Positions 1-64,000 of a stretch of 64,000 bases of DNA are shown piece after piece; positions within the stretch are counted from its first letter, which is position 1, and each line of letters begins with the position of its first letter. The notes below the pieces were generated by a model. It saw only the letters and a program-made list of their open reading frames with translations. It was not told the origin of the DNA and searched no databases. The stretch is from Flavobacterium sp. N502536 (lineage in GTDB: Bacteria; Bacteroidota; Bacteroidia; Flavobacteriales; Flavobacteriaceae), in the NCBI RefSeq assembly GCF_025947345.1, contig NZ_CP110011.1, forward strand, positions 2,232,001 to 2,296,000. The letters run 5' to 3'. Made by a program: the position numbers and the translations under genes.

Positions 1-2
1 GG

Positions 3-1613
3 GTAAACGATACCACTTTTGCGATCAAAAAAATTAATATGGCCGTTACTAAAAGCGCCAATATTAACTGGGTAAAAGATATTTATATCGAACAGGAATT
101 TGAGGTTGAGAATGATTCGGTATTTCTCTTAACCCGTGATTATATGATGTCTGATTTTGCTTTGAACAAAAAAGAAAAATCAAAAGGAGTTTACGGGAAA
201 CGTACAACTTTGTATAAAGGCCATAAATTCAATCTTCAAAAACCGGAGAGTTTTTACAAGCAGGAAGTCAATTTTATTGATAATGCTGTTTACAACAAAT
301 CGAATGAATTTTGGGATGAAAATCGTTTTGAAAAACTCAACAAGGACGAGCAGGGTATTTACAAAATGCTCGATACGCTGCAAACAGTCAAAAGATTCAA
401 GCAGCTCTATAGTTTAGTTTCTATTTTGGGTAGTGGTTACGTCGAGTTTAAGAATTTTGATTTTGGACCTATCTTCTCCACTTTCGGGTATAACGAAGTT
501 GAAGGCTTACGATTGCGAGCAGGAGGAAGGACTTATTTTGGACCTAATGATCCTTGGCGCATACAAGCTTATACTGCATATGGTTTTGACGATAATAAAT
601 TCAAATACGGAGTTTCCGGAAAATGGATGGTGGATAAGAAAAACCGAATCATTATCTCCGGAGGAAACAGACGTGACATCGAACAAATTGGCGCCAGCTT
701 AACGACTACAAATGATATTTTAGGACGAAGTTTTGCTTCTTCTGCACTATTTACCACGGGAAGTAATGGAAAATTGACCAACATTAATCTGAGTAACATT
801 TCGCTTGAAATGGAGCCTATGAAGAATTTTGTTGTTCAGGCCGGAGTTTCATACAGAACTTTAGAATCGGCTTCTCCAATTTTTAGTTTAGACTATTATA
901 CTACTTTGCCAACAGCAGCAAATCCGGCTGGTGTAATAGCAAACAAGGTAACACAGTCGGAAGCGAATATTCAGTTTGAGTTTATGCCTAATCGTAAGAC
1001 AATCGGTTTTGGAGTAGAACGAAATATTGTTGACAGCCCGTTCAGTCATTTCTTTGTAAACTTTAGTTATGGTTTGAAAGGGGTTTTAAACAGCGATTTT
1101 GCGTACCAAAAAGTACAGCTGTTTTACAAGCAGCCTATTATTATCGGACCATTAGGAAGATCGAATATTATTCTTGAAACCGGAAAAACCTTTGGTACCA
1201 TTCCATTAGGATTGATGAGTGTAATTCCCGGAAATCAGACTTATTTTACCATTGAAAATACCTTCAGTAACTTAAATTTCTACGAGTTTATAACGGACCA
1301 GTATACCACTTTACAATGGAATCATGACTTTGGAGGAAGGCTGTTTGCCAGAATTCCGTTCATGAGAAAATTAAACTGGAGAGAATTTGTAGGAGTAAGA
1401 GCGGTACACGGAACTATTTCTAATGCTAACCGTGCCATTAATGCTTCAGGATTGCCTTATAATGCGCCGGAAAATGTGTATTGGGAATACAATGCTGGAA
1501 TAGGAAATATCTTCAAAGTATTCCGTCTTGATTTCTCATGGAGAGGAAATTATATGAATATGCCGGACGCTACTAAGTTTGCAATAAAAGGATCGTTTGG
1601 TTTTTATTTTTAG
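3..1613 (+). CDS. DUF5686-type outer-membrane protein, C-terminal part (5'-truncated by window)
   Basis: The reading frame is open from the first complete codon at position 3, so the ATG at 39 is internal and the gene begins before the window. The visible part, about 536 residues, is rich in short alternating hydrophobic and aromatic strands and ends in FGFYF, an aromatic C-terminus typical of outer-membrane beta-barrels. The composition and strand pattern match the barrel part of Bacteroidota DUF5686/carboxypeptidase-regulatory-like proteins, whose N-terminal peptidase-regulatory domain would lie upstream. The exact role of the family is not established. The family call is from pattern recognition only. 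Confidence 0.7.
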   Translation, partial: VNDTTFAIKKINMAVTKSANINWVKDIYIEQEFEVENDSVFLLTRDYMMSDFALNKKEKSKGVYGKRTTLYKGHKFNLQKPESFYKQEVNFIDNAVYNKSNEFWDENRFEKLNKDEQGIYKMLDTLQTVKRFKQLYSLVSILGSGYVEFKNFDFGPIFSTFGYNEVEGLRLRAGGRTYFGPNDPWRIQAYTAYGFDDNKFKYGVSGKWMVDKKNRIIISGGNRRDIEQIGASLTTTNDILGRSFASSALFTTGSNGKLTNINLSNISLEMEPMKNFVVQAGVSYRTLESASPIFSLDYYTTLPTAANPAGVIANKVTQSEANIQFEFMPNRKTIGFGVERNIVDSPFSHFFVNFSYGLKGVLNSDFAYQKVQLFYKQPIIIGPLGRSNIILETGKTFGTIPLGLMSVIPGNQTYFTIENTFSNLNFYEFITDQYTTLQWNHDFGGRLFARIPFMRKLNWREFVGVRAVHGTISNANRAINASGLPYNAPENVYWEYNAGIGNIFKVFRLDFSWRGNYMNMPDATKFAIKGSFGFYF

Positions 1614-1647
1614 ATAAATTGTCAGATTTTTTCTTAATTTAGTTGCT

Positions 1648-2697
1648 ATGAGTATAGCTATCGAAAGTAAGAATTTAAATTGGACAAATAATCTTAGAGT
1701 TTTAGCCACTGTCAGTGTAATTGTTGTACACGTAGCCTGTGATATTCTGTATCAGTATGGTACGATATCCAATTTTACCTGGTGGACTGGTAATGTTTAT
1801 GACGGCCTGGTACGTTTTTGCGTTCCGGTTTTCCTGATGCTTACCGGAGCATTAATGCTCAATAAAAAATACGAACTGAGTGATTTTTTGAAAAGAAAAT
1901 TTTCAAGAATAATTCTGCCCTTCCTTTTCTGGAGTTTCTTCTATATACTGTTAACTGTCAGAAGTGAATTTTTGGTGCAATCTGAAAAAGCTGTCGATAT
2001 TTTTAATCGGGCCTTCACGCTTCTTATGGGAGGGAGTTCCTTTCATTTATGGTACATTTATATGATCATCGGGATCTATCTTTTTATTCCGATTATAAGC
2101 AAGTGGATTCAGAATGCTACTGAAAAAGAGATCTTGTACTTTTTAGGCATTTGGATTTTTGCTTTAATGCTCAATCAGCCCATTTTTGCTGCCTTTCGAA
2201 TCAATGTTGATCTGACCTACTTTACAGGTTTTTTAGGATACCTGGTTTTGGGATATTATTTGTCGGTTAAGTCCTTTCAATACGATGCCCGAAGGCTGAA
2301 ACAGATTTCGGTGTTGTTACTTTTTTTAGGTGCTCTTATTACCATTCTCGGAACTTATTTCCTGTCGACAGCAGAAGACTGTTTTAATGAATATTTCTAT
2401 GGCTACCTGACTTTTAATGTCATGCTGGTTTCTATTGGATTGTTTGTGTTCTTTAAAAATTCGAAAATTTCAAATCCAACTCTCGTTCGGGTGATTGGTT
2501 TTATCAACAAATACAGCTATGGTATTTATCTGGTTCATATTCTGGTTCTCCGGTTTCTGGTCTCTTCAGGAATCGATTATGATTTTATAAATCCGGTTTT
2601 GGCTATTCCCATTACAACGCTATTGTGTTTGCTGTTATCTGCTGTTATTATCTACGCTGTCAATAAACTTCCTTACGGGGAATATATTTCAGGATAA
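1648..2697 (+). CDS. Acyltransferase family 3 membrane protein
   Basis: A 349-residue polytopic membrane protein with about ten hydrophobic segments. The N-terminus (NLRVLATVSVIVVHVACD) has the histidine-bearing first helix typical of acyltransferase-3 (OafA/WecH-like) proteins, and the RFCVPVFLMLTGALML segment follows as expected. Members move acetyl or other acyl groups onto sugars or peptides at the inner membrane; the acceptor here cannot be told. It lies 34 nt after the DUF5686 gene on the same strand, so the two may be co-transcribed, but nothing links their functions. The ATG at 1648 fits the family N-terminus. Confidence 0.8.
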   Translation: MSIAIESKNLNWTNNLRVLATVSVIVVHVACDILYQYGTISNFTWWTGNVYDGLVRFCVPVFLMLTGALMLNKKYELSDFLKRKFSRIILPFLFWSFFYILLTVRSEFLVQSEKAVDIFNRAFTLLMGGSSFHLWYIYMIIGIYLFIPIISKWIQNATEKEILYFLGIWIFALMLNQPIFAAFRINVDLTYFTGFLGYLVLGYYLSVKSFQYDARRLKQISVLLLFLGALITILGTYFLSTAEDCFNEYFYGYLTFNVMLVSIGLFVFFKNSKISNPTLVRVIGFINKYSYGIYLVHILVLRFLVSSGIDYDFINPVLAIPITTLLCLLLSAVIIYAVNKLPYGEYISG

Positions 2698-2744
2698 TTA
2701 TTGCTGTAATTTTATTTAATTTTGAATCCACTTAAAATAAGGTT

Positions 2745-3344
2745 ATGCAAGAAGCCATCGATTTTCTATCTGCCAAAAATCCGGTTTTTCTGGAAATTAT
2801 CGAAAAATATGGACTGCCGCCAATTCCAAAACGTCCACAAGGTTTCGAAACCCTGGTATTGTTGATTCTGGAGCAACAAGTTTCGATCGATTCGGCGAAA
2901 GCTACATTCCTAAAAATAAAAGCCTATACCACCTGTAATCCTGAAACCATGGCGGTTTTATCGGATGAAGAATTCCGCGCATTGGGTGTAAGCCGTCAAA
3001 AAACAAAATATATTAAGATACTGGCCGAAGCAGTCCTGAGTAAAGAACTGGACATTGAAAGTCTGGCCACAAAATCGGCAAAAGAAGTGCGGGAAGAGCT
3101 TATACAGTTGAAAGGAATCGGAAACTGGACGATTGATATTTATCTGATGTTTTGCCTTCAGGAACCCGATTTGATTCCATTAGGAGATATTGCAGTTGTC
3201 AACACCATCAAAGAATTACTGAATATTCACGACAGGCGGGAAATGGAAATTCATGCCGAACAATGGAGTCCGTATAGGTCCTATGCGACCTATTTGCTTT
3301 GGCATTATTATCTAAACAAAAGAAATCGAAAGATTACCTATTAA
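2745..3344 (+). CDS. AlkA-like DNA-3-methyladenine glycosylase (HhH-GPD)
   Basis: A 199-residue protein of the helix-hairpin-helix GPD superfamily. The hairpin LKGIGNWTIDIYLMF lies at about residues 125-140, and the catalytic aspartate is D148 in LGDIAV. The N-terminal part (LVLLILEQQVSIDSA) is the usual first helix bundle of the glycosylase core. It lacks the extra N-terminal domain of E. coli AlkA, so it is a short AlkA-type base-excision repair enzyme acting on alkylated purines; the substrate range is inferred. It starts 47 nt after the acyltransferase and may be transcribed with it. There is no iron-sulfur cysteine loop, which argues against an EndoIII/MutY assignment. Confidence 0.85.
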   Translation: MQEAIDFLSAKNPVFLEIIEKYGLPPIPKRPQGFETLVLLILEQQVSIDSAKATFLKIKAYTTCNPETMAVLSDEEFRALGVSRQKTKYIKILAEAVLSKELDIESLATKSAKEVREELIQLKGIGNWTIDIYLMFCLQEPDLIPLGDIAVVNTIKELLNIHDRREMEIHAEQWSPYRSYATYLLWHYYLNKRNRKITY

Positions 3345-3391
3345 CTCCCTGTTTTTTAAAAGAAAAGTACATAGATAAATGCAGTTTTTTA

Positions 3392-3421
3392 TTGTAAAAA
3401 GGGATTCTTTAGTTACTTTTG
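3392..3421 (+). promoter_or_regulatory. ppa promoter (Bacteroidota type)
   Basis: TTG at 3392-3394 and TACTTTTG at 3414-3421 match the Bacteroidota -33/-7 pattern with a 19-nt spacer. Transcription would begin near 3428, about 27 nt before the ppa ATG, which supports that start. Confidence 0.7.
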
Positions 3422-3454
3422 CAGTCGAAATTATAGAAACAATAAAAAACGAAA

Positions 3455-3985
3455 ATGACCGCAGACAAACTAACAACTTTCGATGTGTTAATCGAAATAC
3501 CAAGAGGAAGCAGAAACAAATACGAATACGATTTTGAAATTAAAAGAATGCGTTTCGACAGAATGTTATTCTCTTCAATGATGTACCCGGCTGATTACGG
3601 ATTTATTCCAGAAACTTTAGCTCTTGATGGTGACCCTCTTGATGTATTGGTTTTAGTAAACGAACCAACTTTCCCAGGATGTGTTATGGAAGTGAAGCCA
3701 ATTGGGGTTTTCCACATGGCAGATGATAAAGGACCAGACGAAAAAATTATTTGTGTACCAGTTTCTGATCCAATCTGGAATTCATTAAATGATCTTTCTG
3801 ATATCAACGGACACTTATTAAAAGAAATCGAGCACTTTTTCCAGGTATACAAAGATCTTGAAAACAAACAAGTAGATGTAGAAGGATGGGGAGACGTAAA
3901 CGAAGCATTTGCAATTATCGCTGAGTGTACCAAACGTTTTGATGATATTGAAAACAAACCGGAGGGATTATTTAGCATTAAATAA
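3455..3985 (+). CDS. ppa: Family I inorganic pyrophosphatase
   Basis: A 176-residue soluble pyrophosphatase that hydrolyses PPi to phosphate in the cytoplasm. The family I signature DGDPLDV is at residues 58-64, with its metal-binding aspartates, and the length is normal. It has its own promoter and a strong terminator at 4006-4043. The gene just downstream encodes a membrane pyrophosphatase, so both modes of PPi use sit together. Removing PPi helps drive the PPi-releasing sulfate adenylyltransferase and SAM synthetase reactions encoded later in the window, though that link is general biochemistry and not evidence of co-regulation. Confidence 0.95.
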   Translation: MTADKLTTFDVLIEIPRGSRNKYEYDFEIKRMRFDRMLFSSMMYPADYGFIPETLALDGDPLDVLVLVNEPTFPGCVMEVKPIGVFHMADDKGPDEKIICVPVSDPIWNSLNDLSDINGHLLKEIEHFFQVYKDLENKQVDVEGWGDVNEAFAIIAECTKRFDDIENKPEGLFSIK

Positions 3986-4005
3986 TTTTTAGCCCGCACC
4001 ATTAT

Positions 4006-4043
4006 AAAAAAAGCAATACTACCGTCAGGAGTATTGCTTTTTT
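4006..4043 (+). terminator. Rho-independent terminator after ppa
   Basis: A perfect stem AAAAGCAATACT/AGTATTGCTTTT encloses a 9-nt loop and runs into a T tract. It separates ppa from hppA. Confidence 0.85.
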
Positions 4044-4107
4044 GTTTAAATTCGTTCGAGTTAGTTTATTGACTTTTAACTATTAACCAAAAAACCATTA
4101 CTATATT

Positions 4108-6657
4108 ATGAATGCATTTATGATTTATTTGCCAATCGTTATGGCAATTTTAGGATTACTTTTCATGGGAATAAAAAGGGCTTGGGTTTTAAAACAAGAT
4201 GCGGGCGACGGAAAAATGAAAGAGATTTCAGAACACATTTACGAGGGAGCCCTCGCCTTTTTAAAAGCAGAATATAAATTATTGACCATTTTTGTAATTA
4301 TTGCCAGTATTGCTTTAGCCGGAATTACTTTTATCCCGGGAGTTAAAACGCATTTATTAATAGTAGTAGCTTTTATATTTGGAGCCTTATTTTCAGCTTA
4401 TGCCGGTAATATCGGGATGAAAATAGCCACTAAAACTAATGTTAGGACTACACAGGCAGCCCGAACAAGTTTACCGCAGGCTTTAAAAGTTTCGTTTAGC
4501 GGAGGTACCGTAATGGGACTTGGTGTTGCAGGTTTAGCTGTTTTAGGACTTACCGGTTTTTTTATCATTTTCTTTAATCTTTTATCAGGAGGGGTGTGGA
4601 AAGACACCGAAACAATGACGGTTGTTCTCGAAACATTAGCCGGGTTCTCGCTTGGTGCTGAATCCATTGCTTTGTTTGCAAGAGTAGGAGGTGGAATTTA
4701 TACCAAGGCTGCCGATGTTGGTGCCGATTTAGTAGGTAAAGTGGAAGCTGGAATTCCGGAAGACGATCCTCGTAATCCGGCTACAATTGCTGATAACGTA
4801 GGAGATAACGTAGGAGACGTTGCCGGTATGGGAGCCGATTTATTTGGTTCGTATGTAGCGACAGTTCTGGCTGCAATGGTTTTAGGAAACTATGTGATTA
4901 AAGATATGGGAGGCAACATTCAGGATGCTTTTGGAGGAATCGGACCCATTTTACTTCCAATGGCAATTGCCGGTTTCGGAATTCTATTTTCGATTATCGG
5001 AACGACACTGGTAAAAATATCCGATGATAATGCCAAAGAAGCACAGGTACAAAAAGCTTTAAATATAGGAAACTGGGTTTCAATTGTTTTAACCGCAATT
5101 GCCTGTTTCTTTTTAGTACAGCATATGCTGCCTGAAACTATGCAAATGAGTTTCTTCGGAGAAGGATCCAAAGACATCTCATCCATGCGTGTTTTTTATG
5201 CCACATTGGTCGGATTAGTGGTGGGTGGAGCTATTTCATCAGTAACCGAATATTATACCGGATTGGGAACAAAACCGGTGATGGCGATTGTACAAAAATC
5301 GTCAACTGGAGCAGGAACAAATGTAATTGCAGGTCTGGCAACCGGAATGATTTCGACCTTTCCAACCGTTTTATTATTTGCTGCTGCCATCTGGATTTCT
5401 TATGCCCTAGCAGGATTTTACGGAGTGGCTTTAGCGGCTTCTGCAATGATGGCTACTACGGCCATGCAATTGGCAATTGATGCTTTCGGACCAATTTCAG
5501 ACAACGCCGGAGGAATTGCCGAAATGAGTGAATTACCAAAAGAAGTGCGTACCAGAACAGATATTTTGGACTCAGTTGGTAATACGACCGCCGCAACCGG
5601 AAAAGGATTTGCGATTGCCTCAGCGGCTTTAACGTCTTTGGCATTGTTTGCAGCTTATGTGACTTTTACCGGAATTGACGGAATCAATATTTTTAAAGCA
5701 CCGGTTTTGGCCATGTTGTTTGTGGGAGGAATGATTCCTGTCGTTTTCTCGGCATTGGCGATGAACTCTGTTGGAAAAGCAGCGATGGATATGGTATATG
5801 AAGTACGTAGACAGTTTAAGGAAATTCCGGGTATTATGGAAGGAACCGGAAAACCTGAGTACGGTAAATGTGTCGAGATTTCAACAAAAGCAGCTTTGCG
5901 CGAAATGATGCTTCCAGGAATTCTAACCATTGGTTTTCCAATTGCAATTGTATTATTAGGTAAATTAGTTTATGCAGACAACAATCAGTTAATAGCTGAA
6001 ATGTTAGGAGGATATATGGCCGGAGTAACGGTATCCGGAGTACTTTGGGCAGTTTTTCAAAACAATGCCGGTGGTGCCTGGGACAATGCTAAAAAATCAT
6101 TTGAAGCCGGAGTTTTAATCAATGGTGAAATGACTTATAAAGGTTCTGATGCACACAAAGCAGCAGTAACAGGAGATACAGTTGGAGATCCGTTTAAAGA
6201 TACATCAGGGCCTTCTATGAACATTTTAATCAAACTGACTTGTTTGATCGGTTTAGTAATTGCACCTATTTTAGGAGAAGGGCATTCGTCTTCAGGAACG
6301 ACCGAAAAAGGGACTTGTTGCAAAATGGAAATGCATGCAGCTGGTGTTTCAAAATGTGGTGATTTCTCTGCAATGAGCAAAGAAGAATGTATTAAAATGT
6401 GCAAAGAAAAAGGCTGTTCAGCCGAGGAAACCGCAAAATGCCTGTCACATTATGATGCCAACGGAAAATATATTCACCAAAAAACAGATTGTTTTGATAC
6501 TACAAAATACAGTAAAAAAAGAGTAGAAGTTAACTTATCAACTGCTAACGGTGTCACAGTAGGAACGGTAACCAAAACCGAAAACGGTAAAACCACTACA
6601 GAAGTTTTTGAAGGAACAGAAGCCGAAGTAAAAGCAAAAATCGAAGCAGTAAAATAA
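4108..6657 (+). CDS. hppA: Membrane-bound ion-pumping pyrophosphatase with Cys-rich C-terminal tail
   Basis: An 849-residue integral membrane pyrophosphatase that couples PPi hydrolysis to ion export. The substrate loop DDPRNPATIADNVGDNVGD is intact. GNTTAATGKG has alanine at residue 495 and glycine at 498, the pattern of K+-dependent enzymes (K+-independent ones carry lysine and threonine there). Whether it pumps H+ or Na+ cannot be settled by eye. The last membrane helix ends near LIGLVIAPILGEG. About 120 further residues follow, with eight cysteines including a CC pair and KEECIKMCKEKGC, then a YDANGKYI segment. In solved family members the C-terminus faces outside the cytoplasm, so this tail is probably periplasmic. 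Confidence 0.93.
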   Translation: MNAFMIYLPIVMAILGLLFMGIKRAWVLKQDAGDGKMKEISEHIYEGALAFLKAEYKLLTIFVIIASIALAGITFIPGVKTHLLIVVAFIFGALFSAYAGNIGMKIATKTNVRTTQAARTSLPQALKVSFSGGTVMGLGVAGLAVLGLTGFFIIFFNLLSGGVWKDTETMTVVLETLAGFSLGAESIALFARVGGGIYTKAADVGADLVGKVEAGIPEDDPRNPATIADNVGDNVGDVAGMGADLFGSYVATVLAAMVLGNYVIKDMGGNIQDAFGGIGPILLPMAIAGFGILFSIIGTTLVKISDDNAKEAQVQKALNIGNWVSIVLTAIACFFLVQHMLPETMQMSFFGEGSKDISSMRVFYATLVGLVVGGAISSVTEYYTGLGTKPVMAIVQKSSTGAGTNVIAGLATGMISTFPTVLLFAAAIWISYALAGFYGVALAASAMMATTAMQLAIDAFGPISDNAGGIAEMSELPKEVRTRTDILDSVGNTTAATGKGFAIASAALTSLALFAAYVTFTGIDGINIFKAPVLAMLFVGGMIPVVFSALAMNSVGKAAMDMVYEVRRQFKEIPGIMEGTGKPEYGKCVEISTKAALREMMLPGILTIGFPIAIVLLGKLVYADNNQLIAEMLGGYMAGVTVSGVLWAVFQNNAGGAWDNAKKSFEAGVLINGEMTYKGSDAHKAAVTGDTVGDPFKDTSGPSMNILIKLTCLIGLVIAPILGEGHSSSGTTEKGTCCKMEMHAAGVSKCGDFSAMSKEECIKMCKEKGCSAEETAKCLSHYDANGKYIHQKTDCFDTTKYSKKRVEVNLSTANGVTVGTVTKTENGKTTTEVFEGTEAEVKAKIEAVK

Positions 6658-6663
6658 TATACT

Positions 6664-6696
6664 TATCCTAACAGGTTTTTAAAACCTGTTAGGATA
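6664..6696. repeat. Perfect 33-nt palindrome after hppA
   Basis: Two 16-nt arms (TATCCTAACAGGTTTT and its exact complement) flank a single T. It could act as a terminator, but no clear T tract follows. It may instead be a dispersed palindrome. Confidence 0.7.
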
Positions 6697-6748
6697 ATTG
6701 GGTTTTGGAATCGGATAATGTATTTCTTCGTATTTTTCGATGAGCATT

Positions 6749-6897
6749 CCCAAAAAAAAAGAGCCATCGGCTCGGCCTAATTTTGTAGAACCGGATTTTA
6801 ATCCGGTTTCGAAAAACACACGCAAAACAAAGAACCGTAGGTTCGAAACATATAAAAAACAAAAAAGCCTCTAAATTAATTTTAGAGGCTTTTTTTA
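6749..6897. repeat. Hairpin-cluster repeat, copy 1 (right of hppA)
   Basis: The order is: hairpin GAGCC-ATC-GGCTC, then CGGCCTA and TTTTGTA, hairpin AACCGGATTTTAATCCGGTT, an extra segment with hairpin GAACCGTAGGTTC, the string GAAACATATAAAAAAC, and a GCCTCTAAA...TTTAGAGGC terminator. A second copy lies at 7678-7790 in the same orientation, without the extra segment of about 30 nt. The two copies bracket the toxin-antitoxin pair. Confidence 0.8.
6861..6896. terminator. Bidirectional terminator between hppA and higA
   Basis: The stem AAAAAAGCCTCTAAA/TTTAGAGGCTTTTTT with a 5-nt loop has T tracts on both strands. It overlaps the higA stop codon at 6895-6897, so it can end higBA transcription from the right and hppA transcription from the left. 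Confidence 0.8.
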
Positions 6898-7263
6898 TGG
6901 ATTTAAAGCATATTCTTTAATTAAGGTTGAAGCAGGAATATGAAGAGCTTCTGTCAAAATTCTAATTTGGTTTAAGGTTAAGGCTCTCTTTCGTTTAAAA
7001 ATTTCGGATACTCTTGAGCGGCTGTTTAAAATAACCCCTAAATCGGCATCAGTAAGTCCATTTTGTTCCATCATAAATTTAATGGCTTCAATTGGGTCAG
7101 GTTCGGGAATAGGATAATTTATTTGCTCATATTTTTCAATGAGTGTAACCAAAATATCTAATTCATCACCTTCATCCGTATTAGGTTTCGCATCAAAAAT
7201 AGCATTTACACGCTCTAAAGCAAGATCGTAATCGTGTTCCGTTTTAATAGGTCGTATTTCCAT
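6895..7263 (-). CDS. higA: HigA-type antitoxin (HTH)
   Basis: A 122-residue protein whose C-terminal half is an XRE-like helix-turn-helix (FMMEQNGLTDADLGVILNSR, then RVSEIFKRKRALTLNQIRIL). The N-terminal half is acidic and probably binds the toxin. It lies 5 nt after the toxin gene, toxin first, the usual HigBA order. The antitoxin would neutralise the ribonuclease toxin and repress the operon through the TTGGGAA palindromes near the toxin start. The family call rests on the HTH pattern and the partner. Confidence 0.85.
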   Translation of the reverse strand: MEIRPIKTEHDYDLALERVNAIFDAKPNTDEGDELDILVTLIEKYEQINYPIPEPDPIEAIKFMMEQNGLTDADLGVILNSRSRVSEIFKRKRALTLNQIRILTEALHIPASTLIKEYALNP

Positions 7264-7268
7264 ATTAC

Positions 7269-7565
7269 TTATAAGTTTTTAATGTCGTCAAGTTTGTCAT
7301 AATCACGGTGGGTACCCACAAATAAAATATAGACAATTTGAGTTTCATAATTAATTTTTACAATTAACCGATAATGATTGCCACAAATATTAAAAACGAC
7401 TTTATTATGACCGATAAAATCTGCAGAACCAAATATTGATTTTATTGCATTCGAATTATCAAAATTATTTTTATCAAAGATTTGATACCATGATAATAAC
7501 TGTTGTTTTGCATTTGGGAAACGTTCCCAAAAATTTTGCAAGGTTCTTTTGGCTATTATTCTCAT
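7269..7565 (-). CDS. higB: HigB-type mRNA interferase toxin
   Basis: A 98-residue basic protein. It begins MRIIAKRTLQNFWERFPNA and has the NICGNHYRLIVKINYETQIVYILFVGTHRDYDKLD pattern (quoted in parts: NICGNHYRLIVKI, VYILFVGTHRDYDK) of the HigB/RelE-like ribonuclease fold that cleaves ribosome-bound mRNA. The gene comes first in the pair and is followed by HigA. A -7 like element on the minus strand (7577-7584) lies just upstream, with a palindrome beside it and another inside the first codons. The pair is flanked by direct copies of a hairpin-rich repeat, which suggests the module was inserted or amplified with it. Confidence 0.87.
   Translation of the reverse strand: MRIIAKRTLQNFWERFPNAKQQLLSWYQIFDKNNFDNSNAIKSIFGSADFIGHNKVVFNICGNHYRLIVKINYETQIVYILFVGTHRDYDKLDDIKNL
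7513..7531. promoter_or_regulatory. Candidate HigA operator 1 (inside higB codons)
   Basis: TTTGGGAA-ACG-TTCCCAAA is an inverted repeat within the first third of higB. It shares the TTGGGAA half-site with the palindrome at 7592-7608, with the halves in the opposite order. Confidence 0.45.
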
Positions 7566-7576
7566 AATTGATTTGG

Positions 7577-7608
7577 CAAAGATAAAGTTTTTTTCCCAAT
7601 TTGGGAAA
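7577..7608 (-). promoter_or_regulatory. higBA promoter -7 with candidate HigA operator 2
   Basis: On the minus strand TATCTTTG (7577-7584) matches TAnnTTTG. Immediately upstream lies the palindrome TTTCCCAA-T-TTGGGAAA (7592-7608), placed to block RNA polymerase. The short distance to the higB start (7565) suggests a very short leader. Confidence 0.6.
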
Positions 7609-7677
7609 TGATTAAAAGATAAAATAAAAGTAAGTAATTATTTACAATAAAGAAATCAAAAAAGCCCCCTCTTTTAT

Positions 7678-7790
7678 TATTTCCGAAAAAAAGAGCCTTC
7701 GGCTCGGCCTATTTTGTAAAACCGGATTTTAATCCGGTTTCGAAACATATAAAAAACAAAAAATGCCTCTAAACATTTAGAGGCATTTTT
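7678..7790. repeat. Hairpin-cluster repeat, copy 2 (left of the kinase gene)
   Basis: It is nearly the same as copy 1 (6749-6897), with the GAGCC-TTC-GGCTC hairpin, AACCGGATTTTAATCCGGTT, GAAACATATAAAAAAC and a CCTCTAAA...TTTAGAGG terminator. It lacks the internal segment of about 30 nt that in copy 1 lies between two TTCGAAA strings. Confidence 0.8.
7759..7790. terminator. Terminator downstream of the deoxynucleoside kinase gene
   Basis: A perfect stem AAAAATGCCTCTAAA/TTTAGAGGCATTTTT with a 2-nt loop. The minus strand continues into a T tract, so it ends the kinase operon transcribed leftward. It is part of repeat copy 2. Confidence 0.8.
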
Positions 7791-7819
7791 ATTGGTGTAA
7801 ATTTGTGAAATTCGTGTTT

Positions 7820-8434
7820 CTAGAACAGTCCGTTCAGCTCGGCATCAATTCTATTAATGATGTTTCCTAAGTCTTCAGGATTGTCTACGAAATTAATATT
7901 GTCAACGTCAATAATTAATAATTTTCCTTTGGTATAGGTTTGTACCCATGCTTCGTATCTTTCATTCAAACGGCTTAAATAGTCGATTGAAATAGAATTT
8001 TCGTAATCACGTCCGCGTTTGTGAATCTGACCCACTAAGTTTGGAATTGAACTTCTTAAATAAATTAATAAATCAGGAGCTTTTACTAAGGATTCCATTA
8101 ATTCAAACAGAGAAGTGTAATTTTCAAAGTCACGGCTTGTCATCAATCCCATCGAATACAGGTTGGGAGCAAAAATATAAGCATCTTCATAAATGGTTCT
8201 GTCCTGAATGATTTTCTTCCCGCTTTCGCGAATTTGCAATACCTGACGGAAACGACTGTTTAAGAAATAAATCTGAAGATTAAACGACCAACGCTCCATC
8301 TGATGGTAAAAATCATCTAAATACGGATTATCAACTACATCTTCGTAATGGGGTTCCCATTTGAAATGTTTAGCCAATAATTTAGTTAAAGTAGTTTTTC
8401 CAGCTCCTATATTTCCTGCTATTGCTATGTGCAT
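7820..8434 (-). CDS. Deoxynucleoside kinase family protein
   Basis: A 204-residue P-loop kinase. The phosphate-binding loop GNIGAGKTT is at residues 7-15. DRTIYEDAYIFA is the DRS-type substrate-binding motif, and the LIYLRSSIPNLVGQIHKRGRDYE lid region carries the basic residues (LIYLRSS then KRGRDYE). Members phosphorylate deoxyribonucleosides for salvage; the base preference cannot be read here. Its ATG overlaps the TAA stop of the upstream gene by one base (TAATG), a sign of translational coupling. Confidence 0.9.
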   Translation of the reverse strand: MHIAIAGNIGAGKTTLTKLLAKHFKWEPHYEDVVDNPYLDDFYHQMERWSFNLQIYFLNSRFRQVLQIRESGKKIIQDRTIYEDAYIFAPNLYSMGLMTSRDFENYTSLFELMESLVKAPDLLIYLRSSIPNLVGQIHKRGRDYENSISIDYLSRLNERYEAWVQTYTKGKLLIIDVDNINFVDNPEDLGNIINRIDAELNGLF

Positions 8435-9252
8435 TACGGTGTTACGATTTTATAATTTGTGATTTCTTTAGTTGTAAAAATAGATAAAATTTGGTCTTTG
8501 TAGCAGAATTTGTCAAACGATTTTTCTAAAACTTCAATTTCAGAAAATGCATTTGGATCTGCGATAGTAATGTCTTTAAAATACAGCAAATTAGCTTTGC
8601 TGAAAATATACTGGTGATTGTTCACAATTTCGATAGCATCAAAATCGGGTACTTTCCCCAAAGCGGTGGTTTTTCCAAAAATAGTACACGAAAACCAATT
8701 GTTTTTTTTGTCGATCCAATAAAAAGTATTGAAATCGGTCAGGTAGTATTTTATCGATTCTGTTAAGGGTGTCGAAACGGTTTTGTATTCGTTATTCAGA
8801 TAATCAAAAAGACCAATTTGCTGATTTAAACTATTGTAAATCCACAATCGATTTTGTGTTGACATTCCAATGGCAGAAGCAATAATAGGGGTATTGTTCA
8901 GCGAGAAATTAATCTCTGTAATTTTATTGAGCTGATTGTCCAGTAAAATAACGGTGTTGAAGTCTTCATAAAACAAAACTATTTTAAGCGGATTTTGTAA
9001 ATCGACTTTCGTGATTGTTCCGAGTGAGACATTTTTATATTCAAAGACTTCTTTTTCTTTGATTTTGCTGAAGACATTATTTTTAATCTGATAGTAGTAC
9101 CCAAAAGAATCATAACCCAGAAACTGATCGGCAGTATTGGTTAAATGAGAAAGAGGTACCGTCTTTATTTTTTGACTTTGTGAAAAAACAGCGGAGAACG
9201 AACAGATCACAAAAAGAAAGGATAAAAGAAATGGATGTGCCGCTCTGTTCAT
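8434..9252 (-). CDS. Secreted protein of unknown function
   Basis: I do not recognise a family. From the second possible ATG at 9252 the protein has a clean signal peptide (MNRAAHPFLLSFLFVICSF, then a likely cleavage near AVFSQS). An upstream in-frame ATG at 9276 would add eight residues before it and is less likely. The rest, about 250 residues, is made of short hydrophobic strands with a periodic pattern, such as LGYDSFGYYYQIKNNVF, GLFDYLNN and FYWIDKKNNWF. This recalls a beta-propeller or WD-like fold, but that is a guess. It is coupled to the kinase gene by a one-base overlap, although a shared role is not obvious. Confidence 0.65.
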   Translation of the reverse strand: MNRAAHPFLLSFLFVICSFSAVFSQSQKIKTVPLSHLTNTADQFLGYDSFGYYYQIKNNVFSKIKEKEVFEYKNVSLGTITKVDLQNPLKIVLFYEDFNTVILLDNQLNKITEINFSLNNTPIIASAIGMSTQNRLWIYNSLNQQIGLFDYLNNEYKTVSTPLTESIKYYLTDFNTFYWIDKKNNWFSCTIFGKTTALGKVPDFDAIEIVNNHQYIFSKANLLYFKDITIADPNAFSEIEVLEKSFDKFCYKDQILSIFTTKEITNYKIVTP

Positions 9253-9288
9253 GATGTTTACGTTTCTAAGAGCCAAATTACAAAAAAC

Positions 9289-9331
9289 TATAGTAGAAAT
9301 TGCGTAAAAGTATGGTAGAAATTGCGTAAAA
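9289..9331. repeat. Tandem 22-nt direct repeat in a divergent intergenic region
   Basis: Two units of the form TATrGTAGAAATTGCGTAAAA stand head to tail, differing at one position in the shared core. They lie between divergent genes (secreted protein leftward, GLPGLI protein rightward). A 22-nt period places both units on one face of the helix, as for tandem activator sites. Confidence 0.6.
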
Positions 9332-9497
9332 CACCGAGATTTAGACTTTGGTACTTCAGAAATCGTAATAGTCTAGCCAATAGGCGATTTTGTCTATGGC
9401 ATAGGGGAGTTGATATATTTAACTTTCGGTATTTTAAAATAAACAATACATTTGAATATAAGTTTGTTAGACCCTCTCACCTTTTAAAGAAAACAAA

Positions 9498-10412
9498 ATG
9501 AAAAAAGTAATCTATTATATGTCAATGCTGCTTGTCGTTACACAGCTGCAGGCTCAGAAAGAATTTCAGGGAATGGCAGTTTACGAATCAAAAACACAGG
9601 CTCCGAAAATGGGAGAAATGCGTGGCAATCGTGATATTACGCCCGAAATGCAAAAGAACATTGAAGAGCGAATGAAGAAAATGCTTGAAAAAACATTCAT
9701 TCTGAATTTTGACAAATCGGCTTCTATTTATAAAGAAGAAGAAAAGCTTGATGCTCCGGGACAGCAGGCAGGAGGAATGCGTGTGATGGTAAATTCGTTT
9801 ATGGGGGGTGGCGGTACCTTTTACAAAGATGTAAAAAGCAAAACCTACACGGTAGATAAGGAGTTTATGGGAAAAGAATTCCTCGTAATAGATTCTCTGC
9901 CGAAGCTGAACTGGAAAATGGAAGCTGAAACGAAACAGATAGGAGGATATACCTGCTACAAAGCAACGGCGATTAAAGAGCCCAGCAAAACCGATTTTAG
10001 GAATTTGAGACCTAAAGAAAAGGAGGATAAAAAACCGGAGGCGAAAAAGGACGATGTCGGAAAAACTTCGGGAGAAACCAAAACGAACTTCGCTGACAAT
10101 TTTGAAATGCCCAAAGAGATTATTATAACGGCCTGGTATTCGCCGGAAATTCCGGTAAATCAGGGGCCTGAGAATTATTGGGGATTACCGGGATTAATTC
10201 TGGAAGTAAACGACGGAAGAACTACCATTTTATGTTCAAAAATAGTATTGAACGCCAAAGATAAAGCAGAAATCAAACCTTCTAAAAAAGGGAAAGTAAT
10301 TTCTCAAAAGGACTACGATGAAACGGTCATAAAAAAAATGGAGGAATTTAGAGAAATGAACCGTGGCCGTGAAGGCGGTCCTGGCGGTGGCCCTGTATTA
10401 ATAAGACGTTAA
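9498..10412 (+). CDS. GLPGLI family secreted protein
   Basis: A 304-residue protein with a signal peptide (MKKVIYYMSMLLVVTQLQAQ). It carries the family hallmark GLPGLILEVND at about residue 228, preceded by ITAWYSPEIPVNQGPENYWG. The C-terminus is Gly/Arg-rich (REGGPGGGPV). A variable charged insert (residues about 170-200) is rich in Lys and Glu. GLPGLI proteins are common in Bacteroidota and often lie next to TonB-type barrels, as here: the next gene starts 30 nt downstream. Function is not established; a periplasmic or surface accessory to the barrel is inferred from the pairing. Confidence 0.9.
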   Translation: MKKVIYYMSMLLVVTQLQAQKEFQGMAVYESKTQAPKMGEMRGNRDITPEMQKNIEERMKKMLEKTFILNFDKSASIYKEEEKLDAPGQQAGGMRVMVNSFMGGGGTFYKDVKSKTYTVDKEFMGKEFLVIDSLPKLNWKMEAETKQIGGYTCYKATAIKEPSKTDFRNLRPKEKEDKKPEAKKDDVGKTSGETKTNFADNFEMPKEIIITAWYSPEIPVNQGPENYWGLPGLILEVNDGRTTILCSKIVLNAKDKAEIKPSKKGKVISQKDYDETVIKKMEEFREMNRGREGGPGGGPVLIRR

Positions 10413-10442
10413 TTTGTAGTGCATCACCTTTAGCTTTTTCCG

Positions 10443-13130
10443 ATGAAAAATATACTTCTCTTCGTCATTTTTTTAATGACCTCTCTTTGTGTTGCCCAAA
10501 CGGTTCGTTTTGATGGTTTTATTCAGGATGAAAAAAAGAATCCGCTGGAAATGGCCAATATTATGGCTGTTAACACTGCTTCAAAAGCTATGGACTCTTA
10601 TGGGATTACCAACGACAAAGGAAAGTTCCAATTGACCTTGAAACCAAATACTTCTTATTCGATTAAAATCAGTTACCTCGGTATGAAATCGAAAGAAATT
10701 GCGATTACAACACAAAGCACCAATATCGTTCAGAATATTGTGATGGATGATGCCGGTATTGAGTTGGAAGGCGTTGAGATCGTTCGTGAAATGCCCGTTT
10801 CGATCAAAGGTGATACCATCGTTTACAATGCCGATTCGTTTAAATCCGGAACCGAAAAAAAACTGGAAGATGTACTGAAAAAACTGCCCGGTGTTGAGGT
10901 AAATGCCGATGGAGAAATTGAAGTTGAAGGTAAAAAAGTCAGTAAACTAATGGTCGAAGGAAAGGACTTTTTTGACGGAGATACCAAACTTGGCGTTAAA
11001 AACATTCCGGCCGATGCTATTGACAAAATTCAGGTTCTTAGAAACTACAATGAAGTTTCGGCACTAAAAGGCTTAGAGAACGATCAGGACAATGTGGCCA
11101 TGAATATTAAGCTGAAGGAAGGGAAAAAGAACTTTTGGTTTGGCGATGTAACAGCCGGAACAGGAGTTGGGGAAGTCGATAGCCGTTACATTATCAACCC
11201 TAAATTGTTTTATTACAGCCCGCAATACAGCATTAACTTAATTACCAATTTTAACAATATTGGCGAATTACCCCTTACCGCGCAGGATTATTTTAAGTTC
11301 ACCGGAGGCTTTAAAAACATGATGAAAAAGGGCGGGAGTAACTTTAATGTATCGTCCAACGACCTGGGAATTTCGATTCTGAGAAACAATCGGGCTAAAG
11401 AAATTGAAACAAAATTCGGGGCCACAAACTTTGCCTACTCCATTACAAAAAAATGGAATATTAGCGGTTTCGGAATACTATCGGCTTCAAAAACAGATCT
11501 GGAAACCAAATCGCAAACCACTATTTTAGATTCAGGAAACGAGCAAAAAAGAGACGAATTGACCCATCAGAAAAATAATTTGGGATTGTTTAAACTCAGT
11601 TCGACTTATAAACCCAACGACAAATTTCAGTTTGACTATGATATCCTGACAAAATTATCCAAGCAAAATGAAGACACCAATCTGCTGCGCGAATCGGTTG
11701 TAAACAATGTTTCGGCCCTGGAGACTATATTAACCAATAAAAAGCAGGATCCAACCTCGATCAATCAGGATTTGAGTTTGTATTACACGCAGAGCGACAA
11801 GAATATTTTTGCTTTTGAAATGCAGCATTTGTATCAGGATGAAAACCCGTTTTACAACGCCAATTTGCGCACGCAGCCTTTTGATCTGGCGGGTTATACT
11901 TCGGGACAGGCTAGAAACGATCTGAATCAGAATCGATTTGTGAAAACCAATAAAGTAGATGCCAAACTGGATTATTACTATATGGTAACGCCAAAAAGCA
12001 ACATCAATATTACCCTTGGAAATACATTTTCGTATCAGGATTTTAACTCTCACATTTTTCAGATTTTAGACAATGGTACTAAAAATGACCTGAACGATCC
12101 GGGAAATAACAACCAGGTAAAGTACAATTTTAACGATGCCTTTCTGGGGGTTCATTACAAGATACTGGCAGGGAAATTTACCCTGACACCGGGGGTGAGT
12201 GTGCATACTTACAACATGAAAAACACCCAATCCGGTACAGATTATTCGCAGAACTTCATCAAAGTACTGCCTGATTTTTTTGCCCTGTATCAAATCAAAA
12301 AATCAGAAACGCTGACCTATAATTTTGCTTTGTCGAACGATTTTACCGATATCAATCAGTTGGCTTCGGGTTATGTTTTGTCTGATTACAGCAGTTTGTT
12401 CCGAGGGAATCGTTATCTGGAGAATGCAACCTCACAGGTACATTCGCTGCGTTATTTCAAATACAATATGTTTAATTTTGAGAACATTTTTGCCAACGCA
12501 ACTTACACTAAAAAAGTCGATGCGATTAAAACGAAAGCAAATTTTGAAGGAATTAATCAGTCCTCGTCGCCGTATAATTCCAATCTGGCCGATGAAACTT
12601 TTACCGGAATGGGGAATTACGGACGTTCTTTCCTGAAAAACTATAAAGCTTCGGTAAATGCCAGCTTCAATTGGTCAAAATTCAATAACATTCAGAACAA
12701 CGTACTGGCCACTACCGAAAGTTTTAGTCAAAGTTATACCGTAAGAGCTTCAACAAACTATAAAAACTTTCCGAACATCGAATTTGGATATAACGCACTA
12801 ATTAACAAATACAGCGGCTCAACCTTTTATACAGATAAGCCTTTTGCAAGATTGGATTATTACTTTCTGGACAGCTTTTCGTTTGTTTCAGAATATGAGT
12901 TTTACCACTACTACAATGGCAATAAAACGGTGGACAACGAATATGATTTTTTGAGTGCCAGTTTAATTTATCAAAAAAAGGACAGCAAATGGGAGTATAA
13001 AATCGCGGCTACTAACCTTTTAAATACAAAATACCTCAATGATGACAGCTTCTCACAGTTTTCTACAAGGGTTTCTCAATATACGGTACAGCCCCGTTAC
13101 ATCATCTTTTCGATGAAATATAATTTATAG
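10443..13130 (+). CDS. TonB-dependent-receptor-like outer-membrane protein with peptidase-regulatory N-domain
   Basis: An 895-residue protein with a signal peptide (MKNILLFVIFLMTSLCVAQ). A carboxypeptidase-regulatory-like domain covers about residues 20-100. A plug-like segment follows (DVLKKLPGVEVNADGEIEV, VSKLMVEGKDFF). The remainder is a long outer-membrane barrel rich in aromatic strands. This is the 'outer membrane beta-barrel' type often partnered with GLPGLI proteins. It probably forms a transport or assembly channel with the upstream protein. Substrate unknown. No iron or SusD-like partner is adjacent. Confidence 0.85.
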   Translation: MKNILLFVIFLMTSLCVAQTVRFDGFIQDEKKNPLEMANIMAVNTASKAMDSYGITNDKGKFQLTLKPNTSYSIKISYLGMKSKEIAITTQSTNIVQNIVMDDAGIELEGVEIVREMPVSIKGDTIVYNADSFKSGTEKKLEDVLKKLPGVEVNADGEIEVEGKKVSKLMVEGKDFFDGDTKLGVKNIPADAIDKIQVLRNYNEVSALKGLENDQDNVAMNIKLKEGKKNFWFGDVTAGTGVGEVDSRYIINPKLFYYSPQYSINLITNFNNIGELPLTAQDYFKFTGGFKNMMKKGGSNFNVSSNDLGISILRNNRAKEIETKFGATNFAYSITKKWNISGFGILSASKTDLETKSQTTILDSGNEQKRDELTHQKNNLGLFKLSSTYKPNDKFQFDYDILTKLSKQNEDTNLLRESVVNNVSALETILTNKKQDPTSINQDLSLYYTQSDKNIFAFEMQHLYQDENPFYNANLRTQPFDLAGYTSGQARNDLNQNRFVKTNKVDAKLDYYYMVTPKSNINITLGNTFSYQDFNSHIFQILDNGTKNDLNDPGNNNQVKYNFNDAFLGVHYKILAGKFTLTPGVSVHTYNMKNTQSGTDYSQNFIKVLPDFFALYQIKKSETLTYNFALSNDFTDINQLASGYVLSDYSSLFRGNRYLENATSQVHSLRYFKYNMFNFENIFANATYTKKVDAIKTKANFEGINQSSSPYNSNLADETFTGMGNYGRSFLKNYKASVNASFNWSKFNNIQNNVLATTESFSQSYTVRASTNYKNFPNIEFGYNALINKYSGSTFYTDKPFARLDYYFLDSFSFVSEYEFYHYYNGNKTVDNEYDFLSASLIYQKKDSKWEYKIAATNLLNTKYLNDDSFSQFSTRVSQYTVQPRYIIFSMKYNL

Positions 13131-13182
13131 TATTTTAAGTACAAAGTATGGACTTTCAGTACTCATTTTAATTAGAATACGG

Positions 13183-13190
13183 TATCTTTG
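13183..13190 (+). promoter_or_regulatory. -7 element that sets the start of the 13221 gene
   Basis: TATCTTTG is an exact TAnnTTTG match. Transcription would start near 13197, downstream of the possible start at 13188, so the ATG at 13221, which is followed by a signal peptide, is the real start. No convincing TTG was found at the -33 position. Confidence 0.6.
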
Positions 13191-13220
13191 CGCGCGATAT
13201 TAACAACCAAAATTTTGAAC

Positions 13221-15449
13221 ATGCGCAATTTTACATGGAGTTTTTTAATGTTTTTTTGTTTCATTTTTACTTCTTTTTCTCAAACAAAAATGGTTGAAAA
13301 AGGAACTTATCTTTCCGCCAATAAAGGTCAGAACATCAAACTGAATTTGTTAGAGAATAACAAATACGAATTGGTTTTTTACTCCGGCGATTATAAGATA
13401 AAGGGAGATTCGGTATTATTTACTCCAATTGACAAGTTTGAAAGTGGTTTTGATCTTGCTTTTAAAAATGATAAAAAGGCCAAAAAAGTTAAAATTAAAT
13501 TTATTAATCCTTCCTTTTATTCCTTTTTTATTGGTTCGCAAAACGGATCGAATGAGGTTAAGTACCAACGATTATCAGATATTTGGAGCCAGGAAAATAC
13601 AGACAGTGCCAGCCCTGACGCTGAATTTGAAATTGACCGTGCAGATTACCTGTATCTGGTTTGCGAAGATTACAAGGGAGAAAGTAAAATTTCGAAATTT
13701 GCTTTGCCAAAAGAAGTTTCAGAAGTGACTATCAACTACCAACCCGATCTTTTTGCGGATTTGAATATTGTCGGTTTCTTTAATAAAAATACCAATGAAC
13801 TTATGGTTTCGGAGAGGCCCGGAAAGGATCCGTTAGTTTTTGTTAACGAAAAAGATGCCCTGCCTGAAAGAATGTCAAAAGTAGTTCCGCTGGAAATTAA
13901 GAGTATAGTAAATTGGACTTATCCGGGGAAAGAGATTGCAGAGAGTGAAGTGTATGCCGTAGTCGATTCTGCTGCTACAGCGGCTGATTCTTCTTTTGTT
14001 CTTGAAAAATATGATTTTAAACTTAAAGTCGAGAACAATCTTAAAAGCGCCCTTTCGGCAACTAAAGAAAGTAAAACTAAATTTCAGGTCGTTGTAATTG
14101 ACAGCAAAAATGCTTCAGCAAAAACTGATTTTGAAGCGGCTGTAAAAGATCAGGAAACGCAGCTTGCCTATACGATGTATGATTCCTATCATCCGGAATA
14201 TGATTTGTACAACTATTATTTGACTACAGCCGAAGATAAAAAATGGCTGAAAACAAACAAAATTACAGATACACCGGTTATTGTTGTTTTGGATTCCAAC
14301 GGTGAAGTTTTAGCCTCTGCAAAAGCTAGTTTAAAGGAAAAACAATATCACTTTAACTATTATGATGATTTTTATAAAAAACTGCAAAGAACCTCAGGGT
14401 TATTGGCCTTTAATAAAACCGTGAAAAATAAAAAGTCAAATGATACTGATTTTATTCAGGCTTTTAATAAATTGGCAGTTCTGGAAACACCATACGATTA
14501 TGATGTGGAATCCGCAGCTGATGAAAATCCTGCTGAATTTAAGTTCGTGAGTACTGTTTTAGATAAAAAAGAAGTGGCTCAAATCTGGAAAAAACTAATT
14601 GAAACCCATCAAAAAGATACAAAACCGAACATGTATCTGGTAGAAACTATTTTGAAAGAAATCAAAAATCAGGGATTCTCTAAGCAATTTTTTAGCGAGG
14701 ATAGGGTTTTAAATGATGCAGATTTTCTTTCGATAGACTATTTAATCAAACATTATGATGCTATTGATACCGAGCGTCTGACTTTCAATGTTAAAGAAGG
14801 AGAAACACATTTAATTGGCAGTTTGAATACTGAAATTGCGCTTGCATTGCAGCAAAATCAATATGTTTATGAAAATGATGCATTGGCAGAAAAAAAGAAT
14901 GACAAAACGATTGCGGTCTATAAAAAGCTAATAAATGCAGGAAAAGGAAACTTTGAGTGTTATCAAAATTACTTTACCTATTTAGCTGAGGTAGTAGATA
15001 CAGATGGTTCCAATACCAATTATTTGAAAGAATTCACTACCTATTTCAAGACAAATTTAGCAACAGATAAAGGAAGTGCGATTGAAAAATTAGACGAAAT
15101 GTTTGCATCGATTGATCCTAATTCTCAATATTCTTATAACGGATGGAATTCATTTAAAGAATACCATTCGAACTTATGTAATTCGGCGGCATGGACAGTG
15201 GTTTCAAAGCCAGGAAATACCGGTTTTATGAAATCAGCAATTGGCTGGTCTGAATACAGTTTGGCAGTGACTAAAAACAATCCGTACTATTTGGATACTT
15301 TGGCGCAGTTGTACTATAAAGACGGGCAAAAAGAAAAAGCAATACAGACTCAGCTTTTAGCCACTAAATATTTAAATAGTGATGTCGCAGAAGAAACAGC
15401 GAGCGAAATCAGAGAGACCTTAACAAAAATGCAAAACGGAACTTATTAA
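13221..15449 (+). CDS. Secreted protein with thioredoxin-like and C-terminal repeat regions, function unknown
   Basis: From the ATG at 13221 the protein has about 742 residues and a signal peptide (MRNFTWSFLMFFCFIFTSFS). A middle part reads like a thioredoxin fold without the CxxC pair: FQVVVIDSKNASAK, KKWLKTNKITDTPVIVVLDSNG (TDTPVIVVLD is the cis-proline strand). The C-terminus resembles a TPR helix pair (YYLDTLAQLYYKDGQKEKAI). I can name no family. It is likely a periplasmic or exported protein-interaction protein. It is a single-gene unit with its own -7 element and the shared terminator at 15471. Confidence 0.7.
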   Translation: MRNFTWSFLMFFCFIFTSFSQTKMVEKGTYLSANKGQNIKLNLLENNKYELVFYSGDYKIKGDSVLFTPIDKFESGFDLAFKNDKKAKKVKIKFINPSFYSFFIGSQNGSNEVKYQRLSDIWSQENTDSASPDAEFEIDRADYLYLVCEDYKGESKISKFALPKEVSEVTINYQPDLFADLNIVGFFNKNTNELMVSERPGKDPLVFVNEKDALPERMSKVVPLEIKSIVNWTYPGKEIAESEVYAVVDSAATAADSSFVLEKYDFKLKVENNLKSALSATKESKTKFQVVVIDSKNASAKTDFEAAVKDQETQLAYTMYDSYHPEYDLYNYYLTTAEDKKWLKTNKITDTPVIVVLDSNGEVLASAKASLKEKQYHFNYYDDFYKKLQRTSGLLAFNKTVKNKKSNDTDFIQAFNKLAVLETPYDYDVESAADENPAEFKFVSTVLDKKEVAQIWKKLIETHQKDTKPNMYLVETILKEIKNQGFSKQFFSEDRVLNDADFLSIDYLIKHYDAIDTERLTFNVKEGETHLIGSLNTEIALALQQNQYVYENDALAEKKNDKTIAVYKKLINAGKGNFECYQNYFTYLAEVVDTDGSNTNYLKEFTTYFKTNLATDKGSAIEKLDEMFASIDPNSQYSYNGWNSFKEYHSNLCNSAAWTVVSKPGNTGFMKSAIGWSEYSLAVTKNNPYYLDTLAQLYYKDGQKEKAIQTQLLATKYLNSDVAEETASEIRETLTKMQNGTY

Positions 15450-15470
15450 AATCGAAGTCTTTCGAAAAGC

Positions 15471-15514
15471 AATACCCCCGACAGTTTCCAGGAACTGTCG
15501 GGGGTATTTTTTTA
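15471..15514. terminator. Bidirectional terminator between convergent genes
   Basis: A 16-bp stem, AATACCCCCGACAGTT paired with AACTGTCGGGGGTATT, has a 6-nt loop and a T-rich run. It separates the rightward gene ending at 15449 from the leftward DUF4153 gene ending at 15512. Confidence 0.85.
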
Positions 15515-17278
15515 TTTTTTAATTTGTACCAGTACGTTTATCATATAGCGATTTACGGTTTTCTTGTTGTCTTTAATTTTGCCATTGGCGCTGAGGTACG
15601 TAATCAGAATTTTGTATTTTGAAGTTTGCACCTCCTGCGTTATTTTTTTGTCATACACCTGATTTCGTTTGAAGTCAGGAGTTGCATTAATAAAATCAAC
15701 AATTTTTAACGGAATGTTTTCTTTGTTAATCTCTAAGTTTAATCCGTAATCTTCTACCGTAGATTTAAGAGAATAGCTTTTATTCTCAATTTTTACGCAA
15801 TCATGACATTCATAAGGGTTGTCACTAGAGAGGTCAACAGAAAAGTCATATTCATGAATATTGATCACTTTGTCTTGCTGGTAATAAAAGTAAAACGAAT
15901 CATTGATTTGTTCTTCTCTGGCATATTCTGACTGATATTCATAACCTAAAGCTTCCATGATTTCATAATCGCTTGGGTCTTTCTCTTTTTTAAGGAGGGC
16001 ATCCAGCTTGGTTTTGGCATAGGGAACCATGATTTCAACACCATAATTGCGCTCTAAAAAAGAAACAATACTGCTTAGATCCTGTTGTTGTTCGAAATTC
16101 AGTTTTTTAGCGGTCTTGTTTTGCATATAACTTTCAAAGCGGGCCAGCTGACTGTATTTCGAAATCGAATTGGCGCTTTGTGGTCCGGCTATAGAAAACA
16201 AGCCTGCGAGGCATAAACTTATCGGAATGAACTTTATTTTAGGATGCTTTTGAATGAGGAAATACCCCACAACAACGGATAACCATACCGACATTAACAG
16301 TACATAATAGCGTTCATGTGTAAAACCATACAGATTGATTCGGTACAAAATGGCCCAAAAAAGCAATATTAATAACGGAATTAATAAAAAATAAAACCAT
16401 CGGTTAAAAGTTCGCATCCAGAGATTAGCTGTTTCGGTTGCAATGGGATGAACCAATAAAAAAGATAAGATCCCGAAAATAGCAAATACCAAAACAAGAT
16501 AGGAAACCCAGCCCACAGGCAAGGAAAAGGTGAGCAGAATTTTTGCTTCATAACAAATTAAAATCACCAGATAAAGACTAATCAGGGGCAACAATACAAA
16601 TTGAGTGAAGTTTTTTAGTCCTTTAGGGTAATTCAAAACCAGAGGAGCCGCGCTGTTGTTGGTTTCCGGAACTCCGCTTAAAAAGAACGTGGTATTGAAA
16701 ATACCGGCGATCACAAAAAAGACATGCATATAAATACGATCGTAAAAATCAATATTGAAGAGCTTGTCAACCGCTAAAATCGCCAATGCCAAACCCGAAT
16801 AAAGTACTACGCTATACAAACCGGCGGTTAGAATTCTAAGAAAAAGCTGTTTGTTGAATTCCCAAAACTCATCCTGATTGTAAGCTCTTGGTAGGAAACC
16901 GGCGAACGAAACCAACAAATGAAACACAATATTCAGAACCATAAACTGCTGTATTTCGACATCTGTGGTGTACTTGTGAAAAGTATTGACAAATAGAAAA
17001 ACAAGGCTTCCAAGAGCAATACTAAGGGCAAAACGCAGGAAATTATTTTTTTTAGCAGCCAGAAAAAACAGGCTAATAGAAAGAAACAAAACCAGACCTA
17101 AAGAGCAGCTCATTAAAACTTTTTCATAGAGTTCTTTGTTGGGATTGTTGTAATTTCCTTCGCTAAGAATTATGGCAAAGACAGTTCCTAAAATGGCGGT
17201 TAATATTTCTAAAGGAAATCGAAGAATTGTTTTCAGCGTTGCGTTCAGAACGTTTTGTAACGATGGGAGTTTACTCAT
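15512..17278 (-). CDS. DUF4153-type membrane protein
   Basis: A 588-residue protein with about twelve to thirteen hydrophobic segments in the first 370 residues. A soluble C-terminal part of about 200 residues follows (FESYMQNKTAKKLNFEQQQDLSS onward, shown in part). Segment order and the early FPLEILTAILGTVFAI motif fit the DUF4153 family, which has no known function. It is transcribed alone, with divergent spacing of 181 nt from the M28 peptidase. The family call is by recall of the pattern. Confidence 0.7.
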   Translation of the reverse strand: MSKLPSLQNVLNATLKTILRFPLEILTAILGTVFAIILSEGNYNNPNKELYEKVLMSCSLGLVLFLSISLFFLAAKKNNFLRFALSIALGSLVFLFVNTFHKYTTDVEIQQFMVLNIVFHLLVSFAGFLPRAYNQDEFWEFNKQLFLRILTAGLYSVVLYSGLALAILAVDKLFNIDFYDRIYMHVFFVIAGIFNTTFFLSGVPETNNSAAPLVLNYPKGLKNFTQFVLLPLISLYLVILICYEAKILLTFSLPVGWVSYLVLVFAIFGILSFLLVHPIATETANLWMRTFNRWFYFLLIPLLILLFWAILYRINLYGFTHERYYVLLMSVWLSVVVGYFLIQKHPKIKFIPISLCLAGLFSIAGPQSANSISKYSQLARFESYMQNKTAKKLNFEQQQDLSSIVSFLERNYGVEIMVPYAKTKLDALLKKEKDPSDYEIMEALGYEYQSEYAREEQINDSFYFYYQQDKVINIHEYDFSVDLSSDNPYECHDCVKIENKSYSLKSTVEDYGLNLEINKENIPLKIVDFINATPDFKRNQVYDKKITQEVQTSKYKILITYLSANGKIKDNKKTVNRYMINVLVQIKK

Positions 17279-17459
17279 TTTTTTATCAGTTATTTTGTAC
17301 TAAGGAAAGTAAATTGTAAGAGATAAACAAATAAAAATCGCAATGCTGAAAAAATGAGGAGGGCATTTTACCGATTTTGCATTTCAGTAATGTTTAAGAG
17401 GCTGAGCCGCTTTTTATTCTCTATAAATCACTAAGTTTGGAATACTAAATTTAAAACGT

Positions 17460-18926
17460 ATGAAAAATAAAATGATCCTCGTTTTGATTGCTTACGGAGG
17501 AGTAGTTTTTTCGCAGGCGATTAAAAAACCTTTAGTTTCAGCAATTACAGATAAAGACCTAAAAACCGATATGTACCAAATGGCCGGTGATCACTTTAAC
17601 GGTCGTGAAGCAGGAACTTTAGACGAATTAAAAGTATCCATGTGGCTGGCCAATAAGGCCAAAGAAGCAGGAATGGCTCCGGCAGGTGATGACGGAACTT
17701 ATTTTCAGTTTTTTGATTTGTACAGGCATCAGGTGACGCCCAATACAAAATTTAAAATTGGACAAAAAGAATACAAATTGTGGAAAGATGTTTTAGTAGC
17801 CGAAACCACGAACATTAAAGTAGAAGCGCCATTGCTTTATTTAGGCGCAGCCACTAAAGGAGAAATTGAAAAAGCCGATATCAAAGGAAAAGCAGTTGTA
17901 TTACTGGCTTCCAAAGAAGGTATTGCCGACGATATTTCGCTTTTTGACAGACGTTATCCGGGTCTGGTTCGAAACAAATACTACGATCTTGTAGTCAAAA
18001 AAGGAGCAACAGCCCTGATTATGGTTGCTGATGAGCTGGCAGAACAAAGCTGGTCTCAGGTGGAACCGCAAATGACAAGAGGAATCTATGGAATTGAAGG
18101 TTTCCGTGATAAAATTGGTGCGACTATGCCTGTTTTCTGGGTGCACAACGATCAATTGGAATATCTGAAAAGTACCAAAGATCTTTTGTCGACAGAAGTA
18201 ATTTCAGAAACCTATAAATACCCTTCGGTGAATGTTGTGGGTAAAATTGAAGGAACTGATCCAAAATTAAAAAATGAATATGTTCTTTTTAGCGGACATC
18301 AGGATCACGACGGGGTAAGACAAAAGTACGGACAGGATTCTATTTACAATGGAGCTGATGATAATGCGAGTACCTGCGTTGCCATGCTGGCCATTGCAAG
18401 AGCCTATAAAAAGCAACCTGGAAAAAGAACTTCCTTGTTTGTTTTCCACGGTTCAGAAGAGCGCGGTTTGTTAGGGTCAAGATGGTATGCCTCGCATCCA
18501 ACAGTTCCTGAAAAAGACATTGTAGCGGTATTAAACGGAGATATGATTGGAAGAAACAACGTCAATCAGGCGGCTCTTTTAGGGTCAAGTTCTCCCCATG
18601 AAAACTCTTCCGATTTAGTGGCTATTGCCAAAAAAGCAAACGATGAAGGACCTAAATTTGACTTAGATAAACTTTGGGACAGACCGGAACATCCGGAGTA
18701 TTTTTATTTCCGTTCTGATCATTTGCCTTACGCCAGAAAAGGAATTCCATCTGTTTTTTACACCAGTGTTTTACACAGTCAGTATCATACTCCTATGGAC
18801 GAGTCTGAAAACATCGACTTCGTGAAATTGCACAAAATGACCGAATGGATCTACCGTACAGGCTGGATTTTATCGAATGATGCAGGTCGTCCTAAGACCT
18901 TGCCAAACGTACAATTAGAGCGTTAG
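17460..18926 (+). CDS. Secreted M28 family zinc aminopeptidase
   Basis: A 488-residue protein with a signal peptide (MKNKMILVLIAYGGVVFSQ). A protease-associated-type insert in the first half precedes the peptidase core. Metal and catalytic residues of family M28 are visible in order: SGHQDHDG, GADDNAS, GSEERGLLGS, LNGDMIGR and HSQYHTPMDE. The enzyme would cleave N-terminal residues from peptides in the periplasm or outside the cell. It is a single-gene unit, terminated at 19034-19068. The specificity cannot be assigned. Confidence 0.92.
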   Translation: MKNKMILVLIAYGGVVFSQAIKKPLVSAITDKDLKTDMYQMAGDHFNGREAGTLDELKVSMWLANKAKEAGMAPAGDDGTYFQFFDLYRHQVTPNTKFKIGQKEYKLWKDVLVAETTNIKVEAPLLYLGAATKGEIEKADIKGKAVVLLASKEGIADDISLFDRRYPGLVRNKYYDLVVKKGATALIMVADELAEQSWSQVEPQMTRGIYGIEGFRDKIGATMPVFWVHNDQLEYLKSTKDLLSTEVISETYKYPSVNVVGKIEGTDPKLKNEYVLFSGHQDHDGVRQKYGQDSIYNGADDNASTCVAMLAIARAYKKQPGKRTSLFVFHGSEERGLLGSRWYASHPTVPEKDIVAVLNGDMIGRNNVNQAALLGSSSPHENSSDLVAIAKKANDEGPKFDLDKLWDRPEHPEYFYFRSDHLPYARKGIPSVFYTSVLHSQYHTPMDESENIDFVKLHKMTEWIYRTGWILSNDAGRPKTLPNVQLER

Positions 18927-18934
18927 GGAATAGT

Positions 18935-19165
18935 GGTTTGCGTTGAGTTTTAGACACGGATGACGCAGATTCGCTATCGCGAAAACGCGGATAAAAACGG
19001 ATTTTTTCTTGATTTTTTAACTAGAAAAGAACTCAAAAAAGGCTTTCTAAAATTTAAGAAAGCCTTTCGTATTTTTAGCTAATTCAATAGTTTTTAAATA
19101 GTAAATCAGTTTTTATCAGCGTTTTTATGAAGTAAATCCGCGTCATCTGCGTTAAAATATAAAGT
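18935..19165. repeat. Long-range inverted repeat around the M28 gene terminator
   Basis: The left part (GACACGGATGACGCAGATTC, GCGGATAAAAACGGATTTTT) is mirrored by the right part (CAGTTTTTATCAGCGTTTTT, AAATCCGCGTCATCTGCGTT). The arms are imperfect and enclose the hairpin at 19034. I know this style of 'ACGGATGACGCAGATT' string as a frequent intergenic repeat in flavobacteria. It is non-coding. Confidence 0.55.
19034..19068 (+). terminator. Terminator after the M28 peptidase gene
   Basis: The stem AAAGGCTTTCT/AGAAAGCCTTT has a loop of about 8 nt, followed by a weak T run. Confidence 0.6.
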
Positions 19166-19192
19166 TGCTTTTGTCGAATAATATAGGTTAAA

Positions 19193-19233
19193 ATAAAAAA
19201 ACCGATTTCTAAAAATAGAAACCGGTTTTTTTT
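19193..19233. terminator. Terminator of metK, T-rich on both strands
   Basis: The stem AAAACCGATTTCT/AGAAACCGGTTTT has one mismatch and a 6-nt loop. On the minus strand it runs into TTTTTTTATTTT, fitting the end of metK transcription. Confidence 0.8.
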
Positions 19234-19287
19234 ATGCTTAAGATAAATAGTTGTCTAAAAATCTAAGTTAGTCTGATAAGCTAGGAT

Positions 19288-20538
19288 TTATAATCCGAAA
19301 GCAGCTTTTACCTGATCAACGAAATCAAGTTTTTCCCAGGTAAACAATTCAACAGTAACTGTTTTTTCGTTTCCACCCGGAGCAGAGAAAGTTTTAGTTA
19401 CCGTTTCTGGTTTACGTCCCATGTGTCCGTAAGCTGCAGTTTCGCTGTAAATAGGGTTTCTCAATTTCAAACGTTGCTCGATAAAGTAAGGACGCATATC
19501 AAAAATAGCCTCTACTTTTTTAGCGATTTCACCGTTGGTTAAGTTTATTTTAGAAGTTCCGTAAGTATCAATAAAGATACCCATTGGTTCAGCAACTCCA
19601 ATTGCGTACGAAACCTGTACTAAAATCTCGTCAGCAACACCTGCTGCTACTAAGTTTTTAGCGATATGACGTGTTGCATAAGCAGCACTTCTGTCTACTT
19701 TACTTGGATCTTTTCCAGAGAATGCACCACCACCGTGAGCACCTTTTCCACCGTAAGTATCCACAATGATTTTTCTTCCTGTTAAACCAGTATCTCCGTG
19801 AGGTCCTCCAATAACGAATTTCCCTGTTGGATTGATATGGTAGTTGATTTTATCATTGAATAAATGCGCGTGAGCTGGATTTTTAGCAATGATTCTTGGA
19901 ATCAAAATTTCGATAATATCTTTTTTGATTTTAGCCAGCATTGTAGCTTCTTCGTCAAAATCATCGTGTTGAGTTGAGATTACAATCGCATCAATACGAG
20001 TTGGTTTATTGTCGTCGCTATATTCTAAAGTTACCTGTGATTTAGCATCAGGGCGTAAATAAGTGATTTCCTTATTTTCACGTCTCAGGATAGCTAACTC
20101 CTGTAATAATTTATGAGACAAATCAAGTGCCAATGGCATGAAGTTTTCGGTTTCGTTTGTAGCGTAACCAAACATCATTCCCTGGTCTCCAGCACCTTGC
20201 TCTTCCGGCTTAGCTCTGTCAACTCCTTGATTAATATCTGCTGATTGCTCATGAATTGCCGAAAGAATTCCACAAGAATTAGCCTCAAACATATATTCGC
20301 TTTTCGTATATCCAATTTTACGGATTACTTCGCGAGCAATTTGCTGCACATCAAGATAAGTATTCGATTTTACTTCACCAGCTAAAATTACCTGACCTGT
20401 AGTAACCAGAGTTTCACAAGCTACTTTTGAGTCAGCATCAAATGCCAAAAAGTTATCAATTAATGCATCCGAAATTTGATCTGCAACTTTGTCTGGATGC
20501 CCTTCACTAACAGATTCTGACGTAAATAAATAAGCCAT
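19288..20538 (-). CDS. metK: S-adenosylmethionine synthetase
   Basis: A 416-residue enzyme that makes SAM from methionine and ATP. The signature stretches are intact: [16 protein letters not shown] near the N-terminus, [15 protein letters not shown] (second ATP-binding hexapeptide region) and [19 protein letters not shown]. The length fits the family. It is encoded opposite to the rest of the sulfur cluster. A promoter at 20712-20740 leaves a leader of about 170 nt that can fold into several hairpins and is unlike the S-box riboswitches found upstream of metX and metH in this window. Confidence 0.97.
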
Positions 20539-20711
20539 AATAATTTATTAAATTAAAATTAAGCGAGAAAAAATAATTGCTAAAAAGGGCTAAAGGAGAA
20601 TTTCTGCTTTAGCATTTTTTACTACCGAAATCAATGTTTCAGTACCCATAACGAACCGTTTCATTATGAAGAGGTTGCAATCAGTTCAAATTTTTCCTCT
20701 GTATTCGCGTG
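20539..20711 (-). ncRNA. Structured metK leader, possible SAM-responsive RNA of unknown class
   Basis: Read on the minus strand, an AGAGG...CCTCT stem encloses AACTGATTGCAA. A CATAA...TTATG hairpin and a TACTGAAA/TTTCGGTA hairpin follow. Then comes TGCTAAAGCAG, whose TGC and CAG could pair back with GCA and CTG of CTGATTGCA. The last part, GCTAAAG...CTTTAGC followed by CCTTTTTAG, looks like a terminator. It lacks the S-box core seen at 28271 and 45884. Riboswitch function is inference from gene context and foldability. Confidence 0.45.
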
Positions 20712-20740
20712 CAAAGGTATAAAACCATTTTGATTTGCAA
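20712..20740 (-). promoter_or_regulatory. metK promoter
   Basis: On the minus strand there is TTG (20738-20740), an 18-nt spacer, and TACCTTTG (20712-20719), an exact match to the Bacteroidota -7 element. Transcription would begin near 20705, giving the long leader. Confidence 0.75.
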
Positions 20741-20791
20741 ATTAAACTTTTGATTTTTTTGATTTTATAAGCAGAAATTTAACATAACATA

Positions 20792-20811
20792 CTATTTTGA
20801 TAGGGTAATAG
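20792..20811. promoter_or_regulatory. Candidate regulator site shared with the sulfate-transport operon
   Basis: CTATTTTGATAGGGTAATAG differs at only four positions from the 20-mer at 36229-36248 in front of the TauE/cysH operon. It carries CTATT...AATAG inverted ends and an inner CTAT-TTTG-ATAG. It lies upstream of the promoter of the TonB-receptor leader. Binding by the nearby Rrf2 regulator is an inference. Confidence 0.45.
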
Positions 20812-20830
20812 AAATTATTTCTGTTTTTGT

Positions 20831-20861
20831 TTGGCTGATTGAAAAATAGTTCGCAAATTTG
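20831..20861 (+). promoter_or_regulatory. Promoter of leader peptide 1 and the TonB receptor
   Basis: TTG at 20831-20833, a 20-nt spacer, and CAAATTTG at 20854-20861 (one base off TAnnTTTG). The same TTCGCAAATTTG string and the same spacing occur in front of leader peptide 3. Confidence 0.6.
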
Positions 20862-20883
20862 CCCCATCAAAACAAAACAAGAA

Positions 20884-20949
20884 ATGAAATTAACAATTTG
20901 CAATATGTCATGTATGATGCCGGAGCCTTCCGCAGAGACGCTGTTGTAG
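20884..20949 (+). CDS. Met/Cys-rich leader peptide 1 (attenuation of TonB receptor gene)
   Basis: A 21-codon open frame that starts about 16 nt after the predicted transcription start. It begins MKLTICNMSCMM, then PEPSAETLL: four Met and two Cys, five of these six within the first twelve codons. It is followed at 20974 by a terminator. GCAGAG at the 3' end of the frame is complementary to CTCTGC in the left arm of that terminator, so a ribosome stalled early at Met or Cys codons could leave an antiterminator free to form. The layout is that of amino-acid attenuators such as trpL or hisL. No family is known to me. The target gene encodes a TonB receptor, hinting at import of a sulfur compound. 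Confidence 0.6.
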   Translation: MKLTICNMSCMMPEPSAETLL

Positions 20950-20973
20950 TTTTTTTTTAAAATATACATATAG

Positions 20974-21001
20974 AACCTCTGCCATTCGCAGGGGTTTTTT
21001 T
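20974..21001 (+). terminator. Attenuator 1
   Basis: AACCTCTGC-CATTC-GCAGGGGTT followed by TTTTT, 25 nt after the leader stop and 69 nt before the TonB-receptor start. The position before the structural gene marks it as an attenuator. Confidence 0.75.
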
Positions 21002-21069
21002 GTTTCAAAAAGAAACCAAATTGTAAATCACTTTTTAAGTCAGAAAACAATATAAACCAGAAGAAAGTA

Positions 21070-23916
21070 ATGAAAAAAAATGTAGTATTAGCTTTAGGTC
21101 TTTTGACATTCTCGGGTATTTATGCACAGGAAAATAAAAAAGAGCAGGACAGTTTAAAGAATAATGAACTGACCGAGGTGACCATTGTAGGATCACGCAG
21201 TAAAAACAGAGTAAAAACAGATGTACCAGTTCCGGTTGATGTTTTTAATATTTCCGAAATAACTAAAGGAGCACCGCAAACCAGCGTGACCCAAATTTTA
21301 AATTATGTTGCACCTTCTTTTACCAGTAATGCAACTTCTACGGCTGATGCTACAGATCACGTTGACCCTGCACAGTTAAGAGGTTTAGGGCCAGATCAGG
21401 TTTTAATTCTGGTAAACGGAAAACGAAGACACACCAGTGCATTAGTAAACATTAACGGTTCGCCGGGAAGAGGATCGGTAGGAACAGATTTAAATGCGAT
21501 ACCTTCCTTTGCTATCGAGAGAATCGAAGTTTTGCGCGATGGTGCAGCGGCTCAGTACGGTTCAGATGCTATTGCGGGAGTTATTAATATAGTGCTGAAA
21601 AAGAATGCCAACTATCTTTCAGGAGACATACAGTATGGTACGAACTTATCTTCGGGATCAAATAACTTTAAAGGAGGAGCCGACGGTCAAAATCTGCAAG
21701 TTGATTTAAATTACGGAACTTCCCTGGGTAAAGCAGGTAGTTATTTAAATGTTACCGGTAGCGCTGTGACCAGACAGGCAACGAGTCGTGCGGGAATTAG
21801 AAGCAATGCAATTTTTAATGCTTATAACGCTGTCGAAAACAGAGCGGCTCAGGATGGAGTGCATATTAATTCCTTCTTTAGCAATATTAACAACACGACC
21901 AATTCGGCACAAATTCTGAATTCGTTGAAACAGTATGCGCCAAAAGTTGGTTATTTTACACCGGCACAGCAAAGTGCCATTGCGTCGGCTGGGACTATTG
22001 CGCAAATGCAAACTGCTTTGAATTTTGATACAACGAACAATGAATTGGCGTACAGAGGTCAGGAAAGAAGCGACTATAACATGAGTGTGGGACAGTCTGA
22101 ATTGGCATCGGGGCAATTGTATTACAATACAAAATATCCATTGACCGAAACGACATCATTGTACTCTTTTGGAGGGCTTTCCTATAGAAATGGTAAATCG
22201 TATGCTTTTAACAGGCTTCCAAACGGTTCCGGAACCTTCACGCAGGTGTACCAGAACGGATTTTTACCGGAAATAGAATCTTCGATTTTAGACGCTTCTG
22301 CGGCGGTTGGAGCTACGACAGAATTATTTGGTTTTGATACAGATATCAGTACAAACCTTGGAACAAACTCTTTTAAATATGATGTGAACAATACTATTAA
22401 TGCTACTTTGGGAACCAATTCGGCTTCCAATTTTTATGCCGGTAAAGTTTCGTTTTTGCAAAGTACAACCAACTTGGATTTAAGTAAAAAGTACGATGTT
22501 TTAAATGGACTGAACGTTGCCTTTGGTGGAGAATTCAGATATGAAAATTATAAGATTCAACAAGGAGAAGAAGCTTCTTATGGATTGTATGACACCAACG
22601 GAAATTTGGTTCCCGGAATTTTACCAAGCAATTCACCTTTAATAGTAACCGACTTTTTTGGAAACAAACGAGGAGCAGGAGCACAAGGATTTTCAGGATT
22701 TCAGCCTTCAGATGCTAAAGTTAAAGATAGAAAAAGTGGTGCAGCTTATGTTGATTTAGAGCTAAATGCAACCGAAAACTGGCTTATAAACGGAGCAGCG
22801 CGTTACGAGAACTATTCTGATTTTGGAAGTACGGTTACCTTTAAACTGGCCTCTCTTTTAAAATTGACTGACAATATCAACTGGAGAGTTTCAGGACAAA
22901 CAGGTTTTAGAGCTCCTTCTTTACAGCAAAAGTATTTTGAAAGCAGTTCAACTCAGTTCATAAACGGTTCGCCTTATCAGGTGGGTTATTTCACAAACGA
23001 TTCGCAAGCGGCCAAAAGTATTGGAGTTGAAAACTTAAAAGCGGAGAAATCAAAAAGCATCAGTACAGGATTTACATTTAAAATTCCTGAAGCAAACATT
23101 ACCATTGCAACAGATGCTTATTTTACCAGAATCGACGACAGAGTGGTGCTTACAGGACAGTATGCCAGACCAACAGATGCGCAGATAAGTGGAGCAACAT
23201 CGCCGGAACAAAAAGATGCTTTGACCTTATTTCAACAAGCATTTGACTTAAAAGGAGTTGAAAGAGCTTCCTTCTGGACCAATGGAATCAACTCGGAGAC
23301 TAAAGGTATTGATGTTGTAATTTCACATAAATACAATGTTATTCCCGATTTCACCATCAGAAACGATTTTGCATTGAGCTACAATACCACCAAAAGAGTA
23401 GGAGAGTTAAATGTTCCGCAATCGATCATTAATGCAGGTGGAGAGCCTTTTAAATATTCGTTCTTTCCGGAGTCAAGCCGAATTTATTTAGAAGAAGCTA
23501 TTCCGAAACTAAAAGCCAATTTAATGACGACCTTCAGCATTAAAAAACTGGACATTTATTTAAGAAACAGTTATTTCGGAGCCGTTACAGATCCGGGAGC
23601 AACAGATGTAAATTTAGACGGATCATCTTCTGTTTACGAACATCCGGAATACAGCGCAAAACTGGTGACCGATTTGTCTTTTGGATATCAGATTAACGAG
23701 AAATTCAGATTCACAGTTGGTTTTAATAATATAGGTGATGTGTATCCGGACCGAAATAATCCTGCAACACCGGCTTTTACTAATACAACACCAACCTTAT
23801 CGCCAGCGCCAAGTACAGATTTAAGCAATGCCAATCAGTTTGCTTATTCCAGAGCAGTATCCCAATTTGGATTGAACGGAAGATTTGGTTTTGCACGTTT
23901 AAGTTTTAAATTCTAA
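21070..23916 (+). CDS. TonB-dependent receptor of the sulfur region
   Basis: A 948-residue outer-membrane receptor with a signal peptide ([20 protein letters not shown]). The plug domain follows directly ([61 protein letters not shown] in part) without a carboxypeptidase-regulatory domain. The barrel ends in [11 protein letters not shown] with the C-terminal phenylalanine. The plug is well conserved, as in active energy-coupled importers. It sits behind the Met/Cys leader peptide and a shared operator-like motif, so it is probably induced by Met or Cys shortage and may import an organic sulfur compound or a methionine-pathway cofactor such as cobalamin. The substrate is inference only. Confidence 0.9.
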
Positions 23917-23929
23917 AATATAAGAATTA

Positions 23930-24100
23930 AGATTGGCCACAGATTGTACAGATTAAACAGATTTGTTTTATTCTTTGATTTGTGGCTAATTTTTTAAAGA
24001 GATACGAATGATTTTATAGTGCGTAGCTTCGGTATTAAGCTGAACAGGGAAATAAAAACCTGTGTTAATTTGTTTAATCTGTGATTATTTTTCTAGCGTA
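23930..24100. repeat. Imperfect inverted repeat, non-coding
   Basis: CCACAGATTGTACAGATTAA on the left is mirrored by TTGTTTAATCTGTGATTATT on the right. It is typical intergenic repeat material. No gene is visible between the receptor stop and the next leader promoter. Confidence 0.5.
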
Positions 24101-24155
24101 AGACCAGCATTCACAATGGGTAATAAAAATTTTACATTAAATATCACTATTTAAT

Positions 24156-24186
24156 TTGGTAGTTCAGAAAATACTTATTACATTTA
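24156..24186 (+). promoter_or_regulatory. Promoter of leader peptide 2 and metY
   Basis: TTG at 24156-24158, a 20-nt spacer, and TACATTTA at 24179-24186 (last base differs from consensus). The spacing equals that of leaders 1 and 3. CTATAGAATTAGTCG lies across the likely start point and resembles the CTA...TAG motifs elsewhere in the region. Confidence 0.5.
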
Positions 24187-24238
24187 CTCTATAGAATTAG
24201 TCGAATTAAAAAAAGCATTAATTTTAAATCAAATAAAA

Positions 24239-24319
24239 ATGAAAACAATAGCAAATAGTATGATGATGTGTTGTGAGATGATGCAAATGTGCATCCCAAA
24301 TTGCTATTGCCAAAAGTGA
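24239..24319 (+). CDS. Met/Cys-rich leader peptide 2 (attenuation of metY unit)
   Basis: A 26-codon frame: MKTIANSMMMCCEMMQMC, then IPNCYCQK. It has seven Met and five Cys, the richest of the three leaders, with runs MMMCC and MMQMC. Such a composition is very unlikely by chance. It is followed by a small hairpin (TTATAGTT/AACTATAA at 24335-24352) and then a strong terminator at 24351. Shortage of Met-tRNA or Cys-tRNA would stall the ribosome in the MMMCC run. The downstream genes are a small protein of unknown function and O-acetylhomoserine sulfhydrylase, which fits direct feedback. Confidence 0.72.
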   Translation: MKTIANSMMMCCEMMQMCIPNCYCQK

Positions 24320-24350
24320 AAGAGTGAATCTTTGTTATAGTTAGAACTAT

Positions 24351-24386
24351 AAGCCCTTTTGGTCGCCATCCGAAAGGGCTTTTTTT
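24351..24386 (+). terminator. Attenuator 2
   Basis: AAGCCCTTTTGG-TCGCCAT-CCGAAAGGGCTT followed by T7. Its left end overlaps by two bases a preceding hairpin (24335-24352), an arrangement that would allow alternative pairing. Confidence 0.85.
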
Positions 24387-24410
24387 AATGCTGAAACTAA
24401 AACGAAGATC

Positions 24411-24599
24411 ATGAAAACACTACATATTATATTAAGAGAGATTGTATACCGATTGAAAACAGATTTTAAACGATTTGCAGGGATACTTAAAAACAAAAAA
24501 GCAAATGCAGTTAAAATAAAAGGAGAGTTGTATTCGAGTGAGTCAAACTCCCTGCTCTTTCAAATGTATTTACACGAAGAAGAAGATCTTTTTATATGA
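24411..24599 (+). CDS. Small protein A with C-terminal SLLFxMY...LFI motif, function unknown
   Basis: A 62-residue protein between attenuator 2 and metY. The N-terminal half is basic and helical (LREIVYRLKTDFKRFAGIL); the C-terminus is SLLFQMYLHEEEDLFI. The same C-terminal pattern, SLLFLMYSKENETLFI, ends the 67-residue protein at 27878-28081, while the N-terminal halves are unrelated. Both genes occupy the same place: right after a Met/Cys attenuator and just before a methionine-synthesis gene. I do not recognise the family. A small regulator or partner of the sulfhydrylase pathway is possible. It starts 25 nt after the terminator and ends 68 nt before metY. Confidence 0.7.
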   Translation: MKTLHIILREIVYRLKTDFKRFAGILKNKKANAVKIKGELYSSESNSLLFQMYLHEEEDLFI

Positions 24600-24667
24600 G
24601 ATAAAAAACGACTTAAGAAATCAATAATAAACCAAAAGCTATTCACAATATCTAAAACTAAGAAATC

Positions 24668-25972
24668 ATGAGCACACAAAAATTTGCCACAAACGCACTA
24701 CACGCAGGACACGATGTTACTAAAAATGCAGGAACCAGAGCAGTTCCAATTTACCAGACCTCCTCGTATGTTTTTAACAATTCAGATCACGCAGCCAATT
24801 TGTTTGGTCTTGCTGAAGCCGGATTCATTTACACCCGATTGAACAATCCGACAAACGATGTTTTAGAACAACGTCTTGCAGCGCTTGAAGGCGGAATTGG
24901 GGCAGTAGTTACAGCCTCAGGAGCCTCGGCAATTTCGACTGCTTTACTGACTTTGCTAAAAGCAGGAGATCACATTGTGGCTTCGAACAGTTTATATGGA
25001 GGGACTTATAATTTACTGAGCGTAACTTTACCTCGTTTAGGGATTACAACCACCTTTGTAGACCCTTCAAAACCTGAGAACTTTACCAAAGCAGCCAAAG
25101 AAAATACACGTGCTTTTTTTGTAGAATCTTTAGGAAATCCAAAATTAGATGTACTAGACCTGAAAGGGATTTCAGCAGAAGCTAAAAACTTTAAAGTTCC
25201 TTTTATTGTTGACAATACAGTGGCAACACCTTATTTGTTAAACCCAATCGAATACGGAGCTAATATTGTCATTCACTCCCTAACCAAATATATTTCAGGA
25301 AACGGAACTTCATTAGGAGGCGCCATTATCGATGCCGGAACTTTTGACTGGGCCAACGGTAAATTTCCTGAATTTACAGAACCTTCCCCAGGATACCATG
25401 GCTTGGTGTATCACGAAGCTTTAGGAAATGCAGCTTTCATAGCAAAAGCCAGAATCGAAGGTTTACGTGATTTTGGCGCGGCTCTGAGTCCGTTTAATGC
25501 TTTTCAAATCATACAGGGCTTAGAAACCTTACCAATCCGAATTCAGAAACACAGTGAAAATGCGCTGGCATTGGCTTCGTGGTTAGAAGAACAGGAAGAA
25601 GTAGCCTGGGTAAATTATCCGGGATTAAAAACCAATAAGTATTACGACTTGTCACGACAGTACTTACCAAAAGGACAAAGTGGGGTAGTTACTTTTGGAT
25701 TAAAAGGCGGTTTCGAAGCAGCCAAAAAAGTAGTAGACGAAACAAAACTCTTCTCGCTTTTGGCCAACATTGGTGATACAAAATCATTAATCATTCATCC
25801 CGCAAGTACAACGCACCAGCAATTGTCGGATGCGGAACAATTAGAAACGGGAGTTTCAAAAGATCTGGTGCGACTTTCTGTCGGACTGGAAGATATCGAG
25901 GATTTAATAGCTGATCTGCAAACTGTTTTTGCAAGCGTGACCCAGTCACAATACAGCATTAATAAAAACTAG
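24668..25972 (+). CDS. metY: O-acetylhomoserine sulfhydrylase
   Basis: A 434-residue PLP enzyme of the Cys/Met-metabolism family. It makes homocysteine from O-acetylhomoserine and sulfide. The PLP lysine is K207 in HSLTKYISGNGTSLGG, and FVESLGNPKLDVLDL, IVDNTVATPYL and the C-terminal IHPASTTHQQL are as expected. The length (about 430) and the FTEPSPGYHGLVYHE insertion are those of MetY and not of cystathionine synthases. It is expressed from the leader 2 unit after small protein A, and ends at the terminator at 25996. Confidence 0.93.
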   Translation: MSTQKFATNALHAGHDVTKNAGTRAVPIYQTSSYVFNNSDHAANLFGLAEAGFIYTRLNNPTNDVLEQRLAALEGGIGAVVTASGASAISTALLTLLKAGDHIVASNSLYGGTYNLLSVTLPRLGITTTFVDPSKPENFTKAAKENTRAFFVESLGNPKLDVLDLKGISAEAKNFKVPFIVDNTVATPYLLNPIEYGANIVIHSLTKYISGNGTSLGGAIIDAGTFDWANGKFPEFTEPSPGYHGLVYHEALGNAAFIAKARIEGLRDFGAALSPFNAFQIIQGLETLPIRIQKHSENALALASWLEEQEEVAWVNYPGLKTNKYYDLSRQYLPKGQSGVVTFGLKGGFEAAKKVVDETKLFSLLANIGDTKSLIIHPASTTHQQLSDAEQLETGVSKDLVRLSVGLEDIEDLIADLQTVFASVTQSQYSINKN

Positions 25973-25995
25973 GTTTTTTTGTTTTTTGTTTGAAA

Positions 25996-26037
25996 AATTG
26001 CCTTTAGCAGCGTGAGTTCTGCTAGAGGTGATTTTTT
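25996..26037 (+). terminator. Terminator after metY
   Basis: AATTGCCTTTAGCAG pairs imperfectly with CTGCTAGAGGTGATT across a loop of about 8 nt, ending in TTTTTT. Confidence 0.65.
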
Positions 26038-26061
26038 ATAAAAAGTAAATCAGTATAAAAA

Positions 26062-26160
26062 TTTTTAAATCCTATTAAGTAATACAGATCAACTTGAGGA
26101 AAACCGGAGCGTAACGCAAGGCTTTACAGTTACATGTATCACTTATAGGATTTGAAAAAT
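26062..26160 (+). ncRNA. Structured leader with long closing stem before the homoserine-dehydrogenase paralog
   Basis: AAATCCTATTAAGTAATAC (26067-26085) pairs with GTATCACTTATAGGATTT (26136-26153), and flanking TTTTT/AAAAA extend the stem. The 50-nt interior includes CTTGAGG, AAAACCGG, GCGTAACGC, CAAGGC and the pair GTAAC/GTTAC. The right strand ends 16 nt before the ATG at 26176. The layout is riboswitch-like, but I cannot match it to a known class. Confidence 0.45.
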
Positions 26161-26175
26161 TAAAAATTAAAAATT

Positions 26176-27264
26176 ATGTCAAAGCTTAAAATAAATATCA
26201 TCCTTTTTGGAATTGGAAATATCGGAAGTACTTTGATCAATCAAATTATCGAAAGTCAGGAGTTTTTTCTCGAAAGTAAAAACATCGATTTTCATTTTCC
26301 GATTATCACAAATTCAACAGTAGCTTTTTTCGAGAAAGAAGGCGTAGGATATGCCTGGGAAACCAATTTTCTGGAACTGGCAGTGCCTTTTAAAGTGCAG
26401 GATATTATTGAATTTGCTAAAGAAAATGAATTTGAGAACTTAATTGCCGTAGATGCTACTGCTAGTGATGAATTAATACATCATTACAATACCTTGATCG
26501 AAAACGGATTTAATATAGTAGCGGTAAATAAAAAAGCCAATACATTGCCGATTGATTTGTATAAAGAGATCAGAGCAAACCTTAAAAAGTACGACAAAGA
26601 GTTTTTGTATGAAACATCAGTGGATACCGGTTTCCCGGTTTTACAAACCTTAAGAGATTTGTATTATTCGGGTGAAAAAATCACCAAGATCCGGGGTGTT
26701 TTTTCAGATAACCTGAGTTATGTATTCAATCGGTTTGCCAACGAAGACACCTCTTTCTCTTCTTTGTTGAAAGATGCAAGTTTGCTTGGATTGATGCGTT
26801 CAACGTTTAAAGAAGACCTGTCCGGAAATGACACCGCCAGAAAATTACTGATTCTCACGAGGGAAATCGGAAAAGATTTTGAGCTCTCGGATATAAAAAT
26901 CAATTCGCTTATACAAGAAGAACATCTGGAGCAAAATGGTATTCTGAATAAAGAAGCGGTCGACAGATCGTTTAAAATTGCTAAAATTAGCCAGGCTGAT
27001 AATAATGTTCTGCGTTATGTAGGTGAATTTGATGTGGTAAAAAACACCTTAGAAGTGAAACTGGTTTCAGAGCCCGTTTCGTCAGCAATAGGTCAACTGA
27101 AAGGATCAGACACCATTTTTGAAATTTATACGCAATCGTACGCAGCTGTTCCAATCGTAATTCAAAGTGCTTCGGCATGTAAACAAGCCATTTCGAGAGG
27201 AGTAATTACAGACATTTTGAAAGTAGCTGAAAAAATCAAAAACAAAGAAGCAGTCTGGCTGTAA
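26176..27264 (+). CDS. Homoserine-dehydrogenase-like protein with altered active site
   Basis: A 362-residue protein similar over its whole length to the dehydrogenase half of the ThrA fusion at 29441-31855. The NAD-binding start GIGNIGSTLINQI is kept, as are D219 and K223 in SGNDTARK. However, the catalytic region EPDPRED of the partner is LMRSTFKED here, placing Arg at the position of the catalytic Glu. TNVGAGLPLI has become TSVDTGFPVL, GVFSGTLSYL has become GVFSDNLSYV, and the C-terminal GAGAGSAVTARGV has become SASACKQAISRGV. The pattern suggests a paralog that lost or changed activity, perhaps a regulatory partner of ThrA. It lies between metY and the leader 3 unit behind a structured leader. 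Confidence 0.8.
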   Translation: MSKLKINIILFGIGNIGSTLINQIIESQEFFLESKNIDFHFPIITNSTVAFFEKEGVGYAWETNFLELAVPFKVQDIIEFAKENEFENLIAVDATASDELIHHYNTLIENGFNIVAVNKKANTLPIDLYKEIRANLKKYDKEFLYETSVDTGFPVLQTLRDLYYSGEKITKIRGVFSDNLSYVFNRFANEDTSFSSLLKDASLLGLMRSTFKEDLSGNDTARKLLILTREIGKDFELSDIKINSLIQEEHLEQNGILNKEAVDRSFKIAKISQADNNVLRYVGEFDVVKNTLEVKLVSEPVSSAIGQLKGSDTIFEIYTQSYAAVPIVIQSASACKQAISRGVITDILKVAEKIKNKEAVWL

Positions 27265-27384
27265 GTGGTTCCAAAATAATAGTAAGTTGTTCTTTGATAT
27301 AATGAAACAGGAAAGTTTTTTGTGTTATTTTTTGTAAGATTTATCTTTTAAATTTGACAATGTTAATTTTGTAAGATGTTTTTT

Positions 27385-27405
27385 AACGGAAAAAAGCCGT
27401 TTTTT
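27385..27405 (+). terminator. Weak terminator after the dehydrogenase paralog
   Basis: A short stem AACGG/CCGTT is followed by T6. The stem is only 5 bp. Confidence 0.4.
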
Positions 27406-27438
27406 AACGTTTTTTGGGATTAAATTGTTGATCCCCAC

Positions 27439-27469
27439 TTGTATAATTGAGAAAATATTCGCAAATTTG
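27439..27469 (+). promoter_or_regulatory. Promoter of leader peptide 3
   Basis: TTG at 27439-27441, a 20-nt spacer, and CAAATTTG at 27462-27469, in the string TTCGCAAATTTG also found at leader 1. The start point near 27476 leaves about 150 nt before the leader ATG. This stretch contains the palindrome TTAGTATACTGA and no other clear gene. Confidence 0.6.
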
Positions 27470-27628
27470 TAAGACTTCAAAACTAAAGAAAGAATAAATT
27501 TAGTATACTGAGTAAAAGTGATGCCGATTGAAACAAAAATGGAATAGATTTTGTTTTTGGCTGATCTAAAAAAGAGAGTAAATTAAAAATATTTTGAGAG
27601 TTTAAGGAAGTTTATTAAAATAGAAAAA

Positions 27629-27730
27629 ATGCAAGAATTTTTTAAAATAGCAATCACGTCCCAGATGAATAAGTCCCTACAGATGAATAAGATGTTTAAC
27701 GTCGCACGTATTTGTGTACGCGTCTGTTGA
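27629..27730 (+). CDS. Met/Cys-containing leader peptide 3 (attenuation of the metX unit)
   Basis: A 33-codon frame ending ...QMNKMFNVARICVRVC. It has four Met (including MNK twice) and two Cys at the very end, close to the downstream hairpin. An internal ATG at 27665 (MNKSLQMNKMF...) would give a 21-codon peptide, the same length as leader 1; the start is undecided. The terminator at 27762 follows within 32 nt. It is less Met/Cys-rich than leader 2, but the order promoter, short frame, terminator and small SLLF protein is the same. Confidence 0.55.
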   Translation: MQEFFKIAITSQMNKSLQMNKMFNVARICVRVC

Positions 27731-27761
27731 TACTAAAAGTATATATAAGTTATAAAAACTT

Positions 27762-27798
27762 AAACCCTTTTGGTATTCAAACCCAAAAGGGTTTTTTT
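27762..27798 (+). terminator. Attenuator 3
   Basis: AAACCCTTTTGG paired with CCAAAAGGGTTT across a 9-nt loop, followed by a T tract. The CCCTTTTGG left arm is also present in attenuator 2. Confidence 0.85.
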
Positions 27799-27877
27799 AT
27801 TCCATTTGGTTACGATAACAAAGAGATAAACATAAAATAAAGATAATAATACGCAAACTAACATAAACTTAAATATC

Positions 27878-28081
27878 ATGAGCACACTAAACTACTTAAC
27901 AAAGACTTTTTCAACATTGAAAAACATTAGAGCTAGAAGAAACAATCCGCCACCACCAACAAATGAATTGGTACATCCGAGATTCGGAATGACTGAGACA
28001 GATAAAAAAGTGGAGAAAAAAAATCCGGACTCATTATTGTTTTTGATGTATTCAAAAGAGAATGAAACGCTTTTTATCTAA
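27878..28081 (+). CDS. Small protein B with C-terminal SLLFxMY...LFI motif, function unknown
   Basis: A 67-residue protein behind attenuator 3. The N-terminal part is basic (LKNIRARRNN) with a PPPPTNELVHPRFGM stretch; the C-terminus SLLFLMYSKENETLFI matches small protein A (24411-24599) at SLLF-MY and LFI. No signal peptide or membrane segment. It precedes the S-box and metX, paralleling protein A before metY. The conserved tail after a variable basic body suggests a docking motif for a common partner. Function unknown. Confidence 0.7.
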   Translation: MSTLNYLTKTFSTLKNIRARRNNPPPPTNELVHPRFGMTETDKKVEKKNPDSLLFLMYSKENETLFI

Positions 28082-28211
28082 ATCGGGAAGCATCATAAAA
28101 TAGGGGGAAACCTGCTTAATTTTACTGGGCAAATTGTTCGGTAATTTTTTGCGTACACTAGTTTTTGTTTGAATTATGTTTAAGAAATTGAGGAATCAGT
28201 TTCGATAAAAT

Positions 28212-28242
28212 TTGTTTGTTTGAGAAATTAGTAGTTAATTTG
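28212..28242 (+). promoter_or_regulatory. metX operon promoter
   Basis: TTG at 28212-28214, a 20-nt spacer, and TTAATTTG at 28235-28242 (one base off consensus). Transcription would start near 28249, just before the S-box P1 stem at 28271. Confidence 0.55.
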
Positions 28243-28270
28243 CACCTTTAAGTTCAAAAACGTATTGAAA

Positions 28271-28377
28271 TGTTATAAAGAAAGGACGAGGGATTAGACC
28301 CGATGAATCCTTAGCAACCCTTCGTTAATTCGAAGAAGGTGCTGCATTCTACCACGCCCAAACGTGGAAAGATAACA
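28271..28377 (+). ncRNA. SAM-I (S-box) riboswitch upstream of metX
   Basis: The S-box core is clear: GAGGGATTAGACCCGATGAA, then CCTTAGCAACC, a TTCG...CGAA hairpin (P3), GGTGCTGCATTCTACC, and a P4 hairpin CCACGCCCAAACGTGG. P1 is TGTTAT (28271-28276) with ATAACA (28372-28377). SAM binding would lower metX expression. No U-rich terminator follows; AGAAATTTTCT and the pair AAGAAAGG/ACTTTCTTT downstream may form the expression platform, so control may be translational. Confidence 0.92.
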
Positions 28378-28449
28378 ACAAGAAATTTTCTGGTTTCACT
28401 CTAGACTTTCTTTCTAATATTTCCACATACAAATCAAAAATAAAAAGAT

Positions 28450-29439
28450 TTGAAATTGGAAAATATACCAAGTCCCATTATAATTCAGGAATTCATCACC
28501 GAAAGTGGTGTGTCCTATCCATCATTACCCTTAAGTTTTACACTTTCCGGTTTACCATTATTTAGCGCGCCTATAGTTTTGGTCAATCATGCTTTAACAG
28601 GAAATGCTGAGGTCACCGGTGCAAATGGCTGGTGGAATGACCTCATTGGTGAAGACAAAACCATCGATACCCATAAATTTACCGTACTGGCTTTTAATGT
28701 ACCCGGAAACGGAAATGATTCGTTTATCATCGAAAACTATCAGGATTTCACCACCAGAGATATTGCCCGCATTTTTATTAAAGGTTTAGAACTTTTAAAT
28801 ATTCACCAATTGCACACCATCATTGGAGGTTCGGTTGGCGGAGGCATCGCCTGGGAAATACTTGCATTAGAACCTAACATTACTCAAAACCTAATTCCCA
28901 TTGCAACAGATTGGAAGTCGACCGACTGGATGATCGCCAATTGCTATTTACAAGAACAAATTTTGAATAATTCTTCAAAACCTATTGAGGATGCCAGAAT
29001 TCATGCAATGTTGTGTTACAGGTCCCCTGAATCATTCAAAGAGAAATTTCAACGTACCATTAATGCCAATCGCCCGGTTTTTAATATTGAAAGCTGGCTG
29101 GCACATCACGGCGAAAAACTACAAAAAAGATACCAATTGGCTTCGTACAAACTCATGAACCAATTGCTAAAAACCATAGACATCACCAGAAACAGAGAAG
29201 ATTTCGAGACTTTGTTATCCAAAACAGACGCCGCGATTCACATTGTCGGAATCAATTCGGATTTGTTTTTTATACCCAAAGAAAATCGGGAGACTTATCA
29301 GGAATTAAAAAAGTTCAAAGACAATGTTTTTTACAGCGAAATAGATTCTGTTCACGGACATGATGCTTTTTTAATCGAGTACAAACAATTAGATCATTTA
29401 CTTGCCGATATTTTTAAGGCAGAAACAATAGAAAAATAA
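28450..29439 (+). CDS. metX: Homoserine O-acetyltransferase
   Basis: A 329-residue alpha/beta-hydrolase-fold acyltransferase that acetylates homoserine with acetyl-CoA. The nucleophile elbow is GGSVGGG; GINSDLFF and SVHGHDAFL carry the catalytic Asp and His. The frame has a TAA stop at 28441-28443 and no upstream ATG, so the start is TTG at 28450 (or 28456), a rare start that may help translational control by the S-box. It is one base from the thrA ATG (29441), so the two are coupled, joining homoserine synthesis and its acetylation. Confidence 0.92.
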   Translation: MKLENIPSPIIIQEFITESGVSYPSLPLSFTLSGLPLFSAPIVLVNHALTGNAEVTGANGWWNDLIGEDKTIDTHKFTVLAFNVPGNGNDSFIIENYQDFTTRDIARIFIKGLELLNIHQLHTIIGGSVGGGIAWEILALEPNITQNLIPIATDWKSTDWMIANCYLQEQILNNSSKPIEDARIHAMLCYRSPESFKEKFQRTINANRPVFNIESWLAHHGEKLQKRYQLASYKLMNQLLKTIDITRNREDFETLLSKTDAAIHIVGINSDLFFIPKENRETYQELKKFKDNVFYSEIDSVHGHDAFLIEYKQLDHLLADIFKAETIEK

Positions 29440-29440
29440 A

Positions 29441-31855
29441 ATGAAAATATTAAAATTTGGCGGTAAATCGTTATCAAACGGAGAAGGACTTAATAAAGTA
29501 GTTTCAATTATTACAGATAAAGTACAGCAAAACGAAAAAATTGCAGTAGTAGTTTCGGCTCGCGGAGATGCTACAGATGAGCTGGAATACATTTTAAAAA
29601 TTGCGGCTAAAAACGGCAACTATAAACCCTTATTTGAGAATTTTAAAACGTACCAGGTTTCAGATTACCCTGAGGTAGATTTGTCCGAAGAATTTAATGT
29701 ACTGGAGAAACTTTTCGAAGGAGTAAGTCTGATAGGAGATTACAGCAATAAAATCAAAGATCAGATTTTATCAAAAGGCGAGCTGCTTTCGGCTAAATTA
29801 CTGACAGCTATTTTAATTGGAAAAGGGGTTCCTGCTAACTTTGTCGATTCAAGAGAATTGTTGAAAACCGATTCTAAATTTGGAGATGCACAGCCTTTGG
29901 AGCAGCTTTCTAAGAAAAATGTCATCAATTATTTCAAAGAACACAACGGCACAACAGTTAACATCGTAACCGGTTTTATCGGGTCTAACAATAACAACGA
30001 TACGACCACTTTAGGAAGAAACGGCAGTAACTATACCGCATCGCTAATTGCGAATTATCTAAATGCCGAAGAGTTGCAAAACTTTACGCATGTTGACGGA
30101 ATTTACACAGCAAATCCTGATTTGGTTGCCGATGCTAAAAAGATCGAATACCTGTCGTTTAATGAAGCCAACGAATTAGCCAATTTTGGAGCTACCATTT
30201 TACATGCTAAAACCATCATTCCATTGTTGGAAAAAAACATTCCGCTTCGTATTTTAAATACCTTTAATCATGAAAATCGCGGAACTTTGATTACCTCTGA
30301 TTCTGCTAAAGAAGGAATTAAAACACTTTCTGTTTTAGAGAACGTTTCTTTGGTTAATCTTGAAGGTCGCGGATTATTGGGGAAATCGGGTGTAGATGCC
30401 CGAATTTTTAAAGTAATGGGCGATCATAACATCAGTGTGAGTATCATTTCACAAGGTTCTTCAGAGCGAGGCATTGGTCTTGTTGTAGCAACTGAGAAAG
30501 CTACTCTGGCCATGGTCGAACTGGAAAAAGAATTCGAAAATGATTTTTATTCCAAAGATGTAAATCAGATTACAGTAACCGATAATGTTTCAGTAATTTC
30601 GATTATCGGACAGGATTTGAGTACTTTCCATAAACCCTACACAGCATTAATCAAAAATAAAATTGTTCCGATTTTATTTAACAACACCGTTACGGGTAAA
30701 AACGTGAGTTTGGTGGTTAAAAAAACAGAACTGCATAAAGCTTTAAATGTAATTCACGGTGAGATTTTCGGAGTTTCCAAAAAAATCAACATTGCCATTA
30801 TCGGTCACGGACTAGTGGGAGGAACTCTAATCAATCAGATTTTAGAATCGACTGCCGCTATCGAAAAACGAAAAGACGTGAGACTGAATGTTTTTGCAAT
30901 TGCCAATTCAAAAAAGGTACTTTTAAACAAAAACGGAGTAAGTTCAAACTGGAAAACAGCTATTGATAAAGAAGGACTTGCGTATACCATTCAGGATATT
31001 ATTGCTTATGCCAACCAACATCATCTAGAAAACTTAATCGCTATCGATAATACAGCGAGCGCTTCTTTTGTTGAGAATTATATTCCGTTGGTTGAGAGCA
31101 GTTTCGATCTGATCTCTTCTAATAAAGTGGCCAATACCCTGAGTTATGGATTTTATAAAGAATTGAGAAAAGCTTTAGCCGAAAATCAGAAGAATTATTT
31201 ATACGAAACCAATGTTGGTGCGGGATTGCCATTGATTGATACCATTAAATTATTGCATCTTTCGGGAGAAAATATCACAAAAATAAAAGGAGTATTCTCC
31301 GGAACATTGAGTTATTTATTCAATAATTTTTCTGCAAAAGACGTTCCGTTTAGTGAAATTTTGCAGGAGGCCATTGATAACGGATATACAGAACCGGACC
31401 CTCGTGAGGATTTATGCGGAAATGATGTAGGAAGAAAATTATTGATTTTAGCGAGAGAACTGGACTTGCAGAATGAGTTTGAAGAAATTTCCATTCAGAA
31501 CTTAATTCCGGAGCATTTGCGTGAAGGAAACGTTGGAGACTTCTTAACGAAATTGAAAGAGTTCGACCCGATTTATGAAAAAATAAAAGCCGATCAAAAG
31601 CCAAATCACGTATTAAGATACATTGGTGAATTGTCAGGAGATTTGCAAAACGATAAAGGAATTTTGGAAGTAAAATTAGTTTCAGTGCCTTCTGATACTG
31701 CCTTGGGCGGATTAAAAGGATCTGATTCTTTCTTCGAAATTTATACAGAATCTTACGGAGACCGTCCAATCGTAATTCAGGGAGCTGGTGCAGGCTCTGC
31801 TGTAACGGCGAGAGGAGTATTTGGTGACATTTTGAGATTATCAGATAAAGGGTAA
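29441..31855 (+). CDS. thrA: Bifunctional aspartokinase / homoserine dehydrogenase
   Basis: An 804-residue fusion. The aspartokinase (residues about 1-290) starts KFGGKSLSNGEGL and has ILHAKTIIPLLEKNIPLRI. ACT-type regulatory segments follow (about 295-440: GKSGVDARIFKVMGDHNISV, VSIISQGSSERGI). Homoserine dehydrogenase is at about 450-804, with GHGLVGGTLINQI, the intact EPDPREDLCGNDVGRK active site and GAGAGSAVTARGV. It makes aspartyl phosphate and later converts the semialdehyde to homoserine. It overlaps no gene but is 1 nt after metX, so it belongs to the S-box/leader 3 operon. The kinase motif is KFGGKS where many enzymes have KFGGTS. Confidence 0.95.
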   Translation: MKILKFGGKSLSNGEGLNKVVSIITDKVQQNEKIAVVVSARGDATDELEYILKIAAKNGNYKPLFENFKTYQVSDYPEVDLSEEFNVLEKLFEGVSLIGDYSNKIKDQILSKGELLSAKLLTAILIGKGVPANFVDSRELLKTDSKFGDAQPLEQLSKKNVINYFKEHNGTTVNIVTGFIGSNNNNDTTTLGRNGSNYTASLIANYLNAEELQNFTHVDGIYTANPDLVADAKKIEYLSFNEANELANFGATILHAKTIIPLLEKNIPLRILNTFNHENRGTLITSDSAKEGIKTLSVLENVSLVNLEGRGLLGKSGVDARIFKVMGDHNISVSIISQGSSERGIGLVVATEKATLAMVELEKEFENDFYSKDVNQITVTDNVSVISIIGQDLSTFHKPYTALIKNKIVPILFNNTVTGKNVSLVVKKTELHKALNVIHGEIFGVSKKINIAIIGHGLVGGTLINQILESTAAIEKRKDVRLNVFAIANSKKVLLNKNGVSSNWKTAIDKEGLAYTIQDIIAYANQHHLENLIAIDNTASASFVENYIPLVESSFDLISSNKVANTLSYGFYKELRKALAENQKNYLYETNVGAGLPLIDTIKLLHLSGENITKIKGVFSGTLSYLFNNFSAKDVPFSEILQEAIDNGYTEPDPREDLCGNDVGRKLLILARELDLQNEFEEISIQNLIPEHLREGNVGDFLTKLKEFDPIYEKIKADQKPNHVLRYIGELSGDLQNDKGILEVKLVSVPSDTALGGLKGSDSFFEIYTESYGDRPIVIQGAGAGSAVTARGVFGDILRLSDKG

Positions 31856-31912
31856 GGATTTTAGAATTTAGATTGCAGATTTTAGAGTTTAGATTTCTGA
31901 TTTGTAAGCCCA

Positions 31913-32049
31913 CTTTGTCATTTCGACCGAAGGGAGAAATCACACAAGGAATTCCGCAACGAAGAATTCTAATCTTTGTCGACAATTTAATGTGATTTAC
32001 TTCGTCTGTTCGCTATCGCTCGAGTCTCCTTACGTCGAAATGACAAAGA
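31913..32049. repeat. Inverted-repeat element with GTCATTTCGAC ends, copy 1
   Basis: CTTTGTCATTTCGACCGAAG on the left end is mirrored by CTTACGTCGAAATGACAAAG on the right. The interior includes GACGAA-type strings and CGCTATCGCTCGAGTCTCC, which occurs in reverse complement at 51459-51584. It is a non-coding, small mobile-element-like repeat. Confidence 0.7.
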
Positions 32050-32085
32050 TTGCAAAGAATAAAAAATAAAAAAAATAACAACACA

Positions 32086-32514
32086 ATGAAAGTAACTTTG
32101 AACAGAGTAAACGACGCGTTTCATTTTAAACTTAAAAATGAACGTGGTCATGTAGTGGATGTTGACAGCAGAGCCGAATTTGGCGGAAGCGATTTAGGAG
32201 CAAGTCCAATGGAATTAGTATTAATGGGAGTTGCGGGATGCAGTGCTATTGATATGATTTCGATCTTAAAAAAGCAACGTCAGGAAATCACTTCTTTTAA
32301 TGCTGAGGTAGAGGGAGAGCGTGTACAGGTTGGTGAAGCCAAACCTTTTAAAGAAATCAATGTGGTTTTTTATTTAGAAGGAGATGTTAACCCTGAAAAA
32401 GCACAGCGGGCTGCCCAGCTTTCTTTTGAGAAATATTGCTCGGTTTCTAAAACAATTGAGCCTACCGCTACAGTAAAATATAAAGTGGTACTGAACAACG
32501 AAGAATTAAAGTAA
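32086..32514 (+). CDS. OsmC family protein
   Basis: From the ATG at 32086 the protein has 142 residues. The TTG at 32050 lies in the repeat and would add an unconserved lysine/asparagine stretch. It has the OsmC/Ohr pattern: GASPMELVLMGVAGCSAIDMISIL with the first active-site cysteine, and FEKYCSVSKTI with the second. Such proteins reduce organic hydroperoxides using their cysteine pair, or bind thiol metabolites. It lies between thrA and the MetZ-like gene, so it may serve sulfur or thiol redox balance in this cluster. That role is inferred from context. Confidence 0.88.
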   Translation: MKVTLNRVNDAFHFKLKNERGHVVDVDSRAEFGGSDLGASPMELVLMGVAGCSAIDMISILKKQRQEITSFNAEVEGERVQVGEAKPFKEINVVFYLEGDVNPEKAQRAAQLSFEKYCSVSKTIEPTATVKYKVVLNNEELK

Positions 32515-32690
32515 TTTGATAATTAGTCAATTAGATAATTAGATAATTCTTTGATTTTTAATCACACAATGAAAATTCACATTAAACTTTAGTTGATGCA
32601 CTGCGTTTTGCTTTGTGAATCTTTGTGAAATTTTATAAAAAAGCGAATTTGTGCTAATTAGTGGAATTCGTGTTAAACAAAAACAAAAAA

Positions 32691-33863
32691 ATGAACACAG
32701 AAGAATTTGGTTTTGAAACCCAAGCCATCAGAACACAATTAGAAAGAAGCCAGTATTTAGAGCATTCGGTGCCATTATACTTATCGTCAAGTTTTGTATT
32801 TGAGGATGCCGAAGACATGAGAGCTTCTTTCACAGAAGAAAAAGAAAGAAATATTTACAGCCGTTTCAGCAATCCGAATACAACAGAATTTGTTGATAAA
32901 ATTTGTAAAATGGAAGGAGCAGAAGCGGGTTATGCTTTTGCAACCGGAATGGCAGCCGTATATTCTACTTTTGCAGCCTTATTAAATTCAGGTGATCATA
33001 TCGTGTCGGCGAGCAGTGTTTTTGGTTCGACACACGCTCTATTTATGACTTATTTTCCAAAATGGAACATCGAAACCTCTTATTTTGATATAACGAAGCC
33101 GGAAACAATCGAAGGATTCATTAAACCGAATACAAAAATTTTATACGCAGAGTCGCCTACAAATCCGGGTGTTGACGTGATCGATTTGCAGTTGCTGGGA
33201 GATCTTGCTAAAAAACACAATCTGATTTTAATTATTGACAACTGTTTTGCGACGCCTTATCTGCAGCAGCCTATAAAATTTGGAGCGCATTTGGTCGTAC
33301 ATTCAGCAACTAAACTGATTGATGGTCAGGGTAGAGTTTTAGGAGGAGTTACGGTTGGAAGTGAAGATTTGATCAGACAAATTTACCTGTTCTCCAGAAA
33401 CACAGGTCCTGCTTTGTCTCCGTTTAATGCGTGGGTTTTGTCAAAAAGCTTAGAAACTTTGGCAATTCGTGTTGAAAAACACTGTGAAAACGCTTTAAAA
33501 GTAGCGGAGTTTTTAGAAGCGCACCCAAATGTACAAAGCATCAAATACCCATTCCTGAAATCACATCCTCAATACGAAATTGCCAAAAAGCAAATGAAAT
33601 TGGGGGGGAATATTATTGCCTTTGAAATTAAAGGCGGAATTGAAGCCGGAAGAAAATTTTTAGATAAAATAAAATTGTGCTCCCTGTCGGCAAATATTGG
33701 CGATACGAGATCGATTGTGACGCATCCTGCTTCAACCACGCATAGTAAATTGTCTGAAGAAGATCAGCTGGCGGTTGGAATAACTCAGGGATTAGTACGT
33801 GTTTCTGTAGGTTTGGAAACGGTAGAAGATGTAATTGCCGATTTAAAACAGGCGCTAAGTTAA
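32691..33863 (+). CDS. metZ: MetZ-like trans-sulfuration PLP enzyme (O-succinyl/acetylhomoserine sulfhydrylase)
   Basis: From the ATG at 32691 the protein has 390 residues (the ORF extends up to 32661). The PLP lysine is K208 in HSATKLIDGQGRVLGG, the string that typifies MetZ-type sulfhydrylases. YAESPTNPGVDVIDL and THPASTTHSKLSEEDQ are as in the family. It would make homocysteine from an acylated homoserine and sulfide, overlapping MetY; a cystathionine-type activity cannot be ruled out by eye. It is about 390 residues against about 430 for MetY. It probably belongs to the metX-thrA-osmC transcript or has its own promoter in the AT-rich gap. Confidence 0.87.
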   Translation: MNTEEFGFETQAIRTQLERSQYLEHSVPLYLSSSFVFEDAEDMRASFTEEKERNIYSRFSNPNTTEFVDKICKMEGAEAGYAFATGMAAVYSTFAALLNSGDHIVSASSVFGSTHALFMTYFPKWNIETSYFDITKPETIEGFIKPNTKILYAESPTNPGVDVIDLQLLGDLAKKHNLILIIDNCFATPYLQQPIKFGAHLVVHSATKLIDGQGRVLGGVTVGSEDLIRQIYLFSRNTGPALSPFNAWVLSKSLETLAIRVEKHCENALKVAEFLEAHPNVQSIKYPFLKSHPQYEIAKKQMKLGGNIIAFEIKGGIEAGRKFLDKIKLCSLSANIGDTRSIVTHPASTTHSKLSEEDQLAVGITQGLVRVSVGLETVEDVIADLKQALS

Positions 33864-33930
33864 ATTTTAGATTGATGATTTTAGATATTAGATTTCTGAA
33901 AACTGATATCTAAAATCATATCTTTTATAT

Positions 33931-34464
33931 ATGACTAAACCAAGACTAATCATTTTATCAGATTTATTTGGAGGTAAAGCCTCGGACTGGGTAAAAATCT
34001 ATGCTGATTTATTAAAATCTGAATTTGAGATTCAGTATTATGATGTGCTTGAATTAGCCGGCATTAATGCTGATAACCTTGTCGAAAGCGATGTTCATGG
34101 TCAGCTTCTTAGCGGAGGAATGGATAGGGTAGTTGAGACTTTATTGAAATTAGAAAATGATAAAGTAACGGTTTTAGGATTTAGTATTGGAGGAACAATC
34201 GCCTGGAAAGCTTCTTTACAAGGATTGAACATTGTTCGTCTATTTGCTGTTTCTTCAACAAGATTGAGATACGAAACTGAAGCCCCAAATTGCAGTATAA
34301 AATTATATTTTGGAGAAGAAGATTCAAACAGACCGGACTCACAATGGTTTTTGGACTTGAATGTGGTCCATAAAATGATAAAAAAAGAGAATCATCAGCT
34401 ATACAGAACGGAAAATAATGCGTTCTTGGTTTGCAATGATATTTTGAAAACTTTATTAAGATGA
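33931..34464 (+). CDS. Small alpha/beta-hydrolase-like protein
   Basis: A 177-residue protein with a nucleophile-elbow string GFSIGGTIAWKAS at about residues 89-101 and a preceding VTVLGF strand, typical of the alpha/beta-hydrolase fold. It is shorter than usual, and the catalytic acid and histidine are not clear (FGEEDSNRPD and ENHQLYR are candidates). Substrate unknown. It ends the metX-type gene series, and its stop codon is the first base pair of a strong terminator (34464). Confidence 0.7.
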   Translation: MTKPRLIILSDLFGGKASDWVKIYADLLKSEFEIQYYDVLELAGINADNLVESDVHGQLLSGGMDRVVETLLKLENDKVTVLGFSIGGTIAWKASLQGLNIVRLFAVSSTRLRYETEAPNCSIKLYFGEEDSNRPDSQWFLDLNVVHKMIKKENHQLYRTENNAFLVCNDILKTLLR

Positions 34465-34504
34465 CGGCCTTTAACTGAAAAAAAACAGTTAAAGGCCGTT
34501 TTTT
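34464..34504 (+). terminator. Terminator at the end of the metX-metZ gene series
   Basis: A 14-bp perfect stem ACGGCCTTTAACTG/CAGTTAAAGGCCGT has an A8 loop and a T tract. It overlaps the stop codon of the hydrolase gene. Confidence 0.9.
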
Positions 34505-34524
34505 ATTGGGCTTCATTTAAACTA

Positions 34525-34537
34525 TACTAATTTAGTA
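34525..34537. promoter_or_regulatory. Candidate autoregulatory site of the Rrf2 gene
   Basis: TACTAA-T-TTAGTA is a perfect palindrome in CTATACTAATTTAGTAG. It lies 45 nt upstream of the -7 element of the Rrf2 gene. The same half-sites with six spacer bases occur at 46048-46065 before metH. Confidence 0.45.
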
Positions 34538-34581
34538 GAATTTAAATTTTCGTTCTATTACTATTCTCATTTAAAAAGTTT

Positions 34582-34589
34582 ATTTTTGT
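34582..34589 (+). promoter_or_regulatory. -7 element of the Rrf2 regulator gene
   Basis: TATTTTTG matches TAnnTTTG. It is 74 nt before the GTG start at 34663. Confidence 0.55.
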
Positions 34590-34662
34590 GGCAGAAAAAC
34601 AAGACGATTGTTGTTTTAGATCAAGACTAAAATTAGCAATCCGCAATTAAAATAGATATAAC

Positions 34663-35073
34663 GTGCTTTCAAAGAAAACAAAATACGGAATTAAAGCTTT
34701 AACTTATCTGGCCAGACGTGAAAACAATGAGCCTGTACAAATTGCTGAAATTGCGAAAAGTGAACATATTTCAATTAAGTTTTTAGAAAGTATTTTGCTG
34801 CTGCTTAGGAACTCAGGTTTTCTGGGAGCTAAAAAAGGAAAAGGCGGCGGTTATTATCTGATCAAAGACCCCAAAGATATTAGTATGGCTAAGGTATATC
34901 GTATTCTCGAGGGACCTATTGCATTGCTTCCCTGTGCAAGTCATAATTTTTATGAAAGATGTGACGACTGCGACGATGAAGCAAGCTGTGCTGCACGACG
35001 ATTAATGACTGAGGTTAGGGATAATACCCTTAAAATTCTTGAAAGTAACTCGTTGGCGGATATCGCATTTTAA
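34663..35073 (+). CDS. Rrf2 family transcriptional regulator
   Basis: A 136-residue winged-helix regulator. The start is GTG. The N-terminal MLSKKTKYGIKALTYLAR and the wing GAKKGKGGGYYL are classical for the family. The C-terminal half has LPCASHNFYERCDDCDDE and SCAARR, four cysteines that could hold an iron-sulfur cluster or act as thiol sensors, as in IscR-like members; some family members such as CymR regulate cysteine metabolism. Its position between the methionine and sulfate-assimilation genes suggests it is the local sulfur regulator. It is monocistronic, terminated at 35101. Confidence 0.92.
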   Translation: MLSKKTKYGIKALTYLARRENNEPVQIAEIAKSEHISIKFLESILLLLRNSGFLGAKKGKGGGYYLIKDPKDISMAKVYRILEGPIALLPCASHNFYERCDDCDDEASCAARRLMTEVRDNTLKILESNSLADIAF

Positions 35074-35100
35074 TTCGATTTCCCCTTCAGAATTCCTATA

Positions 35101-35146
35101 AAAAAAGACCATTTCAATATTTTTAATGAAATGGTCTTTTCTTTTT
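35101..35146. terminator. Terminator between convergent Rrf2 and TauE genes
   Basis: AAAAGACCATTTCA/TGAAATGGTCTTTT with a 10-nt loop. It is flanked by A and T runs so it can serve both strands. Confidence 0.85.
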
Positions 35147-35181
35147 GGGTTCAGATTTTATTTTGAAAGCCTGTAATTAAT

Positions 35182-35964
35182 TTAAAAAATCAATTTATAA
35201 CCGGCCAGAAAAAGCATTACGGCAATCGCATTTCTAAGAAATAAATCGGGTACTTTTCCGCTTAACATACTTCCGATAAAAATTCCGGGGAGTGATCCTA
35301 ATAACAATTGCCCCAATAAAAGAAGGTCTAAATTTCCCATTGAGGCATGTCCGATTCCGGCGACCAGCGTCAGAGGTACAGCGTGTGCGATTTCGGTTCC
35401 TACCAAACGTGGAGTAGGCAAGAGCGGATATAAGAAAAACAAAGTAACGGTGCCCAGAGCTCCGGCTCCGATCGAAGTAAGGGTTACGGTTGCGCCCAGT
35501 AAAACTCCAATTCCAACCGTCAGCATATTTTGTGTGTGACTTTCGCTGTGAAATTTGTCTCCCGCATGTTTCTGCGAAAACACCAATAGTCTTTTCTTGA
35601 ATAGTATGGCAATCGAAGTAAACAGTAGCGCCCATCCCAAACTGTATTTGATCACCGCATTTATAGTCGTAATATCCGTTTTGATACTGTTTAGTATCCA
35701 TAAAGTCAGTAATGCGGCAGGAACGCTGCCCAAAGTGAGCCAGCCTGTAATAGACCAATTGATGTTGCCTTTTTTATGATGTACAAAAACGCCTCCCATT
35801 TTAGTAAAAGCAGCATATAGTAAATCGGTACCAACTGCTGTCGTTGGAGGGATGCCAAACCATAATAAAATGGGAGTCATCAAAGAGCCGCCTCCAACAC
35901 CCGTCAGACCTACTACAAAACCTACAACTAAACCCGCAATTACAAGACCTATTTGAAAATCCAT
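35182..35964 (-). CDS. TauE/SafE family anion permease (minus strand)
   Basis: A 260-residue membrane protein with about eight helices in two repeated halves. The first half starts GLTGVGGGSLMTPILLWFG and PTTAVGTDLLYA, the second LTSIGAGALGTVTLFFLYP and RLVGTEIAHAVPL. This GxGGG...P repeat is the TauE/SafE (COG0730) signature; members move sulfite, sulfate or sulfonates. Upstream CTATAGATCTGGTAG (36009-36023) resembles the CTA...TAG motifs in front of other sulfur genes. It is divergent from a second TauE gene at 36276, and the direction of transport is not known. Confidence 0.88.
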   Translation of the reverse strand: MDFQIGLVIAGLVVGFVVGLTGVGGGSLMTPILLWFGIPPTTAVGTDLLYAAFTKMGGVFVHHKKGNINWSITGWLTLGSVPAALLTLWILNSIKTDITTINAVIKYSLGWALLFTSIAILFKKRLLVFSQKHAGDKFHSESHTQNMLTVGIGVLLGATVTLTSIGAGALGTVTLFFLYPLLPTPRLVGTEIAHAVPLTLVAGIGHASMGNLDLLLLGQLLLGSLPGIFIGSMLSGKVPDLFLRNAIAVMLFLAGYKLIF

Positions 35965-36187
35965 GAATAAAAATTTGAGGTAAAAATAGCAACAATTTTA
36001 TAATTATCCTATAGATCTGGTAGACTTTAAAAAAGGTATTCTAAGAATACGAAAAGTTTAAGAGCTATAGTGTTGAAATACAATATAATGAGTTTTTTTA
36101 CTTGTGAGAATGATTTGTTGATACCTTTGTGTGGGGCACTCCATTAGCCTTATATCAGATAGCCACGTAAAAATATCAAATATTGTT

Positions 36188-36216
36188 TTGATATTTAGAA
36201 ATAAGTAGTAATTTTG
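36188..36216 (+). promoter_or_regulatory. Promoter of the tauE-cysH operon
   Basis: TTG at 36188-36190, an 18-nt spacer, and TAATTTTG at 36209-36216, an exact TAnnTTTG. Transcription would begin near 36223, right at the candidate operator (36229-36248). Confidence 0.7.
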
Positions 36217-36228
36217 CCATTCAATCTA

Positions 36229-36248
36229 CTAACCCGATAGGGTAATAG
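36229..36248. promoter_or_regulatory. Candidate operator downstream of the tauE-cysH promoter
   Basis: CTAACCCGATAGGGTAATAG shares 16 of 20 positions with the site at 20792-20811. It includes ACCC-GATA-GGGT with CTA/TAG flanks. Placed over the transcript start, it would act as a repressor block. It is a candidate Rrf2 site. Confidence 0.5.
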
Positions 36249-36275
36249 ATTTTTAAAATAAAACGAACCATTAGA

Positions 36276-37178
36276 ATGGAAAAAGAGCTAAAAATAAATA
36301 CCGTAGCAGTTAAGTCTGATACAGCAATAAAAGAAAGATTGTGGGTTTTAGTACCGGCTGTTTTACTAATCGGTTTGTTGACAACGTTGATCTACAATCA
36401 CCATGCTGAATTTTCGTGGGATGCGTTTATTGATGGTTTTAATCAGGAGTTTTTAGTGTTTTTTGCCATTGGAGTTTTTGCACAATTGGTCGACGGGACT
36501 TTAGGAATGGGTTATGGGGCAACTTCCACATCCTTTTTATTGGCCTACGGAGTTCCGCCAGTAATTAGCAGTACTGCGGTTCACGTGTCAGAAATGTTTA
36601 CTACGGGAGCATCGGCACTTTCTCATCACCGATTTGGAAATATCAATAAAAAGCTGGTCAAACATTTATTGATTCCGGGTGTTTTAGGTTCAATAATTGG
36701 AGCATATTTATTATCGGATGTTATTAACGGTGATATTATAAAGCCTTTTATTGCAGTTTATATGATTGTTTTGGCGCTTATAATTATTCGAAAAGCTTTA
36801 GTTAAAAAGATCGTCAAAAAGAAGACTAAAAAATTAGGATTTCTGGCTGTTTTTGGAGGTTTTATGGATTCAGTTGGAGGCGGAGGCTGGGGGCCGATAG
36901 TGACTTCAACCTTATTAGGAAGAGGAAGAAACCCAAGATATACCATAGGTTCTGTAAATGCTGCTGAGTTCGCAATTTCGTTTGCAAGTGGTTTAACCTT
37001 CATGCTTTTTGGCGGAATCCACGGTTGGCAGGTTATTATAGGTTTGATTTTAGGAGGTGTAATTGCTGCACCATTAGGAGCTTATCTTTTAAATAAAATC
37101 AAAAGAAAACCAATGATGATTGCAGTTGGAGTTTTAATTATACTATTGAGTTTAAAAACATTATCTAAATTATTGTAA
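36276..37178 (+). CDS. TauE/SafE family permease, likely sulfate or sulfite carrier
   Basis: A 300-residue membrane protein with about nine helices. It has a charged N-terminal extension of about 25 residues before the first helix (LWVLVPAVLLIGLLTTLIY). Repeat motifs are QLVDGTLGMGYGATSTSFLL and GGFMDSVGGGGWGPIVTSTL (split around GFMDSVGGGGWG). It is the first gene of an operon with cysH 27 nt downstream, which points to uptake of the sulfur anion that CysDN and CysH process. The direction and exact anion are inferred. Confidence 0.88.
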   Translation: MEKELKINTVAVKSDTAIKERLWVLVPAVLLIGLLTTLIYNHHAEFSWDAFIDGFNQEFLVFFAIGVFAQLVDGTLGMGYGATSTSFLLAYGVPPVISSTAVHVSEMFTTGASALSHHRFGNINKKLVKHLLIPGVLGSIIGAYLLSDVINGDIIKPFIAVYMIVLALIIIRKALVKKIVKKKTKKLGFLAVFGGFMDSVGGGGWGPIVTSTLLGRGRNPRYTIGSVNAAEFAISFASGLTFMLFGGIHGWQVIIGLILGGVIAAPLGAYLLNKIKRKPMMIAVGVLIILLSLKTLSKLL

Positions 37179-37205
37179 TATTTTTTAGAAGGAAAGAAAG
37201 AGGAT

Positions 37206-37919
37206 ATGAGTGCGACTATTATACAATCATTATTAGATAAAACGAAAGACTTTTCACTTGATGAAACCTTAGCTTTCTTAGCAGCTGAATATCCGGGGAA
37301 AGTAATTTTTTCAACATCTTTTGGACAGGAAGATCAGGTTATCACTGATTTTATTGCAAAAAGCAATCAGGATATTTCCATTTTCACATTAGATACCGGA
37401 AGGTTATTTCAGGAAACGTATGACGTTTTTCATAAGACATTAAAAAAATACAAAAAACCGATTGAGGTTTATTTTCCGGAAGCAACAGCTGTAGAAAATT
37501 TACTAAAACATAAAGGCCCAAACAGTTTTTATGATTCAGTTGAGAACAGAAAAGAATGCTGCTTTATTCGAAAAGTAGTTCCGTTACGAAAAGCGTTAGC
37601 AGGAAATTCTATTTGGATCACAGGTTTAAGAGCAGAGCAGTCGGAGAATAGAAATGATTTGCAATTGTTTGAATACGACGGAGGTTTTGAAATTATAAAG
37701 TTCAACCCATTACTAAAATGGACTTTAGAAGAGGTTGAGGTTTATTTATCAGAAAACAATGTTCCTCAAAATGCTTTACACAAGCAAGGTTTTGTAAGCA
37801 TTGGTTGTGCGCCTTGTACCAGAGCAATTTTCCCGGTGAAGATATCAGAGCCGGAAGATGGTGGTGGGAATCAAGCCATAAAGAATGTGGTTTGCATAGC
37901 GCTAAAAAAGAGTAAGTAG
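37206..37919 (+). CDS. cysH: Adenylyl/phosphoadenylyl-sulfate reductase, C-terminus frameshifted
   Basis: A 237-codon frame as it stands. It encodes the iron-sulfur type of assimilatory APS/PAPS reductase: STSFGQEDQVITDFI near the start, KECCFIRK (CC pair) and SIGCAPCTRAI (CxxC) as cluster ligands. The expected end GRWWWE...ECGLH is missing. It is encoded in the next frame: from 37856 the codons read RWWWESSHKECGLHSAKKE and stop at 37915. One missing G in CCGG (about 37851-37854; GAGCCGGGAAGA expected) explains it. As written, the catalytic cysteine of ECGLH is lost. This is either a sequencing error or a true mutation that would block sulfate reduction. Confidence 0.9.
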   Translation: MSATIIQSLLDKTKDFSLDETLAFLAAEYPGKVIFSTSFGQEDQVITDFIAKSNQDISIFTLDTGRLFQETYDVFHKTLKKYKKPIEVYFPEATAVENLLKHKGPNSFYDSVENRKECCFIRKVVPLRKALAGNSIWITGLRAEQSENRNDLQLFEYDGGFEIIKFNPLLKWTLEEVEVYLSENNVPQNALHKQGFVSIGCAPCTRAIFPVKISEPEDGGGNQAIKNVVCIALKKSK

Positions 37920-37947
37920 AAGAAAGAAGCTAGAGAATATAGATTTT

Positions 37948-38093
37948 GAGTTCCGAAGGAACGACCGATATTGTAGCGTCGGGTTTCAACCCGATGAAGA
38001 CGAAGGAACGATCCATATTATAGCGTCGGGTTTCAACCCGATGGGAATGGGAAAAGGATTTATAATGTAGCAACGGATTGTAACCCGTTGAAG
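37948..38093. repeat. Three palindromic TAGCGTCGGG/TAGCAACGG units
   Basis: Units 1 and 2 contain TAGCGTCGGGTTTCAACCCG, preceded by GAAGGAACGA. Unit 3 reads TGTAGCAACGG...CCGTTGAAG. The first also has the hairpin GTTCCGAAGGAAC. Related units occur at 44121-44172 and 47285-47380. They look like REP-type dispersed repeats. Confidence 0.7.
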
Positions 38094-38192
38094 AGAGGAT
38101 AATAACAGAATAAATAGAGGAAGGTTTTAGGGCAACTCACAAAATTTAAGATCTAAAACCTGAGGCTAAAAAATATCAAACAAAAAAACAAA

Positions 38193-39092
38193 ATGAGTTC
38201 AGTATTAAAAACAAACGCTTTAGAGAGCGAAGCAATATACATTTTCAGAGAAGTAATTTCACAGTTCGATAAACCGGTTTTGCTTTTTTCTGGAGGAAAA
38301 GATTCGATAACATTGGTGCGTTTGGCACAAAAAGCATTTTTCCCGGCAAAAATTCCGTTTCCTCTTTTGCACGTTGATACGGGACATAATTTCCCTGAGA
38401 CTATCGCTTTCAGAGATAAATTGGTAGAAGAACTAGGATTGGAATTAATCGTACGTAATGTTCAGGATGCTATTGATGAAGGAAAAGTGGTTGAAGAAAC
38501 GGGTAAATATTCCAGTAGAAACAGCCTGCAGACTACAACACTTTTAGATGCCATTGAAGAATTTAAGTTTGATGCCTGTATTGGTGGAGCGCGTCGTGAT
38601 GAGGAAAAGGCAAGAGCAAAAGAGCGTATTTTCTCCGTTCGTGACGATTTTGGTCAGTGGGATGAGAAAAATCAGCGTCCGGAATTGTTTGATATTCTGA
38701 ATGGAAAAATCGAGAACGGTCAAAACGTTCGTGTTTTCCCAATTTCAAACTGGACAGAATTAGATGTATGGAGTTATATCGAGAAAGAGCACATCGAGAT
38801 TCCGTCTATTTATTTTTCGCATAAAAGAAAAGTTTTTTTGAGAGACGGTTTGATCTGGTCACATTCTCCTTTTGTGTACCAGGAAGAAGACGAACAAATC
38901 GAAGAAAGAATTGTTCGCTTCAGAACCGTTGGAGATATGAGCTGTACGGCAGCTGTTGAATCTTATGCAGCAACCATTGAGGAAGTAGTTGGAGAAATCA
39001 GAACTTCGACTATCTCAGAAAGAGGAGCCAGAATTGATGACAAGCGTTCTGAAGCTGCAATGGAAAAGAGAAAACAACAAGGGTATTTTTAA
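38193..39092 (+). CDS. cysD: Sulfate adenylyltransferase small subunit
   Basis: A 299-residue ATP-pyrophosphatase-fold enzyme. The PP-loop is LLFSGGKDSITLVRLA at about residues 29-44, and LLHVDTGHNFPETIAFRD, GGARRDEEKARAKER and FPISNWTELDVW follow. It joins sulfate to ATP to form APS together with CysN. Normal length. The next gene is cysN, 135 nt downstream on the same strand. Upstream (38094-38192) there is only AT-rich DNA. Confidence 0.96.
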   Translation: MSSVLKTNALESEAIYIFREVISQFDKPVLLFSGGKDSITLVRLAQKAFFPAKIPFPLLHVDTGHNFPETIAFRDKLVEELGLELIVRNVQDAIDEGKVVEETGKYSSRNSLQTTTLLDAIEEFKFDACIGGARRDEEKARAKERIFSVRDDFGQWDEKNQRPELFDILNGKIENGQNVRVFPISNWTELDVWSYIEKEHIEIPSIYFSHKRKVFLRDGLIWSHSPFVYQEEDEQIEERIVRFRTVGDMSCTAAVESYAATIEEVVGEIRTSTISERGARIDDKRSEAAMEKRKQQGYF

Positions 39093-39227
39093 TAATTATT
39101 AATTGTGAATTATAAATTATTAATTAAAAAGTAAGAATCAAAAAAACATACAGCTTGAAATTTTAGTTCAAAGGAAATCAACTTGAAACCTGAAACTAAA
39201 CTTGAAACCTGAAACAAAAAATACAGA

Positions 39228-40472
39228 ATGGAAGTTTTAAAAATAGCAACAGCAGGAAGTGTAGATGACGGAAAAAGTACTTTGATTGGAAGATTATTGT
39301 ACGATACCAAATCATTGACAACAGATAAGATTGAAGCGATTGAGAAAAGCAGTAAGCAAAAAGGATACGATTACCTTGATTTTTCATTGGCAACAGATGG
39401 ATTAGTAGCGGAAAGAGAGCAGGGAATCACGATTGACGTGGCGCATATTTATTTTTCGACTGCAAAGAAAAGTTACATCATTGCCGATACTCCGGGTCAC
39501 GTAGAATATACCAGAAACATGGTAACGGGAGCTTCAACTTCACAAGTATCGATCATCTTAATTGATGCGAGAAAAGGAGTAATTGAGCAAACGTACCGTC
39601 ACTTTTTTATCAATAATTTATTGAGAGTAAAAGAGGTAATCGTTGCGATCAATAAAATGGACTTAGTGGATTATTCGGAGGAAGTTTTCAATAAAATCAA
39701 AGCCGATTTCCAGGCCTTAAATGCTAAGAGTACTTTCAAAGAACAAAATGTAAGCTACATTCCGCTTAGTGCAATCAACGGAGGAAACGTAGTGGATAAA
39801 TCGGAGAACATGAAGTGGTACGACGGGCAAACTGTTCTCGAGCATTTGGAAGGACTGCATTCTTCAGATGTTTTTGAAGCAGGAAAAGCACGTTTCCCGG
39901 TTCAGACTGTGATTCGTCCTAAAACAGAAGAATACCACGACTTTAGAGGTTATGCCGGTAAATTATACGGAAACTCAATAAAAGTAGGGGATGCGGTTAC
40001 CGTATTGCCTTCTTTAACAGAATCAAAAGTAACTAAAATTCATTTTTTCGATAAGCAATTTGATGAGGCTGTTGCAGGTTCTTCGATTACCATCGAACTA
40101 GAAAATGATATCAATGTGACAAGAGGTGATATGATTGTAAAATCGTCAGAGCTTCCGAAAATTGAAAAAGAAATCAACACAACGGTATGCTGGATGGACA
40201 GTAAAAAACTGGTTCCGGGTACAAAATATATCGTTCAACACAACACCAATTCGGTTTTGGCAAAAGTTGAAAGTATCAAAAATACGATCTCAACGGATTA
40301 TTCCGGAACAAAAGAAGCTTCACAATTAGCAATCAACGAAATTGGAGAAGTAAGTATCAAATTAAGCAAGCCTTTATATTTTGATGCCTACAACGACAAT
40401 AAATCAAACGGGGCATTTATCTTAATTGATACTGCAACCAATACAACGGCAGGAGTAGGATTCATCAGATAG
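39228..40472 (+). CDS. cysN: Sulfate adenylyltransferase large subunit (GTPase)
   Basis: A 414-residue EF-Tu-like GTPase. Motifs: GSVDDGKSTLIGRLL (G1), EREQGITIDVAH (G2), IADTPGHVEYTRNM (G3) and AINKMDLVDYS (G4), then beta-barrel domains from about residue 220. GTP hydrolysis drives APS formation by CysD. It has no fused APS kinase (CysC) domain, so APS is probably the reduced intermediate, consistent with the iron-sulfur type of CysH. Confidence 0.96.
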   Translation: MEVLKIATAGSVDDGKSTLIGRLLYDTKSLTTDKIEAIEKSSKQKGYDYLDFSLATDGLVAEREQGITIDVAHIYFSTAKKSYIIADTPGHVEYTRNMVTGASTSQVSIILIDARKGVIEQTYRHFFINNLLRVKEVIVAINKMDLVDYSEEVFNKIKADFQALNAKSTFKEQNVSYIPLSAINGGNVVDKSENMKWYDGQTVLEHLEGLHSSDVFEAGKARFPVQTVIRPKTEEYHDFRGYAGKLYGNSIKVGDAVTVLPSLTESKVTKIHFFDKQFDEAVAGSSITIELENDINVTRGDMIVKSSELPKIEKEINTTVCWMDSKKLVPGTKYIVQHNTNSVLAKVESIKNTISTDYSGTKEASQLAINEIGEVSIKLSKPLYFDAYNDNKSNGAFILIDTATNTTAGVGFIR

Positions 40473-40474
40473 TT

Positions 40475-40565
40475 TTACTGCTGTAAGCTATAAGCAATAG
40501 GCTTTAAGCTAAAAACACAAAGTTAAAAAAGCCTAAAGCATACAGCTTAAAGCCTAAAGCAAGAG
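40475..40565. repeat. Imperfect inverted repeat of AAGCTATAAGC / GCTTAAAGCC type
   Basis: GTAAGCTATAAGCAATAGGC and the mirrored GCCTAAAGCATACAGCTTAA flank an A-rich centre. It is a non-coding intergenic repeat between cysN and the sulfite reductase gene. Confidence 0.5.
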
Positions 40566-40572
40566 AAAGAAA

Positions 40573-42663
40573 ATGGAAAGTTTTAGAACAGAAATAGAAA
40601 ATCCGGTAGTTCAGAAAGAGATTATCGATTTAGAAAAAAAGATTCATTTGTTCCGTGGAGGAAAAATTGATGATGAACGTTTTCGTAGTCTTCGTTTAGC
40701 GCGCGGAATTTACGGGCAGCGTCAGGAAGGTGTTCAAATGATTCGTATTAAATTGCCTTATGGTAAAGTAACGAGCGAACAATTGATTCGTATTACAAAA
40801 GTTTCTGATGAATATTCTACAGGACGTTTGCACATTACGACACGTCAGGACATTCAGATTCACTATGTAAGTCTGGACCGAACTCCGGAGCTTTGGGCAA
40901 ATTTGGCTAAAGACGATGTTACCTTACGTGAAGCTTGCGGGAATACCGTTAGAAACATTACCGGAAGCGAGTTAGCAGGTGTAGACGTAAACGAACCGTT
41001 TGACGTTTCGCCTTATGCGCACGCCTTATTTCAATATCTGTTAAGAAATCCAATCTGTCAGGAAATGGGACGTAAATTCAAAATTTCGTTCTCATCTTCA
41101 GACGAAGATACTGCTTTGAGTTATTTGCATGATTTAGGATTTATTCCAAAAATTGTCAATGGCGAACGTGGTTTTAAAATCATGTTTGGCGGAGGATTAG
41201 GTTCTCAGCCGGCTCATGCCGAATTGCTTTCAGAGTTTGTACCGGCGAATCAGATTATTCCAACAGCAGAAGGGATCATTCGTATTTTTGACCGATACGG
41301 TGAGCGTGCAAAAAGAATGAAAGCCCGTATGAAATTCTTAATCAAAGAAATGGGAAGAGATGTTTTCCTTGATTTGGTTGAAAAAGAGAAAAAAGCAATC
41401 GCTTTTGAAACGTACGAAATTGATACAACTGCTTTTGACGGACCAATTCCGGAGCCGTTATTAGAAGTTCCGCAAGTTACAATTGAAGATACAGCAGCTT
41501 ATGAAGCCTGGAAAAAATCAAATGTAATCGCTCAGAAACAAGCAGGTTATTATGCTATAGGAATCAAAGTTTTATTAGGGGATTTTTACACCGATAAAGC
41601 CAGATTATTAGCTGATTTAATTAAAAACTATGCTGCAAATGAACTTCGTTTTTCATTGCGTCAAAATATTGTAATACGTCATGTGAAAGAAGCAAACTTA
41701 CCATTCTTCTATCAGGAATTAGCCAAGCTGAACTTTGTTCATTTGGGGTATAATTCAACAGCAGATATTACAGCATGTCCGGGTACAGATACTTGCAATT
41801 TGGGGATTGCAAGTAGTACCGGAATTGCAGAAGAATTAGAGAAAGTATTAAGTGCTGAATATCCTCAGTATTTAAACAACCGCGAAATTGAAATCAAAAT
41901 CAGTGGTTGTATGAATGCTTGCGGGCAGCACAACATGTCGGCAATTGGTTTTCAGGGAATGTCAATCAACTCCGGAAAACTGGTAGCTCCTGCTTTACAG
42001 GTTTTGTTAGGCGGAGGAAGATTAGGAAATGGAGCTGGACGTTTTGCTGATAAAGTAATCAAAATTCCAAGCCGAAGAGGACCGGATGCTTTGCGTACCA
42101 TTTTAAATGATTTTAATGCAAATGCAAACGGACAAAAATTCCTGAATTACTATGATGAAAAAGGAGAAAAATATTTCTATGAAATCTTAAAACCTTTGTC
42201 AGATGTAACGAATTTAACCGAAGCTGATTTTGTAGATTGGGGAAATGCCGACAATTACGTAAAAGCAGTTGGAGTTGGAGAATGTGCCGGAGTGGTAATT
42301 GATTTGGTGGCTACTTTATTGCTGGAAGCCAAAGACAAACTGACTTTTGCTCAGGAATCTTTTGATGAAAACAAATGGTCGGATGCTATTTATCATGCTT
42401 ATGCCGGATTTGTAAACGGTGCAAAAGCGTTACTGCTTTCTGAAAACGAAAAAACAAACAATCACGCAGGAATCGTTGATTTATTTGATACCGTTTTCAT
42501 TACAACCGGTAAAATTGAACTGGCAACGTCATTCAGAGAATTAGTGTATCAAATTAATACAACACAGCCTTCAGAAGCTTTTGCAAAACAATACATTCAG
42601 GAAGGAATTGCATTTTTTGATACCATAGAAAAATATAGAGCTCAAGAATTAGAAAATGCTTAA
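40573..42663 (+). CDS. Siroheme sulfite (nitrite/sulfite-type) reductase with C-terminal HEPN-like domain
   Basis: A 696-residue protein. The first 540 residues are a siroheme [4Fe-4S] reductase with two ferredoxin-like half domains (EGVQMIRIKLPYGKV, RLHITTRQDIQIHYV). Cluster ligands are C402 and C408 (ACPGTDTCNLG) and C446 and C450 (SGCMNACGQ). From about residue 560 the tail (GVGECAGVVIDLVATLLLEAK, WSDAIYHAYAGFVNGAKALL) looks like a HEPN helical domain and is not part of the catalytic fold. The enzyme would reduce sulfite to sulfide with six electrons. Location between cysN and cobA, and the siroheme genes next to it, support sulfite as substrate. The stop overlaps cobA by 8 nt. Confidence 0.92.
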   Translation: MESFRTEIENPVVQKEIIDLEKKIHLFRGGKIDDERFRSLRLARGIYGQRQEGVQMIRIKLPYGKVTSEQLIRITKVSDEYSTGRLHITTRQDIQIHYVSLDRTPELWANLAKDDVTLREACGNTVRNITGSELAGVDVNEPFDVSPYAHALFQYLLRNPICQEMGRKFKISFSSSDEDTALSYLHDLGFIPKIVNGERGFKIMFGGGLGSQPAHAELLSEFVPANQIIPTAEGIIRIFDRYGERAKRMKARMKFLIKEMGRDVFLDLVEKEKKAIAFETYEIDTTAFDGPIPEPLLEVPQVTIEDTAAYEAWKKSNVIAQKQAGYYAIGIKVLLGDFYTDKARLLADLIKNYAANELRFSLRQNIVIRHVKEANLPFFYQELAKLNFVHLGYNSTADITACPGTDTCNLGIASSTGIAEELEKVLSAEYPQYLNNREIEIKISGCMNACGQHNMSAIGFQGMSINSGKLVAPALQVLLGGGRLGNGAGRFADKVIKIPSRRGPDALRTILNDFNANANGQKFLNYYDEKGEKYFYEILKPLSDVTNLTEADFVDWGNADNYVKAVGVGECAGVVIDLVATLLLEAKDKLTFAQESFDENKWSDAIYHAYAGFVNGAKALLLSENEKTNNHAGIVDLFDTVFITTGKIELATSFRELVYQINTTQPSEAFAKQYIQEGIAFFDTIEKYRAQELENA

Positions 42664-43429
42664 TATCAAACCAAAAGTAACTTTAGTTGGTGCGGGTCCC
42701 GGCGATCCGGATTTGCTTACGCTCAAAGCTGTAAAAGCACTTGCTGAAGCGAATGTGGTTTTGTACGATGCATTGGCCAATGAAGAAATATTAGCACACG
42801 CTCCTAAAAATGCAATCCGTATTTTTGTAGGGAAAAAAATAGGGAATCATGCTTACACGCAGGATCAGATCAATCAATTGATTGTGGATAATGCGTTGAC
42901 CTATGGTAATGTTGTGCGTTTAAAAGGGGGTGACCCGTTTATTTTTGGACGTGGAAGTGAAGAAATTGAATTTATAGAAAGTTTCGGAATAGAGACATTT
43001 GTAGTTCCCGGAATATCTTCGGTAGTGGCCGTTCCTGCAAGTCAGGGAATATCGATTACCAAAAGAGGTGTTTCTGAAAGCTTCTGGGCCATAACCGGTA
43101 CAACTTCTGACAGGAAATTGTCTTCGGATGTTGCTTTGGCGGCACAATCATCTGCAACAGTCGTAATTTTGATGGGAATGCACAAACTGCCTCAGATTAT
43201 TGATTTGTTTCAGAAAGAAAGCAAAGGAAATTTACCCGTAGCGATTATTCAAAACGGAACCTTGGCCGATGAAAAAGTAGGTGTAGGGACGGTAGATTCG
43301 ATTTTAGAAATTGTAAAAGAGAAAAAACTGAGTTCGCCTGCCATTATTGTTCTTGGAGAGGTTGTTCGCGAAAGCAATAAACTGAAAGGATTTTATGAAG
43401 AATTTCTCTCGAAAGAAATGATTCGTTAG
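42656..43429 (+). CDS. cobA: Uroporphyrinogen-III C-methyltransferase
   Basis: A 257-residue SAM-dependent methyltransferase that makes precorrin-2, the first siroheme step. The start motif VTLVGAGPGDPDLLTLKAVKAL, the RLKGGDPFIFGRGSEE motif and VVPGISSVVAVPA are intact. The ATG lies inside the last codons of the sulfite reductase gene (8-nt overlap), so the two are translationally coupled. It links siroheme supply directly to its main user. Confidence 0.96.
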   Translation: MLNIKPKVTLVGAGPGDPDLLTLKAVKALAEANVVLYDALANEEILAHAPKNAIRIFVGKKIGNHAYTQDQINQLIVDNALTYGNVVRLKGGDPFIFGRGSEEIEFIESFGIETFVVPGISSVVAVPASQGISITKRGVSESFWAITGTTSDRKLSSDVALAAQSSATVVILMGMHKLPQIIDLFQKESKGNLPVAIIQNGTLADEKVGVGTVDSILEIVKEKKLSSPAIIVLGEVVRESNKLKGFYEEFLSKEMIR

Positions 43430-43534
43430 TAATTGTCTCGTCAGGAACAACCAATTTTGCAGCTTTAGGTCTTAACCCGATGTTTGCATGATAAATTGTT
43501 CTGGGCGAACTTTGCACCGGTAATAAAAATTAAA

Positions 43535-44116
43535 ATGGAACAAAACGAATTATATCCTGTATTCCTGAAACTTCACAATCTGAATGTTCTGATTGTTGGC
43601 GGAGGAAATGTTGGATTAGAAAAGCTCTCTTTTTTATTAAAGTCGAGCCCGAATGCAAATGTTGAGGTGGTAGCACCAAATTTTCATTTAGAAATAAAGG
43701 TTTTGGCCGAGAAACATCCTTCGATTACATTGACAAAATCGAAGTTCAAAAAGAAAATGCTCAAAAAACGCCATATGGTAATTGCCTGTACCGACGATTT
43801 AAAAGTCAATAAAAAGGTATACGAATTATCCCGAAAGCGTTATTTGATTTGTAATATAGCCGATACACCGGATTTGTGTGATTATTATCTGGGAGGAATT
43901 GTAACGAAAGGGAATGTAAAAATCGCCATTTCGACCAACGGAAAATCACCAACAACAGCCAAAAGGCTAAGGGAGTTTTTTGAAGAGGTAATTCCTGAAG
44001 ATATCAATACAATGGTTGAAAACCTTAATGAATATCGAAAGACATTAAAAGGTAATTTTGAAGAAAAGGTTAAAAGAATGAACGAAATCACAGCGTCATT
44101 AAAAAATAAGGAATAG
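43535..44116 (+). CDS. Precorrin-2 dehydrogenase / sirohydrochlorin ferrochelatase (Met8/CysG-N type)
   Basis: From the ATG at 43535 the protein has 193 residues; the frame extends to 43484, but that part looks unconserved. NAD-binding motif LIVGGGNVGLEKLSFLL, then NIADTPDLCDYYLGGIVTKG and ISTNGKSPTTAKRLREFFEE, match the siroheme synthase N-terminal domain. It oxidises precorrin-2 and may insert iron to give siroheme for the sulfite reductase. A separate gene here, as opposed to the fused CysG of enterobacteria. Confidence 0.9.
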   Translation: MEQNELYPVFLKLHNLNVLIVGGGNVGLEKLSFLLKSSPNANVEVVAPNFHLEIKVLAEKHPSITLTKSKFKKKMLKKRHMVIACTDDLKVNKKVYELSRKRYLICNIADTPDLCDYYLGGIVTKGNVKIAISTNGKSPTTAKRLREFFEEVIPEDINTMVENLNEYRKTLKGNFEEKVKRMNEITASLKNKE

Positions 44117-44120
44117 TAAT

Positions 44121-44172
44121 AGTTCCGAAAGAACGGTTCCTATTGTAGCGTCGGGTTTTAACCCGATGGATG
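44121..44172. repeat. Single TAGCGTCGGG palindromic repeat unit
   Basis: Contains GTTCCGAAAGAAC and TAGCGTCGGGTTTTAACCCG, related to the units at 37948-38093. Confidence 0.65.
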
Positions 44173-44241
44173 AACGAGATAACCGCTTCATTAAAAAATA
44201 AAGAGTAAAAATTTCCGCAAAGAAATCAATGACAAAAATCA

Positions 44242-44272
44242 TTGAAAATAGAATAAATTATTCGTTCCTTTG
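44242..44272 (+). promoter_or_regulatory. Promoter of the ferredoxin reductase gene
   Basis: TTG at 44242-44244, a 20-nt spacer, and TTCCTTTG at 44265-44272. The start point near 44279 favours the ATG at 44305 over that at 44284. Confidence 0.5.
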
Positions 44273-44304
44273 CATTATTAAGAATGATTATAAACAACAA
44301 CATA

Positions 44305-45357
44305 ATGATTAAAACAGATATACTTATAATTGGAGCAGGCCCAACAGGTTTATTTGCCGTTTTCGAGGCAGGATTATTAAAATTAAAATGTCATATTTTA
44401 GATGCTTTGCCACAAGCGGGAGGGCAACTTTCAGAATTGTATCCAAAAAAGCCTATTTATGATATTCCTGGATTCCCGGAAGTATTAGCAGGAGATTTGA
44501 TTGACGGACTGCAAGAGCAAATCAAACAATTTGAGCCTGGTTTTACTTTAGGAGAGCGTGCAGAAACGATTGACAAACAAGAAGACGGAAGTTTCATTGT
44601 AACCTCAAATAAAGGGACTAAATTTCACGCACCGGTTATTGCTATCGCCGGAGGTCTTGGAAGTTTTGAACCACGTAAGCCACTTATCGAAGATATTGAG
44701 TTTTATGAAGATAAAGGAGTAAAATACTTCATCAAAAATCCGGAGAAATTCAGAGACAAAAGAGTGGTAATCGCCGGAGGAGGAGACTCAGCATTAGACT
44801 GGAGTATCTTTTTGGCGAATGTAGCTTCAGAAGTTACTTTGATTCACCGTAGAAACGAATTCAGAGGAGCTTTAGACTCTGTAGAAAAAGTACAGGAATT
44901 AAAAACTGCTGGAAAAATTAAACTAATTACACCGGCAGAAGTAATCGGAATCAATGGTGCTGAGCATATTGAATCACTAGATATCGAAGAAAACGGAGCA
45001 CACCGTAAAATCGAAACGGATTATTTTATTCCGCTTTTCGGACTTACACCAAAGTTAGGACCAATCGGAGACTGGGGATTAGAAATCGAAAAAAATGCGA
45101 TTAAAGTAAATAATGCATTAGATTATCAAACCAATATTCCGGGAATCTTCGCTATTGGAGACGTAAACACTTATCCAGGGAAATTAAAACTGATTCTTTG
45201 TGGATTCCACGAAGCAACTTTAATGTGTCAGGCAGCGTACCAGATCATCAATCCGGGTAAAAAATACGTTTTAAAATATACCACTGTTTCGGGTGTAGAC
45301 GGTTTTGACGGAACTCGTAAAGAAGCTCCGAAAGCAGTTGTTAAAGCGATCATTTAA
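44305..45357 (+). CDS. Thioredoxin-reductase-like ferredoxin-NADP reductase
   Basis: From the ATG at 44305, 350 residues. FAD-binding GAGPTGLFAVFEAG, NADPH-binding IAGGGDSALDWSI and GIFAIGDVNTYPGKLKLI are intact. There is no redox CxxC pair, so it is the ferredoxin/flavodoxin-NADP reductase branch and not a true thioredoxin reductase. Next to the sulfite reductase and siroheme genes it is the probable source of reduced ferredoxin for sulfite reduction. Its start choice is based on the promoter position. Confidence 0.88.
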   Translation: MIKTDILIIGAGPTGLFAVFEAGLLKLKCHILDALPQAGGQLSELYPKKPIYDIPGFPEVLAGDLIDGLQEQIKQFEPGFTLGERAETIDKQEDGSFIVTSNKGTKFHAPVIAIAGGLGSFEPRKPLIEDIEFYEDKGVKYFIKNPEKFRDKRVVIAGGGDSALDWSIFLANVASEVTLIHRRNEFRGALDSVEKVQELKTAGKIKLITPAEVIGINGAEHIESLDIEENGAHRKIETDYFIPLFGLTPKLGPIGDWGLEIEKNAIKVNNALDYQTNIPGIFAIGDVNTYPGKLKLILCGFHEATLMCQAAYQIINPGKKYVLKYTTVSGVDGFDGTRKEAPKAVVKAII

Positions 45358-45411
45358 TCTTTAAGTTGCTAAGGTTCTAAGGGACTAAGGCGCTAAGATT
45401 TTTAATATAGT

Positions 45412-45443
45412 AAAGCTCAAACTTTTAGTTTGAGCTTTTTTTT
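45412..45443 (+). terminator. Terminator after the ferredoxin reductase gene
   Basis: AAAGCTCAAACT-TTT-AGTTTGAGCTTT followed by T tract. Confidence 0.9.
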
Positions 45444-45564
45444 AATCCCTTAGGGATGACATATTTGTAGTAGTAGAATAGGATTAAAGGTATTTGTGAA
45501 AAAAGCCCCGGAGGGGCGATAGATAAATCAGCAAGAGAAAGGCAATGTCGCTCGGCTGGAGCTC
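45444..45564. repeat. Direct repeat D, copy 1 (CCCCGGAGGGGCGAT type)
   Basis: It begins AATCCCTTAGGGATGACATA and includes AAAGCCCCGGAGGGGCGATA, CAGCAAGAGAAAGGCAATGT and CTGGAGCTCA. A copy of about 85-90% identity by eye lies at 45625-45738 in the same orientation. Non-coding. Confidence 0.75.
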
Positions 45565-45624
45565 ATTTGTTTGTATAATTGTTTTTCTATAAGTATTACG
45601 CTCCTTAGGAGCTAAATTTTTTTT

Positions 45625-45738
45625 AATCCCGTAGGGATTACATATTTGTAGAATAGGATTAAAGGTATTTGTAAAAAAGCCCCGGAGGAGTGATACGTAA
45701 ATCAGCAAGAGAAAGGCAATGTCGCTCTGCTGGAGCTC
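45625..45738. repeat. Direct repeat D, copy 2
   Basis: It begins AATCCCGTAGGGATTACATA and includes AAAGCCCCGGAGGAGTGATA and CTGGAGCTCA. It lacks the TAGTAG insertion of copy 1. The intervening 60 nt contains GCTCCTTAGGAGC. Confidence 0.75.
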
Positions 45739-45830
45739 AACGATAGAGGTGAGAACAGTATCAAAAAACATAGTGAAAACTTTAAACTTAGTCCCTCAGA
45801 ACCTTAGCCCCTCAGAAACTTAAAAAAAAC

Positions 45831-45861
45831 TTGCAATTGTTAAGCTTATGTCTTTACTTTG
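45831..45861 (+). promoter_or_regulatory. metH operon promoter
   Basis: TTG at 45831-45833, a 20-nt spacer, and TTACTTTG at 45854-45861. The start point near 45868 lies just before the S-box P1 stem. Confidence 0.55.
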
Positions 45862-45883
45862 CACTGTTCTTAAAATTATTGAC

Positions 45884-45996
45884 AGTTATCACGAAAGGCG
45901 GAGGGAAAGACCCAATGAAACCTTAGCAACCCTTTATCATAAAGAAGGTGCTACATTCTACTTAATACAAATTCATTGTATTTAAGATAGATAACA
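45884..45996 (+). ncRNA. SAM-I (S-box) riboswitch upstream of metH
   Basis: S-box core: GGCGGAGGGAAAGACCCAATGAA (split: GAGGGAAAGACCCAATGAAA), CCTTAGCAACCC, TTTATCATAAAG (P3), AAGGTGCTACATTCTACTTA, a P4 hairpin CTTAATACAA/TTGTATTTAAG, and P1 GTTATC (45885-45890) with GATAAC (45990-45995). The metH ATG is 240 nt downstream. A TTACTAAAGCAATTTAGTAA hairpin (46047-46066) lies in the gap but no terminator follows it, so the expression platform is unclear. Confidence 0.9.
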
Positions 45997-46235
45997 CAAA
46001 TACATTACACGTATTTCTCAAAACTTTTCCAGAAAACATACAATATTTACTAAAGCAATTTAGTAACAGGAGCGAATCATTGGCGCATTTTTGCAGTCAA
46101 CAGTTCCCGCTTTCGCCTATATCTATTCGTTTTACTACGAGGATGTTGGCGCATCGGGTTTAAAACCGGAAATAGAATTAAATAAACTTAGCAGCTCAGC
46201 GCCTTAGTGTCTTAGCAGCTAAAAGAGGAAACAAT

Positions 46236-47240
46236 ATGTCAATAACAATTCAGGAAGCAATAAAAAAAAATATCCTAATCCTTGACGGGGCAATGGGAAC
46301 GATGTTGCAGCGCTATAATTTCTCGGAAGAAGATTTTAGAGGAGAGCGTTTCAAAGATTTCCCTCATCCCTTAAAAGGAAACAACGATTTACTATCCATA
46401 ACACAACCACAAGCAATTCGCGATGTTCACGCTGCTTATTATGAAGCAGGTGCAGACATTGTAGAAACCAATACTTTTTCAGGAACTACGATCGGTATGG
46501 CCGACTATTTCCTGGAAGATTTGGTTTATGAATTGAACTACGAATCGGCTAAAATTGCCCGTGAAGTAGCAGATGAATTTACCGCTAAAAATCCGGACAA
46601 ACCACGTTTTGTTGCAGGTTCAATCGGACCAACAAACAGAACGGCAAGTATGTCTCCGGACGTAAACGATCCGGGATACAGAGCAGTAACGTTCGATGAT
46701 TTGCGAATTGCCTACAAGCAACAGGCAGAAGCCTTAATGGATGGAGGCTGTGATTTACTTTTGGTAGAAACCATCTTTGATACGCTAAATGCCAAAGCGG
46801 CACTTTTTGCGATCGAAGAAGTAAAAGAAGAGCGTAATCTGGATATTCCAATCATGGTTTCAGGAACCATCACGGATGCTTCGGGAAGAACACTTTCGGG
46901 GCAAACGGTGGAGGCATTTCTGATCTCGGTATCTCATATTCCGTTATTGAGTGTAGGTTTTAATTGCGCTTTAGGAGCCGATTTGTTGAAACCTTACCTA
47001 AAAACCTTATCGCAGCATACACAATTTAATGTTTCGGCACATCCAAATGCAGGTTTGCCAAACGCTTTCGGGCAATATGACGAAACCCCGGAGCAGACAC
47101 AAGCCTTAATCAAAGAATATTTAGACGATAATTTAATCAATATTATTGGAGGCTGTTGCGGAACCACTCCGGATCATATTCGATTAATTGCTGAGGTGGC
47201 AAAAGATTATAAGCCAAGAGTAGCACCGATTTTTGCGTAA
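46236..47240 (+). CDS. metH: Methionine synthase, homocysteine-binding part
   Basis: A 334-residue homocysteine S-methyltransferase domain, the first domain of cobalamin-dependent methionine synthase encoded as a separate gene. [36 protein letters not shown] and the zinc-binding cysteines in FNCALGA and [11 protein letters not shown] are present. It would take the methyl group from the cobalamin protein encoded by the next gene (47663). The S-box in front gives SAM feedback. Confidence 0.95.
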
Positions 47241-47660
47241 TACAATTTTATTGATTACGCGGATGGATTAAATTCCATCCCTACAAAATAGCCCTGAGTT
47301 CCGTAGGAACGATACATTTTGTAGCAACGGAATTTATTCCGTTGAAGAAAAGGATTCATCAACAAGAGTTCCGCAGGAACAAGACATTGGTAAAATTTAA
47401 AAACGGTAATTGAAATCGTGAAGAATGTAAAATTATTTTGAAACCGATTTTGCGTGAGGGATAGCAGTGAAAAGCCCACAGACCAATGCAGTGATAACGG
47501 AATTGGTCGAGGACTTGTAGCGAATAGCCCGATTCGCCGCGGCGAAACACGCCCAAATTAATAAACATAAATGCCTGTAAGGTTTTAGAAGCCCTATAGG
47601 AAAGAAAATAGAATAAAAAACTCAGAACCTAAGAACCTTAGGAACTTAGTACCTTAAGAA
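47241..47660. repeat. Repeat-rich intergenic region between the two metH genes
   Basis: About 420 nt without a gene. It holds the hairpin GGATGGA/TCCATCC, a unit CTACAAAAT...ATTTTGTAG around GTTCCGTAGGAAC with CAACGGAATTTATTCCGTTG, another GTTCCGCAGGAAC, and a stretch GCGTGAGGGATAGCAGTGAA...GCGAAACACGCCC (about 47452-47556) that I know as a frequent long intergenic repeat in flavobacteria. The end is CTTAGG-type low-complexity DNA. Confidence 0.6.
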
Positions 47661-47662
47661 AA

Positions 47663-50023
47663 ATGGCAGAAAACAGAAGAGACCTTGTATTATCAGGATT
47701 AGAACCGTTAATTATTACACCCACCAGCGTTTTTGTAAACATTGGAGAGCGTACGAATGTCACGGGTTCAAGAAAATTCCTTCGCTTAATCAAGGAAGAG
47801 AAATATGATGAGGCACTTGATATTGCAAGACAACAAGTAGAGGGAGGAGCACAGATCATCGATATCAATATGGATGAAGGAATGCTGGATGGTGTTCAGG
47901 CAATGACTAAATTTTTGAATTTAATTGCATCAGAACCGGACATTTCGAGAGTACCTATTATGATCGACAGTTCGAAATGGGAAATCATAGAAGCGGGTCT
48001 TAAAGTAGTACAGGGAAAAAGTGTTGTAAACTCGATTTCGTTAAAAGAAGGAGAAGAAGCCTTTATTCATCATGCTAAATTAATCAAGCGCTACGGAGCG
48101 GCAGCCATAATCATGGCTTTTGACGAAGTAGGTCAGGCTGATAACTTCGAGCGAAGAGTTGAAATTTGTCAGCGTTCGTATGATATTTTGGTAAACAAAG
48201 TTGATTTTCCTCCACAGGATATCATTTTTGATTTGAATATTTTCCCGGTTGCGACCGGAATGGAAGAGCATCGCTTGAATGCGATTGACTTTTTTAGAGG
48301 AACAAAATGGGTTCGTGATAACTTACCACACGCGCATATTAGCGGGGGAGTAAGTAACGTTTCGTTTTCTTTCAGAGGAAATGACACCGTTCGTGAAGCG
48401 ATGCACTCGGTATTTTTATATCATGCGATCAAGAACGGAATGACTATGGGAATCGTAAATCCGGAAATGCTTTCGATTTACGATGATATTCCAAAAGATT
48501 TACTGGAGCACGTTGAAGATGTAATTCTGGACCGACGTGATGATGCAACCGAACGACTTTTAGATTTTGCCGAGAACGTAAAAGGAGAAGTAAAATCAGA
48601 TGAAAAAGCGATTCAGGAATGGCGTTTAGGAACTGTTCAGGAACGTATTACGCACTCGCTGGTAAAGGGAGTGGATGCTTTTATTGAAGAAGATGTAGAA
48701 GAAGCGCGTTTGGCTGCTACAAAACCAATTGAAGTTATCGAAATCAATTTGATGACCGGAATGAACGTCGTGGGAGATTTGTTCGGAAGCGGAAAAATGT
48801 TCCTGCCACAGGTTGTAAAATCGGCACGTGTGATGAAAAAAGCCGTAGCTTATTTATTGCCTTATATTGAAGCCAGCAAGCAGGCCGGAGACAAACAAGG
48901 AAACGGAAAAATTCTGATGGCTACTGTAAAAGGAGACGTTCACGACATTGGTAAAAACATTGTTTCGGTGGTTTTGGCCTGTAACAATTACGAGATTGTA
49001 GATCTTGGGGTTATGGTGCCTCCGGAAAAAATTATTGCAGCTGCCATAGAGCACAATGTAGACATTATTGGATTAAGCGGATTGATTACGCCTTCGCTTG
49101 ACGAAATGGTGTATCTGGCCAAAGAACTAGACAAACAAGGAATTAAAATTCCGATTATGATAGGTGGAGCAACCACTTCGCGTGCGCATACCGCCGTGAA
49201 AATTGCGCCTCAATATAGAGAAACTGTAATTCACGTAAACGATGCTTCGAGAGCTGTTACTGTTGCAGGGAATTTATTAGATCACAATCGTAAGATATAT
49301 GCAAGCGATATTCGTGCAGAGTATGATTCTTTTAGAGAAACATTCCTGAACCGTTCAAGAGATAAAAATTTCCTGAACATTGAAGACGCCCGTAAGAATA
49401 AATTGCAATTGGATTGGGAAAATTTTAATCCAGTGAAGCCTAATATAATTGGAGAGCAGATTGTTGAAGTCGACCTGGACGTTTTGGTTCCGTATATCGA
49501 CTGGACACCGTTTTTCAGAACCTGGGAATTGTTTGGTAAATATCCGGCAATTTTAACAGATGAGGTTGTGGGGAAAGAAGCGACTTCTGTTTTTGAAGAT
49601 GCTCAGGCAATGCTGAAAGTAATTTTAGAAGAGAAAAAACTATCTGCAAAAGGGATCTACGGAATATTTCCGGCCAATCAGATCAACGATGATGATATTG
49701 AGTTGACCGACGAAAACGGAAAACCATTGCAGACATTTTTGACTTTACGTCAGCAATCACAAAAAACAAAAGGGGCACCCAATATTGCATTGGCTGATTT
49801 TATCGCTCCAAAAGAAAGTGGGAAAGTCGATTATATGGGCGCATTCTGTGTAACAACCGGTTTTGGTGTTGACGAATGGGCAGCTGAATTTGAAAAGGAT
49901 TTGGACGATTATAATTCGATTATGGTAAAAGCATTGGCTGATCGTTTTGCGGAGGCTTTCGCCGAATATCTTCATGAGAAAGTGCGTAAGGAAATTTGGG
50001 GTATTCATCAGATGAAAACTTAA
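47663..50023 (+). CDS. metH: Methionine synthase, folate/B12/activation part, frameshifted near the end
   Basis: A 786-residue frame. The pterin-binding domain starts at about residue 15 ([20 protein letters not shown]). The cobalamin-binding cap and Rossmann domain follow ([19 protein letters not shown], then [13 protein letters not shown] with the axial His in DVHDIG). The activation domain starts at about 600 ([19 protein letters not shown]). The frame ends [10 protein letters not shown], but RPAPGYPACPDH and the rest of the SAM-binding activation domain lie in another frame (50002-50337). Expected [12 protein letters not shown] needs one more G in the run at 49998-50001. Total length from 47663 to 50337 then fits the family. 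Without the end, reactivation of oxidised cobalamin would fail. Confidence 0.93.
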
Positions 50024-50337
50024 GCACCGAAGAAATGATTTCTGAAGATTACAAAGGAATTCGTCCTGCTCCGGGTTATCCGGCCTGTCCTGACCATTTG
50101 GAGAAACCAACAATCTGGAAGCTTTTAAATGTAGAAAAAGAAATAGGCGTAACCCTGACCGAAAGCATGGCGATGTGGCCGGCTTCATCAGTTTCGGGCT
50201 ACTATTTTGGAAACCCGGAAAGTAAGTATTTCGGACTGGGGAAAATAAAAGAAGATCAGGTGGTTGATTATGCCAAACGACGTAATGTTCCAACCGATTA
50301 CGCAATGAAATGGTTAAACCCTAATATAGCAGATTAA
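50002..50337 (+). pseudogene. metH: Detached 3' end of metH (activation domain) in another frame
   Basis: The frame continues from the upstream metH gene after a one-base deletion in the G run at 49998-50001: [12 protein letters not shown], then YKGIRPAPGYPACPDHLEKP (SAM-binding motif RxxPGYP), SMAMWPASSVSGYYF and YAKRRNVPTDYAMKWL. There is no convincing start codon or ribosome site of its own. The frame can be read only as an extension of 47663-50023. Confidence 0.93.
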
Positions 50338-50340
50338 AAC

Positions 50341-50401
50341 AAGGTTTCAAGTTTTAAGTTTCAGGTTTTTCGGAACAACCTGAAACTTGAAACCTGAAAC
50401 A
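50341..50401. repeat. GTTTCAAG...CTTGAAACCTGAAAC inverted repeat
   Basis: GTTTCAAG, AAGTTTCAGGTT and AACCTGAAACTTGAAAC form an imperfect hairpin. It may end metH transcription. The string TTGAAACCTGAAAC also occurs at 39182-39220. Confidence 0.5.
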
Positions 50402-50485
50402 AAAAGAATATTTGATTTATGTTTTTGATTCAGATTTTTTACACAATTTTTCAAAACACATAATTCATAACACATAATTTAAAAA

Positions 50486-51442
50486 ATGAAAGTAACAGAA
50501 CATATAGAAAACGCGAAAGGAAATACATTATTCTCGTTTGAACTTATTCCGCCTCAAAAAGGAAAAAGCATTCAGGAATTATATGACAACATCGATCCTT
50601 TGATGGAATTTAAACCGCCATTTATCGATGTAACCACTTCGCGCGAAGAATATATCTATATTGATAAAGGCAACGGGCTTTTAGACAAAAAGCTAACGCG
50701 TATGCGTCCGGGAACACTTGGAATTTGTGCTTCTATAAAACATAAATATAATGTAGATACCGTACCACACTTGCTTTGTGGCGGTTTTACACAGGAAGAA
50801 ACCGAATACATGCTGGTAGACTGTCAGTATTTAGGAATCAATAACGTAATGGCACTTCGTGGTGATGCTATGAAAGACGAACAGTCTTTTGTACCAAAAG
50901 CCGGTGGAAATAGTTTTGCAATCGATCTGGTTCGTCAGATCAACAACTTAAACAGTGGAAAATACCTGCATGAGGTGATGGATGCTGATAATAAAGCCGA
51001 TTTTTGTATTGGTGTTGCCGGTTATCCTGAAAAACATTTAGAATCGCCATCTTTACAATCGGATCTGAAAAGATTGAAAGAGAAGGTTGATGCGGGTGCG
51101 GATTATGTGGTGACACAAATGTTTTTTGACAATGCGAAATATTTTGCTTTTGTTGAAAAGGCAAGAGAGATTGGTATCACAATTCCAATTATTCCCGGAA
51201 TCAAGCCAATTGCGGTTCAAAGACATTTACAGATTTTACCGCAGATTTTTAGAATCGACCTGCCAGAGGATTTGATTGATGCAGTGGATAAATGTAAAAA
51301 CAATGCCGAAATCAAGCAAGTTGGAATCGAGTGGGCCATTCAGCAATCATTAGAGTTAAAAGCTGCCGGAGTTCCTGTATTGCATTATTACTCAATGGGG
51401 AAATCAGAGAATATCCGCCAGATAGCGAGTCGTATTTTTTAA
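50486..51442 (+). CDS. metF: Methylenetetrahydrofolate reductase
   Basis: A 318-residue flavin enzyme that makes 5-methyl-tetrahydrofolate, the methyl donor for MetH. FSFELIPPQKGKSIQELY at the start, HLLCGGFTQEE, NNVMALRGD, FCIGVAGYPEKHLE, DYVVTQMFFDNAKYF and IIPGIKPI are intact family motifs. It follows metH by 148 nt on the same strand and completes the methionine branch. No frame defect. Confidence 0.96.
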   Translation: MKVTEHIENAKGNTLFSFELIPPQKGKSIQELYDNIDPLMEFKPPFIDVTTSREEYIYIDKGNGLLDKKLTRMRPGTLGICASIKHKYNVDTVPHLLCGGFTQEETEYMLVDCQYLGINNVMALRGDAMKDEQSFVPKAGGNSFAIDLVRQINNLNSGKYLHEVMDADNKADFCIGVAGYPEKHLESPSLQSDLKRLKEKVDAGADYVVTQMFFDNAKYFAFVEKAREIGITIPIIPGIKPIAVQRHLQILPQIFRIDLPEDLIDAVDKCKNNAEIKQVGIEWAIQQSLELKAAGVPVLHYYSMGKSENIRQIASRIF

Positions 51443-51458
51443 GAATTTAAGTCTAACG

Positions 51459-51584
51459 TTTGTCATTTCGACCGAAGGGAGACTCGAGCGATAGCGAACA
51501 GACGGAGTAAATCACACCAGTAGTTCGACAAAGATTGAAAACTGTCTATACAGAGTTCCTTTTGTCCTCTGTCGAAATGATAAA
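51459..51584. repeat. Inverted-repeat element with GTCATTTCGAC ends, copy 2
   Basis: The left end TTTGTCATTTCGACCGAAGG and right end CTGTCGAAATGATAAA are mirrored. The interior GAGACTCGAGCGATAGCGAA is the reverse complement of part of the element at 31913-32049. Confidence 0.7.
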
Positions 51585-51643
51585 AACAGCTTGGAATTTG
51601 GCTCCGAAGCTTCGTGATAAATTAAAATTTAAAGGTAACGAGG

Positions 51644-52300
51644 ATGAAAAAAGAAGAATTACAGGCAATAGCGTCACAGCTAAAGCATCCTTCAGGAGAA
51701 AAAGGAATAGAAATGGCCAATATGATGCATGAAACCAACATCAATATGACACGCCATTCGGTTCAAAATCTGCAATTAACAGCTGGAGATACAATTTTAG
51801 AATTGGGTCATGGAAATGCCGGACACTTAGAATATATAGTGGACCAGGCTCAGGATCTAACCTATTACGGACTTGAGATGTCGACGTTAATGTGTCAGGA
51901 AGCCCAGCAAATCAATGCTGCGGCCGTGGCTAAAAAGCAGGCTCATTTTTCTCTTTATGACGGAACTGATATTCCATTCGAAGAGGCCTTTTTTGATAAA
52001 ATATTTACGGTAAACACCATTTACTTTTGGCAGGAACCGGAGAAGCTACTCTCAGAAATTTACAGAGTTTTACAGCCAAAGGGTGCTTTTTGCATCACCT
52101 TTGCCGAAGAAAGTTTCATGAAACAGCTGCCATTTACTCAGTTTGAATTTGAACTTTACAGTACTGAAAAAGCAGAAAAACTGATTAGGAAAACTGCTTT
52201 TCAAATCGTACACAAAGAAACGCTGACTGAAAAAGTAAAAAGTAAAACAGGCGAGTTGGTAGATCGGGATTTTACAACTCTCGTTTTAAGAAAACGCTAG
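51644..52300 (+). CDS. Class I SAM-dependent methyltransferase
   Basis: A 218-residue protein. Motif I ILELGHGNAGHLEYIV at about residues 51-66, motif II YYGLEMST, and the FFDKIFTVNTIYFWQEPEKLL region are those of the methyltransferase 11/UbiE-like group. The substrate cannot be told. The start at 51644 overlaps the very end of repeat-derived sequence, so the ATG, followed by a charged MKKEEL helix, is the best choice. It is not clearly linked to the methionine genes. Confidence 0.88.
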   Translation: MKKEELQAIASQLKHPSGEKGIEMANMMHETNINMTRHSVQNLQLTAGDTILELGHGNAGHLEYIVDQAQDLTYYGLEMSTLMCQEAQQINAAAVAKKQAHFSLYDGTDIPFEEAFFDKIFTVNTIYFWQEPEKLLSEIYRVLQPKGAFCITFAEESFMKQLPFTQFEFELYSTEKAEKLIRKTAFQIVHKETLTEKVKSKTGELVDRDFTTLVLRKR

Positions 52301-52477
52301 TTTTTCCATCTTCAGCAGCAGTTTTTTGCGGCCTATTGTTAAAGATTTCAAGAGCGTTATGCTTATTTGCTGCTTTGCAATTAAAAAAGGATACAGTCCG
52401 TTTTAATACTCTTTTTTTGAGTAATTTCATTGATTTTTATTTTGAGTTTCTATTTCTGAATGTAATCCGTTAAAATT

Positions 52478-53701
52478 ATGGAGGTTAAAAAGATCAATTT
52501 TCTAAAAAGTTACAGCAGTATTTTATTGCTTCTGGGAGGAATCCTGCTCGGAAGTATTTTGGGATTAGTTTTCGGAGAGAAAGTAGAAGTCATAAAACCG
52601 CTTGGAGATATTTTTTTGAATCTGCTCTTTACGGCAATCATTCCTTTAATCTTCTTTACTATTGCATCTTCGATTGCCAGTTTAGAAAAAACAGAAAAGC
52701 TGGGGAAGCTGTTTGTCATAATGGTTGCTGTTTTTTTAGGGACTATTTTGATCTCGGCAATCGTAATGATTGTCGCCGTTTATCTTTTTCCGATTCATCA
52801 GAATATTGTATTGTCTAAAGTTCCGTTAGAAAACATTCAATCCGGAAGCGTTGGCGAGCAAATAGCACAACTGGTTACCGTAAATGATTTCTTCGAATTG
52901 CTGTCCAGAAAAAGCATGCTGGCGCTTATCATTTTTTCTTTTTTAATTGGTTTTTCAAGTCTGCACTCCGGTGAAAAAGGAAGTGCATTCAGAAGCTTTT
53001 TAGATTCCGGTAACGAAGTCATGAAGCAGCTTTTGAACCTCATTATGAAATTGGCTCCAATTGGTTTGGGGGCTTATTTTGCCTATCAGGTTGGTGTTTT
53101 TGGACCACAATTGTTTGGGGTTTATGCCAAGCCATTAGGCGTTTATTATGCCGCCTGTACCTTTTATTTCTTTGTGTTTTTTAGTTTGTATGCGCTGGTA
53201 GCCGGAGGCAAGAGAGGTTTTGTCGTATTCTGGAGCAATAACATCACACCTGCTTTAACCGCTGTTGGAACCTGCAGCAGTATTGCCACCATTCCTGCAA
53301 ATTTGGAAGGAGCCGAGAAGATGAATATCCCAAAGCACGTCAGAAACTTGGTTATTCCGCTCGGAGCACCACTGCACAAAGACGGTTCAAGCATGTCGTC
53401 TATTCTGAAAATTACCGTTCTTTTCGCCATGTTTGGTAAAGATTTCACCGCGCCTTCAACTATACTTTTGGCGTTGGGCATTACGGTAATCGTTTCTATT
53501 GTCGAAGGTGGAATCCCAAATGGAGGTTATATTGGCGAGGTCCTGGCAATTACAGTTTACGGACTGCCAATGGAGCAGGCTTTGCCGGTTGCCATGATTT
53601 TAGGAACCTTAGTCGACCCAATTGCTACCCTATTAAATGCAAACGGTGACCTCATTTGTTCGATGATGGTCTCGCGGTTTTCCGAAAAAACAAAGTGGTA
53701 G
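52478..53701 (+). CDS. Dicarboxylate/amino acid:cation symporter
   Basis: A 407-residue membrane protein of the SDF (GltP/DctA) family. Early GSILGLVFGE, the IPLIFFTIASSIASLEKT motif, AVGTCSSIATIPANLEGA (serine-rich hairpin), PLGAPLHKDGSSMSSILK and the C-terminal VEGGIPNGGYIGE, ATLLNANGDLICSMM are present. It would import glutamate, aspartate or C4-dicarboxylates with Na+ or H+. Single-gene unit. Confidence 0.93.
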   Translation: MEVKKINFLKSYSSILLLLGGILLGSILGLVFGEKVEVIKPLGDIFLNLLFTAIIPLIFFTIASSIASLEKTEKLGKLFVIMVAVFLGTILISAIVMIVAVYLFPIHQNIVLSKVPLENIQSGSVGEQIAQLVTVNDFFELLSRKSMLALIIFSFLIGFSSLHSGEKGSAFRSFLDSGNEVMKQLLNLIMKLAPIGLGAYFAYQVGVFGPQLFGVYAKPLGVYYAACTFYFFVFFSLYALVAGGKRGFVVFWSNNITPALTAVGTCSSIATIPANLEGAEKMNIPKHVRNLVIPLGAPLHKDGSSMSSILKITVLFAMFGKDFTAPSTILLALGITVIVSIVEGGIPNGGYIGEVLAITVYGLPMEQALPVAMILGTLVDPIATLLNANGDLICSMMVSRFSEKTKW

Positions 53702-54021
53702 CGGGCATCCTTCAAAACAAATAAATCTAACGTAATCTGTTGGTTGTAATTAGCCAAAAAGGAACGTAGATTTTGTGAGATGTGAAATGTGAAAAGAATA
53801 TCTAAAAGAAACATGTTTTTCTCGCATAGTGTTCTGTGTTTTATTAAAAGTGAAATGCCTTAATTCCACGCAGAAACCTATGTCACTATGTGTTAAAATA
53901 AATCACACCCAATAAATTAACTTAAATATTAAAATCAGCGTTAATCTGCTTAAGCTGTAAAATTCGTGTGCCAATTTTTGGCAGTACGGAAACACAGCTA
54001 GGCGTTAAAAAGTAGTTTACA
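53702..54021. other. Intergenic region, no gene seen
   Basis: About 320 nt of AT-rich DNA. It contains strings such as TTAATCTGCTTAAGCTG and AAATTCGTGTGCC that are common intergenic debris in flavobacteria. I found no convincing -7 element or hairpin. Confidence 0.6.
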
Positions 54022-55431
54022 ATGAATTCAATACTTCAAAATGATCTGAACGATCTTGAAAACATCCTTGAAAAAACAAAACAGCACGGAATAGCGTTTC
54101 TGGACAATCTTGAAAACGTTCCCACTTCCAGTACAAAAACAATTGACCCCACCCGTAAACTAAACGATACCGGTTTAGGATCGTTGGGCGCTTTGGAAGA
54201 ATTTAATGAAAGGCTGGCGCCTCTTATGGTCGCTTCGCCTGGTCCGAGATATTTAGGTTTTGTAACGGGAGGATCAACGCCGGCCTCTATTGTGGGCGAC
54301 TGGCTGTCTACCGTATACGATCAGAATACGCAGGCAGTAAAGGGCCAGGGAGGGACTTCGGCTTTAATAGAGTTCGAGACCATTCATTTGTTGCGACAGT
54401 TATTGGAGCTGCCGGAATCCTTTTTAGGAGGATTTGTGACGGGAGCGACCATGTCAAATTTTACCTGTCTGGGTGTGGCAAGACAATGGCTGGGAGCGCA
54501 GTTGGGAAAAGACTTTGCTAAAAACGGAATTTCAGAACCTGTAAATATCTTAACTGCAACACCTCATTCTTCTTCGGTAAAAAGCTTATCAATGCTGGGG
54601 ATTGGCAGCAGCAATTACACTGTACTTAAAACCGCAGAAGGCAACCGCGAGGCAATTGATATTGATGATCTGCAAAAGAAGATTGAGCAATTAAATGGAA
54701 AGCCATTCCTCCTGATTTCAAGTGCAGGAACCGTTAATACTGCCGATTTTGATGATTTTACAGCCATTGCAAAACTTAGAGAGAAATACAATTTCTGGTG
54801 GCATATTGATGCCGCTTTTGGCGGATTTGCTGCGGTTTCTGAAAAATTCAAGCATCTTGTAGAAGGATGGGAAGGAGCAGACAGTATTACAATTGATTGC
54901 CATAAATGGTTAAACGTGCCTTACGAAAGTGCTTTTTATTTGATTAAAAAAGAGCATATTGGACTGCAAATAGAAACGTTTCAGAATTCTAATGCCCCTT
55001 ATTTAGGGAACCCGTTGGAGAATTTTAACTACCTGAACGTGTTGCCTGAAAATTCACGCCGATTAAGAGCATTACCGGTTTGGTTTTCGTTACTGGCGTA
55101 CGGAAAGGAAGGGTTTCAGGACATTGTAGAAAAAAGTGCTTCATTGGCGCTGCACTTTGCAAACGCATTGATTGAAAACGATAATTTTGAACTTTTAGCC
55201 CCAATCCGCTTGAATAATGTTTGTTTTACGCTAAGAGGAGACAACAATCAGGAGCATGTAAGTAAATTTTTGACGCATTTAAATGATAGTGGGAAAGTAT
55301 TTATGACGCCCACTGTGTATCAAAACCGTAAAGGAATCAGAGCGTCATTTGTCAATTGGCGTACCACCGAAAATGACATCAGAATCATTATGGAAGAAAT
55401 AAAAAATACCATTTCTGAACTGGATCTTTAA
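54022..55431 (+). CDS. PLP-dependent group II decarboxylase
   Basis: A 469-residue PLP enzyme. The PLP lysine is K295 in TIDCHKWLNVPYE; GFVTGATMSNFTCLGVARQW and WWHIDAAFGGFAA are as in aromatic-amino-acid, glutamate or diaminobutyrate decarboxylases. The N-terminal NERLAPLMVASPGPRYLGFVTGGSTPASIVGDW (shown around SPGPRYLGFVTGGSTP) is of the bacterial pyridoxal decarboxylase group. Substrate unresolved: 2,4-diaminobutyrate or an aromatic amino acid are both plausible. It is followed by a clear terminator. Confidence 0.9.
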   Translation: MNSILQNDLNDLENILEKTKQHGIAFLDNLENVPTSSTKTIDPTRKLNDTGLGSLGALEEFNERLAPLMVASPGPRYLGFVTGGSTPASIVGDWLSTVYDQNTQAVKGQGGTSALIEFETIHLLRQLLELPESFLGGFVTGATMSNFTCLGVARQWLGAQLGKDFAKNGISEPVNILTATPHSSSVKSLSMLGIGSSNYTVLKTAEGNREAIDIDDLQKKIEQLNGKPFLLISSAGTVNTADFDDFTAIAKLREKYNFWWHIDAAFGGFAAVSEKFKHLVEGWEGADSITIDCHKWLNVPYESAFYLIKKEHIGLQIETFQNSNAPYLGNPLENFNYLNVLPENSRRLRALPVWFSLLAYGKEGFQDIVEKSASLALHFANALIENDNFELLAPIRLNNVCFTLRGDNNQEHVSKFLTHLNDSGKVFMTPTVYQNRKGIRASFVNWRTTENDIRIIMEEIKNTISELDL

Positions 55432-55453
55432 TCCGGTTAAACGAATTTTTGAG

Positions 55454-55483
55454 AGCCCGATCGCATTGTGATCGGGCTTTTTT
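55454..55483 (+). terminator. Terminator after the decarboxylase gene
   Basis: AGCCCGATC-GCATTGT-GATCGGGCT followed by T6. Confidence 0.9.
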
Positions 55484-55637
55484 GTGCTCTTTTTCGAGAT
55501 TTTAAGGAGACGGACTCCGGAAATTTTAGCTTTTATGCCAGAAAATCTTAATGAAAGTTTAAGCTAAATTTAATTATTCTTTAAGAATTAGTCTGTTCGT
55601 TATTTATTCTTAGGTTTAAAAGTTAATTATTATTCTT

Positions 55638-55656
55638 ATTTAGAATAATTAAAAAT
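55638..55656. promoter_or_regulatory. Candidate Fur-like box of the TonB/DUF4374/PepSY operon
   Basis: ATTTAGAAT-A-ATTAAAAAT is a near palindrome (ideal right arm ATTCTAAAT). It lies 27 nt upstream of the -7 element at 55683. A similar 19-mer sits in the promoter of the second barrel gene at 63391-63409. The Fur assignment is inferred from gene context. Confidence 0.45.
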
Positions 55657-55682
55657 AGTTAGGAAAAACCCTTTTGAGAGCC

Positions 55683-55690
55683 TAATTTTG
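55683..55690 (+). promoter_or_regulatory. -7 element of the iron-uptake operon
   Basis: TAATTTTG matches TAnnTTTG. No TTG is seen at the right distance upstream, which may mean the promoter depends on an activator or has low basal activity. Confidence 0.5.
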
Positions 55691-55724
55691 TTGCTAATTT
55701 AATTTTCAAACCAAAATTTAACGG

Positions 55725-58070
55725 ATGCAAATAAGTAGATTAATGCTCTTGATCGCCATTTTTTTGACTTCACTTCAGGGGCACTCGCAAAAGAACAAAG
55801 TAAATTTAACCGGAGTTATTGTTACCCATTTAGGGAAAACAGCCGAAGGAGTTTCGGTAGCTTTAAAAGGAACAGCCTATACGACCCTAACCAACAGTAA
55901 AGGAGAATATACAATTAGTGCCGAACCGGGAGATTATACTTTGCTTGTTACTCATATTGGGTATAAAACAACCGAAGCGGCAGTTTTTTTGAAGCAGGGT
56001 GGAAAACCAACTCAAAATATTACGATGGAAGAAGATATGGCGGCTTTAAACGAAGTTGCGGTAACCGGAAAGTCCAAAGTACAAAGAGCACGCGAGCAGG
56101 CTTACAACATTACTGCCATAGATTTAAAGAAAACCTACAACACATCGGCTGATTTGAATCAGGTTTTGAATAAAACGACCGGAGTCCGCATTCGTGAATA
56201 TGGAGGATTGGGATCCACGTTTAACTTTTCGCTGAATGGTTTTTCCGGGAATCAGGTTAAATTCTTTTTGGACGGAATACCTATGGACAGCTATGGTTCA
56301 GCACTTACGCTCAACAACATTCCGGTAAACATGGCCGAACGAATCGATGTTTACAAAGGAGTTGTTCCTATAGAACTGGGAGCAGATGCGTTGGGTGGTG
56401 CTGTAAATATTGTTACCAACAAAAATGTAAACCGCTACATTGATGCTTCTTACAGTTACGGTTCGTTTAACACGCACAGGGCCGCAATAAATACCAGATT
56501 CTCAGGCAGAGATGGTTTTATCGCCAACATTAACGCTTTTGCAAATTATGCCGACAACGATTATAAAGTAGATGTAAGTGTGGTGGATAAGAATACTTCG
56601 AAGTTCTTACCGGAACAAAAATACAAGCATTTTCATGATGCATATAAATCGGGAACCATAATGGCCGAAGCCGGGTTTAAAAACAAAGGTTTTGCCGATT
56701 ATCTGCTTGTTGGTTTTGCGGTAGCCGGTAACAAAAAGGAAATTCAGCAGGGAAGAACAATGCAAAAAGTCGTAGGGCAGGCCTTTACAGATAGTCAAAG
56801 TTTTATTACTTCGCTGAAATTCAAAAAAAGTGATCTTTTTACCAAGGGATTGTCTTTGAGTGTTAACTCCACTTATGCTTTAGTAAATAACCGTTCTGTA
56901 GATACTTCGTCAAGAGTGTACGACTGGACAGGGAATTATGTGTACCGACAATTTGCCGGAGCCAATGATAAGGGGGAACTAGGAAATAAAACCCTGTACG
57001 TTTATGATGAGACCAATTCGCAGGTCATAACCAATCTAAAATATCAGCTAAATGAACAGCATTCATTGGCGGTTAACTACTCTTATTTAGGATACAAACG
57101 TAAAGAAACCAATGAATACTTAAGAGTTGTTGAGCTGGGCGAACCAACTATTGATAAAAATATATTGGGACTGAGCTACAATTTTAGTGGTCTCGATAAC
57201 CGATTGGCAATTTCGGGTTTTGGAAAAATGTTTGATTTGGCCACTCAAATGATTGTCAACAATGTAACACAATCATTATCGTCGACAAATTATGGTTATG
57301 GTGCAACTTCAGCCTACCATTTGTCCGAACAATTTCAAATTAAAGGGTCTTATGAGCATGCTTATCGTTTGCCATCGGCTACAGAAATGCTGGGTGACGG
57401 GTTGACCATAAACAGCAACATCGGATTAAAACCGGAAAGTAGTGACAATGCCAATCTGGGACTGGCTTTTAATACACAGAACAGCAAAAACCACTTTAAT
57501 GCAGAAACGAGTTTGATTTACAGAGAAGCAAAAGATTTTATCAGAGAAAGGCAAGAGGGTGACAAAACCGTTTATGAAAACCTTCAAAACGTACAAATAA
57601 CAGGTGTTGACGGTGTTTTGAGATACGGGTATAAAGACTTCGTAAATTTTGAGGTGAACGGAACCTATCAAAAAAGCCTCAATAAAAACAAATTCAAAAC
57701 GGGAACAACCAGCCCCGACGCCTTGTATAACGCACAATTGCCCAACGTTCCAATCTTCTACGGAAATGCTGACCTGACGTTTAATTTTAAAAACATCAGA
57801 TATCAGGACGATAAACTTTCTTTAAATGTAAGTGCCAATTATATCGATGCTTTTTATCTGACATGGCCGGTATTGGGAAGTCTGGAAACCAAAAAAGCAA
57901 TCCCGGAGCAATTTACACAAAATGCCATGGTGGCCTATTCTTTCCTGCACGGCAAATACAATCTGGCTTTCGAATGTCGAAATATTACGGATGTAAAGGT
58001 GTACGACTACTTTAAAGTTCAAAAACCCGGACGTGCTTTTTCAGTGAAATTCAGATACTTTCTGCAGTAA
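55725..58070 (+). CDS. TonB-dependent receptor, probably siderophore or iron-chelate type
   Basis: A 781-residue receptor with a signal peptide (MQISRLMLLIAIFLTSLQGHSQ). A carboxypeptidase-regulatory-like domain at about residues 25-105 is followed by the plug (LNQVLNKTTGVRIREYGGL, VKFFLDGIPMDSYGSALTL, ERIDVYKGVVPIELGADALG) and the barrel, ending VKFRYFLQ. It heads a three-gene set with a DUF4374 lipoprotein and a PepSY membrane protein, a set I associate with iron/siderophore uptake in Bacteroidota. A Fur-like palindrome is upstream. Confidence 0.9.
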   Translation: MQISRLMLLIAIFLTSLQGHSQKNKVNLTGVIVTHLGKTAEGVSVALKGTAYTTLTNSKGEYTISAEPGDYTLLVTHIGYKTTEAAVFLKQGGKPTQNITMEEDMAALNEVAVTGKSKVQRAREQAYNITAIDLKKTYNTSADLNQVLNKTTGVRIREYGGLGSTFNFSLNGFSGNQVKFFLDGIPMDSYGSALTLNNIPVNMAERIDVYKGVVPIELGADALGGAVNIVTNKNVNRYIDASYSYGSFNTHRAAINTRFSGRDGFIANINAFANYADNDYKVDVSVVDKNTSKFLPEQKYKHFHDAYKSGTIMAEAGFKNKGFADYLLVGFAVAGNKKEIQQGRTMQKVVGQAFTDSQSFITSLKFKKSDLFTKGLSLSVNSTYALVNNRSVDTSSRVYDWTGNYVYRQFAGANDKGELGNKTLYVYDETNSQVITNLKYQLNEQHSLAVNYSYLGYKRKETNEYLRVVELGEPTIDKNILGLSYNFSGLDNRLAISGFGKMFDLATQMIVNNVTQSLSSTNYGYGATSAYHLSEQFQIKGSYEHAYRLPSATEMLGDGLTINSNIGLKPESSDNANLGLAFNTQNSKNHFNAETSLIYREAKDFIRERQEGDKTVYENLQNVQITGVDGVLRYGYKDFVNFEVNGTYQKSLNKNKFKTGTTSPDALYNAQLPNVPIFYGNADLTFNFKNIRYQDDKLSLNVSANYIDAFYLTWPVLGSLETKKAIPEQFTQNAMVAYSFLHGKYNLAFECRNITDVKVYDYFKVQKPGRAFSVKFRYFLQ

Positions 58071-58107
58071 TTCAATTTTAATAATAACCCCTTAAATAAT
58101 TATAATC

Positions 58108-59352
58108 ATGTTTGTAAACAAATTCGCAAAATGCTTTGCATTGGCTTTTCTGTCATTATCTACCTTTTCATGCAGTAGTGATGATTCGTCTAAAGAGGAA
58201 ACGCCAGCTGTAAATGGAACTAAATATGTTGCATCGTACTGGTTGGCCGATTATACGCAGTATATATTGGATTTTAATTCTACAGATCAGTTAATGACCG
58301 GAGAAATTAGTGCAAAAGGAGTTGGAATCGAGCAGGAAGGAAGCTGTTTTCCGGTGAATAATACCTTTTTTGCCCTAAGTACCGGAGACGAAGGATCGGT
58401 ATCTTTTCGTTTGAACAATACCGGAAAGTTGGCAGCAGGAGATAAGCTTTCTTTCGAGTCTTCTTATGCTGTAGGATATACCGACGATAAAAAAATGATC
58501 AATATTGGGGCAACCTGGGATGGTAGTTCATCCGATTATGAATTGATGATTTACAATCCGACTACAGTTTCTATCGATGGCCGTAAGTTTAACGATTTTA
58601 GTGTTAATCCGGCAAACAAAAAAATATTATACTGGCCAACAGGAGCAGCAGTTTCTGGAGACAAACTTTTTGTTCCGGTTTACACCAAAGATGTTAGTGA
58701 CGGAACGAATAAAGTATTATCATCGGATGCTACGGTAAGAGTTTACAAATACCCTTCTTTAGAATATGTAAGCACCATAAAAGATGCAAGAACAACCGCC
58801 ATTGGACTTTATTATACCAATACCGGAATTGTTCAGACAGAATCAGGAGATGTTTATACATTCTCGTCTAATGCCCGTGCAGGAGGTTATCCGGTTACAG
58901 GAGTTTCTTCCGGAGTTTTACGTATTAGAAAAGGCGATGCCAAGTTTGATCCGGGTTACTTTTTCGATCTTCAGTCAAGTACCTTAAAAGGAAAAGTTCT
59001 TGCTGCATATCCTTTAGGAGGAGAAAAAGTTTTTATCTCTTATATTCCTAACGAGGTTGATGCTGTCAATTCCGTTTATAGTTTTCTTGGTACCAAGCCT
59101 ATTTTCAAGTCGGCCATATTGGATTTATCTGCCAAAACCATTTTAGCCGTTACAGGATTGCCGGATCATGGAGGAGATGAATTCTTCGGATTGGGAAGTA
59201 TGTTTGTAGAAAACGGAAAAGCGTACAAAAGTTTTGTAACAGGAGAACAAGCCCGCGTGTACCAAATTGATATTGCAACCGGAACTGCAAAAGCCGGAGC
59301 GCTTATCAAAGAAGGTCTTTACTTGCCTTCAATTGGTAAACTTACCTACTAA
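58108..59352 (+). CDS. DUF4374 lipoprotein
   Basis: A 414-residue lipoprotein: the signal peptide ends ALAFLSLSTFSCSSDDSS, with the lipobox cysteine in TFSC and a charged/serine region afterwards. The rest (YVASYWLADYTQYILDF, MINIGATWDGSSSDYEL) has repeated strand patterns suggestive of a propeller. It matches DUF4374, a family found beside TonB siderophore receptors. Localised to the outer membrane or periplasm. It starts 38 nt after the receptor, so it is co-transcribed. Function is inferred from context. Confidence 0.85.
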   Translation: MFVNKFAKCFALAFLSLSTFSCSSDDSSKEETPAVNGTKYVASYWLADYTQYILDFNSTDQLMTGEISAKGVGIEQEGSCFPVNNTFFALSTGDEGSVSFRLNNTGKLAAGDKLSFESSYAVGYTDDKKMINIGATWDGSSSDYELMIYNPTTVSIDGRKFNDFSVNPANKKILYWPTGAAVSGDKLFVPVYTKDVSDGTNKVLSSDATVRVYKYPSLEYVSTIKDARTTAIGLYYTNTGIVQTESGDVYTFSSNARAGGYPVTGVSSGVLRIRKGDAKFDPGYFFDLQSSTLKGKVLAAYPLGGEKVFISYIPNEVDAVNSVYSFLGTKPIFKSAILDLSAKTILAVTGLPDHGGDEFFGLGSMFVENGKAYKSFVTGEQARVYQIDIATGTAKAGALIKEGLYLPSIGKLTY

Positions 59353-59366
59353 AGTAATGCAATTTT

Positions 59367-59406
59367 AAACGGTTTGAGGATCACGAAACAATCCTCAAAC
59401 CGTTTT
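59367..59406 (+). terminator. Terminator-like hairpin between DUF4374 and PepSY genes
   Basis: AAACGGTTTGAGGAT-CACGAAACA-ATCCTCAAACCGTTTT, a 15-bp perfect stem. Its place inside the operon suggests partial termination that lowers PepSY expression. Confidence 0.8.
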
Positions 59407-59444
59407 GTCTATAAATACCGTCTTAGCTCCTAATTATTATTGCA

Positions 59445-60599
59445 ATGAATATTTTTAAAAGCCGTACCGGCAAGCCGCCCAATAAAGGAAAATCACGTTT
59501 TAGTAAAATCAATGCCTGGCTGCATTTATGGCTGGGACTTGCTTCGGGAATAATTGTATTTATCATGGCAATTACCGGCTGCATATTGGTTTTTGAGCAT
59601 GAAATCAAACAGCTTACCTCGCCCTGGCTCAATGTCGAGGCTCAAAGTCCAGAGCGATTGCTGCCTCCTTCTCAAATTTATGCCGCGGTACAAAAAGTAC
59701 TGCCCAACAAAGAAATTCATGGGGTCTGGTATAATGGTTTAGACAAATCAGTTAAAGTCGATATCGAATCGGATTCGTTGATTTATGTAAATCCCTATAC
59801 GGCTAAAATTACCGGAATGGTAGATCATGAAGATTTCTTTCATATTATCGACGAAGGACATCGAAATCTTTGGCTGGAACGGGATATTGGAGCACAGATC
59901 ACAGCCTGGGCAACCTTTATTTTTTTCTTTTTACTGATAAGCGGACTGATATTATGGTTTCCGAAAAAATGGAACAAAACAACCATTAACAGCAGTTTTA
60001 AAGTAAAGTGGGATGCTAAATTCAAACGTCTCAACTATGATTTGCACAATGTAATGGGGTTTTATGTACTTATACTGGCGCTATTAATTTCGTTTACCGG
60101 ATTGTTAATGAGTTTTCATTGGTTAAGAGAAAGTACGTACTGGATTAGTGGCGGATGGGAAGAAGTAAAAGAACAAACGGTTTCGGTCGCAAAGCCTCTG
60201 TCTAAGCCCCAACTGGACAAGCTGACCGCTGCCGATTTGATCTGGAAAAAGGTTCGGACAGAAATTGCCCAGGAAAATAAAGAAGCGGTCATCATTCATT
60301 TTCCAGATGATCCAAAAGATGATTTTTATGCCTGTACAGATATGCACAAAGGCATTTGGAGAGATTTGTATTTTGACTCCAAAACGCTTGAATTACTTCC
60401 GAAATCAGAAAAATATATTGGGAACGAACGTTTTTCGGATTGGTTGATGCGATCGAATTACAGTCTTCATATTGGTGCAATAGGAGGATTGTCGACCAAG
60501 ATCATTTATTTCACCGCCAGTTTACTCTGTGCGAGTTTACCTATTACCGGATTTTATATCTGGTGGGGAAGAAAGAAAAAACTAAAATCAAAAGGGTAA
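59445..60599 (+). CDS. PepSY-domain membrane protein
   Basis: A 384-residue inner-membrane protein with about four helices. It starts with a basic N-terminus, then INAWLHLWLGLASGIIVFIMAITGCILVFEHE. The conserved ITAWATFIFFFLLISGLILWFPKKW and the LHNVMGFYVLILALLISFTGLLMSFHW (in part) helix follow, with a final helix near IIYFTASLLCASLPITGFYIWW. This is the PepSY-associated helix family, often linked with ferric-siderophore reduction. It is the third gene of the iron-uptake set. Confidence 0.9.
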   Translation: MNIFKSRTGKPPNKGKSRFSKINAWLHLWLGLASGIIVFIMAITGCILVFEHEIKQLTSPWLNVEAQSPERLLPPSQIYAAVQKVLPNKEIHGVWYNGLDKSVKVDIESDSLIYVNPYTAKITGMVDHEDFFHIIDEGHRNLWLERDIGAQITAWATFIFFFLLISGLILWFPKKWNKTTINSSFKVKWDAKFKRLNYDLHNVMGFYVLILALLISFTGLLMSFHWLRESTYWISGGWEEVKEQTVSVAKPLSKPQLDKLTAADLIWKKVRTEIAQENKEAVIIHFPDDPKDDFYACTDMHKGIWRDLYFDSKTLELLPKSEKYIGNERFSDWLMRSNYSLHIGAIGGLSTKIIYFTASLLCASLPITGFYIWWGRKKKLKSKG

Positions 60600-60640
60600 A
60601 TTCATCTGATTTTAGTTGTTTAGTGTTAGTTAGTTTCCTT

Positions 60641-60684
60641 AAAGTCTTTTGTGTGAAGTAAGATTCCTCAAAAGACTTTTTTTT
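60641..60684 (+). terminator. Terminator after the PepSY gene
   Basis: AAAGTCTTTTG/CAAAAGACTTT with a 17-nt loop and T8. Confidence 0.8.
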
Positions 60685-60946
60685 GCTTGGTAAGGAATGA
60701 AAAGCAGCTAGGTCTGTTCAATTTGTCAGACGAATAGAAGTGGAAATTATGTATGTCGAATTACTTTGGGGGGACTTCGACTTCGCTCAGTCTGACAAAG
60801 GTCTCAATATCATTTTCAAGGTTTTTATTTGTGGTAGTGTGTTACAGGATAAATAATCCCAGCAAGATGTTAAGCGCCAGAAGATTAAACTTTGCGTCTC
60901 TGGGGCTTTGCGAGCAAAAATACTATGCTTTACGGTTAACCCCACA
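60685..60946. other. Intergenic region with repeat debris
   Basis: No gene. It has GACTTCGACTTCGCTCAGTC followed by TGACAAAG, a string related to the GTCATTTCGAC repeat ends, and ACTTTGCGTCTCTGGGGCTTTGCGAG, a partial direct repeat of CTTTGCG. Confidence 0.5.
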
Positions 60947-60951
60947 AACAA

Positions 60952-60982
60952 AAAGAGCCTGCTAACTACAAACAGGCTCTTT
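60952..60982 (-). terminator. Terminator of the minus-strand barrel gene
   Basis: AAAGAGCCTG/CAGGCTCTTT with an 11-nt loop. The minus strand continues TTTGTTTG. Confidence 0.75.
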
Positions 60983-61027
60983 CATTCAAAAAAAAAACAA
61001 AAACAAGGAAACTAAAGATCCAAAATA

Positions 61028-63148
61028 TTAAATTCTGTATGTAAAGGCTATAGTGGCAATACGATTGTCAAGATCGTATCTTTTATTGATGCTCGTTTGC
61101 GCTATAACCGAATTGATGTGAAAATTATTAGTATTAAAAATGTCTGTAATATTAAGTTTGATATTTCCTTTTTTAGCCAGCACCTGTTTTGAAATACCAA
61201 TACTAAAATCAAAAAAAGCATCTCTTTCATAAATCCCAAGATTAGATTTTGATTGGTACTGTGCATTGGCTTCGGCTTTCCAGCTTTCGGTGATCGTAAA
61301 GGAATTCTGAACACTTAGATTTAAAGTAACAATTGGGTCAATTTTATCCGTATTCACTACATTCCCCATAAACCTGTTTTCGAAAATATTGAAAAGGGTA
61401 TTCACCGACCACCATTTGTAAATTTCGGCTGTATTGGTAATGTTTGCGCCATAATTGTATGATTTGGCCACATTAATTTGAGAGGTCACCGTAGTGTTAT
61501 TGGCAGGATTGTAATCGTAAACCTCTGTAAAAACATCTTTGGTTTTGCTGAAATACAACGAAGCCATAAAAGCACTTTTCCAGGCATATCCAATTTCTGT
61601 TGAATGTGTAATCTCAGGAACCAGATTCGGATTTCCCTGTGAATAGTTGAACGAATCGTCATAAAAACGAAACGGATTTAAATCAAACTGACTTGGTCTG
61701 TTGATTCTTTTACTATAGGAGGCATGCAAAGAATGATCGTTGCTTAACTCATATTTCAAAGAAACACTGGGAAACCATTTTAAATAATCGTCTTTGTGTT
61801 CTTCATTTAAAGTCTTCTGTAAAATATTTATGGCCGTATATTCGGTTCTTAGACCTCCCTGAATATTGAAATTCTCCAGTTGGTATTTATAATTGGCGTA
61901 AGCGGCATAAATTTGCTCTTTGTATTCAAAATGATTGGTTGAATTAGCATCAACGATCCATTGATTGTTGTCGTAATACTCATAAACCGATGGATTGTCA
62001 TTGTTTTTCACACTGGCTTTAACTCCCCATTCGATAGATTGTTTTTCTTTTAACGGATTGACGAAATCAATTTTTCCGGTAAAAACACTCAACTGCGACG
62101 GAATAAAACCTCTGCGGTCGTTAACTGCTACAGCTGCAGGATTGGTGTTTTTGGCACTCTGAAACTGATTTGATCTGAACTTTGATGTTTCATATTCAAA
62201 ATCAAAAGACATGTTTTTTCCTTCGGTATTAAACTTGTGAACGCCGGAGAAACCATAGGTATAATCGTTCCATTTTTCTTTGCTGTCATTGTAGGTAAAG
62301 GCATCAAATTGTACCTGATCTAAGGCATTCAGCAAGGTATTTTTACCATTGGCAATGTTTTCATAACGGCCCAGTTTTGCATCCACATACACTTCTAAAT
62401 TGGTTTTGGGTGAAACCTCATAAGTGGTACCAATCTTAAAATTATTAGAAGTCAGTGGTTCATCGGTAACCGAAGTCTGATGGTTTTTTGTCGAAATAGT
62501 TTGACGGGTATTGTCTGTATATTGAATCTGATCGAATTCTTTGCGTTCTTCTTCCCCTCTGAAAGTGTAACTGTAATTTCCGTAAACGCCAAACTTATCT
62601 TTGTTGTAACTCAGGTTTACGCCCGAATTTGTTCGGTTTTTACGGCCTCTTCCATAGTTGGTAAACACCGTTCCTTTAAGTCCGCCTGCATTGGGTTTTT
62701 TTAGAACAATATTAATAATTCCGGCTTTTCCGGTAGCGTCGTATTTTGAAGAAGGATTGGTAATCACTTCAATTTGTTTGATATTGGATGAGGTGGTTGA
62801 CTTTAGGTAATTGGCCAGTTCTTTTTGCGAAAGCTGCGTTAGTTTGCCATTAATCATTACCCCGACACCCTGTTGTCCGCGAATCGATAATTCTCCGTCC
62901 TGAGACACTACAACGCCAGGAGCGCGTGATAAAACGTCTAAAGCAGTACCGCCTTCAGAAACAATGCTGTTTTCGACATTAAAAACCAATCGATCTGATT
63001 TTTGAGTATATAAAACTTTCTTTTTTGTGATTACAATTTCATCTAATGCATTGATCGAGGTTTCGACGATGCTGTCTCTTCCTTTTTCTGTCTGCGAGTA
63101 TCCGTAGACTGAAAATGCGAGTACAATAGATGTTATAATATGCTTCAT
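61028..63148 (-). CDS. Outer-membrane beta-barrel protein with TonB-receptor plug
   Basis: A 706-residue protein with a signal peptide (MKHIITSIVLAFSVYGYSQ). The plug-like segment follows at about residues 30-150 (ALDEIVITKKKVLY, ALDVLSRAPGVVVSQDGELSI, GVGVMINGKLTQLSQKELAN). The barrel ends RIATIAFTYRI. It belongs to the outer-membrane-barrel group with a plug but lacks the carboxypeptidase domain. A promoter with a Fur-like palindrome lies 230 nt upstream, and the gene is convergent with the iron-uptake operon, so iron-regulated uptake is plausible. Ligand unknown. Confidence 0.85.
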   Translation of the reverse strand: MKHIITSIVLAFSVYGYSQTEKGRDSIVETSINALDEIVITKKKVLYTQKSDRLVFNVENSIVSEGGTALDVLSRAPGVVVSQDGELSIRGQQGVGVMINGKLTQLSQKELANYLKSTTSSNIKQIEVITNPSSKYDATGKAGIINIVLKKPNAGGLKGTVFTNYGRGRKNRTNSGVNLSYNKDKFGVYGNYSYTFRGEEERKEFDQIQYTDNTRQTISTKNHQTSVTDEPLTSNNFKIGTTYEVSPKTNLEVYVDAKLGRYENIANGKNTLLNALDQVQFDAFTYNDSKEKWNDYTYGFSGVHKFNTEGKNMSFDFEYETSKFRSNQFQSAKNTNPAAVAVNDRRGFIPSQLSVFTGKIDFVNPLKEKQSIEWGVKASVKNNDNPSVYEYYDNNQWIVDANSTNHFEYKEQIYAAYANYKYQLENFNIQGGLRTEYTAINILQKTLNEEHKDDYLKWFPSVSLKYELSNDHSLHASYSKRINRPSQFDLNPFRFYDDSFNYSQGNPNLVPEITHSTEIGYAWKSAFMASLYFSKTKDVFTEVYDYNPANNTTVTSQINVAKSYNYGANITNTAEIYKWWSVNTLFNIFENRFMGNVVNTDKIDPIVTLNLSVQNSFTITESWKAEANAQYQSKSNLGIYERDAFFDFSIGISKQVLAKKGNIKLNITDIFNTNNFHINSVIAQTSINKRYDLDNRIATIAFTYRI

Positions 63149-63377
63149 GATGTTTGTAATATTTTATGCGATAGGGGATTTAAAGTAATTTGTTTATCTG
63201 GCGTATAAGCAGAAAGTTGCTATTCTCTGGCAGCTGTGCTCTATTGTAGAACGAGCTGTTCGAGTTTGTCAGAAAGCATATCTTGAAGAAGTGACAAACG
63301 GTTTGATAACTTGAAAACGGTCGTTTTTATAGGGAGGAGTATGGAAAACATGGGATGTTATTTGAAGTTTCAGTTGT

Positions 63378-63409
63378 CAAATATAACACTATTTATAATA
63401 AGTCTAAAT
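63378..63409 (-). promoter_or_regulatory. Promoter and Fur-like palindrome of the barrel gene
   Basis: On the minus strand TATATTTG (63378-63385) matches TAnnTTTG. The palindrome ATTTATAAT-A-AGTCTAAAT (63391-63409) occupies the spacer. It differs at two bases from the perfect ATTTAGAATnATTCTAAAT. The leader would be about 220 nt. Confidence 0.5.
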
Positions 63410-63464
63410 AAATATAGTTAAAATTTGTGACAAATATTTTAACTCCTTGATTTTTAAGGGTTTT

Positions 63465-63627
63465 TATTTTTGCAAAAAAGTGGAAAATTGAAAATAAGGA
63501 GGTGAAATCGATGCTGAAACCAGTAAAAACAAGGCTTCATGGATTTTGAAAAAAAAGGAAGAAGCGAGGCGGAGTAAAAAAAAGAAAACCAATTTATCCC
63601 GAGGCGGAATAAATTGGTTTTAGCTTT
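63465..63627 (+). ncRNA. Candidate small transcription unit with a 12-codon frame
   Basis: On the plus strand TATTTTTG (63465-63472) is a -7 match. A strong Shine-Dalgarno-like AAGGAGGTGAAATCG precedes ATG at 63511, with the frame MLKPVKTRLHGF ending at 63549. The hairpin AAAACCAATTTAT/ATAAATTGGTTTT (63585-63621) could terminate it. It may be a small RNA, a leader, or chance. It runs opposite to both flanking genes. Confidence 0.3.
63572..63621. terminator. Terminator downstream of gldA (minus strand)
   Basis: A 13-bp stem AAAACCAATTTAT/ATAAATTGGTTTT with an 11-nt loop. The minus strand continues CTTTTTTTTAC, so it fits the end of gldA. Confidence 0.8.
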
Positions 63628-63651
63628 AAAAAGAAGCGGAGTTCCGAGGGT

Positions 63652-63999
63652 TTATTTTGTAATTTCCCTAAAAACGGCTTCGAGGTTTTTATTTTTCTGA
63701 TTCAGCTGTAGTGTCTTTAATCCATTTGCATTGGCAAAATCAAAAATAGCCGGACGCATATCTTTGTCAGCCACAAAAGTAAGCTCCCAGGTCATATCAT
63801 GTGTGTTTTTATAAGCCGTAATGTTTTCCAGTTTTGCCAAAAGCTGTTCTTCGATCTGATAATCAAATTCAACCTCAATTACTTGTGCTTTATCTTCAGA
63901 AACCAGGTGGTCTAATTTTTTGTCGGCCACAATTTGCCCTCTGTCAATAATAATGACACGGTCGCAAATGGCTTCAACTTCCTGCATAATATGTGTAGA
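63652..63999 (-). CDS. gldA: ABC transporter ATP-binding subunit, C-terminal part, probably GldA
   Basis: The frame is open to the right edge (codons STHIM before the ATG at 63987), so the gene is cut by the window. STHIMQEVEAICDRVIIIDRG is the H-loop (switch) histidine and the following strand of ABC ATPases. The last 75 residues (QVIEVEFDYQIEEQLLAKLE, KNLEAVFREITK) are the extra C-terminal domain of the GldA/CcmA-like type. In flavobacteria GldA with GldF and GldG is required for gliding. The call is based on this tail and on the organism type; the rest is not visible. Confidence 0.75.
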   Translation of the reverse strand, partial: STHIMQEVEAICDRVIIIDRGQIVADKKLDHLVSEDKAQVIEVEFDYQIEEQLLAKLENITAYKNTHDMTWELTFVADKDMRPAIFDFANANGLKTLQLNQKNKNLEAVFREITK

Positions 64000-64000
64000 C

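Follow-up and report, generated by a model that had tools for sequence, protein, structure and literature searches.

TnaC and SecM are regulatory arrest peptides, encoded in short ORFs with a conserved C-terminus beside the stop codon, and in C-terminal degrons terminal hydrophobic residues are common. In the leader-peptide attenuators of amino-acid operons, a leader ORF carries the amino acids presumed to be regulated, and antiterminator and terminator hairpins exclude each other; in F. psychrophilum, such attenuation was earlier inferred for operons of this kind in the parts of that study considered here (PMC9723704). In sulfur metabolism, the C-terminal isoleucine peptide of CysE docks in the active site of cysteine synthase, and other proteins, CdiA-CT and EGL-9, dock in CysK homologues, according to the sections of the source used here (PMC5562914). 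We analyzed a 64,000-nucleotide stretch of the Flavobacterium sp. N502536 genome (NZ_CP110011.1, positions 2,232,001 to 2,296,000; hereafter the window), which contains two attenuators of the leader-peptide type (Table 1). They differ from those of the amino-acid operons in that the first gene released is that of a tiny protein with a conserved tail (ORF1 or ORF2) and no enzyme, the tail proteins coming in addition to the leader peptides.

Table 1. Features of the two tail-protein loci, in window coordinates.
Feature	Position	Strand	Remarks
Type-1 leader peptide ORF, MKTIANSMMMCCEMMQMCIPNCYCQK	24239..24319	+	11 Met/Cys after the start
Antiterminator strand CCAAAAG, predicted	24310..24316	+	pairs with CUUUUGG in the terminator's 5' arm; no shuffled control
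Attenuator terminator 1	24351..24387	+	stem and T-run, about -18.5 kcal/mol
ORF1, 62-aa tail protein	24411..24599	+	ATG start; cotranscription with metY predicted
Conserved tail SLLFQMYLHEEEDLFI of ORF1	24549..24596	+
metY, O-acetylhomoserine/O-acetylserine sulfhydrylase	24668..25972	+	TIGR01326
Homoserine dehydrogenase-like protein, 362 aa	26176..27264	+	matches below curated cut-offs
Type-2 leader peptide ORF, ending ...VARICVRVC	27629..27730	+	5 Met/Cys after the start
Antiterminator strand ATACTAAAAG, predicted	27730..27739	+	pairs with CUUUUGGUAU of terminator 2; no shuffled control
Attenuator terminator 2	27762..27798	+
ORF2, 67-aa tail protein	27878..28081	+	ATG start; stand-alone transcription unit predicted
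Conserved tail SLLFLMYSKENETLFI of ORF2	28031..28078	+
Intrinsic terminator behind ORF2, predicted	28122..28150	+	such hairpins are also frequent in shuffled sequence
Promoter-like -7 element TTAATTTGC before the SAM-I riboswitch	28235..28243	+
SAM-I riboswitch (RF00162)	28270..28378	+
metX, homoserine O-acetyltransferase-like	28450..29439	+	below curated cut-offs
Bifunctional aspartate kinase/homoserine dehydrogenase	29441..31855	+	NF006959, over cut-off

The two ORFs lie exactly where a preliminary description of this DNA had placed them and end precisely in the related tails that it gave. Their N-terminal halves had been called unrelated, and BLASTP indeed aligned ORF1 and ORF2 over the last 18 residues only (11/18 identical, E 3e-5). 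A profile-profile comparison of 28 metY-side with 35 metX-side proteins, however, matched over the whole length (E 1.2e-13), so these halves are better described as strongly diverged. When searched against 32,045 ORFs, the metY-side profile retrieved metX-side proteins at 1e-6 to 4e-4, and that of locus L115 at 0.14. The members are about 55-70 aa long, with a consensus tail, LLxxMYxxENExLFI, of about 16 residues. Pfam and NCBIfam scans of both window proteins gave no match at E<=1, and this result, together with a tail that is the most conserved part of the protein, supports the earlier proposal that these are members of a new family of small proteins linked to the genes of sulfur amino acids. 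The family is apparently undescribed so far: titles and abstract openings in the literature contained no description of it, the ORFs possibly being listed in supplementary files outside that scope. The confidence of AlphaFold2 was low for the tail proteins (pTM 0.26 and 0.28). A profile search of the PDB gave a single match, Crov588 (6nyr), at profile positions 27-55 with a whole-sequence E of 7.5e-6 and no stretch passing alone, which we attribute to chance. Features of RiPP precursors were looked for and not found: none of the 70 aligned tail proteins contains cysteine, and no maturation enzyme is encoded among the long ORFs of the window between 23,900 and 31,900, which are metY, homoserine dehydrogenase, metX and aspartokinase, the relatives having been searched for eight proteins only.

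The arrangement of leader and attenuator recurs in other genomes. A leader ORF with at least four Met/Cys residues is present in 32/32 metY-side and 34/40 metX-side loci; in the second leader of the window, five of 33 residues are Met or Cys. Mutually exclusive hairpins were recognized by motif, with no shuffled control, in 28/32 metY-side and 34/40 metX-side loci. Ten loci were missed by this motif, six of them with apparently variant terminators and four with the attenuator located before metY or a metY remnant. In L107, L108 and L110, the leader and attenuator are followed by a metY copy and then by the tail ORF, and in L113 the tail ORF is intact and metY is reduced to a fragment (49% identity over residues 347-413).

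Gene-neighbourhood analysis, one of the checks suggested at the outset, placed the tail ORF directly upstream of metX in 40/40 fetched loci (39 by pattern and L112 by profile), neighbours being judged among the eight proteins looked for, and directly upstream of metY in 32 loci (fetched, named and window). The preliminary description had put the two genes at the same place in two operons. A leader ORF and an intrinsic terminator do precede both, but the second half of the statement is doubtful, as ORF2 is by prediction separate from metX. ORF1 is followed by metY after a gap of 68 nt in which no terminator is visible by eye. Behind ORF2, a predicted terminator, a promoter-like element and the SAM-I riboswitch lie before metX, and ORF2 is therefore probably outside the metX operon, in a transcription unit of its own with predicted boundaries. 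The promoter-like element occurs in 40/40 metX-side loci versus 7/40 shuffled controls; the terminator-like hairpin behind the ORF, found in 35/40 loci versus 21/40 controls shuffled in two-base blocks, is weak evidence alone.

The tails are under much stronger purifying selection than the rest of the proteins. In 47 metX-side copies (39 found by the tail pattern and eight by profile, position or a looser pattern), dN/dS was 0.059 in the last 16 residues and 0.30 elsewhere, a difference marking the ORFs as selected coding sequences; the loci had been picked by tail hits, which biases them towards conserved tails, and copies found otherwise are fewer. The eight added copies gave 0.074 in the tail versus 0.52 elsewhere, and 31 metY-side copies 0.12 versus 0.58. 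Eight of the 16 tail positions are invariant in the 47 copies, with polar or acidic residues (S, E, N) among them; for the 39 pattern-found copies alone, the values are 12/16 invariant positions and a dN/dS of 0.045. An unconserved tail or untranslated genes had been named as grounds for abandoning the family; the tail is conserved and, as judged from its substitution pattern, evolves as coding sequence.

On this basis we propose how the tail proteins might work. When charged Met or Cys tRNA is scarce, the ribosome would stall in the leader peptide, the antiterminator would form and the terminator would not, and each tail ORF would be switched on; such induction at Met/Cys shortage is what classical attenuation predicts from leader sequences and pairings that are themselves directly visible. 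The product, about 55-70 aa long and free of cysteine, would consist of an N-terminal helix, a variable linker and the C-terminal tail of about 16 residues, and the tail may be a docking peptide for one partner common to both paralogues, through which sulfur or methionine flux would be adjusted in trans. Since the genes lie behind switches that apparently read methionine/cysteine supply, the tail proteins are suggested to be small regulators during sulfur-amino-acid shortage. The full reading, in which ORF1 and ORF2 belong as diverged paralogues to a single small-protein family of Flavobacterium and act in trans through a docking tail at Met/Cys shortage, is the one we favour, with moderate confidence. 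If true, the control of sulfur amino acids in Flavobacterium has a further layer at the protein level, besides attenuators and SAM riboswitches, and the short, strict tail provides a clear target for naming the partner.

The sulfhydrylase and the homoserine enzymes had been suggested as that partner. The sulfhydrylase did not hold up as a general partner: among 54 genomes that bear the tail, a hand-picked and mostly single-copy sample whose fraction is no genus-wide rate, 22 had no detected MetY (E<=1e-100), and we rejected it as an obligate partner. The 362-aa homoserine dehydrogenase is missing, at the locus itself, in several tail-bearing genomes. An enzyme kept by the bearers (MetX, MetK or the CysE/CysM pair) is more likely the partner than MetY. 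It is possible, though doubtful, that a sulfur enzyme (CysM, MetX or MetK) is plugged, allosterically or at its active site, by the tail as a detached element acting in trans as the CysE tail does in cis, and that the carrier of the tail is a regulator induced by Met/Cys shortage; flavobacteria would then control Met/Cys flux at the protein level in addition to attenuators and SAM riboswitches.

Conservation that peaks, as in TnaC and SecM, at the very C-terminus of a short ORF, here one that precedes methionine genes, would also be expected of a nascent-chain arrest sequence, with a metabolite-dependent ribosome stall at the ORF end controlling the gene behind. Consistent with this, exactly nine residues follow MY in 39/39 metX-side copies. 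ORF1 is followed by metY on what is predicted to be the same transcript. Unlike the situation in TnaC and SecM, however, the promoter-like element and the SAM-I riboswitch lie between the metX-side ORF and metX, so that metX need not share an ORF2-type transcript, the terminator-like hairpin being a weak part of the argument. In addition, the metY-side spacing to the stop varies (nine residues after MY in 31/36 copies, 10 or 11 in 5/36), as do the stop codons (TAA 24, TGA 6, TAG 2), the tail ORF stands behind metY or its remnant in four loci, and the remainder of the metX-side protein is under purifying selection as well; arrest is therefore an unlikely explanation. The terminal hydrophobic residues, and a tail common to copies whose remainder diverges, would fit a signal for degradation, or a site for a protease adaptor, by which a protein with its function in the N-terminal part is kept short-lived. 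We regard this as improbable, because the invariant tail positions of the metX-side copies, including S, E and N, are more specific than one would expect in a degron, and the N-terminal part of the metY-side proteins, the presumed seat of function, is weakly constrained. Finally, surroundings so dense in regulatory RNA could suggest that the ORFs are non-functional as proteins and owe their conservation to RNA structure or chance. Synonymous differences, however, reach 0.53-0.71 per site while the tail amino acids hold, and among the closely examined copies only two have a broken frame or a missing start: the metX-side copy of G581 (L078), frameshifted just before the tail, and the metY-side copy of G091 (L097), which lacks an in-frame ATG. 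Judged by the codon pattern, this reading would already be refuted, unless the pattern is an artefact of the tail-based choice of loci, and we give it almost no credence.

The tail might also stand in for the CysE isoleucine peptide in the cysteine synthase active site and thus inhibit or recruit O-acetylserine sulfhydrylase, for which CdiA-CT and EGL-9 are a precedent as described in the sections of PMC5562914 used here. As with CysE and the proteins that use such tails, most tail proteins end in a free Ile after hydrophobic residues, and the setting is sulfur metabolism: Ile is the last residue in 47/47 metX-side copies, and Ile or Val in 29/31 aligned metY-side copies (20 Ile, 9 Val, 1 Leu, 1 Arg). 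Six of 16 CysE-like proteins, none of which reached the curated cysE cut-off, end in NFVI, NFII, FYSI or FFSI, and the other ten, that of the window genome included, end without Ile. A CysM of the window type is found in 168/171 tail-bearing genomes. On the other hand, the metY-side terminus is Ala, Leu or Arg in some copies (of five copies beyond those aligned, three have Ala and two Val). The tail belongs to a separate small protein, and its conserved stretch of about 16 residues is longer than a terminal Ile would require for docking. CysK was not found in the genome of the window, where the three cysKM-family hits are CysM, cysteate synthase and a cysteate/cystathionine beta-synthase-like protein below cut-offs, and this lowers the likelihood of docking of the CysE/CysK kind; CysM, the type present, is reported not to join CysE in the portion of the source cited (PMC12895370). 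The co-occurrence with CysM is no proof, because both may mark one clade and reflect shared ancestry; 168/181 CysM-bearing genomes carry the tail by profile, and at least two of the 13 CysM-only genomes (G017 and G621) carry it when read directly. We consider CysE-like docking quite unlikely.

Returning to the family itself, the proposed profile search with the tail gave matches in at least 171 of 398 sampled Flavobacterium genomes, and further copies were found by other routes. More than half of the genomes (227/398) are without a copy by tail profile, and in G002 a SAM-I metX locus is present at which no tail ORF was found; the tail protein is therefore dispensable. Searches outside Flavobacterium gave best E values of 0.0106 in one case and 0.0027, with an internal stop, in another, both of which we took as negative, and confinement to one genus weakens the claim of a general function. 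A wide DNA pattern of the tail was uninformative, matching 39 forward and 62 reverse sites in the window's own genome. Many metX-side copies carry an NELxHPRF motif in the variable linker.

A third, diverged form, with the ending ENEFLFI or ENEILFI, is present in four further genomes, where it follows attenuators of a similar kind. Tail scoring alone does not lift it above noise (its two copies scored 31 and 29, and the end of a chance ORF 30), and its profile match, C-terminus to C-terminus, reached E 2.5e-4 with an HH probability of only 43%. We accepted it on account of its position behind the attenuator, the four concordant genomes and the profile match. Looking at the first gene behind a leader-peptide attenuator finds small-protein genes and could reveal other families. 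Besides metY and metX genes and a pair of ORFs 30 and 35 aa long, such an attenuator-first search without a tail criterion returned six small ORFs of 58-68 aa (L115, L116, L123, L132, L243 and L251, L132 being the window's own), all of which end in LFI.

Two tiny proteins with the same C-terminal tail (LLxxMYxxENExLFI) are encoded in the window (G000:C1:2232001-2296000 of a 5.05 Mb genome), as the preliminary description had reported: ORF1 (62 a.a.), preceding metY, and ORF2 (67 a.a.), preceding metX. Neither matched a Pfam or NCBIfam entry at E ≤ 1. ORF1 has relatives in a Flavobacterium metagenome assembly (100% match) and in F. collinsii (94%), and relatives with the same tail end and a highly variable remainder came from searching the proteins of 150 Flavobacterium genomes and from a contig scan. 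The tail profile search suggested earlier (28 columns, E ≤ 0.001) demonstrated that the tail recurs across the genus, with matches in 171/398 Flavobacterium genomes, a lower bound since G017 and G621 were missed by the profile and contain a copy on direct reading. Many of the tail-positive genomes have two copies, ~2.3 or 3.5 kb apart. Among 299 family-level genomes, the profile scored better than 0.01 only in the two that are Flavobacterium, and a broader profile gave the same picture in 239 genomes, the sole exception being a 0.0027 match with an internal stop. As far as seen, the family is confined to Flavobacterium. The proposed small-protein family is real; its genes go with Met/Cys attenuators and with methionine genes, and its tail is strongly selected. 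Cysteine is absent from all 70 aligned tail proteins.

Selection on the tail was evaluated in 40 loci fetched by tail hits, five named contigs and the window. For the metX side, the pattern yielded 40 copies, of which 39 entered the alignment after a frameshifted one was dropped; their Nei-Gojobori dN/dS was 0.045 over the final 17 alignment columns versus 0.27 over the rest. For the metY side it yielded 32, and 31 (29 distinct) remained once a copy lacking an in-frame ATG was set aside; here dN/dS was 0.12 versus 0.58. Five further metY-side copies, later found by profile, are outside these counts. Since a tail-shaped pattern is biased to conserved tails, we recounted the metX side with eight more copies, located through a profile, their position or a less strict pattern. 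The 47 copies yielded 0.059 in the last 16 columns versus 0.30 in the rest, and the eight added copies alone yielded 0.074 versus 0.52. Across the 47 copies, 8 of the 16 C-terminal positions do not vary, and the terminal Ile is present in 47/47. Synonymous differences per site were 0.53–0.71, and the dN/dS pair counts are non-independent, as the sequences are related. Judged from these substitution patterns, the tail ORFs are evidently coding sequences under selection as protein. The metX-side copy in L078 (genome G581) is frameshifted and the metY-side copy in L097 (G091) lacks an in-frame ATG; decay or sequencing error may account for each.

The N-terminal halves had been considered unrelated, and by BLASTP only the last 18 residues of ORF1 and ORF2 align. 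However, profile-profile comparison aligned the metY-side and metX-side groups over their full length (E 1.2e-13, probability 98%), contradicting that view. Five metY-side copies (L086, L087, L094, L101, L103) have an intermediate tail, ...MY[SA]AENENLFI. A third form, first spotted by scoring ORF ends, occurred in 4/80 genomes searched, drawn from 227 tail-profile negatives (G009, G011, G080, G098). This ORF of 54–58 a.a. ends in ...LLILQINAEENEFLFI or similar, lies, by eye, downstream of a CCTTTTGG attenuator with a leader ORF, and is directly followed by an OsmC-like gene (L281–L283, L288; Pfam OsmC for G011, by resemblance in the other three genomes), with metX farther downstream. What links it to the other forms is where it lies, the ENExLFI ending that it has in common with them and, at a probability of only 43%, a profile match (E 2.5e-4). 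The window also has an OsmC-like gene.

The leader ORF before ORF1 has 11 Met/Cys after its start, and that before ORF2 has 33 residues with 5 Met/Cys, ending VARICVRVC. In both, the 5′ arm of the terminator can pair with a short sequence at or just past the leader end, so that antiterminator and terminator would be mutually exclusive. A motif search, run without a shuffled control, found this pairing in 28/32 metY-side and 34/40 metX-side loci; of the ten loci lacking the motif, six appear to differ in their terminators, and in four (L107, L108, L110, L113) the attenuator precedes metY or its remnant. The leader-1 RNA folded far better than shuffles (z −4.9) and the leader-2 RNA moderately better (z −2.5). 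Leader-peptide attenuation before amino-acid operons was already proposed for F. psychrophilum (PMC9723704), and the tail-ORF switches are therefore of a known kind. We infer that Met/Cys shortage induces the tail ORFs. When the ORFs immediately following attenuators were collected without reference to the tail, from loci retrieved for unrelated purposes, six were 58–68 a.a. long, all ending LFI and one of them ORF2 itself; the others were metY/metX genes and two shorter ORFs (30 and 35 a.a.). The metY-side terminator hairpin, CCCTTTTGGTNGCCATCCGAAAGGG in most loci, is near-identical across species, including the loop, which suggests a constraint beyond termination.

The two ORFs had been given the same place in two operons, which holds in part only: metY lies 44–111 nt behind ORF1 in 32 loci, and no terminator was seen by eye in the window's 68-nt spacer, but ORF2 is most likely a unit of its own. 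A hairpin with a T-run lies behind ORF2; the 102-nt stretch containing it folded no better than shuffles (z −1.0), and under permissive scanning, a hairpin resembling a terminator turned up there in 35/40 loci versus 21/40 shuffled controls, making a terminator plausible, not proven. Between ORF2 and metX, a promoter-like element, T[AT]3-4TTTG[CT] (stricter GTT[TA]ATTTG[CT]), was present in 40/40 loci, mostly 151–154 nt past the ORF2 stop, versus 7/40 shuffled controls for the looser form. A SAM-I riboswitch lies downstream of this element in the window, and SAM-I also precedes metX in several relatives scanned. The element and the riboswitch therefore indicate that ORF2 is probably separate, and metX most likely has its own promoter and riboswitch.

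With locus annotation by eight query proteins only, the nearest searched feature upstream of metX was the tail ORF in 40/40 fetched loci (39 by pattern, L112 by profile). L107, L108 and L110 share the order leader, attenuator, metY, tail ORF, metX; the SAM-I check covered L107. In L113, only a metY fragment (residues 347–413, 49% identity; 4747–4944 of the oriented locus) remains behind the leader and attenuator and the downstream tail ORF is intact, indicating that the tail gene outlives that neighbor. L113 may be a gene-loss intermediate, representing the route by which the tail gene came to lie directly behind the attenuator elsewhere.

The likely mode of action is tail-mediated docking to one shared partner. 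The sulfhydrylase had been suggested as this partner; MetY was undetected (E ≤ 1e-100) in 22/54 tail-bearing genomes (hand-picked, mostly single-copy), several of them single-contig, and is thus unlikely to be an obligate one. The neighboring homoserine dehydrogenase is absent from several tail loci. The window-type CysM occurred in 168/171 tail-bearing genomes, the three without it being <70% complete, and the tail (28-column profile) in 168/181 CysM-bearing genomes, a co-occurrence that may be explained by shared ancestry. Alternatively, the role of the CysE C-terminal tail, whose Ile docks in CysK in a manner copied by other proteins (PMC5562914), could fall to a free small protein that ends in LFI. 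Sixteen CysE-like proteins were read, none of which reached the curated cut-off; a C-terminal Ile is present in six and absent from the other ten, that of the window's genome included. However, that genome has CysM, cysteate synthase and a related protein, with no CysK found, and CysM is reported not to join CysE (PMC12895370). We retain this reading as a rival to docking on a shared partner. The CysE-like proteins (L162–L177) are of two kinds: the six ending in Ile adjoin a gene for cysteine synthase (in G011 and G007, the two scanned, NCBIfam assigns CysK), whereas nine of the ten others adjoin a CysM-like gene (NCBIfam CysM in the window's genome, by resemblance in the rest).

AlphaFold2 predicted a helix at 3–22 and short helices at 53–57 and 60–66 for the metX side (35 sequences; pLDDT 70, pTM 0.26), and helices at 2–42 and 48–60 for the metY side (28 sequences; pLDDT 72, pTM 0.28); both models are too weak for a fold search.

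Features of the window around the tail-protein genes
Feature	Position	Strand	Remark
metK	19288-20538	(-)	behind SAM-II riboswitch
SAM-II riboswitch	20599-20705	(-)	upstream of metK, divergent from tail-protein locus
TonB-dependent receptor	21070-23916		between metK and leader 1
Terminator hairpin	24351-24387		metY-side attenuator
ORF1	24411-24599	(+)	metY side
ORF2	27878-28081	(+)	metX side
Hairpin and T-run	28122-28150		behind ORF2
OsmC-like gene	32050-32514		
Second SAM-I riboswitch	45883-45997	(+)	

One stretch of ~8 kb in the window holds a SAM-II riboswitch, a SAM-I riboswitch and two Met/Cys attenuators. By the eight-query annotation, metK was found and the TonB-dependent receptor was not in some relatives (e.g. 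L080, L083, L084). The cysteate synthase of the window's genome (L299; G000:C1, ~3640139–3641059) is over the curated cut-off (NF053679), and we take it to be a possible sulfonolipid gene. A Flavo-1 RNA (RF01705) match lies near the metY/metX cluster of L107, at 998–1075 (-).
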